A DNA stretch of 39,500 bases from Comamonadaceae bacterium. GTDB lineage: Bacteria > Pseudomonadota > Gammaproteobacteria > Burkholderiales > Burkholderiaceae_C. Position 1 is the stretch's first letter; every line of letters starts with the position of its first letter. The position numbers were made by a program, and so were the translations under genes. The stretch is from contig CANFZL010000002.1 in assembly GCA_947451205.1 (NCBI GenBank), forward strand, positions 1-39,500, read 5' to 3'. The notes under the pieces are model-generated. The model was not told the DNA's origin, made no database searches, and saw only the letters and a program-made list of their open reading frames with translations. This document shows positions 1 to 39,500 of the stretch, one piece after another.

Positions 1-981
1 CTGGTGACGGCCGGGCTGAGCCTCTTGGAGGCGTTGAACACGCTGGCCGATAAAGAGGCTGGGGGACCGAGGCGCGCGCTGCTTCAGGCCGTGGTGCATT
101 CAATCTCCGAAGGCCTTGCGCTGTCGATCGCTTTGGAGCGAGCGGGTGAGTTCCCGCCCCTGCTGATCGCCACCGTCACCGCGAGCGAGCAAACCGGTGA
201 CATCGCGACCGCGCTGCTGCGCTACTCCGAGCACCAGCAAGGTCTGCAAACCTTGCGTGACAAGGTGATCGGTGCGGCGATTTACCCCATGCTGCTGTTG
301 GGCGTCGGCACCGTGGTCGTGTTCTTCTTGCTCGGCGTTGTCGTGCCCAAGTTTGCCGTTCTGATCGCGAGCTCTCGGACCGAGTTACCTTGGTCGTCGC
401 GCCTGCTGATGTCATGGGGCCAGTTCGCGTCGGGCCACGCGCAGTACCTGCTCGGCTTTGCCGCAGTGGTCATCGCTGTGGTTGTCATGGCTTGGCGCGC
501 AGCGGCCTCCGCTGGCTTCAAGTCAGGCTGGATCGAACGCCTGCCCTTTGTCGGCTCGCTCGCCCGCCAGTTTCGCCACGCTCAGCTTTATCGCAGCACC
601 GGCATGCTCCTGCGCGGAGGCATTGCCGCACCGCGCGCGCTGCAGCTCAGCGCCAGCTTGCTCGGTGTTGAGGACCAGCGCCGGCTGCACCGGGCTATTG
701 CGCTGGTGCAAGAAGGCAAGGACATCAGCAGCGCGCTCAAGGGCGCGCAGCTCGCCGACACCATTGCTTCGAGCATGCTGGCCGTGGCGCAGCGCACCGG
801 CAGCCTGTCCGAGGTGCTGGAGCGCATCGCCATGTTTTACGAAGCGCGACTGCGCCGTTCTATCGATGTCGGCAGCCGGCTCTTTGAGCCCATTTTGATG
901 ATCTTCATTGGTCTCGTGATCGGTGCCATCGTGGTGTTGATGTATTTGCCCATCTTCGATCTGGCGTCAAGCCTGCAGTGA
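1..981 (+). CDS. Type II secretion system F family protein (GspF/PilC/MshG-like), 5' end outside window
   Basis: Two T2SSF-like halves (LLEALNTLADKEAGG..., LYRSTGMLLRGGIAAPRALQ...) and the C-terminal membrane segment FEPILMIFIGLVIGAIVVLMYLPIFDLASSLQ; open at the window edge. Confidence 0.92.
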   Translation: MVTAGLSLLEALNTLADKEAGGPRRALLQAVVHSISEGLALSIALERAGEFPPLLIATVTASEQTGDIATALLRYSEHQQGLQTLRDKVIGAAIYPMLLLGVGTVVVFFLLGVVVPKFAVLIASSRTELPWSSRLLMSWGQFASGHAQYLLGFAAVVIAVVVMAWRAAASAGFKSGWIERLPFVGSLARQFRHAQLYRSTGMLLRGGIAAPRALQLSASLLGVEDQRRLHRAIALVQEGKDISSALKGAQLADTIASSMLAVAQRTGSLSEVLERIAMFYEARLRRSIDVGSRLFEPILMIFIGLVIGAIVVLMYLPIFDLASSLQ

Positions 982-985
982 CCAC

Positions 986-2746
986 ATGAAGCTTCTAGAT
1001 CAAACACTGACACTCACGCTATCTCAGTCATCTGCCGTAGTGACGCAGAACCGCGATTCGGAGCGGGGTGCAGTCGTGCTTGATGCCGCGCTCGTGCGTA
1101 AGGCGCTGACCCAGGCCGGTTCGACCCCGCGCATGCAGTGGCTGGCCGACAGCACCGAACTCGACGCCGACGAATTCCTCCGTGCCGCTGCGAATTACTT
1201 TCACCTGGACGCACTGCCCATCGAGCGGCTGCGCCAACTCGTACCGGACTTCTCGATGCTCACCTTCGCCGAGTGTCAGCGCCGTGGCTGTCTGGCCGGC
1301 CAGCTGCCCGGATGCAGCGGGCTGACGATCGCCATTTCAGACCCGACCGACCAAGCCAACTGGATGTGGCTGGAGGCGCGGGTTCGTCAGCTCGGCAGCG
1401 TCAAGACAAATTTTGCGTTGGCGGTGACGTCAGACCTTCGGGCTTGCTTGGTGATTGCCGAAAAAAGTCTGAAGGCGATGGATGGCGTAGACCTCGAGAA
1501 GGGTCTGGGCGATGTTGCCGCCAGCGGCGCGCTGACGATCTCGATCTCGCACATCGACGCGACGACGAGCCCGGTGGTACGACTGGTTGACTCGACGCTG
1601 TACGACGCGCTGCGCTCTGGCGCCAGCGACGTGCACATGGAGACCCACAACAACGGCCTGGTGATCAAGTACCGCATCGACGGTGTGCTCGAAGTCGTCA
1701 AGCAGATCGACAACATCGAGATGGCCCACCAAGCGATTTCGCGCATCAAGGTCGTTTCCGAACTCGACATTGCCGAGCGTCGCATCCCTCAGGACGGGCG
1801 CTTCAGGGTCGTGGCCGAAGACCGCGAAATTGATTTTCGGGTCTCGATCATGCCCAACCTGCTTGGCGAAGATGCCGTGCTGCGGGTGCTCGACCGCAAG
1901 CACCTGACCGGACAGTTTCGCGCCTTGACACTGGACACGCTGAGCTTTGATGCTGCGGTGATCGATTTTATTCGCAAGATCTCCTTGATGCCGTACGGGC
2001 TGTTGCTCGTCACCGGCCCCACCGGCAGCGGCAAGACCACCACGCTGTACGCGGCCATCTCCGAGATCAACACCGGCCTGGACAAGATCATCACCATCGA
2101 GGACCCGATCGAGTACCAACTCAGCGGCGTGCTGCAGATCCCTGTCAACGAAAAAAAGGGGCTGACCTTCGCCCGTGGACTGCGGTCGATCTTGCGCCAC
2201 GACCCCGACAAGATCATGGTCGGGGAAATCCGCGACGCCGAGACCGCGCAAATCGCGGTGCAGGCGGCGCTCACCGGCCACCAAGTGTTCACCACGGTGC
2301 ACGCCAACAACGTGTTTGACGTGATCGGGCGCTTTTCAAATATGGGTGTCGACAGCTACAGCTTGGTGGCGGCGCTCAACGGCATCGTCGCGCAGCGACT
2401 GCTGCGGGGCAACTGCCCGCATTGCAGCGTGCCCACGGTGGTGTCTGAGGACTTGCTCAAGCGATCTGGGTTGCTGGCTCAACAAGCGATCGGAGCGAAT
2501 TTTCGCAAGGGACTGGGCTGCGCCGCGTGTCGGGGCAGCGGTTACAAGGGTCGCCGCGCGATCGCCGAGACGCTGCCCATTAACGACCGCCTGCGCGACC
2601 AGCTTGTCCAGCGCGCCTCGATCTCGCAGATCAAGCAGTCCGCGCGCGCTGATGGGTTCACCGGGCTGCGCGACGCCGCTATTGCGCTGGCGCTCGCCGG
2701 CGAAACAACGCTGGAGGAGATCAACCGTGTTACGCCGGTGGAATGA
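986..2746 (+). CDS. Type II secretion/type IV pilus assembly ATPase (GspE/PilB/MshE family)
   Basis: Walker A GPTGSGKTTT, Asp box ITIEDPIEYQ, HDPDKIMVGEIRDAETA, TGHQVFTTVHAN, and C-terminal CPHC...CAAC zinc motif. Confidence 0.96.
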   Translation: MKLLDQTLTLTLSQSSAVVTQNRDSERGAVVLDAALVRKALTQAGSTPRMQWLADSTELDADEFLRAAANYFHLDALPIERLRQLVPDFSMLTFAECQRRGCLAGQLPGCSGLTIAISDPTDQANWMWLEARVRQLGSVKTNFALAVTSDLRACLVIAEKSLKAMDGVDLEKGLGDVAASGALTISISHIDATTSPVVRLVDSTLYDALRSGASDVHMETHNNGLVIKYRIDGVLEVVKQIDNIEMAHQAISRIKVVSELDIAERRIPQDGRFRVVAEDREIDFRVSIMPNLLGEDAVLRVLDRKHLTGQFRALTLDTLSFDAAVIDFIRKISLMPYGLLLVTGPTGSGKTTTLYAAISEINTGLDKIITIEDPIEYQLSGVLQIPVNEKKGLTFARGLRSILRHDPDKIMVGEIRDAETAQIAVQAALTGHQVFTTVHANNVFDVIGRFSNMGVDSYSLVAALNGIVAQRLLRGNCPHCSVPTVVSEDLLKRSGLLAQQAIGANFRKGLGCAACRGSGYKGRRAIAETLPINDRLRDQLVQRASISQIKQSARADGFTGLRDAAIALALAGETTLEEINRVTPVE

Positions 2747-3500
2747 CCGGGTGCAGCTGGTGCTGCGCCCACAAGGAATTTTCGCGGCTCGCAGCCATGT
2801 CGGGCTGCGCGCTGTCGAGCGCATCACGCGCCATGCTTTGCCCGAAACAGACCGTTGGGAACAGGCTGAGCTGCTCGGTGCCGCAGCGCTAGTGCTGTCT
2901 GAACTCGACGCCGTGCGCAGCCTGCGCGGCACGCCATTGGACGTTGTCGTCGGTGATGAGTTTGCACACCTCGATGTCGTTCGCGGTGACTTCTTCGTGC
3001 AGACCGATCGGCAGATCGAGCTGCTTGCGCAGGCTTGGGTTGCGGAAGTCCTGGGCAGCGTTGTCGCAGCGCGTTCCATACGCTGGCAACTCCAGCAGGG
3101 CAGTGAGCACCTGTTGGTGGCCACGCTCAACATGCCCCTGCTGCAAGCGATCCATGAGATGGCGCTGGTGCTGGGCATGCGACTGCGCCGCGTCGAGCCG
3201 CTGTTCGCCGCGTGCTGGAATGCGCCGGGCAACCGGTTGCAGGCTGCGGGCGAATGTTTGTTCGCTTGCGCCGAGCTGGGCCACGCGGTCATCGCCTCGG
3301 TGCACAAGGGGGTCATCACCGGCCTGAGCCAAGGGGCTGTGACCCCAGATACGCAGGGCTTAGACCGGCGTGCCGACCGGCTGCTGGCATCGCTGGGTCG
3401 TGACCCAGCCGCGCTGGAGCGCAATGTGCTGACCGGGTACTTTGAAGCAACGGGTCCACGCTGGACGCAGCTGTCTTTGCCCCAAGGGTTGCAACGATGA
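2727..3500 (+). CDS. Hypothetical protein in PilM/MshI position of the secretion cluster
   Basis: GTG start at 2727 preceded by GGAGGA, overlapping the gspE stop; ends 4 nt into the next ORF; position between the ATPase and a PilN-like gene. Confidence 0.7.
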   Translation: MLRRWNDRVQLVLRPQGIFAARSHVGLRAVERITRHALPETDRWEQAELLGAAALVLSELDAVRSLRGTPLDVVVGDEFAHLDVVRGDFFVQTDRQIELLAQAWVAEVLGSVVAARSIRWQLQQGSEHLLVATLNMPLLQAIHEMALVLGMRLRRVEPLFAACWNAPGNRLQAAGECLFACAELGHAVIASVHKGVITGLSQGAVTPDTQGLDRRADRLLASLGRDPAALERNVLTGYFEATGPRWTQLSLPQGLQR

Positions 3501-4042
3501 AACTCTCAAAAATCGCGCTGAATTTCGGCCCCAAGACGAGGCCTATTCACCAGTTGGCATGGTGGGTTGCGGCTCTGGGCGTCGTGCTGACCATCGCCGC
3601 CACGTCGCAATTGGCGCAGTCGCTGCAAGACGCGGCGCAGCAAGATGAGGCCTTGGCTAATGCGGCGCTGCGTGAACGCGCCCAGGCCCGACCTGCAGTC
3701 AGGTCTGCGGCTTCGCTCGATCCTGTCGTCATCGCGCGCAATCGTTCTGCGCTGCAGGTCATGGCCCGGATGAAGACGCCGTGGAATGAACTGCTGAACA
3801 ACCTAGAAGCCCTGACGACGGCTCAAATCGCGCTGCTGTCGGTAGAGCCGATGCCGCAAAGGGACACGGTGAGGCTTGTCGTCGAGGCTGCCAGCGTAAC
3901 CGACATGCTCGATTATCTGGAATCGCTGCAGGCCCGTAGCGGCTTGACAGAGGTCAGCCTGGTCTCGCACCAGACACAGCTGCTGCAGCCCGGCAAGCCG
4001 GTGCGCTTTCAGGTTCAGGGCACTTGGCGGACGCACCCATGA
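3497..4042 (+). CDS. PilN/MshJ-like inner-membrane assembly protein
   Basis: Single N-terminal TM segment, then a PilN-like C-terminal half (NNLEALTTAQIALLSVEPMPQRDTVRLVVEA...MLDYLESLQ); ATG overlap with neighbours. Confidence 0.7.
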   Translation: MKLSKIALNFGPKTRPIHQLAWWVAALGVVLTIAATSQLAQSLQDAAQQDEALANAALRERAQARPAVRSAASLDPVVIARNRSALQVMARMKTPWNELLNNLEALTTAQIALLSVEPMPQRDTVRLVVEAASVTDMLDYLESLQARSGLTEVSLVSHQTQLLQPGKPVRFQVQGTWRTHP

Positions 4043-4575
4043 AGTATTTTTTTCTGCGCTGGAGTCTGGGGCTGCACCGCCGCCTTGGCTGGGCCGGCAT
4101 TCTCGCCATCGTTTTCAGCGCTGCAGCCGCGAGTCTGTGGATGGGGTCACTGCAGATGCAGCATCGTTCGCAGACATTGGCCGAGTCCCATTTGCCGCAT
4201 CCGGTGAACGCCGTCGTGAAGACGCCTGTTGCGGCGCTGGAGCCCTGGCAACAGCTCGCCACGGAGTTGCCTGCGTTTGACGACAACGCAGGCGACCTCA
4301 AACGCATCTTCGCGATCGCCAAGCGCCGCCACATTGCGCTCGACAAAGGGGACTATCAGTTGCTGCGCGACCCGCAGTTGCGGTCGACGAGTTTCGGTGC
4401 TTTGTTTCCAATGCGTGACAACTATGCCAACATCAAAGGCTTCGTCGCTGATGTGCTGCAGGCCTTGCCCTACGCCGTGCTCGAGGAGCTGGCATTCGAC
4501 CGCGGCGATGCATCGAGCCCGCAGCTTGACGCGCGTGTGCGCCTGACCGTCCTCTACCGGGGAGTGGTTGAATGA
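4039..4575 (+). CDS. PilO-like inner-membrane assembly protein
   Basis: ATG at 4039 (MKYFFLRWSL...), single TM, position after the PilN-like gene. Confidence 0.55.
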   Translation: MKYFFLRWSLGLHRRLGWAGILAIVFSAAAASLWMGSLQMQHRSQTLAESHLPHPVNAVVKTPVAALEPWQQLATELPAFDDNAGDLKRIFAIAKRRHIALDKGDYQLLRDPQLRSTSFGALFPMRDNYANIKGFVADVLQALPYAVLEELAFDRGDASSPQLDARVRLTVLYRGVVE

Positions 4576-5132
4576 AAAAAAGAATTTTTTCCGGGCGCGG
4601 CTTACTCCTGTTGCTCGCAGGCTTGGTCAGCTTCATCGGCGCAGTACGGCTGTCGCCTGGGCACGAAGCCCCCGATACCGTTGGCTCGACGCAGGCTGCG
4701 ACAAAACTTGTGCCCGCCGACCTTGAGCCCCATGTCGCGGTAGAGCCAGCGCCGGATGCAGTTGTCCCTTTAGATTCTGCTGCTGCGGCCCCAGAGCGTA
4801 TAGCCACCGTCGCTCCGCAGGCCGACCCTTTCGGGCCGCGCAGCTGGCTGCCACCGCCGCCTCCCCCGCCGCGTGTTGCCGAGCTTGCGCCGTCACCACC
4901 GCCAGCGCCGACAGCGCCCGCGCTTCCTTTCAGCTTTATCGGCCAGATCGAAAACAGCGGCGGCTCACCCAAGGCATTCCTGACCCACCGCGAATCTCTC
5001 CACATCGTCGCCGCGGGAGACCTGGTTGAAAAGGTCTACCGCGTCGAATCCATCATGCCGACCAAGGTGGTCTTGACCTATCTCCCCATGATGCAAGAGC
5101 AATCAATTAACCTGACCGGGCCGGCCCGATGA
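4572..5132 (+). CDS. PilP/GspC/MshK-like periplasmic linker protein with Pro-rich segment
   Basis: N-terminal TM, PPPPPPP linker, C-terminal FSFIGQIENSGGSPKAFLTHRESLHIVAAGDLVEKVYRVESI. Confidence 0.65.
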   Translation: MKKRIFSGRGLLLLLAGLVSFIGAVRLSPGHEAPDTVGSTQAATKLVPADLEPHVAVEPAPDAVVPLDSAAAAPERIATVAPQADPFGPRSWLPPPPPPPRVAELAPSPPPAPTAPALPFSFIGQIENSGGSPKAFLTHRESLHIVAAGDLVEKVYRVESIMPTKVVLTYLPMMQEQSINLTGPAR

Positions 5133-7342
5133 CCATCCGTTTAAGCCTTTTGACACCTAGCCACTTGGGTGCGCCAACCAGCGAGCTGTACCCCGTGCGC
5201 TGCGCGCTGATCGTCCTGGTCAGCCTGATGCTGGCCAGTTGTGCCGGCACGATGCATCACTACGAGGGCATGCGCTTGGCCGCCGCCGGCAAGCGCGACG
5301 AAGGCCTTGAGCAGCTGCGCGCAGCGCATGCCGACGAACCGAGCAATCCGCGCTTCGAGATTGACTTGCTGAAGCAGCAGGCAGCATTTGCTCTCGACTT
5401 GATCAAGCAGGCCGACATCGCGCGAGATCAGGCCCGCAGCGACGAGGCGATCGCGCTGTACGCGCATGCCCTCAAGGTTGACCCGAGCAGTGACCGCGCG
5501 CGCCAGAGCCTGGCGGCACTGAAGCTTGAGGCGCGGCAATCTAGGCTGCTGGTCGAGGCCGAAAGCCTGCTCAAGGACGGGCAGCTCGACGTGGCCCGTT
5601 TGCGTATCAAGGGCGTTCTCACCCAGAGTCCCAGCAGCCAAGCCGCGCAAAGCCTGCTCGAAGCCGTTAACCAAGCCCAAGAAAAAATCGACAGCGCGAA
5701 GGCCGCACGCTTAGCGGCACAGTCGGTGCTGCGCAAACCCGTCTCGTTGCAGTTCCGAGATGCCAATCTGCGCATGGTTTTCGAGGCGCTGTCTCGCACC
5801 ACGGGCCTGAATGTCATCATGGACCGCGACGTGCGCGCAGACCTCAAGACAACGATCTTCGTCAAGGACGCCACGGTCGAAGACACGGTCGATCTGATTC
5901 TTTTGCAGAACCAGCTTGAAAAGCGCGTCATCAATGCCACCACGCTGCTGATTTATCCCAGCACGCCGGCCAAGCAAAAAGATTACCAAGATCTGCAGGT
6001 TCGCATGTTCAGCGTCACCAATGCCGACGTCAAATACATGCAGACTTTGCTCAAGAGCGTGCTCAAGTTCAAGGAGGTCTCGGTAGACGACCGCACAGGC
6101 ATGCTGGTGATTCGCGACACTCCGGATGCCATTGCGGTGGCCGCTAAGGTGATTGCGGCGCACGACGTGGCAGATCCCGAGGTCATGCTCGAGGTTGAGG
6201 TGATGGAAATTTCCAGTAATCGCGCAAGCAATCTGGGTGTGCAGTTCCCGACGTCGCTCACCCTGTCGGCACCGTCGTCGAGCTTGACCGTCGGTGGCCT
6301 CAGGGCCTTGGCACCGAGCAGCCTGATCACCTCGCCGTTGTCGGCAACGCTGAACCTGCAACTCCAAGATGTCGACACCAACTTGCTGGCCAGTCCGCGC
6401 ATTCGCGCGCGCAACAAGGAAAAGGCGCGCATTTTGATCGGCGACCGCATCCCGACGATCACCAACACGGTGACGCCGGTGACGACCGGCACGCCGGTGA
6501 TCACCGGCACCGTGACATACCAAGAAGTTGGCCTGAAGCTGGAGTTCGAACCACAGGTCTACAGCAACCATGACGTGGGCATCAAGATCAACCTAGAGGT
6601 CAGCAACATCGTCCAGCAGTTCACTGACGCGCAAGGCGGCAGGTCCTACCAGATCGGCACCCGCAATGCGCAGACCAGTCTGCGGCTGCACGACGGCGAG
6701 ACCCAGATTCTGGGCGGCCTCATCTCTGATTCTGACCGCAACAGCGCGGATCTGATTCCAGGGCTAGGCCACTTGCCGATGATCGGTCGGCTGTTTGGCA
6801 ACAACAACGGTTCGCGTGGAAAGAGCGAGATCGTCATGTCGATCACGCCTCGCATCGTGCGCGCACCGGCAGTCAACGATCCAGAATTGCGCGAAGTTTT
6901 CTCAGGCACCGAATCCAGCATGCGCGAGCGACCGCTGCGGCTTGAAGCTATCGGCGAACTGCGTCTACCGAGCCCAACACCCGCACCGTCGATACCCGCA
7001 CTTGTTCCCGCGCCAGTCCCAGCAGCAGCGTCCGCAGTTGCCCCTGTCATTGCACCTTCAACTTCACCTGCACCTACACCTGCACCTGCACCTGCACCTG
7101 TCGCGCCTCCGGCAACACCCCCTCCCGCTGCAGCGCAGTCTGTCAACTCTGCACCGACAGAGCCAGCGCCCGAACTCTCGCCCGCGGAACAGCTTCGCAA
7201 CAGACGCCGTCCGCCGATCGTGCCCTACTTGGGTATCGTTCCAACACCGCCGCAAGCTGCACCGCCTCCGGCAACCGTCACCGCGCCTGAAGAGCCGAGC
7301 GCATTGCAGTCCATCAACGCAATGGAGCAGGCAGACGCATGA
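5129..7342 (+). CDS. Secretin (GspD/PilQ/MshL family) with N-terminal TPR region
   Basis: Lipobox-like LMLASCAG, TPR-like N-terminus, secretin core VQFPTSLTLS...LASPRIRARNKEKARILIGDRIP...GLKLEFEPQV...GGLISDSDRNS...PGLGHLPMIGRLFG...IVMSITPRIVR. Confidence 0.94.
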   Translation: MTIRLSLLTPSHLGAPTSELYPVRCALIVLVSLMLASCAGTMHHYEGMRLAAAGKRDEGLEQLRAAHADEPSNPRFEIDLLKQQAAFALDLIKQADIARDQARSDEAIALYAHALKVDPSSDRARQSLAALKLEARQSRLLVEAESLLKDGQLDVARLRIKGVLTQSPSSQAAQSLLEAVNQAQEKIDSAKAARLAAQSVLRKPVSLQFRDANLRMVFEALSRTTGLNVIMDRDVRADLKTTIFVKDATVEDTVDLILLQNQLEKRVINATTLLIYPSTPAKQKDYQDLQVRMFSVTNADVKYMQTLLKSVLKFKEVSVDDRTGMLVIRDTPDAIAVAAKVIAAHDVADPEVMLEVEVMEISSNRASNLGVQFPTSLTLSAPSSSLTVGGLRALAPSSLITSPLSATLNLQLQDVDTNLLASPRIRARNKEKARILIGDRIPTITNTVTPVTTGTPVITGTVTYQEVGLKLEFEPQVYSNHDVGIKINLEVSNIVQQFTDAQGGRSYQIGTRNAQTSLRLHDGETQILGGLISDSDRNSADLIPGLGHLPMIGRLFGNNNGSRGKSEIVMSITPRIVRAPAVNDPELREVFSGTESSMRERPLRLEAIGELRLPSPTPAPSIPALVPAPVPAAASAVAPVIAPSTSPAPTPAPAPAPVAPPATPPPAAAQSVNSAPTEPAPELSPAEQLRNRRRPPIVPYLGIVPTPPQAAPPPATVTAPEEPSALQSINAMEQADA

Positions 7343-7980
7343 ACGCCACTCGTGAGCGGATTCGCAGCGTTTCAGCAGGCGGGTTCACGCTGATCGAACT
7401 GCTCGTCACGCTGGCGTTGGTGGGGCTGGTTGCGCTGGTCGCCGTGCCGCTGACCGAGATCAGCTCGCTGCGACAGAAAGAGTTTGACTTACGTCTTAAC
7501 CTGCGCACGATCCGTGTTGCGCTGGATGCTTACAAAGCGGGCGTCGACGCCGGGGAGATCGCTCGCGAGACCGGCGCCTCGGGCTATCCACCCACGTTGG
7601 AGGTGTTGGTGAATGGTGTGGACGCCGTGGCCAAACCAGCCCCGCCCGGACCGAATGCGGGCACGCTGGCGCGCACATCGCCGCAGTGGGATATGCCCGG
7701 CTCAACGAGCACGGGTATGTTGGCGCGCACATCGCAGCTGTGGGATGCGCCGGCCACGCCGGCGTCTGCTGCGAGCGCGCCAGCCAAGCGTTATTACTTT
7801 CTGCGCAAGGTGCCACGCGACCCATTCTTCGAAGGCGATGCGGTTGAAGCCTCGCAGACTTGGGTACTGCGCAGCTACGCCAGCCGGCCCGACAGTCCGC
7901 AGCCCGGCGCCGACGTTTTCGACGTGACGTCGAAGTCCAACCGAACAGCGCTGGACGGCACGCCGTACAGCAGCTGGTGA
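7339..7980 (+). CDS. Type II secretion pseudopilin (GspG-like) with internal duplicated insert
   Basis: Prepilin cleavage motif GGFTLIELLVTLALVGLVALVAVPL; C-terminal YYFLRKVPRDPFFEG. Confidence 0.9.
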   Translation: MNATRERIRSVSAGGFTLIELLVTLALVGLVALVAVPLTEISSLRQKEFDLRLNLRTIRVALDAYKAGVDAGEIARETGASGYPPTLEVLVNGVDAVAKPAPPGPNAGTLARTSPQWDMPGSTSTGMLARTSQLWDAPATPASAASAPAKRYYFLRKVPRDPFFEGDAVEASQTWVLRSYASRPDSPQPGADVFDVTSKSNRTALDGTPYSSW

Positions 7981-7991
7981 CTAAGCCATTT

Positions 7992-8396
7992 ATGCGACTG
8001 CGACACTGCTCAAATATCCCGCAAGGCTTCACGCTGATCGAACTGATGGTGGTGATGGTGCTGATCGCTCTGTTGCTGACGATTGCCGTGCCGCGCTACT
8101 TCGGCCTCATCGACGGCGGACAAATCAAGGTTCAGCAACAGAACCAAGCCGTGATGCGCGACGCCATCGACAAGTACCACGGTGATCAAGGGCGCTATCC
8201 AGACACGCTCAATGACCTGGTCATGAAGCACTATCTGCGCGAGATTCCGGTGGATCCAGTGACGCAAACGCGGAACTGGATCACCGTGGCGCCGCGTGAA
8301 GGCAGCTTGGGTGCGGTGTACGACGTGTTGTCGACTAAACCGAATGTGCCTACCAAGCCCAACGTGTCCGCCGACATGGCGACCGCTGCGCCATGA
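7992..8396 (+). CDS. Type II secretion pseudopilin (GspG/PulG-like)
   Basis: ATG at 7992; GFTLIELMVVMVLIALLLTIAVPRYFGLIDGG; C-terminal GSLGAVYDVLST. Confidence 0.9.
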   Translation: MRLRHCSNIPQGFTLIELMVVMVLIALLLTIAVPRYFGLIDGGQIKVQQQNQAVMRDAIDKYHGDQGRYPDTLNDLVMKHYLREIPVDPVTQTRNWITVAPREGSLGAVYDVLSTKPNVPTKPNVSADMATAAP

Positions 8397-8980
8397 AGTG
8401 CTGGCGCGCAGGGCGCAGCCCATCCAAAACCCAGCGCCAGCACGGCATCGTACTGCTCGCGCTGATGATCTTGCTGGCCTTGGGGGGACTGAGCGCGATG
8501 ATCGCCATCGATGTCTGGCAGGTCTCGCGCCAGCGCGAGCGCGAACAAAACTTGCTGTTCATCGGTGCGCAGATGACGAAAGCGCTTGAGCACTACTATT
8601 ACTCAGCCCCTGCAGGTCAGCCGCGCTTGCTAACGTCGTCAATGGGCGACTTGCTGCAAGACCCTCGATATCAGGTGCCGGTGCGGCACTTGAGACGCAT
8701 TTACATGGACCCGATGACGGGTGAAAACGCCTGGGTGATAGAGCGTGTCGGTCGTGGCATGGGCGTGCACAGCTTGTCAGAGGCCGAGCCTCTGAAGCAG
8801 GCGGGCTTCAACAGCGCCCTCAGCACCTTCAATGGCAAGAAACGCTACAGCGAGTGGGTCTTTGTGTACACGCCCCCGCTCATCGCCGGTAATGTTCAAT
8901 CCGCCCCGGTCATCAATCAACCGGGCCCATCCGTCCTCAAATCAACGCCTCTATCGAAGGGCAATCCATCATGGCGCTAG
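8393..8980 (+). CDS. Pseudopilin-like / type II secretion protein
   Basis: HGIVLLALMILLALGGLSAMIAIDVWQVSRQREREQNLLFIGAQMTKALEHYY. Confidence 0.75.
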   Translation: MKCWRAGRSPSKTQRQHGIVLLALMILLALGGLSAMIAIDVWQVSRQREREQNLLFIGAQMTKALEHYYYSAPAGQPRLLTSSMGDLLQDPRYQVPVRHLRRIYMDPMTGENAWVIERVGRGMGVHSLSEAEPLKQAGFNSALSTFNGKKRYSEWVFVYTPPLIAGNVQSAPVINQPGPSVLKSTPLSKGNPSWR

Positions 8981-9672
8981 GGGTCGTTCTTGTCGATGCA
9001 ATGTCACTCTTCAGGCACGGCGTTGGTGCCTTGCTTGCAGGTTTGCCAGAGTTCAATGTGCTGGGCGACTGCAGCGATGGCAAGGCCGCGCTGCAGTTGG
9101 TGAGCCGGTTCAAACCCGACCTGATCGTCATGGATGCGTCGCTGCCGGGTCTGAGCGGCATCGACGTCACGGTTCAAATCAAACGTCGCAATCCTGAGGT
9201 GGGCATCGTCTTGCTGACCGAACACAAGTCGGACGACTACGTCATGCAAGCGCTGCGCAGTGGGGCTGATGGCTATGTCCTAAAGACCACGTCATTTGAC
9301 GAACTGGTGGGTGCCATGCGCAGCGTTGCGCGGGGCAAGAAGTTTTTGAGCCCAGAGGTGTCGGCCTTCGTCGTCGACAGCGCCCTGCATCCTAAATCGG
9401 CCGCGACCCGGTTCGCTGGCCTACAGCTACTGACCCGGCACGAGCGCAGCATCATGCAGTTGATCGCCGAGGGGCGCACCAATCGAACGGCTGCTGAGTT
9501 CCTCAGCAGGAGCCCGAAGACCGTCGAGAAGCACCGCTCCAACCTGATGCGCAAGCTTGGCCTGAACAATAGCGCTGAGCTGGTTTTGGTGGCGATGGAA
9601 ATGGGCTTGGTCGAGCGACCCATCTCGGTGTCACGGCTGATGAACAACGCCAGTCAGCCGATCTCTGCATGA
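8971..9672 (+). CDS. LuxR/NarL-family DNA-binding response regulator
   Basis: REC domain (DLIVMDASLPGLSG, VLLTEH, GYVLK) and LuxR HTH (LLTRHERSIMQLIAEGRTNRTAAEFLSRSPKTVEKHRSNLMRKLGL). Confidence 0.93.
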   Translation: MALGVVLVDAMSLFRHGVGALLAGLPEFNVLGDCSDGKAALQLVSRFKPDLIVMDASLPGLSGIDVTVQIKRRNPEVGIVLLTEHKSDDYVMQALRSGADGYVLKTTSFDELVGAMRSVARGKKFLSPEVSAFVVDSALHPKSAATRFAGLQLLTRHERSIMQLIAEGRTNRTAAEFLSRSPKTVEKHRSNLMRKLGLNNSAELVLVAMEMGLVERPISVSRLMNNASQPISA

Positions 9673-9685
9673 ACTGATTGAATTA

Positions 9686-10366
9686 CTACTTGGCGGCGAT
9701 CAAGGTCCGGTAGTGACCGACCAGATCTTCCGCCGAGGCCAATCCCTCGATGCGCAACCAAGGCTGCCCTGGTGCCTTGCGAAACAAGGTCAGCGGTTCA
9801 TGGTTCATCTTGTCGCCCCGAAAAGCCGAGAAGGCCTTTTGCGCGGCAACGCTGTTGGCTGCCGAGCCGGTGTAGAAGTTCCATTGCGAGCCGGCTTTGT
9901 AGCGCGCTGCATAGTCTTTCAAACGCGCTGGTGTGTCGTGCTCCGGGTCGATGGAAATGGAGACCATGTGCAACTTCGCACTGTCGGCGCCGAGTTTTTG
10001 TTGCACGTCAGTGAAGACGTGGCTCATGACCGGGCAGATCGTCGTGCAGCTCGTGAAGATGAAGTTCATCAGTACTGCGCGTGGGTCACTGAGTTCGGTG
10101 GCCAGGTCGACCGCACGGCCGTCGGCGCGCACCAGCTTGATCGACGGCACCTTGTAGTCAACGGTCTTAGCCGTCGTAGAAGTTGCGGAGGTTGTGGTCG
10201 AGGCCGCTTGCATCATGTGATGGTGAGAAGCATGCGGGTCCATCGGCGAATCCGCAGCGTGGACGGTTTGTACGCTCAGGCAGAGGGCGGTCGATGCGCC
10301 GATTGTGGTCAGGCTCCGTGCCCAGCCACGTCTCAAAATAAGCCATTGATATTGACGATTGTTCAT
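9686..10366 (-). CDS. SCO1/SenC copper chaperone family protein
   Basis: MNFIFTSCTTICPVMSHVFTDVQ (CxxxCP), HMVSISIDPEHDTPARLKDYA. Confidence 0.93.
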   Translation of the reverse strand: MNNRQYQWLILRRGWARSLTTIGASTALCLSVQTVHAADSPMDPHASHHHMMQAASTTTSATSTTAKTVDYKVPSIKLVRADGRAVDLATELSDPRAVLMNFIFTSCTTICPVMSHVFTDVQQKLGADSAKLHMVSISIDPEHDTPARLKDYAARYKAGSQWNFYTGSAANSVAAQKAFSAFRGDKMNHEPLTLFRKAPGQPWLRIEGLASAEDLVGHYRTLIAAK

Positions 10367-10403
10367 GATCTTTCCTGGGTGTGCTTTGTGTTCATCAAGG
10401 GGC

Positions 10404-10802
10404 TCATTGAGCCGGGGAGGGATCTGGCTTAGCCGCCATGGACTTGATGGACTCGTCGCTCTTTTTCTGATTGGCCTCGACCTCGGCCTTGCGCGCCGCG
10501 ATCATCTTGCGCCGTACGTTGGTCTCGAGTTCACTGACCAGTCTGCGTACCTCTATCTCAGACATCTGCATCGGACCGCTCTGGCTGGCGTCGCGCAGGC
10601 CTCGGATCAGCTGGTCGAGGTCGAAGGCGACGTTCTGCGATTTGAAGTTGCGAACCATGTCTGCGCCCACGGCATAACTGGTCATTTCCAGCGGCGTAGT
10701 CATGCCCGCAATTTTTTGCGAAGCAGCAGGCGCTTCTTGCGCTGCAGCGGCCGCAGTCAGTAACAACAGGGTGGTGGTCAAGGCAAAAAATCTGAGATTC
10801 AT
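10404..10802 (-). CDS. Stand-alone FKBP N-terminal (Mip dimerisation-like) domain protein, no PPIase domain
   Basis: Signal peptide MNLRFFALTTTLLLLTAAAAAQ; TSYAVGADMVRNFKSQ...LIRGLRDA...MSEIEVRRLVSELETNVRRKM parallels the N-domain of the FKBP encoded at 12648..13355. Confidence 0.75.
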   Translation of the reverse strand: MNLRFFALTTTLLLLTAAAAAQEAPAASQKIAGMTTPLEMTSYAVGADMVRNFKSQNVAFDLDQLIRGLRDASQSGPMQMSEIEVRRLVSELETNVRRKMIAARKAEVEANQKKSDESIKSMAAKPDPSPAQ

Positions 10803-10857
10803 AAAGGACTCCGTGGGGTTGACGTTCGAGGTTTTGAGATTGAAAAATTGATATGGC

Positions 10858-12651
10858 TCAGGGCACTGTCCAGTCGGAGTCGGCCACCAACGCGCCGTCT
10901 GCACTGACGTGCACGATGTACGCCCCTTTGGAGGCGAAGCGCTGGCCGGGACCGAGCGACAGCCGTGGGTAGATCGACGTTCCGGTACTGTCACCCAGGG
11001 CAAAAGCGCGACGCTGGGTCGCCACCGCGCTGGACGCATCGGCGATTGCCGAACCGTGCGCGAGCTCTGCGTTGACGACCGTACGACCTGCACGGCCCAG
11101 CGTGTGGCGGTCGCGGCTTTCCTGCTCTGCCTTGCCACTCTCACGCTTGCTCACCATGTCTTGCGCGCGTTCAATCAGGTAGTCGCGATACAGGTTGTCG
11201 AGCATGTCCTGCAAGGTATCGGTCATCAGATTGAGGGCGAAAAACACCTCAGACTGCAGCACCTCGTCCACCAGGGGAAGGTCGCGCAGTTTCAGCCAAG
11301 AATGCAAGTAGGCCAAATTGGCCTCGCGCTTGTGAGGCAGCTCGTAGGGGTAGACCCACTGCACCACCGACCGCCATCCCGGCGCAAGTTGTTGGGTGGT
11401 GCTGGCCTGCGTCAGGCTGCTCGACAGGTAGAACTTGACACCGCTTGGCGGCGTCATGCCGGCGAGCCACTCCAGTTGTGGCGCGTTCAGCCACAGGGCG
11501 ACGGCGTCACCTGCGCGCACTTGTTGCAGCGCGCGTCGCAGCCCGGACGGGCCCGCGTCCGCCGCTAAGGACAAGCTCTGCACGTTGCGTCCTTGAGTGC
11601 GTGCACTCTGGTCAAAGGCCTGCGCCGCCACACCACCCGCGTGGCTGGCCTGCATTTGCAACAGACGCTTCGGTGCAGCGTTGTGTGTGCCGAGCAGTTC
11701 GCGCGCCAACACCGCTGCTTCCAGCGACACCCCGCGTGAAAAGTACAAACCATAAGTTGCATTTGCATCTGCTGCCCCGGCCGACGGTACGCCGACGCTT
11801 GGAAACCAGCAGGGCACTTGTTGCGCCTGACAAAACGCATCCACGGGTGCCCAGGTTGAATCGCTGAGTCCGGAGAGCAGCGCGAACACCGGCCAGTCGC
11901 GGTAATGTTGTTGCAGTTGTGCGCCCCAAGTCTGCGGTGCACCCGTCAGCTCCCAGACCTGCAACTCCCAGCGACGCTCGGTCTGTGTCACAAAACTAGC
12001 CGCTGACGACATGTACCGTTTGCGCGGCGCTGTGCTGCTGTTCTTAGCGACCAAAGCCGACTGCAGCATGGCCTTGAAGATGGCGCGTCGCGCATCGGAC
12101 ACATCAGGGGTGATGACTGTGGCAAAGCGAATTGTCTGCTTGCTGACGCCAGGCGAGTAGTCGGACGAGAGCTGCTGCAAGTAGGCCTTGAGCGCAGACA
12201 TGTCGTGGGCATCCAGCGCAAAATGCGGCATCACTGCACTCAGCGTTCGCCCGTCAATGCCAATCCCTTGGCGCAGCGCTAAGGCCAGTGTTTCATCGCC
12301 ATAAGGGGCGTGCGTCTGGTTGAGCGTCTTGCCTCGGCGCCCGTCCATATTGGCCATCACCAGATCGCCCTCTTGGGCAAACAGATAGCGTCTGCCGATG
12401 GGCGACACAGGCTGCGATCCCTCCACACTGCCCATGCCGCTGGCACGGTGACAACCCATACAAGCCGCCTGCGGCCCGCTCAAGCTGACTGTTCCATCAC
12501 GCGTGGCCTGCAAGGGTTGACCTGACACGCGTACACCCTCGACATAGATGCGCCGGCCCTGTTCTACAAGGTCGGGTTCGGCCGCAGTTGCTGCCACTGC
12601 TATCAGCAGTGGCAGCAACAAGGTCCAAAAACGAACGGTCGTGAACATCAT
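10858..12651 (-). CDS. mofC: MofC-like c-type cytochrome with C-terminal periplasmic-binding-protein-like region
   Basis: Signal peptide, single haem motif CMGCH, cytochrome c fold residues through MPHFALDAHDMSALKAYLQQL; then an ABC-substrate-binding-like region (IRFATVITPDVSDARRAIFKAML...); 4-bp overlap with the FKBP gene. Confidence 0.72.
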   Translation of the reverse strand: MMFTTVRFWTLLLPLLIAVAATAAEPDLVEQGRRIYVEGVRVSGQPLQATRDGTVSLSGPQAACMGCHRASGMGSVEGSQPVSPIGRRYLFAQEGDLVMANMDGRRGKTLNQTHAPYGDETLALALRQGIGIDGRTLSAVMPHFALDAHDMSALKAYLQQLSSDYSPGVSKQTIRFATVITPDVSDARRAIFKAMLQSALVAKNSSTAPRKRYMSSAASFVTQTERRWELQVWELTGAPQTWGAQLQQHYRDWPVFALLSGLSDSTWAPVDAFCQAQQVPCWFPSVGVPSAGAADANATYGLYFSRGVSLEAAVLARELLGTHNAAPKRLLQMQASHAGGVAAQAFDQSARTQGRNVQSLSLAADAGPSGLRRALQQVRAGDAVALWLNAPQLEWLAGMTPPSGVKFYLSSSLTQASTTQQLAPGWRSVVQWVYPYELPHKREANLAYLHSWLKLRDLPLVDEVLQSEVFFALNLMTDTLQDMLDNLYRDYLIERAQDMVSKRESGKAEQESRDRHTLGRAGRTVVNAELAHGSAIADASSAVATQRRAFALGDSTGTSIYPRLSLGPGQRFASKGAYIVHVSADGALVADSDWTVP

Positions 12652-13355
12652 TGTTTTGAAGGCACCAAGCCGACCAGTTCCAGGTCGTACACCAGCAGTT
12701 CATTGGGGCCAATGTCACTGCCCACGCCGCGCTCGCCGTAGGCCATTTGAGGCGGGATCCACAGCGTCCAATGCGAACCGACGCTCATGTTTTTGATACC
12801 GGCGCGCAGTCCGTTGAACAGGTCATAGAGCTTGGCCGTGCCGGGTCTATCGCCCTCTGTTCCGTCAAACTGAGTGCCGTTGAGCAGCGTCCCCCGGTAC
12901 TTGATCTGCACGCCATCGGCGTCCTGTGGCTGCGCGCCTTGCCCAGCCTGTAACACCTTGTACTGCACGCCGCCGGCCAGCATCATGACGCCTTCTTTGT
13001 TTTGGTTTTTTTGTAAAAATTCTTCAGCCTTCTTGCGGTTATCTGCGGCCAAGATTCGGCTGTTCGAGGCCATGCGTTGGCGCACCTGGTTTTGGAACTC
13101 TGCGATGACCTTGCGGAATTCTTTTTCGGACAGCTGCGGTCGTTCACCGGCCAAGCCGTCTTGCATGCCGCGCAGCACCATGTCGGGCTTGAGCGGCGAT
13201 TCATTTTTCTTGAAGTTGCGCGCCACTTCCATTCCGATGCTGTAGCTCAACTTGTCTTGATCACGGAGTTCCTGACGCTCCTCGGCGCGTGCGCCCATCG
13301 GTATCATGGCTATCGTCACCAGCGCTATCGCGATCAACTTATTCATCTTGTCCAT
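12648..13355 (-). CDS. mofB: MofB-like FKBP-type peptidyl-prolyl cis-trans isomerase (secreted)
   Basis: Signal peptide, FKBP_N region (LSYSIGMEVARNFKKNE), FKBP core (VQIKYRGTLLNGTQFDGT...LRAGIKNMSVGSHWTLWIPPQMAYGERGVGSDIGPNELLVYDLELVGL). Confidence 0.9.
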   Translation of the reverse strand: MDKMNKLIAIALVTIAMIPMGARAEERQELRDQDKLSYSIGMEVARNFKKNESPLKPDMVLRGMQDGLAGERPQLSEKEFRKVIAEFQNQVRQRMASNSRILAADNRKKAEEFLQKNQNKEGVMMLAGGVQYKVLQAGQGAQPQDADGVQIKYRGTLLNGTQFDGTEGDRPGTAKLYDLFNGLRAGIKNMSVGSHWTLWIPPQMAYGERGVGSDIGPNELLVYDLELVGLVPSKQ

Positions 13356-13386
13356 ACATGGCTATTGGTTAGATTGGTTGTTCAAA

Positions 13387-13416
13387 AACGGCGCCACCCT
13401 TGCAGGTGACGCCGTT
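13387..13416 (-). terminator. Intrinsic terminator downstream of the mofA-like gene
   Basis: Minus strand reads AACGGCGTCACC-TGCAAG-GGTGGCGCCGTT followed by TTTG; 12-bp stem with one G.U-type pair and a T run (13384..13388 AAAAA on + strand). Confidence 0.75.
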
Positions 13417-13430
13417 GATGTCTGAGGCGC

Positions 13431-16400
13431 TTACTTCAGAGAAGTCCTAGCCACAGTCAGCGTCGCACCGTTGGCCGAGTTGCCGACAGCGTTGACCGAA
13501 CGGACCCGGAAGTACGCTGATGCACTAGGTGCCGTCGGCGATGTCGTACCCCGGGCCACTGCGGCAAACGTTGCCGTTTGCGCAGCGGTCAAGGCGGTAC
13601 CCGCTGGAACCGTCACTGTCTGCGTCACCAAGCCGGTAGTGAAGCCGGTGTTGGTGGCGTAGTCAATGTAGAAGGTCGTCACCGGTTGGCCGTTCACCGT
13701 GTTGGCCGCTGGCGTCCAGTTCACCGTCACCGTGTCAGTTGCCAAGCTGGCTGTGTTCAGCGTCGCTGTGCCCAAGGTCGGCGCTACCGCTGTCGTCGGC
13801 ACGGTGTTCACCACTGTCTTGCTGGTTCCAGTCACCGAGCTTCCTGCCGCGTTCACTGCCTTGACGTTGAAGTTGTAGGTAGATCCCACAACCGTCGTCG
13901 CCGTGTAGCTGGTGGCGTTGGCTGCCACGGTCGCCAGCACCGTGGTGCCGTTCAACACTTGGTAGCCAGTGATCGCCGGCGCACCTGCCGCGACTGACGC
14001 AGCGGTCCAAGACACACTGGTCGACGTTGGGCTCACAAAGGTTGCAGTTGGTGCTGCAACCGTCGTCGGCACGGTGTCCGACACCAGCGTGCTGGTGTTG
14101 GACGCTGCGCTGCTACCGATCAAGTTGACTGCTTTCACCGAGAACACGTAGGTGTTGCCGGCCACCGTGGTCACGTTGGCCGTGGTGGCTGTAGCGGCGG
14201 TGTTGGCACCCATTTGTAACGCGGCAGCGCCGTTCACCGAAGCCCAGATCTGGTATGCGGTCACCGCCGGTGTGTTGGCCGTCGCAGTTTCAGACCAGGT
14301 CACAGCAGTGACTGTGGCGCTGGTGAATGTTGCGCTGGCCAGCACCGGTGCAGCTTGCACCACCAAGTTGGCGGTGGTCGTCGCGGTCGATGCCGAGGCT
14401 CCGACTACGTTCATGGCCAGCACGGTGTAAGTGTGAACGCCTGGTACGGTGGTGTCTGTGTAGGTCACGGCATTCCTGCCTGTGGTCGTGACCAGCACGC
14501 CATCTCGGTAGACCTGGAAGCCGGTAACGGCTGGGCCCGCGTTGACGGTCTCGGTCCAGTTCAGCTTCACGGTCGGTGCGGCGGCCGTTCCGCCGTACAC
14601 ACTGGCAGCCATCACTGGTGCGGCTTGCACGAGGTAGGCGGCGGTCTGCGTTGCCGATGGGACCGAACTGACCAGCACGCTGCCCACCGTTTCGGTTGCC
14701 ACGATGCGATAGAGGTAGGTCGTTCCAGCCACCACCGTGGCATCCGCAAAGACCGTCGTCGTGCGACTGGCCGTGGTACCAACCTGAGTCCACGTCACGC
14801 CGTTGTCAGCCGACCGCTGCACCGCATAGCCAGTCACCGGGGCGGCGCTGGCGGACCAGTTCACGGACACCGAGCCGGCGGAGATCACCGGCGCTGCGGT
14901 GAACGCTGGCGCTGCAAGCACTCCTGCCACCGCCACACTCACCGTCGCGGGAACCGACTTGTTGATCGGGCCGTTCGAAGCGATGACTTGGTAGGTATAG
15001 GCACTGTTAAGGGCCGCCGTGGTGTCCACAAAGGTGGCTGCCGTCACCGCGCTGGACAGCACGGCGAACACGGTGGATGCGTTGGTGCAATTGGCATTGA
15101 GTGCCGATTGCAGGCAGCGGGTCACGGTGTAGGACGTGACCGTTCCCGCGGCCGGGGCCGTCCAGTTCAAGGTGACTGAAGCTGCTCCTGACGTGGTTTG
15201 GGCGCCGGTCAGCCCGGAGATCACACCCGCCGCCGCATAGGGCGTGGTCACCGTTGCCGTCGATGCGGTGCTGACGTTCGGGCCGTTGACCCACTGCACG
15301 CTGTAGGTGTAGCTGGTGTTTTGCGCTGCGGTGGTGTCGACAAAGCTGTTGGCGACGCCCGCAGGAACCGGCAGTGTCACCGTGGTGGCACCGTTGGTAC
15401 GCTTGATGACGTATGCCGTGGTCGACGAGCCCACAGGCTGAGCTGGCCAAGACACGGTCACCGAGCTTGCGCTGTTTGCCGCTAAGGTCACCGTCCCCAC
15501 GACAGGCGGCAACGCATAGGCCGCCAAAATGGTGACGGCACGGGCCGTTCCCACGCTGGTACCGTTGAGCGCCTGCACCGCATAGCTGTAGGTATGACCG
15601 GCGACCGTGGTGTTGTCCAGGTAGCTTGTGATGGGTGACGTGATGGTGCCGGACAACGGGTTGATCACTTGGGCGATTGCGAACGTGGCTGGGGCGCCAG
15701 CCACCAAGGGAGCGATCGACACATCGGTACGCACGATCTGGTAGGCGGTGACGAATGTCGCGGATGGTGCTTGCCAGTTCAACTGGACCGCTGCGCCGTT
15801 CTGGGTGCTGGCGGTCGGGCTGACCGTCATGGCCGGAGCCGGTGCCCAGTTGGTGTTAGCCACGACCAGCGTCGATGCACTTTGCTGCGTGCCGTTCATG
15901 CCGACGATCGAGTAGGTGTAGGTCGAGGTCTGCTGCACACCCGGGTCGGTGAAGGTGGTCGCATTGCTCGGCGCTGTAAAGCTGACAGGCAGTGTCGCCG
16001 TGCCGTTGGCCGTGAAGCCACCCGTCCGGGTGATGACATAGCCGCTGGCAGGGGCCGTCGCCGTGGTCCAGGTCAGGGTAACCGGGAAGCCGCCGACGAT
16101 GGCGGTCTGACCGGTCGCCACCACTTCATTGACTGTCGGATTCCACGCACCCACCGATGCGGCCAGACTGTTGACCGGACTGGGCGCACCCACCGTGATC
16201 GAGGGCGTGGAATAACCTGCCGGGTTGAAGGCCACCACACGGTATTGCGTGCTAGGCACCGGCGCGACCACATCGCTCCACGACGTGGCGTTGGCTGGCG
16301 TCACCGTGACCATCGCGTTGGCAGGGTTCTGGGTGCCTTGGGCTGCAGTTTGCGGAATGGTCGAAGGCAGTGACGGAGTCGTCCATTTGCCGCTGACAAT

Positions 16401-19400
16401 GTTGGCGTTCCAAGTTATTCCGTCGTCAGACCGTTGGACCAAGAAGCCGTTTTCGTTCTTTTTGTTGCCTGGCGTTGTTGCCAAGCCCGCCGGGGTCGGG
16501 TCTGTCCATGAGACCGTTTGGGTGCTGACATCGAACGTAACGCCACTCACCACGTCCGGCTTGACGGCGCCAAAGTTAAACGAGATGACCCGCATGAAGT
16601 CATTTTCTTCATGGCCGAGGATGTGGCAGTGCCAGATGTACTCCCAGTCGAAGTTGTGCATCTCATTCACCACCGTGGTGGCCAGCCCAGTGTTCGGGTC
16701 AACTTGACTGAACCCGGTGGACACGCCGAGTGGTTGGGTCGGGTCTAGGGCCCGGACCGATTGCGGCACACCGAAGGGCGCCTTGGGCGTCTTCGGCCTG
16801 ACCGCCACATAGATGTCCTCCAGCGGATTCATCTTCACTGTTTCCTTCCAGCCGAATTCAGCCGGGTCCAGTGCCACCACAGTGCCATCCCAGCCCACGC
16901 GGTTGATGACCTGCACATTGAACAGGTGGAAGTGCACCGTGTGGGTGTCGACGCCGTTGTGGGTCACCTTCCAGATTTGTGTCTCGCCGTCAGCAATTTG
17001 CTCAGTCGGCGGGTCGACATAGCCCACTGGAATGGTGGTCTGCGTGAGCACCGAGGTATAGGGCAACTCAATCGAGAAGGTCGCGTTCATGCGGCCGTAA
17101 TTCTGGTCAAACAGCTCCTGGATGCCCTTGTTTTGAACCTTCCATGACTGGGTTGTAGAGGTGATGACTGAGGCGGCTGCACCGATGCCGCCGGTGTTGG
17201 TGCCAGCGGCGCCGTTGGTCAACACCACCGAAGGCGCGCTGACGTACGGGCCGCCTGCGCTGTCGAGCACGATGCTGGACAGGCGCTGGCCGGCCACGTC
17301 GATGACAGCGTGCGCTTTGGCTGCAACAGCAGTTGGAACGGCCGGGTCCAGACCACCGACCAGGGTGACGGTGGGAACAGTTGTGTAGCCCGTGCCCTGG
17401 CTGTCGATCGAGAAGCCGGTGACGACCTGGGCGCCGGGCGGCGAGAAGCTGAAGTTAGGCTGCTGCGTGGTGCCGGCATAGATGCGCCCCAAGTTGTCTT
17501 GAAAGGTCTTGCCGTAGGCTGCGCTTTGCCAGGATTCGGTAACGATGGGTACATCCTGCGAGGCGGCAAAGGCTGCAGGCAAAGCGGCGGCAAAGGGGCC
17601 GCCATCGCCGGCAGGGTCTAGCGCCGGTGCGGGAGGCGCTCCGCCGGCTTGGGTGGCCGCCACATTGATGCGCATCATCGTGCGCGTGTTGGGCCCCTGG
17701 CCTGGCAATGTGGTGGGCGCACCGCCTGTGCCGGACTGGTCGACGTCACCGGTGTAGTAGTCGACGCGGGCGTCAAAACCGGGATTGGGCGCCGGGGAAT
17801 CGTTGTACAGAATCAGGGTCTTGCCCGCGTATTGCGAGAAGTCGACGACGAAGTCAGCACGCTCGGCTGGGCCTACATACAGGCCATGGTCCAGCACGTT
17901 CAACACCGTGACGATGCGTCGCAGTTGTTGATAAGACACCGGGGTGGAAGGGATCACGTTGGGCATGGCGAGAAAGCCGCCTTCGGTGCCGATCTGAATG
18001 ATGTTGGGGCCGACCGCTGTCGGATCAGGAATACCGCCCGGCCGACCATCGTAGGTATTGACACCATAGGGCGTCGCGCCGGCTGGCGCCACGGCAGGCA
18101 CCATAGGAACTTCAGTGTTGACCGAAGCGATGGCCGTGGCGGCCACGCCGGTGGCCGGTGCGGCGATGGTCACTGTGGGCGCTCCGCTGAAAGGAATGCT
18201 GACCGCGACGTTGCTGAAATCGACCACCGCGCCGGTGCCGTCGATCACCGCCGTGGCGGTTGCCGCACCGGTGCCACCCGTCGGCGCAGTGATCGTGACA
18301 GTCGGCGGGGAGCTGTAGCCGCTGCCGCCGTTGGTCAGGCCCAAACTCAGCGGCTCGGCCACATACAGACCCAGGTTGACATAGCGTTGGCCGTCGGCAT
18401 TGAGCAGGCGGAATCGGTAAGCCTTGGGTTCAACATTCAGCTTGGGATAGGCCACGCCGTTGATCAGCGGGGTGTCGTTGTAAGCCTCCTGCACAGCGCT
18501 GACGTTGTCCACGTCACCGGCTGGCAGGGCCAGCGGCGCAGGGAAGACGGGCCAGAACCAAGGGCCGTAGTCCCAGCGACCGGCGGGGTTGGTGCCGTCT
18601 TGGGAGTTGGGGTTTTGGTTGGCCTCGTACACGTGGGGGAACCACAGGTCGCCATAGGCGCCCCAACGCGGCTTGGGGTTGCCAGCGGCATCAACATTCC
18701 ACTTCGCATCTTGAATGTTGATGTCCTTCGGGACGAAGGTCTTGGTTTCGTAGATCAGGGGGATTTCGTCCATGCCCGCCAACGCGCCGCCAGCAGCTTT
18801 CATGGTGGCTTCGGTCGTATCGTGAATCAGGAAGGCCGACACAATGCCCGCGTAAACGTTGGTGCGGGTGGCTGCATAGGTGTGGTCGTGGTACCACTGC
18901 ATGCGCGAGCTCTGATTGTTCGGGTAGTAATAGGTTTGAGTGCCGGCGCCAAAGTCGGGCATGTCGGGCACGTTTTGTGTGGTTTCACCGCGCAAGTAAG
19001 GGGTGCCGGTTTCACCTGCCGGGGTGATCCAGGAGTGTGGCTCACCGTCCGAGATCCAGGGTGTGTCACCACCGTGCAGGTGAATCATGACCCGGTTTTG
19101 CGAGTACATCTCGGTCGCCAGCGGCGCGGCTGGATTGGCGGCACCGAGGGGGCCGAGTCCTGCGCCGGGGACGGTCGTGTCGGTCGGAATAAAGAGATCG
19201 CCGCCACGGGTGTTGGTCAGCGGATCAAAACGACCCGTCGGCAGGTAGTTGTCAAACCTCAAGCGCACCGGGACGCCTGACTGGCTGTCGATGATGGGGC
19301 CGAGGTAATGTGGCTTGTCGCCAACGCCGAAAACGACATTTCCTTTGTTGTCAAGAACAGGGGTTCCGTTCAAGTAGAACAGCTGGTAAGTGGGTGTCCC

Positions 19401-19928
19401 AGAGGGCAGGTTGGCCGTGGCAATTTGCACATAGCCTCGCAGCGTTGTGCCTCCGCTGACCTTGTTGCCGGTCTTGACGGTGGCGGGCAGATCGGAGTGA
19501 AGTTGTTCGCGGTATTCGACCACGGCGATTTCGTAGTAGTCGGCATCAGGAAAGGTCGTGGAGTGTCCGTTGGGTCCAACTTTTTCTTTGACCGCCAACG
19601 GAATGTGTCTGCCCAGCAGGCTGGGGTTGGCTGCCAGCAGCGCAGGGTTGGTGGTGTAACCGTCGACCATCGGCAGGCTGTCGACAAACTTTCGCAACGC
19701 GTTACCTGTGTCGCGTGTGGCGCCAGCCGCGGCGTTGGGGCTGTAGTCAGTCTGAATGCCTTGCGGGCTGTTGGCATAGAAGGTGCCTTGCTTGAAAGGC
19801 GTGCCTGATTTGTCAATGTTGTCTGCCCAACCGGCTCCAGCATGAGCCTGCTGCATGGCCAATGGCGCTGAAATCGCGATCATGACGGCCAAGGCAATTT
19901 GGCTGTGGGTGAAATTAAGAACTCTCAT
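13431..19928 (-). CDS. mofA: Giant MofA-like multicopper oxidase (putative Mn(II) oxidase) with about 10 C-terminal fibronectin type III-like modules
   Basis: Four copper motifs intact: HLHG (about 19071..19082), WYHDH (about 18882..18895), HTVHFHLF (about 16925..16945), WHCHILGHEENDFM (about 16592..16640). Signal peptide MRVLNFTHSQIALAVMIAISAPLAMQQAHA. Start at 19928 fits the AGGA spacing better than 19934. Confidence 0.88.
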   Translation of the reverse strand: MRVLNFTHSQIALAVMIAISAPLAMQQAHAGAGWADNIDKSGTPFKQGTFYANSPQGIQTDYSPNAAAGATRDTGNALRKFVDSLPMVDGYTTNPALLAANPSLLGRHIPLAVKEKVGPNGHSTTFPDADYYEIAVVEYREQLHSDLPATVKTGNKVSGGTTLRGYVQIATANLPSGTPTYQLFYLNGTPVLDNKGNVVFGVGDKPHYLGPIIDSQSGVPVRLRFDNYLPTGRFDPLTNTRGGDLFIPTDTTVPGAGLGPLGAANPAAPLATEMYSQNRVMIHLHGGDTPWISDGEPHSWITPAGETGTPYLRGETTQNVPDMPDFGAGTQTYYYPNNQSSRMQWYHDHTYAATRTNVYAGIVSAFLIHDTTEATMKAAGGALAGMDEIPLIYETKTFVPKDINIQDAKWNVDAAGNPKPRWGAYGDLWFPHVYEANQNPNSQDGTNPAGRWDYGPWFWPVFPAPLALPAGDVDNVSAVQEAYNDTPLINGVAYPKLNVEPKAYRFRLLNADGQRYVNLGLYVAEPLSLGLTNGGSGYSSPPTVTITAPTGGTGAATATAVIDGTGAVVDFSNVAVSIPFSGAPTVTIAAPATGVAATAIASVNTEVPMVPAVAPAGATPYGVNTYDGRPGGIPDPTAVGPNIIQIGTEGGFLAMPNVIPSTPVSYQQLRRIVTVLNVLDHGLYVGPAERADFVVDFSQYAGKTLILYNDSPAPNPGFDARVDYYTGDVDQSGTGGAPTTLPGQGPNTRTMMRINVAATQAGGAPPAPALDPAGDGGPFAAALPAAFAASQDVPIVTESWQSAAYGKTFQDNLGRIYAGTTQQPNFSFSPPGAQVVTGFSIDSQGTGYTTVPTVTLVGGLDPAVPTAVAAKAHAVIDVAGQRLSSIVLDSAGGPYVSAPSVVLTNGAAGTNTGGIGAAASVITSTTQSWKVQNKGIQELFDQNYGRMNATFSIELPYTSVLTQTTIPVGYVDPPTEQIADGETQIWKVTHNGVDTHTVHFHLFNVQVINRVGWDGTVVALDPAEFGWKETVKMNPLEDIYVAVRPKTPKAPFGVPQSVRALDPTQPLGVSTGFSQVDPNTGLATTVVNEMHNFDWEYIWHCHILGHEENDFMRVISFNFGAVKPDVVSGVTFDVSTQTVSWTDPTPAGLATTPGNKKNENGFLVQRSDDGITWNANIVSGKWTTPSLPSTIPQTAAQGTQNPANAMVTVTPANATSWSDVVAPVPSTQYRVVAFNPAGYSTPSITVGAPSPVNSLAASVGAWNPTVNEVVATGQTAIVGGFPVTLTWTTATAPASGYVITRTGGFTANGTATLPVSFTAPSNATTFTDPGVQQTSTYTYSIVGMNGTQQSASTLVVANTNWAPAPAMTVSPTASTQNGAAVQLNWQAPSATFVTAYQIVRTDVSIAPLVAGAPATFAIAQVINPLSGTITSPITSYLDNTTVAGHTYSYAVQALNGTSVGTARAVTILAAYALPPVVGTVTLAANSASSVTVSWPAQPVGSSTTAYVIKRTNGATTVTLPVPAGVANSFVDTTAAQNTSYTYSVQWVNGPNVSTASTATVTTPYAAAGVISGLTGAQTTSGAASVTLNWTAPAAGTVTSYTVTRCLQSALNANCTNASTVFAVLSSAVTAATFVDTTAALNSAYTYQVIASNGPINKSVPATVSVAVAGVLAAPAFTAAPVISAGSVSVNWSASAAPVTGYAVQRSADNGVTWTQVGTTASRTTTVFADATVVAGTTYLYRIVATETVGSVLVSSVPSATQTAAYLVQAAPVMAASVYGGTAAAPTVKLNWTETVNAGPAVTGFQVYRDGVLVTTTGRNAVTYTDTTVPGVHTYTVLAMNVVGASASTATTTANLVVQAAPVLASATFTSATVTAVTWSETATANTPAVTAYQIWASVNGAAALQMGANTAATATTANVTTVAGNTYVFSVKAVNLIGSSAASNTSTLVSDTVPTTVAAPTATFVSPTSTSVSWTAASVAAGAPAITGYQVLNGTTVLATVAANATSYTATTVVGSTYNFNVKAVNAAGSSVTGTSKTVVNTVPTTAVAPTLGTATLNTASLATDTVTVNWTPAANTVNGQPVTTFYIDYATNTGFTTGLVTQTVTVPAGTALTAAQTATFAAVARGTTSPTAPSASAYFRVRSVNAVGNSANGATLTVARTSLK

Positions 19929-20076
19929 GGGCATATTCCTAGGTTGTTAAGTTGGTTTGTCATCAAGTCCGAGCTCCCAGCTGAGCGTCCATATCGACCT
20001 GATGACGGGATGTCATTTGCAAAATTAAAATAATCTTTCAAATAAGAATTATTGAAGATTCGACTGTATGGGTCAC

Positions 20077-20159
20077 TGAGCCTGATGTCGCTCAGGGAGG
20101 GCCCTGCTTCAGCGGTAGGGTGGCTCCCCAAAGCTCACGAAGGAAGGGCAAAGTCCTTC
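20077..20159 (-). promoter_or_regulatory. Candidate structured 5' leader (three consecutive hairpins) upstream of mofA
   Basis: GAAGGA/TCCTTC (20139..20159), nested GGGAG..CCCT..GCT/AGC..AGGG..CTCCC (20095..20128), TGAGC/GCTCA (20077..20094), set in AT-rich surroundings. Confidence 0.4.
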
Positions 20160-20367
20160 AGCTGCCAACGACTGCAGTCTGAAATAAAAGTAAGCATAGT
20201 TTTCAATCTTGTAACAACTGTAAACGTTGTCAAAACTCTAATCATTGTGTGAGTTGCTGGCTACGCAGATTCTTTCTTGACCGCGTGGTTGGCTGCAAAT
20301 CATGAGTGGTGTGCGAGATACGGCCTAGTCATCAGAGGCGCTGAAGCGGTCCGGACTCAACATATCA

Positions 20368-20835
20368 ATGTTGTTGGTAAGCATTAAAAATATTGGAAAT
20401 ACTTTCATGCTGGTTGCTAAAAATAATGATTACAAAGTCAAGCGTCAAACATCACGTCATTGGCGCGCTCTGTTGGCAGCAACAGCGAGTGAGATCACGA
20501 GTCAAGGTTCGACAGTAGAGCTGCGATCAATGATGGTTCGAATCGGCTACCGATTTGCAAGTCACACCACGATGCCTGATGGCGAGACGTTAGATGACTA
20601 TGAAAAATTCATGTGTGCCGTTTGGGCGGACATGGATTGGGGCTGGGTTGAGCTGAGAGACAGTGGGGACGCTCTGCACATCACGCATCACAGTTCAACC
20701 AATGGACTCTTGAGCAATGGTGTATTCAATAAGACATCAGAAGAATGGGTCTCTGGTTTTTTAGAAGGGGTTTATCAGCAGTGGGTGAGTCGCATGGGTG
20801 CCGGCGAAAAATTGAGAGTCAAACAGGCGAGTTAA
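20368..20835 (+). CDS. bcsD: Cellulose synthase subunit D (BcsD)-like; true start may be ATG 20407
   Basis: BcsD-like YKVKRQTSRHWRALLAATASEI...WADMDWGWVELRDSGDALHITHHSS...WVSGFLEGVYQQWVSRMGA; first gene of bcs cluster. Confidence 0.8.
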   Translation: MLLVSIKNIGNTFMLVAKNNDYKVKRQTSRHWRALLAATASEITSQGSTVELRSMMVRIGYRFASHTTMPDGETLDDYEKFMCAVWADMDWGWVELRDSGDALHITHHSSTNGLLSNGVFNKTSEEWVSGFLEGVYQQWVSRMGAGEKLRVKQAS

Positions 20836-20908
20836 ATAGATGAGTTTGGAAGTATTGAGTATTATTTAAGCGTATAAATTGTTGAAATATAAAAAGGAAG
20901 ACTTAATT

Positions 20909-21487
20909 ATGATCAGCGAGGCAGATATAAGCAAGCTTTATAAGTTGATGGCCGAGAATCCTAAGAAATATAAAGATATTATTAATAATGAATACAAAGT
21001 AAGAATGGCCATGAGGAATTGGCCATTAGTACGCGCCATGGAATCGAAACTTGCTGACATACCTCCGGTCAAGGTTGGTGAAAAGTTTGAAAATAAAACT
21101 AGTCGTGAGAAAAAAAACCAGGTTAAGGTAGTTGATTTGAATGTGGAGACGACACTGATTTCTGCGACTGAAGAAAAAGTTAATACTGAAATTAAAAATA
21201 AATCAGTTAAATCAGTAGGGCTGAATATGGTAGATTCGAATGCGCGTCATCGCATAGATAATTTGAAAAAAGCTATTGCGGGAGAGGTTGTGAGTACTGC
21301 TCATGCGGTAGAAAGAATTAATATTATTGAGATGGCTGGGCGTGATATGAATGATGCTGTGAAAATAGCGACCCAGGGTAAGTCGTCAAGTGGCAAGACT
21401 AAGTTAAGCAGCCTTTTCAATAGAATTGAGTTTGGCCGTCATTTAGATGAACTTAACTCTAAACTGATGAAATTACCGCAGGTATGA
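20909..21487 (+). CDS. BcsR/BcsP-like cellulose biosynthesis accessory protein
   Basis: ATG 20909 with upstream AAGGAAG; N-terminal DISKLYKLMAENPKKYKDI...RNWPLVRAME resembles the BcsR/BcsP signature (YxDI...RWPLL); lies between bcsD and bcsQ. Confidence 0.6.
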   Translation: MISEADISKLYKLMAENPKKYKDIINNEYKVRMAMRNWPLVRAMESKLADIPPVKVGEKFENKTSREKKNQVKVVDLNVETTLISATEEKVNTEIKNKSVKSVGLNMVDSNARHRIDNLKKAIAGEVVSTAHAVERINIIEMAGRDMNDAVKIATQGKSSSGKTKLSSLFNRIEFGRHLDELNSKLMKLPQV

Positions 21488-22257
21488 AAATCATCACTGT
21501 TGCATCTGGCAAGGGCGGCGTAGGGAAAACGACGCTTTCTGCCAATCTCAGCGTCGCCTTGAGGCGGCAGGGACACAAAGTTCTCTCTGTTGATCTGGAC
21601 CCACAAAATGGACTTGGTCTGCACTTTGGGCTGTCAACAGAGCATATCAACGGTATCTCTAGAGCAAGCTTGTCCAGTGCTGATTGGCGAGGTGCGATAT
21701 GGCAATCTGAAGAAGGCGACATGGTATTGCCTTATGGTTTGATCAATGACAGTGACAAAGCCATATTCGAAATGAGGTTGGCTGATGATCCCGACTATTT
21801 GCTGACACAACTTGAGCTATTGAATCTGCCTGAGGATAGCTATGTATTTTTAGATACACCACCAGGTGCATCCATATATCAACAGCAGGCATTTTCTGCG
21901 TGTCATGTTCTCGTGTTGATTTTGTTGGCAGATGCAGCATCTTTCGGGACAGCTAACAAATATATTAAAAAAATAAAAATGGAATGCTATGAACGAAAAA
22001 ACTTCATGGGTCAGATGAACATCATTAATCAAGTGGATCGCAATCGGCAACTGAACAGTGACATGACGGATCTTATGAGAGAAACTCTAAATGTAGATTA
22101 CTTTTCTGTCGTTCATCAAGATCAGTCGATCGCCGAGGCAGTCGCCTGCGGTCAAGCAGTGCTTGACTACGATGATGAATGCGTCGGAACCCGTGACATC
22201 CATAATGCAGTCGTAAATCTTAAAGAATTAATGGCGAACTGCAGAATTTTAAATTGA
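21484..22257 (+). CDS. bcsQ: Cellulose biosynthesis ParA/MinD-type ATPase BcsQ
   Basis: Deviant Walker A KGGVGKTTLSANL, VDLDPQNGLGLHFG, FLDTPPG; position before bcsA. Confidence 0.9.
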   Translation: MKIITVASGKGGVGKTTLSANLSVALRRQGHKVLSVDLDPQNGLGLHFGLSTEHINGISRASLSSADWRGAIWQSEEGDMVLPYGLINDSDKAIFEMRLADDPDYLLTQLELLNLPEDSYVFLDTPPGASIYQQQAFSACHVLVLILLADAASFGTANKYIKKIKMECYERKNFMGQMNIINQVDRNRQLNSDMTDLMRETLNVDYFSVVHQDQSIAEAVACGQAVLDYDDECVGTRDIHNAVVNLKELMANCRILN

Positions 22258-24410
22258 ATAACTCAATGAAAAAGCTGGCTGGAATGGCATATTTCAGAGG
22301 CCGATGGATGCATTTAATAGATGTCTATCCTAGATTTTCAAAAGGTTTGAATTTTTTATTTTCATTGATAAGTTTTGCATTTTTTTTTGTCGCCATCACG
22401 ATACCATTTGAGTTGTATCGGCAGTTATTGGTGGGTATGACTTCATTTGTAGCAGTGCTTGTATTAAGGACTATGCAATGGAGTCGATTCGAGGTGATTG
22501 GAATGATCACCTTGTCGGCAGCTTCATCTTTGCGTTATATGTATTGGCGGCTGACGGAGTCGGTTGACTTTGACACCCCTGTGAATGCATTTTTCGGCTG
22601 GGGCTTGGTGTTGGCTGAGTTGTATACCCTTTGTATTTTATTGCTCGGCTATTTTCAAACTGCGTGGCCACTTGAGCGCCGCGCAAGCACATTGCCAGAC
22701 GATCTTGATAAGTGGCCGACTGTTGATATTTTGATACCAACCCTTAGCGAGCCTCTCAATTTTGTCAGGTCGACAATTTTTGCAACTCAGGGGCTGGATT
22801 GGCCTGTAGGTAAATTAAATATATACCTTCTGGATGATGGCCGAAGAGCAGAATTTAAAGATTTTTGTGAGATTTCGGGTGTTAAGTATTTGTCTCGCGA
22901 AAATAATATTAGCTATAAAGCTGGTAATTTAAATGATGCGCTCGGAAAAACATTCGGTGAATATGTCGCTATTTTTGAAAGTGGCCACATACCAAAGCGT
23001 ACATTTTTACAAATCTCAATGGGTTCATTTTTGCGGGACCCTAAGTTGGCCATGTTGCAAACGCCGCACTTTTTTGACGGACTGGTGCAAGACGGAAACG
23101 ATCTTTGGAATGCATCGTTTTTTGGTGGGTCTGGTGCCGTGATACGTCGCGAGCCGCTGATGGAGATTGGCGGCATCGCCGTTGAGACGGTCACCGAATA
23201 CGCCCATACCGCTCTCAAGTTCAGTCGCTTTGGCTACAACACCGCGTATTTGGGTATTCCCATGTCGGCGGGCTTGGCAACTGAAAGCTTGTCTGGGGAC
23301 ATCAAGCAACGCATTCGTTGGGCCCGTGGCATGGCTCAAATTTTTCGCGTCGACAACCCTTTGTTGGGGCGTGGTTTGAGTCTTGGACAACGCTTGTGTT
23401 ACCTGAGCGCCATCTTGCATATCTTTTACGGCCTGCCGCGGCTGGTTTTCTTAACCGCACCGCTGGCCTTTTTGTTTTTTCAAGCCGAAGTCTTTCATTC
23501 AACCCCGCTGATGGTGCTGGCCTATGCCTTGCCGCATATTTTTACATCGCACATCACGACTTCGAAAATACAAAAGCAATACCGTCATTCATTCTGGAGT
23601 GAGGTCTGTGAAACGGTTTTAGCTTGGTATCTCGTGGGGCCTGTTGTGAAGGCCGTGCTGAAGCCGAAATCAGGCGCTTTCAATGTCACCGCCAAAGGTG
23701 GTTTAGTCGGCGATGACTTTTATGACTGGAAAATTGCCAGACCCTGTGTCATTTTGATGCTGCTCAATGTGTTGGGCATCGTGGCCGGCGTGGCGATGTT
23801 GATCAAGGGTGATGTCAGCACCTCGATAACACTCATGAACCTTGCTTGGGTGCTTTACAACGTCGTCATCGTCAGCGCCAGTCTCGGGGTCGCTTACGAA
23901 AAGTGTCACGAATGGGCCACACCCAAAATCAGTGCGGTCATCCCCGCATCTCTGATATTTGCCAACGGCAAAACAGTGGCTTGTGAAACCTATTCGTTTT
24001 CAACCCAAGGCGTTGGTCTGACTTTGCCGCGTGCGCGAGACATTGCTTTCGGAACCGAAGTCAAGTTGGCACTTTTTCGTGGGCATTCAGAGTTTATTTT
24101 CCCGGCCAAAGTGGTGGGCTCAGGCAGCGCCATTGAATTGGAATTTGAACAACTGACACTGGTGCAGGAACGAAACCTGATCCAAATGACCTTCTCAGGT
24201 GCAGACAACTGGGCCCACGTTTGGGGCCGTGGACCGCAAGACAAGCTATTGAAGTCGCTGAAAGAGGTTTTCATCCATGGGGTGTTGAACTTGCTGCCCT
24301 TGCTTTATCGCGTCACTCGTCTTTACGCTAAAAACCCCCATCCAATCGATGTATCAGCTGAAGACTGTCACAGCCAAAACAAGCCGCGTGCTTCAAATTT
24401 CACAGTTTAA
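22254..24410 (+). CDS. bcsA: BcsA-family cellulose synthase homologue with degenerate catalytic and PilZ motifs
   Basis: Family-level match over full length ([65 protein letters not shown], C-terminal PilZ region); active-site motifs altered (see findings). Confidence 0.92.
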   Translation: [718 protein letters not shown]

Positions 24411-24425
24411 TTTTTTGAGAAAAAA

Positions 24426-26708
24426 ATGAACAAGAAACTTATTTTCACGCTTTATCTGATGGTGGCACTTCCGCTACAGTTGCACGCCGGGGATGCATCT
24501 CGACAAACAGCGGCTAAGCCCTTGGTGGTTGCTCGCACCACGATGGCTTCAAGCCATCAGTTGACCTTGAAGCAGTTGGGCGCCAGGTTTTCGATGGCCT
24601 TGCGGGGTGTCGACAGCCGTGATGGTGTGAACTTTCATGTGCGCGCTGACGAGGTGGTGACGCAGGCTCGGTTAAAGCTTCTTTTTTCGTATTCACCAGC
24701 ACTTCTGAGTCACGTTTCACATATTAATGTGCTGCTCAATGGTGAAGTGGCGGCCAGTCTCGAGCTGCCCAAAAAGACGTCGACAAGCACATTAGAGCGC
24801 CTCGTGGATTTGCCACCTCGGTTCATCACTGAATACAACAAAATTGACTTTCAACTGATCGGTCACTACACGGACAAATGTGAAGATCCGTCGGATTCAA
24901 GTTTGTGGGCCAATATCAGCAACTTGAGCACGCTAGAGCTGACGTCTGAGTCGGTCAGGTTGAACAACGACCTGCGAATTTTGCCGCGACCCTTCATGGA
25001 CCCGCGTGACACACTTCAGTTGCAACTGCCGGTTGTTTTTGTCGGCCATGTCGACAATGAAATGCTGGAAGCTGCGGGCACTGTTTCTTCCTGGTTCGGA
25101 GCGATTGCGGGTGATCGGGGAGCGATTTTCCCGGCGTCATTGAACACCCTTCCCGCCAAAGGCCATGCTGTTGTTTTTGTCACTGGTCATCTGCCTTTGT
25201 TCGGCATGGCGGGTTTAGCCGGTAGGGCCTTGCCAGCTTTGTCAGGTCCGACACTTTCAATTGTGGTCAACCCCAACGATCCAGACGGCAAGCTGTTGTT
25301 GATCAGTGGTCGGGACAGCAAAGAACTGCGCATGGCTGCCACGGCGTTGACCATCGGCACGGCTGCCCTAGAGGGCAGCAGCATGCTGGTCAAGCCCCTC
25401 AACAGTTCGGCCGTGCGGCGGCCTTACGATGCGCCAAATTGGCTGGCCAGCCATCGACCGGTCAGATTTTCTGAATTGAGCCATTCCGCTGCTATGAATG
25501 TGTCTGGCCACAATCCCAGCGCTATTCGCTTGAACATGCGTGTACCGCCTGACTTGTTTCGTTGGAACGATTCAGGCATTCCGGTTGATCTTAAATACCG
25601 CTACACACCGCAAGCGCACACATCAGCAAACGCCTCCTTGCTTGTCAACTTCAATGAGCAGTTGGTGAAAAGCGTGCCTTTGTTACCGTTCCAGCGACCG
25701 TCCAATCTGCAGTCCATGCTGCACATGGTGCCCCAACTGAGTGAGTTGTTGCCTGACAAAACCTTGTCGATGGAGACCCGCTTGAACGTGCCGATGTACA
25801 CGGTGGCACATCAGTCGCAGATGCAGCTCAACTTCAAGTACAACTACAGCAAAGAAGGCGAATGCCGCGACATTCTTGTTGAGAACATGCGCGGTGCGAT
25901 TGAGCCCGATTCTTGGATCGATATTTCTGGCTACCCGCATTACATGGCGATGCCCAATCTGGCTGTTTTCAGCGACAGTGGATTTCCCTTCACCCGGCTG
26001 GCTGACTTGTCTGAAACCGCTGTGATTCTGTCGGATTCGCCAAGCCTGCAAGAGTACACAACGTACCTTGGCGTGATGGGGCGTCTGGGTCAGTCAACGG
26101 GTTATCCGGCTAATGCTGTGAGCGTTGCCGAGGCTGGGCAGATTGACAACTTTGCACGCAAAGATTTGCTGTTGATCGCTGCAGGCGACAACCAGCCTTT
26201 GCTAAAAACCTGGCGCATCGCTTTGCAAATTCAGCCAAGTACCCAGCGCAACTGGAAGTTCTTTGGTATTGATTTCAACCCATTTCATTGGGCCTTGGCA
26301 TCGGCTGTGGCCGCCCCACCGTCACTTAGCGAGCCGCTTTGTGAGGGTGCTACGGGGCGTGCAGTGATCCGAGGTTTTGAGTCGCCGCTGGCCCGTGGAC
26401 GAAGTGCTGTGCTGATTTGGGGCGCTCAGCCGGATGATTTGGATGAGGCTTTGCTGGCGATGTCTGGCGGGGATGGGTTTGTCAATCAAGTCAAGGGCGC
26501 TGTGTCGGTGATTCGTGGCAAGTCGATTGACTCTGTGCCTGCAGATTCGGTCTATTACATCGGCAGCTTGCCATGGATCACTTATGTCCGTTGGCAGTTG
26601 TCTGAGAATTTCCTGATCTTTTTAGTCTTCAGCTTGGCCAGTGCCATGCTGTTGAGCGCCTTGGCCTATTTCGCCTTGAAGGGCATGGCTAAAAAACGCT
26701 TGCTGTGA
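24426..26708 (+). CDS. bcsB: Cellulose synthase regulatory subunit BcsB-like
   Basis: Signal peptide; BcsB-like FSYSPALLSHVSHINVLLNGE, FQLIGHYTDKCEDPSDSSLWANIS, C-terminal TM anchor; follows bcsA. Confidence 0.92.
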   Translation: MNKKLIFTLYLMVALPLQLHAGDASRQTAAKPLVVARTTMASSHQLTLKQLGARFSMALRGVDSRDGVNFHVRADEVVTQARLKLLFSYSPALLSHVSHINVLLNGEVAASLELPKKTSTSTLERLVDLPPRFITEYNKIDFQLIGHYTDKCEDPSDSSLWANISNLSTLELTSESVRLNNDLRILPRPFMDPRDTLQLQLPVVFVGHVDNEMLEAAGTVSSWFGAIAGDRGAIFPASLNTLPAKGHAVVFVTGHLPLFGMAGLAGRALPALSGPTLSIVVNPNDPDGKLLLISGRDSKELRMAATALTIGTAALEGSSMLVKPLNSSAVRRPYDAPNWLASHRPVRFSELSHSAAMNVSGHNPSAIRLNMRVPPDLFRWNDSGIPVDLKYRYTPQAHTSANASLLVNFNEQLVKSVPLLPFQRPSNLQSMLHMVPQLSELLPDKTLSMETRLNVPMYTVAHQSQMQLNFKYNYSKEGECRDILVENMRGAIEPDSWIDISGYPHYMAMPNLAVFSDSGFPFTRLADLSETAVILSDSPSLQEYTTYLGVMGRLGQSTGYPANAVSVAEAGQIDNFARKDLLLIAAGDNQPLLKTWRIALQIQPSTQRNWKFFGIDFNPFHWALASAVAAPPSLSEPLCEGATGRAVIRGFESPLARGRSAVLIWGAQPDDLDEALLAMSGGDGFVNQVKGAVSVIRGKSIDSVPADSVYYIGSLPWITYVRWQLSENFLIFLVFSLASAMLLSALAYFALKGMAKKRLL

Positions 26709-26843
26709 AGCGGGGCAAACATTGCGCAAGTTGCTGAACCCTGCTGCCACTGCTAATAAGGGTATCTGTACGCTGCCCTGCGTCAATCTGGATGACCTTT
26801 AAAATGCGCAGCTCGGCGGGTTGTCTGCCGATGCTTGGGCGTT

Positions 26844-26879
26844 ACAGCAGCTGGAAGCTGCTGTTTGCTTTTTTGTTTG
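26844..26879 (+). terminator. Intrinsic terminator of the bcs operon
   Basis: Perfect 9-bp stem ACAGCAGCT-GGA-AGCTGCTGT followed by TTGCTTTTTTGTTT. Confidence 0.85.
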
Positions 26880-26921
26880 AATCAAATTTCCGCACCGGAC
26901 TAGACCGGGTTAGGTTTGCGT

Positions 26922-27584
26922 ATGTCACTCGAAGTCATTGAAGCTCAGACCGGTGAAAACCCTGTCGCCACTGTGTTAATCCTGCACGGTTTGGGTGCGG
27001 ATGGGCGCGATTTTTTGCCGATTGCCGAGCAGTTTGACCTGACAGCTGTGGGGCCGATCCGCTTTATATTTCCCAACGCACCGGTGATGTCCGTGACCAT
27101 CAATGGTGGTTACCAAATCCCGGCTTGGTACGACATTTTGGGCGCCGACCTGACGCAGCGCCAAGACGAGGCGGGCATGCGACATTCGCAGCTGGCGATT
27201 GACGCACTGATTGAACGCGAGAAGTCGCGGGGCATGGCCTCCAATCGGATTGTGTTGGCCGGTTTCTCGCAGGGCTGCGCCATGGCGCTCATGACCGGTC
27301 TGCGCCACCGTGACCGTTTGGCCGGCATCATCGCCATGTCGGGCTACTTGCCACTGGCAGACAAGACGGCTGCCGAGCGCAGCGCCGCCAACCAATACGT
27401 TCCCATTTTCATGGCGCATGGCAGCCGGGACCCGGTGGTGATCTTGCCGCGCGCGACCGCCTCGCGAGACCATTTGGAGTCGTTAGGTTACGCGGTCGAT
27501 TGGCATGAGTACCAGATGGAGCACTCGGTCTGCCAGGAAGAAATTGCCGATATGGAAAACTGGCTGCAGCACGTGCTGGCCTGA
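26922..27584 (+). CDS. Phospholipase/carboxylesterase family alpha/beta hydrolase
   Basis: VLILHGLGADGRDF, nucleophile elbow GFSQGCAMAL, FMAHGSRDPVV. Confidence 0.92.
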   Translation: MSLEVIEAQTGENPVATVLILHGLGADGRDFLPIAEQFDLTAVGPIRFIFPNAPVMSVTINGGYQIPAWYDILGADLTQRQDEAGMRHSQLAIDALIEREKSRGMASNRIVLAGFSQGCAMALMTGLRHRDRLAGIIAMSGYLPLADKTAAERSAANQYVPIFMAHGSRDPVVILPRATASRDHLESLGYAVDWHEYQMEHSVCQEEIADMENWLQHVLA

Positions 27585-27689
27585 AGTCCGCCCACGGATG
27601 AATGTGCGTTTTATGCTGGCCAGCAAGATTAGCCAGCCTGTGATAGCGTGCATTCAATCCCAAAAATAAGAATCTGAGGAACCGAGAAT

Positions 27690-29264
27690 ATGACCCAGTT
27701 GCAGGCTACGGCCGGACAGCTTTCGGACAATTTGCTGAAAGACCTGACACCCGCCCGGCTCAAAGGCATGGGCCGTGGTGTTGAAAAAGAAAGCCTGCGT
27801 GCGCAACCCAGTGGTGCGCTGGCGCTGACGCCGCACCCTGCGGCGCTCGGCTCGGCGCTGACGCATCCGCACATCACCACTGACTTCAGTGAGTCGCAGC
27901 TGGAGCTGGTCACGGGCGTGCACCTTGACGCTGCTGGCGCGCTGGGCGAGTTGACCGAGATGCATCAGTTCACCTACCGTGAACTGCAGAAAACGGGCGA
28001 CGAGATGCTCTGGGTGTCGAGCATGCCCTGCGGCCTGCCGACCGACGAAACCATTCCCATCGCGCGCTTTGGCTCGTCCAATGTGGGACGTGCCAAAAGT
28101 ATTTACCGCATGGGCTTGAGCCACCGTTACGGCCGTCGCATGCAGACGATTTCTGGTATTCATTACAACTGGTCTTTGCCGGGTGTGTCGAGTGAAGCTT
28201 ATTTCGGTTTGATCCGTAATTTCAGGCGCCATGCGTTTTTGCTGTTGTACCTGTTTGGCGCGTCGCCGGCGGTGTGTTCCAGTTTTGTGGCGGGGCGTCA
28301 GCATGAGTTGCAACAACTCTCAGCCAACACCATGTACATGCCGCATGGCACGTCGCTGCGCATGGGCCGGCTGGGCTATCAGAGCGATGCACAGGCTTCG
28401 CTGGCAGTCAGTTACAACAGTTTGGAAGGTTATGCCGCGTCTTTGGCGGATGCGCTGACCCGGCCTTACCCAGCTTATGAAGGCGTGGGCATTCGTAACC
28501 CGGGCGGCGACTACAACCAGCTGGGCGACACCTTGCTGCAAATTGAAAATGAGTTCTACGGCACGATCCGCCCGAAGCGCGTGATCTTCCCGGGCGAGCG
28601 GCCTTTGCACGCGCTGCGTGAGCGCGGCGTTGAATACATTGAAGTGCGCTTGATGGATCTCGACCCCTTTGTGCCGGTCGGCATCAAGGCCGAGACCATG
28701 GATTTTCTGGACGTCTTTTTGCTGCATTGTTTGCAGACCGAGAGCCCGCCTGATTCACCCGCCGAAATTGCCGAACTGGCCCGTAACCAGCACCGCACCG
28801 CCGCGCGTGGGCGTGAGCCGGGTTTGCAACTTGAACGCAACGGCCAAGAGGTCAGCCTGACGACTTGGGGTGCTGAGTTGGTGGCCGCTTGCGCACCGCT
28901 GGCTGCGACGCTGGACGCCACGCACGACACAGACCGCTACAGTCGCTCACTGGCCGCCGCCAGCGCCGCTTTGCAGCAACCGGACACCTTGCCGTCAGCC
29001 CGCGTGTTGACAGCCATGCAGGGCTTTGACAACTCGTTCGTGCAGTTTGTACGCGCTCAATCGGTCAAGACGCAGGCTATGCTGTTGGGCATGCCGTGGT
29101 CGGCTGAGCAACAAGCCCGCTTGCTGCAAATGAGCGCTCAGTCTGTCGCCGATCAGAAAAAAATAGAAGCCGCTGACACCATGCCGTTTGAAAATTACCG
29201 TCAGCAGTATTTGTCGGCCGCACGGCTGGACAAACCGGTGCGCGCACTGGCTGCGGTTGGCTGA
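27690..29264 (+). CDS. gshA: Glutamate--cysteine ligase
   Basis: GRGVEKESLR, ITTDFSESQLELVT, MQTISGIHYNWSLP, ENEFYGTIRPKR, YIEVRLMDLDPF. Confidence 0.96.
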   Translation: MTQLQATAGQLSDNLLKDLTPARLKGMGRGVEKESLRAQPSGALALTPHPAALGSALTHPHITTDFSESQLELVTGVHLDAAGALGELTEMHQFTYRELQKTGDEMLWVSSMPCGLPTDETIPIARFGSSNVGRAKSIYRMGLSHRYGRRMQTISGIHYNWSLPGVSSEAYFGLIRNFRRHAFLLLYLFGASPAVCSSFVAGRQHELQQLSANTMYMPHGTSLRMGRLGYQSDAQASLAVSYNSLEGYAASLADALTRPYPAYEGVGIRNPGGDYNQLGDTLLQIENEFYGTIRPKRVIFPGERPLHALRERGVEYIEVRLMDLDPFVPVGIKAETMDFLDVFLLHCLQTESPPDSPAEIAELARNQHRTAARGREPGLQLERNGQEVSLTTWGAELVAACAPLAATLDATHDTDRYSRSLAAASAALQQPDTLPSARVLTAMQGFDNSFVQFVRAQSVKTQAMLLGMPWSAEQQARLLQMSAQSVADQKKIEAADTMPFENYRQQYLSAARLDKPVRALAAVG

Positions 29265-29991
29265 GATCAACGCCCCGCACGCCGTAGCCCGCTTGCGCAC
29301 CGCCCGCATAGCGCGCAGTTCCAAGCCCTTTCTCGCGCGTGGCGGTTCGCGCTTGGCGCACTGCGCGGGTTGTCGGCTCGTGCTGTCTCATTGCTTGTGT
29401 GCCTTGCGCCCAGCGGTGCCGACGCGGGCCGGGGTGTGCTTGATCATGTGCGACATCGAGCCCCTGAAACCCAGCAACACCGGTTGGCTGATTGCCGATG
29501 TGGTGGCGGACACAGCTGCTTTTGGCTGGGCGCGAACCGAAGTAGACCCGGCGCTGCTGACCATGCTGGCTGACCCGCAATGGCAGCCATACCTGGTGTT
29601 TCCTGGGGAGTTTGTGGCGGCTGAGCGTGTGGTGACTGAGGTGTCGATTCAGCCCGGCAAGCGGCCACTGTTTGTGTTGCTCGACGCCACTTGGCCCGAG
29701 GCGCGCAAGATGTTTCGCAAGAGTCCCTATTTGGACCACTTGCCGGTGCTCAGTTTGCAGCCCGAACAACTTTCACGTTACCGCCTGCGCCGCTCCAAAC
29801 GTGAAGACCATTTCTGTACCTCTGAAGTGGCCGCGCTGTGCATGGAACTGGCTGGTGAGCCCCGCGCAGCGCAGACGCTCGAGGCTTACCTAGATGTGTT
29901 CACCACCCACTATTTGCAGGCCAAGCAGCAGATGCCCATCGACTTGGAAGACGATGTGCATCTGCGCTTGCACGGTTTGCGTGAACCCTAA
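29257..29991 (+). CDS. DTW-domain protein (tRNA-uridine aminocarboxypropyltransferase-like); start uncertain
   Basis: Cys cluster CAGCRLVLSHCLC, LLDATWPEARKMFRKSPYL, YRLRRSKREDHFCTSEVAAL. Confidence 0.85.
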   Translation: MAEINAPHAVARLRTARIARSSKPFLARGGSRLAHCAGCRLVLSHCLCALRPAVPTRAGVCLIMCDIEPLKPSNTGWLIADVVADTAAFGWARTEVDPALLTMLADPQWQPYLVFPGEFVAAERVVTEVSIQPGKRPLFVLLDATWPEARKMFRKSPYLDHLPVLSLQPEQLSRYRLRRSKREDHFCTSEVAALCMELAGEPRAAQTLEAYLDVFTTHYLQAKQQMPIDLEDDVHLRLHGLREP

Positions 29992-32291
29992 GCGACGGTG
30001 AGTTGCTCGCCAATCGGCAGTCGGCGGATGCGTTTTCCGGTGGCCGCGAAGATCGCATTGCACAAGGCTGGAGCAATCGGCGGCAGGCCGGGTTCACCCA
30101 CACCGCCGGGCGCGACGCTGTAGTCGGCAGGCGCGAAGTGCACACGAATCTCCCGGGGTGCTTCGTTGTGGCGCAGCATCGCGTGGTCGTTGAAGTTGCT
30201 TTGCACAACCTTGCCGTCCTTGAACGTGATTTCTCCGTGCTTGGCCAAGCCCAGCCCCATGATGACGGCACCTTCGAGCTGCGAGCGGATGCGCTCCGGA
30301 TTGGCCTGCGGGCCACAGTCCACAGCAGAGTCGACAGCGATGATGCGTAAACCGCCCTTGGCGTCTACTTCGACCTCCACTACCGTGGCAACGTAGGTCA
30401 TGAACGAGTAAGCGACTGCGATGCCTAAGCCCCTTCCTTTAGGCAACTTGCGCCCCCATTTGGCGCCTGCTGCCGCCAGCCGAACCACCCGTGCCATGCG
30501 GCCGGTGTCGATTGGGTAGCGCTCGGGGGACTCGCCATAGTTGGTTTGATCTGACAGCGTACGCGGGTCGATTCGGCGGGCAGGCCCGATCAATTCCAGC
30601 AGATAGTCTTTCGGGTCGCGCTTGGCCTCAGCCGCCAACTCGCTGACAAAGCTTTGCACCGCAAAAGCATGTGGAATGTTGTAGACCGAGCGAAACCAGC
30701 CGATGCGTGTGTGGGCTTCTGCGACTGGCGTTTCGATCCGGACGTTGGGAATCTGGAACGGCACGTTGATCGCCGTCATGCCCATCTCAAACGGCTGCAG
30801 TGTGTTGGAACCCAGTACAAAGGTCGAGCTGATGGAGGGTGCTGCGGAGCGGTGCAGCCAGGCGGTGGGTTTGCCCTTGGCGTCGAGCGCGCTTTCCAAG
30901 TGCTCCACGGCCACCGTGTGGAAGTAATCGTGGTGGATGTCATCCTCACGCGTCCATTGCAGCTTGACCGGTGTGCCGCCCAGGGCTTGCGACACCAGAG
31001 CCGCTTCGGCGATGAAGTCGAATTTGGACTTGCGCCCAAAGCCGCCACCCAGCAGCGTGACGTTCAAAGTGACCTGCTCGGGCTTGAGGCCTAGTTTTTG
31101 TGCCACAAAATCTCTTGCGCCCTGCGGAGCCTGTGTGGGCGCCCAAATCTCGCAGCGGTTGTTGACAATGCGGGCGGTCGCCACCGGTGGCTCCATCGTC
31201 GCATGGGCCACGTGGGGCAGGTAGTACTCGGCCTGCACGCGTCGCGTAGATTTCGCCAGTGCGGCGGTCGTGTCGCCGTCATTGCGCATGGCCTTGGCGG
31301 GTTGGCGGGCGGAGGCTTCTAGCGTGGCTTTGTAGGCCACTGAGTCGTAACTGGCGTGTGCCCCGTCTTCCCATTCAAGCACCAAAGCCTCACGGCCCTT
31401 GATGGCTGACCAAGTGTTGCTCGCGACCACGGCCACACCGCCCAGTGGGTGGTGGTTGGCCGGCAGCGGGGTGCTTTTGAGTTCAATCACGCGCAAGACG
31501 CCAGGCACTTTCAAGGCCTTAGCGGCGTCGAAACGTTTGAGCTTGCCGCCCAGCACGGGCGGGCGGGCCACCACTGCGTAAACCATCCCGTCAAGCCGAA
31601 TGTCGGTGCCGTAGACAGCTCGACCGCGCACGATGTCGGCGCCGTCAATCGATGGCGTGTTGCCCTTGCCGATGTAGCGAAACTGCGCCGGTGTTTTCAA
31701 CTTCAGGTTGGCACGGGCAGGTACGGGCAGTGCGGCGGCTGCCACAGCGACCTCGCCGAAGCCGAGCTTGCGACCGCTGGGCAGGTGCACCAGTTCGTGG
31801 TTGCGTGCTTGTACTTCGCCCACCGGCACGCTCCAGCGCGCGGCGGCGGCGGCCTCCAGCATGGCGCGTGCAGCGGCGCCAACGCGGCGCAGCGGCTCCA
31901 TTGAGTGGCGCAGGCTGCGCGAGCCGTCGGTGTTTTGGTTGCCGTAGCGGGCTTCGTCGCCCAAGGCTTGCACCACCTTGACGCGCGTCAGGTCGGCTTC
32001 GAGTTCATCGGCCACCACCATGGTGAAGCTGGTGCGCACGCCTTGGCCCATCTCGGAGCGATGACACACCACGGAGACCACGCCTGCGGCATCAATCGAG
32101 ACAAAAACCAGCGGATCGTCCACCAGTCCGCCCGGCATGCCGTCGCCACCGTACTTGACTTCTTTGGCTGCGGCTGCAGTTTGCGCGAAGACGTTGCCGG
32201 CGTTGCCGACGGCCAGAATCAAACCACCGGCGCCCATGCTTTTGAGCCAAGTGCGGCGGGCCGAGTTGTCGAGGTTGAGGACCTTGTTCAT
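29988..32291 (-). CDS. Molybdopterin-binding xanthine dehydrogenase family protein (IorB-like beta subunit)
   Basis: Tat-type [72 protein letters not shown]. Confidence 0.93.
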
Positions 32292-32755
32292 GACTTGGCT
32301 CCCAGCTGAGCAGAGACCTGCTTGATGGCTGTGCGGATACGGGTGTAGGTGCCGCAGCGGCAAATATTGCCACTCATCGCCTCGTCAATATCGCTGTCCG
32401 TGGGTTTCGGATTACTTTTGAGCAGGGCCACTGCCGACATGACTTGGCCGCCTTGGCAATAGCCGCATTGCGGCACGTTGGCCGCTATCCACGCGGCCTG
32501 CACGGCAGCACCCAGCGTGTCCGACTCCAAGTGTTCAATGGTGGTGATGTGCTGGCCAACAGCGGCAGACACCGGCAGCACGCAAGAGCGCACGGCTTCG
32601 CCGCCCATGTGCACGGTGCAAGCGCCGCAGAGCCCAGCGCCGCAGCCAAATTTGGTGCCCATCATGCCCAGTTCGTCGCGCAGTGCCCAGAGCAACGGCA
32701 TGTCCGGCGGCACATCGACATTGACTTGTCGGTTGTTGATATCAAGCGTGATCAT
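32288..32755 (-). CDS. (2Fe-2S)-binding protein, IorA-like alpha subunit
   Basis: [53 protein letters not shown]. Confidence 0.95.
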
Positions 32756-32910
32756 GTTTTGGAAGTCCTATCGGTGAGTCAACTTAAAAGTAGTACCCGG
32801 TAGTTAAACACCATAGGGATAACCCTTCATGAATAACTGGAAATATTGCATTTGAGTTTGGTGAGCATCAGAGCCCATAAGGTTGTTCCAGCCAGCGATC
32901 TGTGATGGCT

Positions 32911-32924
32911 TTGACGCACATCAA
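32911..32924. promoter_or_regulatory. FNR/ANR-type binding site upstream of the P-type ATPase
   Basis: TTGACGCACATCAA matches TTGAYNNNNATCAA. Confidence 0.6.
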
Positions 32925-33019
32925 ACGCCAGTGTTCATTCTTCGGGAACCATCGTCGACGGCGTGTTGCGTGAGGTTCTGAGTCCTTCAGAGCAGTGGCT
33001 CGCTGGAAAGGATGTCGCC

Positions 33020-35581
33020 ATGTCCGGCAAACCCAACGTCATGCCAACTTATTGGGGCTTACCGGCAGATCAGTTGATGGCAGAACTGAAAACGGATGCT
33101 GGTGGTCTGTCTCAGCGCGAAGCTCATCTTCGCTTAAAACGCGACGGGCCGAATACGCTCAAAGCGTTGAAAAAAGCCACTGCGCTGGGGCTGTTGTTGA
33201 GCCAGTTTAAAAGTCCGTTGGTGCTGATTCTGATCGTCGCTTCCGGCATCTCCTTGGCCGCCTCTGAGTGGGTTGACGCGGGCGTGGTGCTGGCCATCGT
33301 CTTGGGCAGCACCATGCTCGGCTTCACGCAAGAGTTCATCGCTGGCAACGCGATTGAAAAGCTGCGCTCACAGGTCACAGTGCACTCCAAAGTGCTGCGC
33401 AACGGGCTGCTGAAAATCGTGCCGTCGCACCAATTGGTGCCGGGCGACATCGTGCTGCTGTCGGCCGGCAGCCTGATTCCCGCTGATGCGGTTCTGCTCG
33501 AAGCCAAGGACTTTTTTGTCAATCAAGCCGTGCTGACGGGCGAGACTTTTCCGGTCGAAAAAATGCCGGGCAAGGTGGCTGTAAAAGCCAGTTTGGCCGA
33601 GCGCAGCAACTGCGTTTTCATGGGCACCAGCGTCAACAGCGGCACGGCGCAGGCCTTGATCGTGCAGACCGGCAAGGCCAGTGTTTTTGGGCAGATTGCC
33701 GACAAGCTGGCCTTGCGGCCTCAGCTGACAGAGTTCGAGCGCGGTATCCACCGCTTCGGCTACTTGCTGACCCGCATCATGCTGGCGATGGTCGTGGGGG
33801 TGGTGGCCATCAATATCTTCATGGCCAAGCCGCCGGTGGCTTCGCTGCTGTTTGCGCTGGCCTTGGCGGTGGGTTTGACGCCCGAGTTATTGCCGGCGAT
33901 TGTCAGCATCACGCTGTCGCACGGTGCCAAGCGCATGGCCAAGCTGGGCGTGATCGTGCGGAGGCTCAACTCGATCGAAAACCTCGGCAGCATGGACGTT
34001 TTGTGCACCGACAAGACCGGTACGTTGACAGCTGGCGTGGTGGCGCTGGACGCGGCAGTGGATGCCCTTGGCCAGCCCAGCCCAGCGGTGCTGCAGCTCG
34101 CGGGCCTGAATGCGCAGTTTCAGTCGGGCTTGACGAACCCGCTGGATGATGCCGTGCTGGCGGCTGTGAAGCAGGCTGGACTCAAGCTTGATACAGAGAA
34201 AAAAGTGGACGAAATTCCGTACGACTTTGTCCGCAAGTGTTTGTCGGTGGTTGTCGCGCATGAGGATGCTGGGTCAGCAGGTTGCACGCTGATCACCAAA
34301 GGCGCGCTCGACAAAATTCTGGCCCTGTGCATCAGCCTTGATGGTGATGCGGCGACGCCGCTCGATGACGCCCTGCGTTCCAACATTGAATCGCGTTATG
34401 ACGCCTGGAGTGCGCAGGGCTACCGCGTGCTGGGTGTAGCTTGGCGACGTGTGGAGGCGCGCAGCGGCTCGTACACGCGCGCAGACGAATGCGGCTTGTG
34501 CTTCGCTGGTTTTCTGCTCTTCATGGACCCACCCAAGGCCGACGTGCGACAAACCATTTTGGATTTGGCGCAGCGCGGGGTGGCGCTCAAAATCATCACC
34601 GGCGACAACCGCAAGGTGGCGCGGCATGTGGCCGAAGCCGTCAATCTGCCGGTCATCACTGTGATGACTGGCCGCGAGTTAAACGACATGGGCGACGAGG
34701 CGCTGATGCATGCGGCCGCACGCACCACCTTGTTCGCCGAGGTCGACCCGAACCAAAAAGAGCGCATCATCTTGGCGCTCCAAAAAAGCGGCCACGTGGT
34801 CGGCTACATGGGCGACGGCATCAATGACGCGCTGGCGTTGCACGCCGCCGACGTCGGCATCTCGGTGGACACAGCGGTCGATGTGGCCAAGGACGCGGCG
34901 GATTTTTTATTGCTGCGCAAAGATCTGGGCATCTTGCGGCTCGGCATCGACGAAGGCCGCAGGACCTTTGCCAACACGCTCAAGTACATCCTCACCACCA
35001 TCAGCGCTAACTTCGGCAACATGTTCAGCATGGCTATCGCGTCCATCTTTTTGCCGTTCCTGCCGCTGCTGGCGTCACAGATTTTGTTAAATAATTTTCT
35101 GGCAGACATTCCCGCTACCGCGATCGCCAGTGACCGGGTTGACCCGGAATGGGTGGCCAAGCCGCGCCGCTGGGACACGGGTTTTATTCGCGACTACATG
35201 GTGCGCTTTGGGTTGATCAGCTCACTGTTCGACATGCTGACTTTTGGCGCGCTGCTGTGGTTGTTCCGTGCCTCGCCAGAAGAGTTCCGTACGGGCTGGT
35301 TTTTAGAGTCGCTGTTGACCGAACTGGTGATCGCGCTGGTGGTGCGCACGCGCAGGCCTTTCTACCGCAGCCGACCCGGCAACCTGTTGTTGGGCAGCAG
35401 CGCCTGCATCATCGTGCTGGCCTTGATGTTGCCGTATCTGCCCTTCAGTTCGATCTTTGGTTTTGTACCACTGCCGGCGCCGCTGGTGCTGGCGATGATT
35501 GGGCTGACCGCTGCCTACGTGGTGGTGGTTGAGTTGGCTAAGAAGTCGTTCTATGGGCGCGCGGAAAATGCCAACCGGTAA
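33020..35581 (+). CDS. Cation-translocating P-type ATPase (Mg2+-ATPase MgtA-like); GTG 32963 is an alternative start
   Basis: DVLCTDKTGTLTAG, TGETFPVEK, KIITGDNRKVARHVA, GYMGDGINDALALHAADVGISVDTAVDVAKDAADFLL. Confidence 0.93.
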   Translation: MSGKPNVMPTYWGLPADQLMAELKTDAGGLSQREAHLRLKRDGPNTLKALKKATALGLLLSQFKSPLVLILIVASGISLAASEWVDAGVVLAIVLGSTMLGFTQEFIAGNAIEKLRSQVTVHSKVLRNGLLKIVPSHQLVPGDIVLLSAGSLIPADAVLLEAKDFFVNQAVLTGETFPVEKMPGKVAVKASLAERSNCVFMGTSVNSGTAQALIVQTGKASVFGQIADKLALRPQLTEFERGIHRFGYLLTRIMLAMVVGVVAINIFMAKPPVASLLFALALAVGLTPELLPAIVSITLSHGAKRMAKLGVIVRRLNSIENLGSMDVLCTDKTGTLTAGVVALDAAVDALGQPSPAVLQLAGLNAQFQSGLTNPLDDAVLAAVKQAGLKLDTEKKVDEIPYDFVRKCLSVVVAHEDAGSAGCTLITKGALDKILALCISLDGDAATPLDDALRSNIESRYDAWSAQGYRVLGVAWRRVEARSGSYTRADECGLCFAGFLLFMDPPKADVRQTILDLAQRGVALKIITGDNRKVARHVAEAVNLPVITVMTGRELNDMGDEALMHAAARTTLFAEVDPNQKERIILALQKSGHVVGYMGDGINDALALHAADVGISVDTAVDVAKDAADFLLLRKDLGILRLGIDEGRRTFANTLKYILTTISANFGNMFSMAIASIFLPFLPLLASQILLNNFLADIPATAIASDRVDPEWVAKPRRWDTGFIRDYMVRFGLISSLFDMLTFGALLWLFRASPEEFRTGWFLESLLTELVIALVVRTRRPFYRSRPGNLLLGSSACIIVLALMLPYLPFSSIFGFVPLPAPLVLAMIGLTAAYVVVVELAKKSFYGRAENANR

Positions 35582-35605
35582 CGCCAGCAGCTAGCCTCAA
35601 CATGT

Positions 35606-35685
35606 CCGTCACTGCGAGCGAAGCGTGGCAGTCCAGGAGCCTGAATTCGCAGTCATGGATGGCCGCGCTGCGCTCGCCATGACGG
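35606..35685. repeat. Imperfect palindromic intergenic repeat (REP/MITE-like GTCACTGCGAGCGAAGC...GCTGCGCTCGCCATGAC class)
   Basis: CCGTCACTGCGAGCGAAGCGTGGCAGTCCA (35606..35635) pairs with TGGATGGCCGCGCTGCGCTCGCCATGACGG (35656..35685), about 24 of 30 matched. Confidence 0.75.
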
Positions 35686-35740
35686 CGTGTCGTCATCGTT
35701 TGTTACGATGGCCGGCTACTTTGAAACCGAAAGATTGCCC

Positions 35741-36211
35741 ATGATTTATGTCACGCTCAAACTCGCTCACGTCCTCGCCATCATTGTTTGGATTGGCGGC
35801 ATGGTGTTTGCGCATTTCTTTTTGCGTCCAGCCGTGATGAGTTTAGAAGTGCCTGAGCGTGTGCGCGTGATGCATGAAGTTTTGCGGCGCTTCTTCAACG
35901 CGGTGTCTGTCGCCGTGTTGGTGACGCTGGCGACTGGTCTGTGGATGATCGGCCGCGTTGCTAAACAAGTGGTGCAAAGCGGCGGTAGTTTTTCGATGCC
36001 CTTGAGCTGGACACTCATGGCGAGTTTCGGCATCTTGATGATGCTGATTTTTGCGCACATCCGCTTTGCCTTGTTCAAGCGCCTGAGCCGTGCCGTTCAG
36101 GCCGCTGACTGGGCTGCCGGTGCTGCCGCTTTGGCATCTATCCGCACTTGGGTGGCAGTGAACTTGGGCTTGGGCGTCCTCATTGTGGTCATCGTCACCC
36201 TGCTGGTTTAA
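35741..36211 (+). CDS. CopD-like integral membrane protein
   Basis: Four predicted TM segments; LKLAHVLAIIVWIGGMVFAHFFLRP and similar. Confidence 0.7.
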   Translation: MIYVTLKLAHVLAIIVWIGGMVFAHFFLRPAVMSLEVPERVRVMHEVLRRFFNAVSVAVLVTLATGLWMIGRVAKQVVQSGGSFSMPLSWTLMASFGILMMLIFAHIRFALFKRLSRAVQAADWAAGAAALASIRTWVAVNLGLGVLIVVIVTLLV

Positions 36212-36214
36212 GCC

Positions 36215-36856
36215 TCAGGGGGAGGGTGCTGCGTTGTTCTCGTCAGAGCCGTTTCGAGTCGACGCCATCCAGGCGATCAGCGACGAGCGCATGGCTTCTT
36301 CCACCGACATATCCAGCGGCGTGACCCAGCTGCGCGGTACAAACACGGTGTAACCACCGATCATGTAGCCCATCGGCAAATACACCGCCACGTTGTCGGG
36401 AATGTCCAACCCAGCAGGTAAACCGTGGGTGTTAGGCCGGGTGATGAGACCCACAATCGCCAAAGCATGACCCGGCATGCGCAAGGACACCACTTGCTGT
36501 GGGTTGGATTTTTGCGGCGAGAAGTAGTCGGCAAAATTTTTCAGCGAGTTGTAAATACTTTTGACGACTGGCAAGTTGGTCATGGGCAGCTCAACCCATG
36601 AAAACATCTTGGCCGTGAAGGGTTGTGAAATCAAAAATCCCAGCCCCAAAATCGCCAAAATACCCAACAAAATTCCCTGACCTGGCAGGTAAAAGTCTCC
36701 CATCAAGGGCTGCACAACGTGCATCGCGACGCTCTCTATCCACGACACGAACAGGTACAACACGTACACCGTGAGTGCCATCGGCAAAACGGCCATCAGA
36801 CCCCGGAAAAAATATTGGTACAGGCGTTTCATGGTGGCGTTGATGTGTGGGCTCAT
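36215..36856 (-). CDS. DUF502 family membrane protein; start may be an internal ATG (MKRLYQYF)
   Basis: FFRGLMAVLPMALTVYVLYLFVSW, PGQGILLGILAILGLGFL, PVVKSIYNSLKNFADYF. Confidence 0.88.
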   Translation of the reverse strand: MSPHINATMKRLYQYFFRGLMAVLPMALTVYVLYLFVSWIESVAMHVVQPLMGDFYLPGQGILLGILAILGLGFLISQPFTAKMFSWVELPMTNLPVVKSIYNSLKNFADYFSPQKSNPQQVVSLRMPGHALAIVGLITRPNTHGLPAGLDIPDNVAVYLPMGYMIGGYTVFVPRSWVTPLDMSVEEAMRSSLIAWMASTRNGSDENNAAPSP

Positions 36857-36984
36857 GGGGTGGAAGTCTAACCATTGCGGATTAATCCTTATGTTCGTAT
36901 CCCGATGGCTGACTTCTGGCTGCTGACGCAGGTCCCAGCCGAAAGCGCAAAATACGGACCATCTGTAATTTAGACAAACCCCCT

Positions 36985-37236
36985 ATGACCGACGACCTGA
37001 ACCGAAAAAAAGAACTCAAAAAGATGGAACTGTGCGACTCATGCGCCGGCATTCAGCGCAACTGGCGCCGTGCCCCCGGCCATGCCGAGCTGGAGCAAGG
37101 CGAACACCGTCAGGAGAAACGCCCACACGGCTTGGTCACCATCACCAAGTACCGCTGCGACCGCTGCGGTACGGCGTGGGAGTACGAAAACAACAAGGTC
37201 GACATCAAAGCCGGTTGGTCGGTGGTGGGTCGGTAG
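36985..37236 (+). CDS. Small zinc-ribbon-like hypothetical protein
   Basis: CDSC...CDRC cysteine pairs. Confidence 0.6.
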   Translation: MTDDLNRKKELKKMELCDSCAGIQRNWRRAPGHAELEQGEHRQEKRPHGLVTITKYRCDRCGTAWEYENNKVDIKAGWSVVGR

Positions 37237-37269
37237 TCTGCGTTCATTTTTAAAATACGCATCATTTTT

Positions 37270-37297
37270 TGAGGTGTATTCTCTAAAATACACCTCA
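37270..37297. promoter_or_regulatory. Perfect inverted repeat abutting the fic start codon
   Basis: TGAGGTGTATT-CTCTAA-AATACACCTCA; last base is the A of the ATG. Confidence 0.5.
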
Positions 37298-38496
37298 TGC
37301 CTGCTCCAGCCAAACCCACCAAGATGCCTTATATCTGGCAGCATCCCGGTTGGCCTGAACTCCATTTCGACGCGTCAGCCTTGCATCACGCCTTGGATGA
37401 AGCACGGCTTGAGCAGGGCAAATTGCTCGGGCTGTTAGACGCGATTGGCTTGCACAGCGCCACCGAGGTGGTGCGCGAATTGTGGGTTCATGAGGCCATG
37501 GCCACGGCAGCCATTGAGGGTGATGCACTGGACTTGTCGGCCGTGCGATCTTCGGTATCGCACCAGCTGGGGCTGCACGCGGTGCGCCAATCAAACCGTC
37601 ATGTAGATGGCTTGATTGATGTGATGCAAGACGCGACCCAAGGCCACCACGAGCCGCTCAGTGATGACCGGCTGTGGCGTTGGCAGTCGGCTCTGTTTCC
37701 AGGTGGTACCTCTGGCTTGCAGCGCATTGCTGTGGGCCGCTACCGTGATCATGCGCAAGCCATGGAAATTATCAGTGGCACTGCCGGTCGCGAGGAGGTG
37801 CACTATAGCGCGCCGCCCTCGACACAGGTGCCTGCTGAGATGCACCAATTTCTAAGCTGGTTTGAGTCGACGCGGCCGCAGGACAAGCTGGCTGTTAGCG
37901 CCCCGCCCACACTCAACGGACTGTTACGGGCCGGTTTGGCGCACCTGTGGTTTGAGTCGATTCACCCGTTTGAGGATGGCAATGGCCGACTCGGCCGTGC
38001 CATTGTGGACATGGCGATAGCGCAAGACATCAGTGCTCCAATGCGGGTCTTTGGCATGGCGCGGCAAATGCAAGCGCAGCGCTCGGCTTACTACGACGCT
38101 TTGAATGCGGCGCAGCGGGGCTCGTTGGATGTGACGCCCTGGCTGCAGTGGTTTGTTCAAACTTTTGCCCAGGCTTGCAGGGCCTCACAAGGCGTGGTAC
38201 GGCAAGCGCTCGATAAATCAGCTTTCAGGTTGCGGGCGGCCCAGTGCGGCTTGAGTGCGCGGCAAACCAAGGTCCTAGACCGCTTGCTGGAAGCCGGCAA
38301 CACGGAGCTCGGCGGAGGTTTTTTGGGCGGTATGACCACCGACAAATACAGCAAGATCACCAGTGCGTCTAAGGCCACAGCCTCGCGTGATCTGTCAGAC
38401 CTGCTGGCAAAAGGCTTGCTTCGGGTCGACGGTGTCGGCAAGGCAACGCGCTACGCCATCGCCATCGAGGAATGGCAGCAACCATCACCAACTTGA
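37297..38496 (+). CDS. Fic family protein with DUF4172-like N-terminus
   Basis: Fic motif HPFEDGNGRLGRA; inhibitory-helix-like TAAIEGD; N-terminal IWQHPGWPELHFD; C-terminal winged-helix-like segment. Confidence 0.94.
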   Translation: MPAPAKPTKMPYIWQHPGWPELHFDASALHHALDEARLEQGKLLGLLDAIGLHSATEVVRELWVHEAMATAAIEGDALDLSAVRSSVSHQLGLHAVRQSNRHVDGLIDVMQDATQGHHEPLSDDRLWRWQSALFPGGTSGLQRIAVGRYRDHAQAMEIISGTAGREEVHYSAPPSTQVPAEMHQFLSWFESTRPQDKLAVSAPPTLNGLLRAGLAHLWFESIHPFEDGNGRLGRAIVDMAIAQDISAPMRVFGMARQMQAQRSAYYDALNAAQRGSLDVTPWLQWFVQTFAQACRASQGVVRQALDKSAFRLRAAQCGLSARQTKVLDRLLEAGNTELGGGFLGGMTTDKYSKITSASKATASRDLSDLLAKGLLRVDGVGKATRYAIAIEEWQQPSPT

Positions 38497-38527
38497 ACAC
38501 TAACCCGCTGCGTGCACAATCCCCTCA

Positions 38528-39421
38528 ATGAAAGCTCCCCCCAGACTGCAATCCCTCATGGAAGAGGGCCTGATCGACACGGTTGTGCGCCAGCTCATGA
38601 GCGGCAAAGAGGCGATGGTTTACGTGGTTCGCTGCGGCGACGAGACGCGCTGCGCCAAGATCTACAAAGAGGCCACCAACCGCAGCTTTCGCCAAGCCGT
38701 TGACTACACCGAGAACCGCAAGGTCAAAAACTCTAGGCAGGCGCGCGCCATGGCCAAAGGCAGCAAGTTTGGCCGGCAAGCCCAAGAAGCCGCCTGGCAA
38801 AGTGCCGAGGTCGACGCCCTTTATCGACTCGCCGCTGCTGGCGTGCGCGTGCCGCAGCCGTATAACTTTCACGACGGCGTGCTATTGATGGAGCTGGTGA
38901 CCGACGCCCACGGCGACGCCGCCCCGCGCCTCAATGACGTGGCTTTCAGCCGCGAACAAGCTTTGAAGCACCACGCCACGCTGATCGGCGAGGTGGTGCG
39001 CATGCTCTGCGCGGGTGTGGTGCATGGCGACCTGTCGGAGTTCAACATTCTGCTGGCGCATGTTCACGCTGAGGGCCATGCTGAAGATGGCTCTGAAGGC
39101 GAAGATGTGCCGGTGATCATTGACTTGCCGCAGGCGGTCGACGCTGCGGGCAACAACCACGCCCAGCGCATGCTGATGCGCGACGTCGCCAACCTGCGCG
39201 ATTTCTTTGGTCAATTTGCTCCTGAGTTGCTGAAGACCCAATACGGCCCCGAGTTGTGGAGCCTGTACCAAAGTGGTTTGCTGAGCAACGACACGCCGCT
39301 GACTGGCCGTTACCAGCGTATTGAGGGCGACGTCGACATGCAAGCCGTGATGCGCGAGATTGACGACGCACGGGCCGAAGACGCGGCGCGGCGCTTGCGG
39401 ATGCAGACTGCGGCGAACTAA
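38528..39421 (+). CDS. RIO1-like serine protein kinase
   Basis: MSGKEAMVYVVRCGDETRCAKIYK, GVVHGDLSEFNILLA, VIIDLPQAVD. Confidence 0.9.
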   Translation: MKAPPRLQSLMEEGLIDTVVRQLMSGKEAMVYVVRCGDETRCAKIYKEATNRSFRQAVDYTENRKVKNSRQARAMAKGSKFGRQAQEAAWQSAEVDALYRLAAAGVRVPQPYNFHDGVLLMELVTDAHGDAAPRLNDVAFSREQALKHHATLIGEVVRMLCAGVVHGDLSEFNILLAHVHAEGHAEDGSEGEDVPVIIDLPQAVDAAGNNHAQRMLMRDVANLRDFFGQFAPELLKTQYGPELWSLYQSGLLSNDTPLTGRYQRIEGDVDMQAVMREIDDARAEDAARRLRMQTAAN

Positions 39422-39500
39422 CCCCACATAAGTTGCAGGGCAGGGTCCTGAGACCGTTCACAATCTGACCTTTCAAAGAAAGAACACGCACAGATGGCTA

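Follow-up and report, generated by a model that had tools for sequence, protein, structure and literature searches.

Does the gene row around a giant multicopper oxidase in a Comamonadaceae bacterium encode a Mn(II)-oxidation system that is complete in itself, or does the oxidase rely on neighbouring genes to reach the cell surface? We addressed this question in a stretch of 39,500 nt (the window, analysed as a whole) from an uncultured, 78.5%-complete MAG. A sequence-only reading of the same DNA had called the row a mof-type Mn(II)-oxidation operon extended by a Sco1 chaperone and an FKBP-N protein, and had regarded it as self-contained for export, folding, metallation and electron transfer.

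Gene content and conservation of the mof-type operon

Five intact open reading frames lie in a row on the minus strand:

13431..19934, minus strand: mofA/ompB-type multicopper oxidase, 2167 aa (Pfam, copper-ligand check, fold match)
12648..13355, minus strand: mofB-like periplasmic FKBP peptidyl-prolyl isomerase, 235 aa (FKBP_N and FKBP_C)
10858..12651, minus strand: mofC-like protein, 597 aa (cytochrome c domain with a single haem, fused to a type-1 periplasmic-binding-protein fold)
10404..10802, minus strand: FKBP_N-only protein, 132 aa (signal peptide)
9686..10366, minus strand: Sco1/SenC-type copper chaperone, 226 aa (Pfam; CxxxC motif present in the sequence)

Their Pfam matches are, in the same order, multicopper oxidase with fn3, FKBP_N with FKBP_C, cytochrome c, FKBP_N alone and SCO1/SenC. 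The intergenic spacings from the oxidase to sco1 are 75, −4, 55 and 37 bp and are therefore consistent with one transcript for all five genes; promoter and terminator scans gave numbers at about chance level. Two further Comamonadaceae MAGs (L020 and L021), with oxidases ~91% identical to that of the window, carry all five genes in the same order, and dN/dS against the window is 0.09–0.22 for four of the genes and 0.33–0.37 for the FKBP_N gene. Because the order is kept and dN/dS is well below 1, the row is not a product of chance. Open reading frames, Pfam matches and conservation in L020 and L021 thus confirm the five genes at the positions and in the order first proposed. The likeness to mofA-mofB-mofC holds as well in gene content and order (giant oxidase, FKBP and c-type cytochrome on one strand), as found in the mof operons of Leptothrix discophora SS-1 and Rubrivivax A210 (PMC8218464; L072).

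The Sco1 and FKBP-N extension consists of real genes, but its novelty does not hold. The putative mof operon of Rubrivivax A210 has five genes, namely mofA, mofB, mofC, a copper metallochaperone (of the Sco type, as in the window) and an exported protein (PMC8218464), and mofA/ompB clusters with Sco genes have been described in iron oxidisers (PMC5566968). The arrangement is therefore already known and we rejected it as a new one, the difference being that the FKBP_N-only gene of the window replaces the exported protein of A210. With the gene set known before, what the sequence-only reading missed is the neighbouring secretion operon.

Divergent from mofA and 433 bp away is a cellulose-synthase operon (20368–26708; bcsD, bcsP/R-like, bcsQ, bcsA, bcsB). 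It stands beside mofA only in the window, L020 and L021, the other mof loci being without it; coupling of mof and bcs was considered and rejected, and the operon was treated as lineage-specific. A CopD-type copper-resistance protein (35687–36211) is encoded near a P-type ATPase (32963–35581), and a link to copper supply is possible.

Structure and phylogenetic position of the oxidase

The oxidase comprises a Sec-type signal, a CotA-like core (about residues 35–1120; Cu-oxidase_2) with inserted GxGYxxxPxV repeats (537, 847) and an fn3-rich Thr/Ala/Val tail. All 12 copper ligands are kept and the four multicopper-oxidase motifs are intact. CotA laccases are the nearest solved structures by sequence, and CotA is also the best PDB fold match of the predicted model (mean pLDDT 79; target TM-scores ~0.8). 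The three-cupredoxin core and the order of copper motifs are shared with CotA laccase and bilirubin oxidase (PDB: 1gsk, 2bhf), whereas the core of the window oxidase is twice as long owing to its inserts, is followed by the long fn3 tail, and is encoded in an operon with folding and electron-transfer partners.

Homologues for the oxidase tree were taken from 76 loci, with support given as SH-aLRT from quick searches. The window oxidase groups only with L020–L024 (support 100), and the Sphaerotilaceae MofA clade (Rubrivivax A210, Sphaerotilus and G731, probably Leptothrix cholodnii SP-6) forms a separate group with an SH-aLRT of 100 in two trees. Identity to the G731 protein over the core is ~39%, and in comparison with the mof operons of L. 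discophora and A210 the window oxidase is likewise only ~39% identical. Membership in the Leptothrix/Sphaerotilaceae MofA clade was ruled out on these grounds. Homology to the MofA/OmpB superfamily nevertheless extends over the full catalytic core, so by sequence comparison the window oxidase is a member of that broad superfamily outside the Leptothrix/Sphaerotilaceae clade. Plasmid-borne relatives were only weakly similar (~30%), generic multicopper oxidases.

This position bears on the substrate. Homologues from the iron oxidisers Ferriphaselus (49%) and Ferrigenium (50%) are closer to the window oxidase than Leptothrix MofA is, and the fold resembles that of the CotA/bilirubin-oxidase group, which has broad substrates. 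It is therefore a serious possibility, though one that falls short of probable, that the enzyme oxidises Fe(II) or is a laccase-like surface oxidase of general type with no specific link to manganese; support for the deep branching in the oxidase tree is weak. That the row genuinely encodes Mn(II) oxidation, as a functional orthologue of mof of L. discophora, appears doubtful to us. Gene content and order do agree with the published operon, all copper motifs are kept, and one CotA, the closest fold, has Mn oxidase activity (PMC3618234). Against this, the sequence-only reading had itself made placement in the MofA clade the test of its claim, and both trees place the oxidase outside; the label “Mn(II)-oxidation” is thus not established despite the complete set of copper ligands. 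Moreover, published work is divided as to whether MofA-type oxidases form oxides of Mn or of Fe: a role in iron oxidation has been suggested in L. ochracea (PMC11412304), and MofA, as well as MnxG and CumA, gave no Mn(II) oxidation when produced in E. coli (PMC3618234).

MofC-like and FKBP proteins

The mofC-like protein has a single CMGCH haem site at 64. Pfam across homologues and a fold search, used after a comparison of MofC with PDB sequences gave no match, confirmed the fusion of a cytochrome with a periplasmic-binding domain, a combination already described for MofC-like proteins (PMC5566968). The mofB-like FKBP gene is conserved beside the oxidase across loci. The FKBP-N protein of the sequence-only reading is present and is without an FKBP_C domain; its counterparts in L023 and L024 are full length with FKBP_C, and these match it far better than the FKBPs of other loci. 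The most fitting reading is thus that it descends from a second, full-length FKBP by truncation and has kept the dimerisation half.

A type II secretion operon of the Pul/Oxp type adjoins the locus

The set is not self-contained for export, as it includes no gene for carrying a folded protein over the outer membrane. Positions 1–9672 of the plus strand hold a type II secretion system (T2SS) operon, whose end and that of sco1 are 13 bp apart, tail to tail:

1..981, plus strand: T2SS inner-membrane protein GspF (truncated at its 5' end by the window edge)
986..2746, plus strand: T2SS ATPase GspE, Pul/Oxp clade
2346..5132, plus strand: four small genes separating gspE from the secretin gene (2346–3500, 3497–4042, 4024–4575, 4572–5132)
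5129..7342, plus strand: secretin (GspD/PilQ/MshL-like) with N-terminal TPR
7339..8980, plus strand: pseudopilin genes (7339–7980; about 7992–8396; 8393–8980), N_methyl motif in the first two
8971..9672, plus strand: NarL-type response regulator, which closes the T2SS operon and is convergent to sco1

The true start of the first small gene (2346–3500) is probably after 2746. The four small genes had no Pfam match; their order is conserved in L130, L134, L152 and L153, and in the Geobacter cluster (L126) the gene after gspE matches PilM. Homologues of all three pseudopilin genes are present in mof-linked loci.

A tree of 51 GspE-type ATPases placed the GspE of the window and that of Geobacter in one clade (branch length 1.09; SH-aLRT 100, again from a quick search), set apart from other GspE/PilB-type ATPases, including three others from the genome of the window. 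Gene order in the Geobacter cluster matches that of the window, and the cluster adjoins ftsX and an envC-like gene. A passage in PMC3543383, citing Mehta 2006, describes the Geobacter Pul system as lying near cell-division genes and “required for secretion of OmpB”. Since the ftsX and envC-like neighbours match that location, the cluster analysed here appears to be the published Pul/Oxp system, equated by synteny and clade rather than by locus tag. GspE clade and gene order both identify the T2SS of the window as Pul/Oxp type. OmpB of Geobacter sulfurreducens belongs to the homologous oxidase family, with MofC-like and Sco genes near ompB (PMC3543383, PMC5566968), but it has been linked to Fe(III) reduction and not to oxidation.

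Linkage of mofA and T2SS genes across genomes

Loci were fetched by oxidase similarity and not by linkage. Whole genomes, excluding those with broken contigs, were searched for Pul/Oxp GspE and the oxidase, with a distance within about 20 kb counted as linked. Seventeen of the 24 genomes with usable contigs were linked where 0.35 would be expected. Given this exclusion, the non-independence of the genomes and an expectation that assumes random placement, the figures serve as a guide only. Simulations never exceeded five linked genomes in a million. Two unlinked genomes added later changed the count to 17 of 26 (about 0.4 expected). G688 was counted as linked because pseudopilin and regulator genes lie where its contig ends, and L123, labelled unlinked in the GspE tree, is the linked gspE of L080, which was tallied as linked. 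Linkage takes four arrangements relative to the mof operon:

T2SS upstream, co-directional: L064, L069, L072, L026 (gspF moved in L026)
T2SS downstream, co-directional: L023, L030, L033, L037, L051, L052, L080
T2SS divergent: L024, L035
T2SS convergent: window, L020, L021

The mof operon of Rubrivivax A210, a Mn oxidiser, thus also adjoins a Pul/Oxp-type T2SS (L072), upstream and co-directional rather than convergent as in the window; the text of PMC8218464 contains no match to “secretion”, and a search of the open literature found no paper joining mofA to a T2SS gene cluster. The A210 genome (G703) holds five Pul/Oxp-type clusters (L150, L151, L153, L154, L072), only one of them beside mofA.

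The oxidases of the window and L023 are sisters with 82% identity, while their linked T2SS fall into different GspE sub-clades and their sco genes are dissimilar (36%). Because sister oxidases adjoin different T2SS lineages, these comparisons indicate that the pairing of mofA and T2SS has formed repeatedly, and this speaks for a functional role. Could the adjacency nonetheless be coincidental and without meaning for oxidase export? The two operons of the window are convergent and separately transcribed, several genomes are unlinked, and with up to five T2SS copies in one genome (A210) each need not serve the oxidase. Yet linkage in 17 genomes, the four arrangements, the sister oxidases beside different T2SS lineages and the OmpB precedent cited in PMC3543383 make coincidence improbable. 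Linkage and the Geobacter precedent support export of the oxidase by the neighbouring T2SS, which would most likely supply its passage in folded form across the outer membrane.

Among the unlinked cases, the Pul/Oxp-type gspE nearest to a mofA-type gene is ~98 kb away in G731 and ~180 kb away in Ferrigenium; in Sphaerotilus mobilis and others, gspE of this type is likewise unlinked to mofA. At the mof operons of G731 (L155:5284–7128, plus strand), S. mobilis (L081:19019–20350, minus strand) and G732 (L158:15378–16709, minus strand), a secretin gene is convergent to sco1, with the Pul/Oxp-type gspE far away. None of the Methylococcales and Nitrospirota genomes tested showed a Pul/Oxp-type T2SS, and in the Geobacter genomes tested the T2SS is not beside the oxidase. 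The T2SS of the G701 (Rhizobacter) genome, with a GspE 73% identical, is on a contig of 9.4 kb.

Copper-poor and other MofA paralogues

Twelve MofA paralogues from other loci form one clade (SH-aLRT 100) and have lost nearly all copper ligands in a similar way (2–4 of 12 kept):

L030:4420–9792, L033:6788–11854, L034:2356–9690, L035:14993–22234
L037:1284–7217, L040:4231–11517, L041:4998–8534, L048:9866–14839
L052:2087–8206, L057:4374–11138, L060:14753–20899, L070:2286–9827

They usually stand in tandem with an intact partner, and the intact partners form a clade of their own with similar topology. With dN/dS of 0.13–0.36 in seven of them, the copper-dead copies are maintained. A further tandem copy (L055:9965–17044) keeps 5 of 12 ligands and has a separate position in the tree; its ligand loss is apparently a second, independent event. 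A MofA-type oxidase in a single open frame of 4651 aa (L016:469–14421) comes from a genome (G365) with a second copy of 1110 aa ~17 kb away. The conserved pairing of an active and a dead oxidase is worth a separate study.

Proposed export route and its implications

From the gene row, the intact copper sites, the clade membership and the linkage observed here, we infer that the locus is probably an assembly and export system for a surface oxidase that leaves the cell by the T2SS and acts on Fe(II) or Mn(II). The oxidase would enter the periplasm via Sec and fold with MofB, perhaps with the FKBP_N protein as a dimerisation partner, while the Sco protein may help with copper loading. The neighbouring T2SS would then deliver the folded enzyme to the cell surface, where the CotA-like core would use O2 to oxidise Fe(II) or Mn(II) and the fn3 tail may tether the enzyme; MofC, on the periplasmic side, could carry electrons or sense a ligand. 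For the wider family we lean, with some caution, towards betaproteobacterial MofA-type surface oxidases being exported by partner T2SS of the Pul/Oxp type and paired repeatedly with different T2SS lineages.

Should MofA-type enzymes depend on specific partners, namely a T2SS, an FKBP and a Sco protein, this would be a simple candidate explanation for the failure to oxidise Mn(II) in E. coli, and the locus would provide a parts list for co-expression or deletion. If the proposal is true, a neighbouring mofA would single out the metal-oxidase exporter where a genome has several T2SS copies, and would offer a way to study how MofA-type enzymes get to the sheath or cell surface. The locus would also tie the export of OmpB in Geobacter to the metal oxidisers of the betaproteobacteria.
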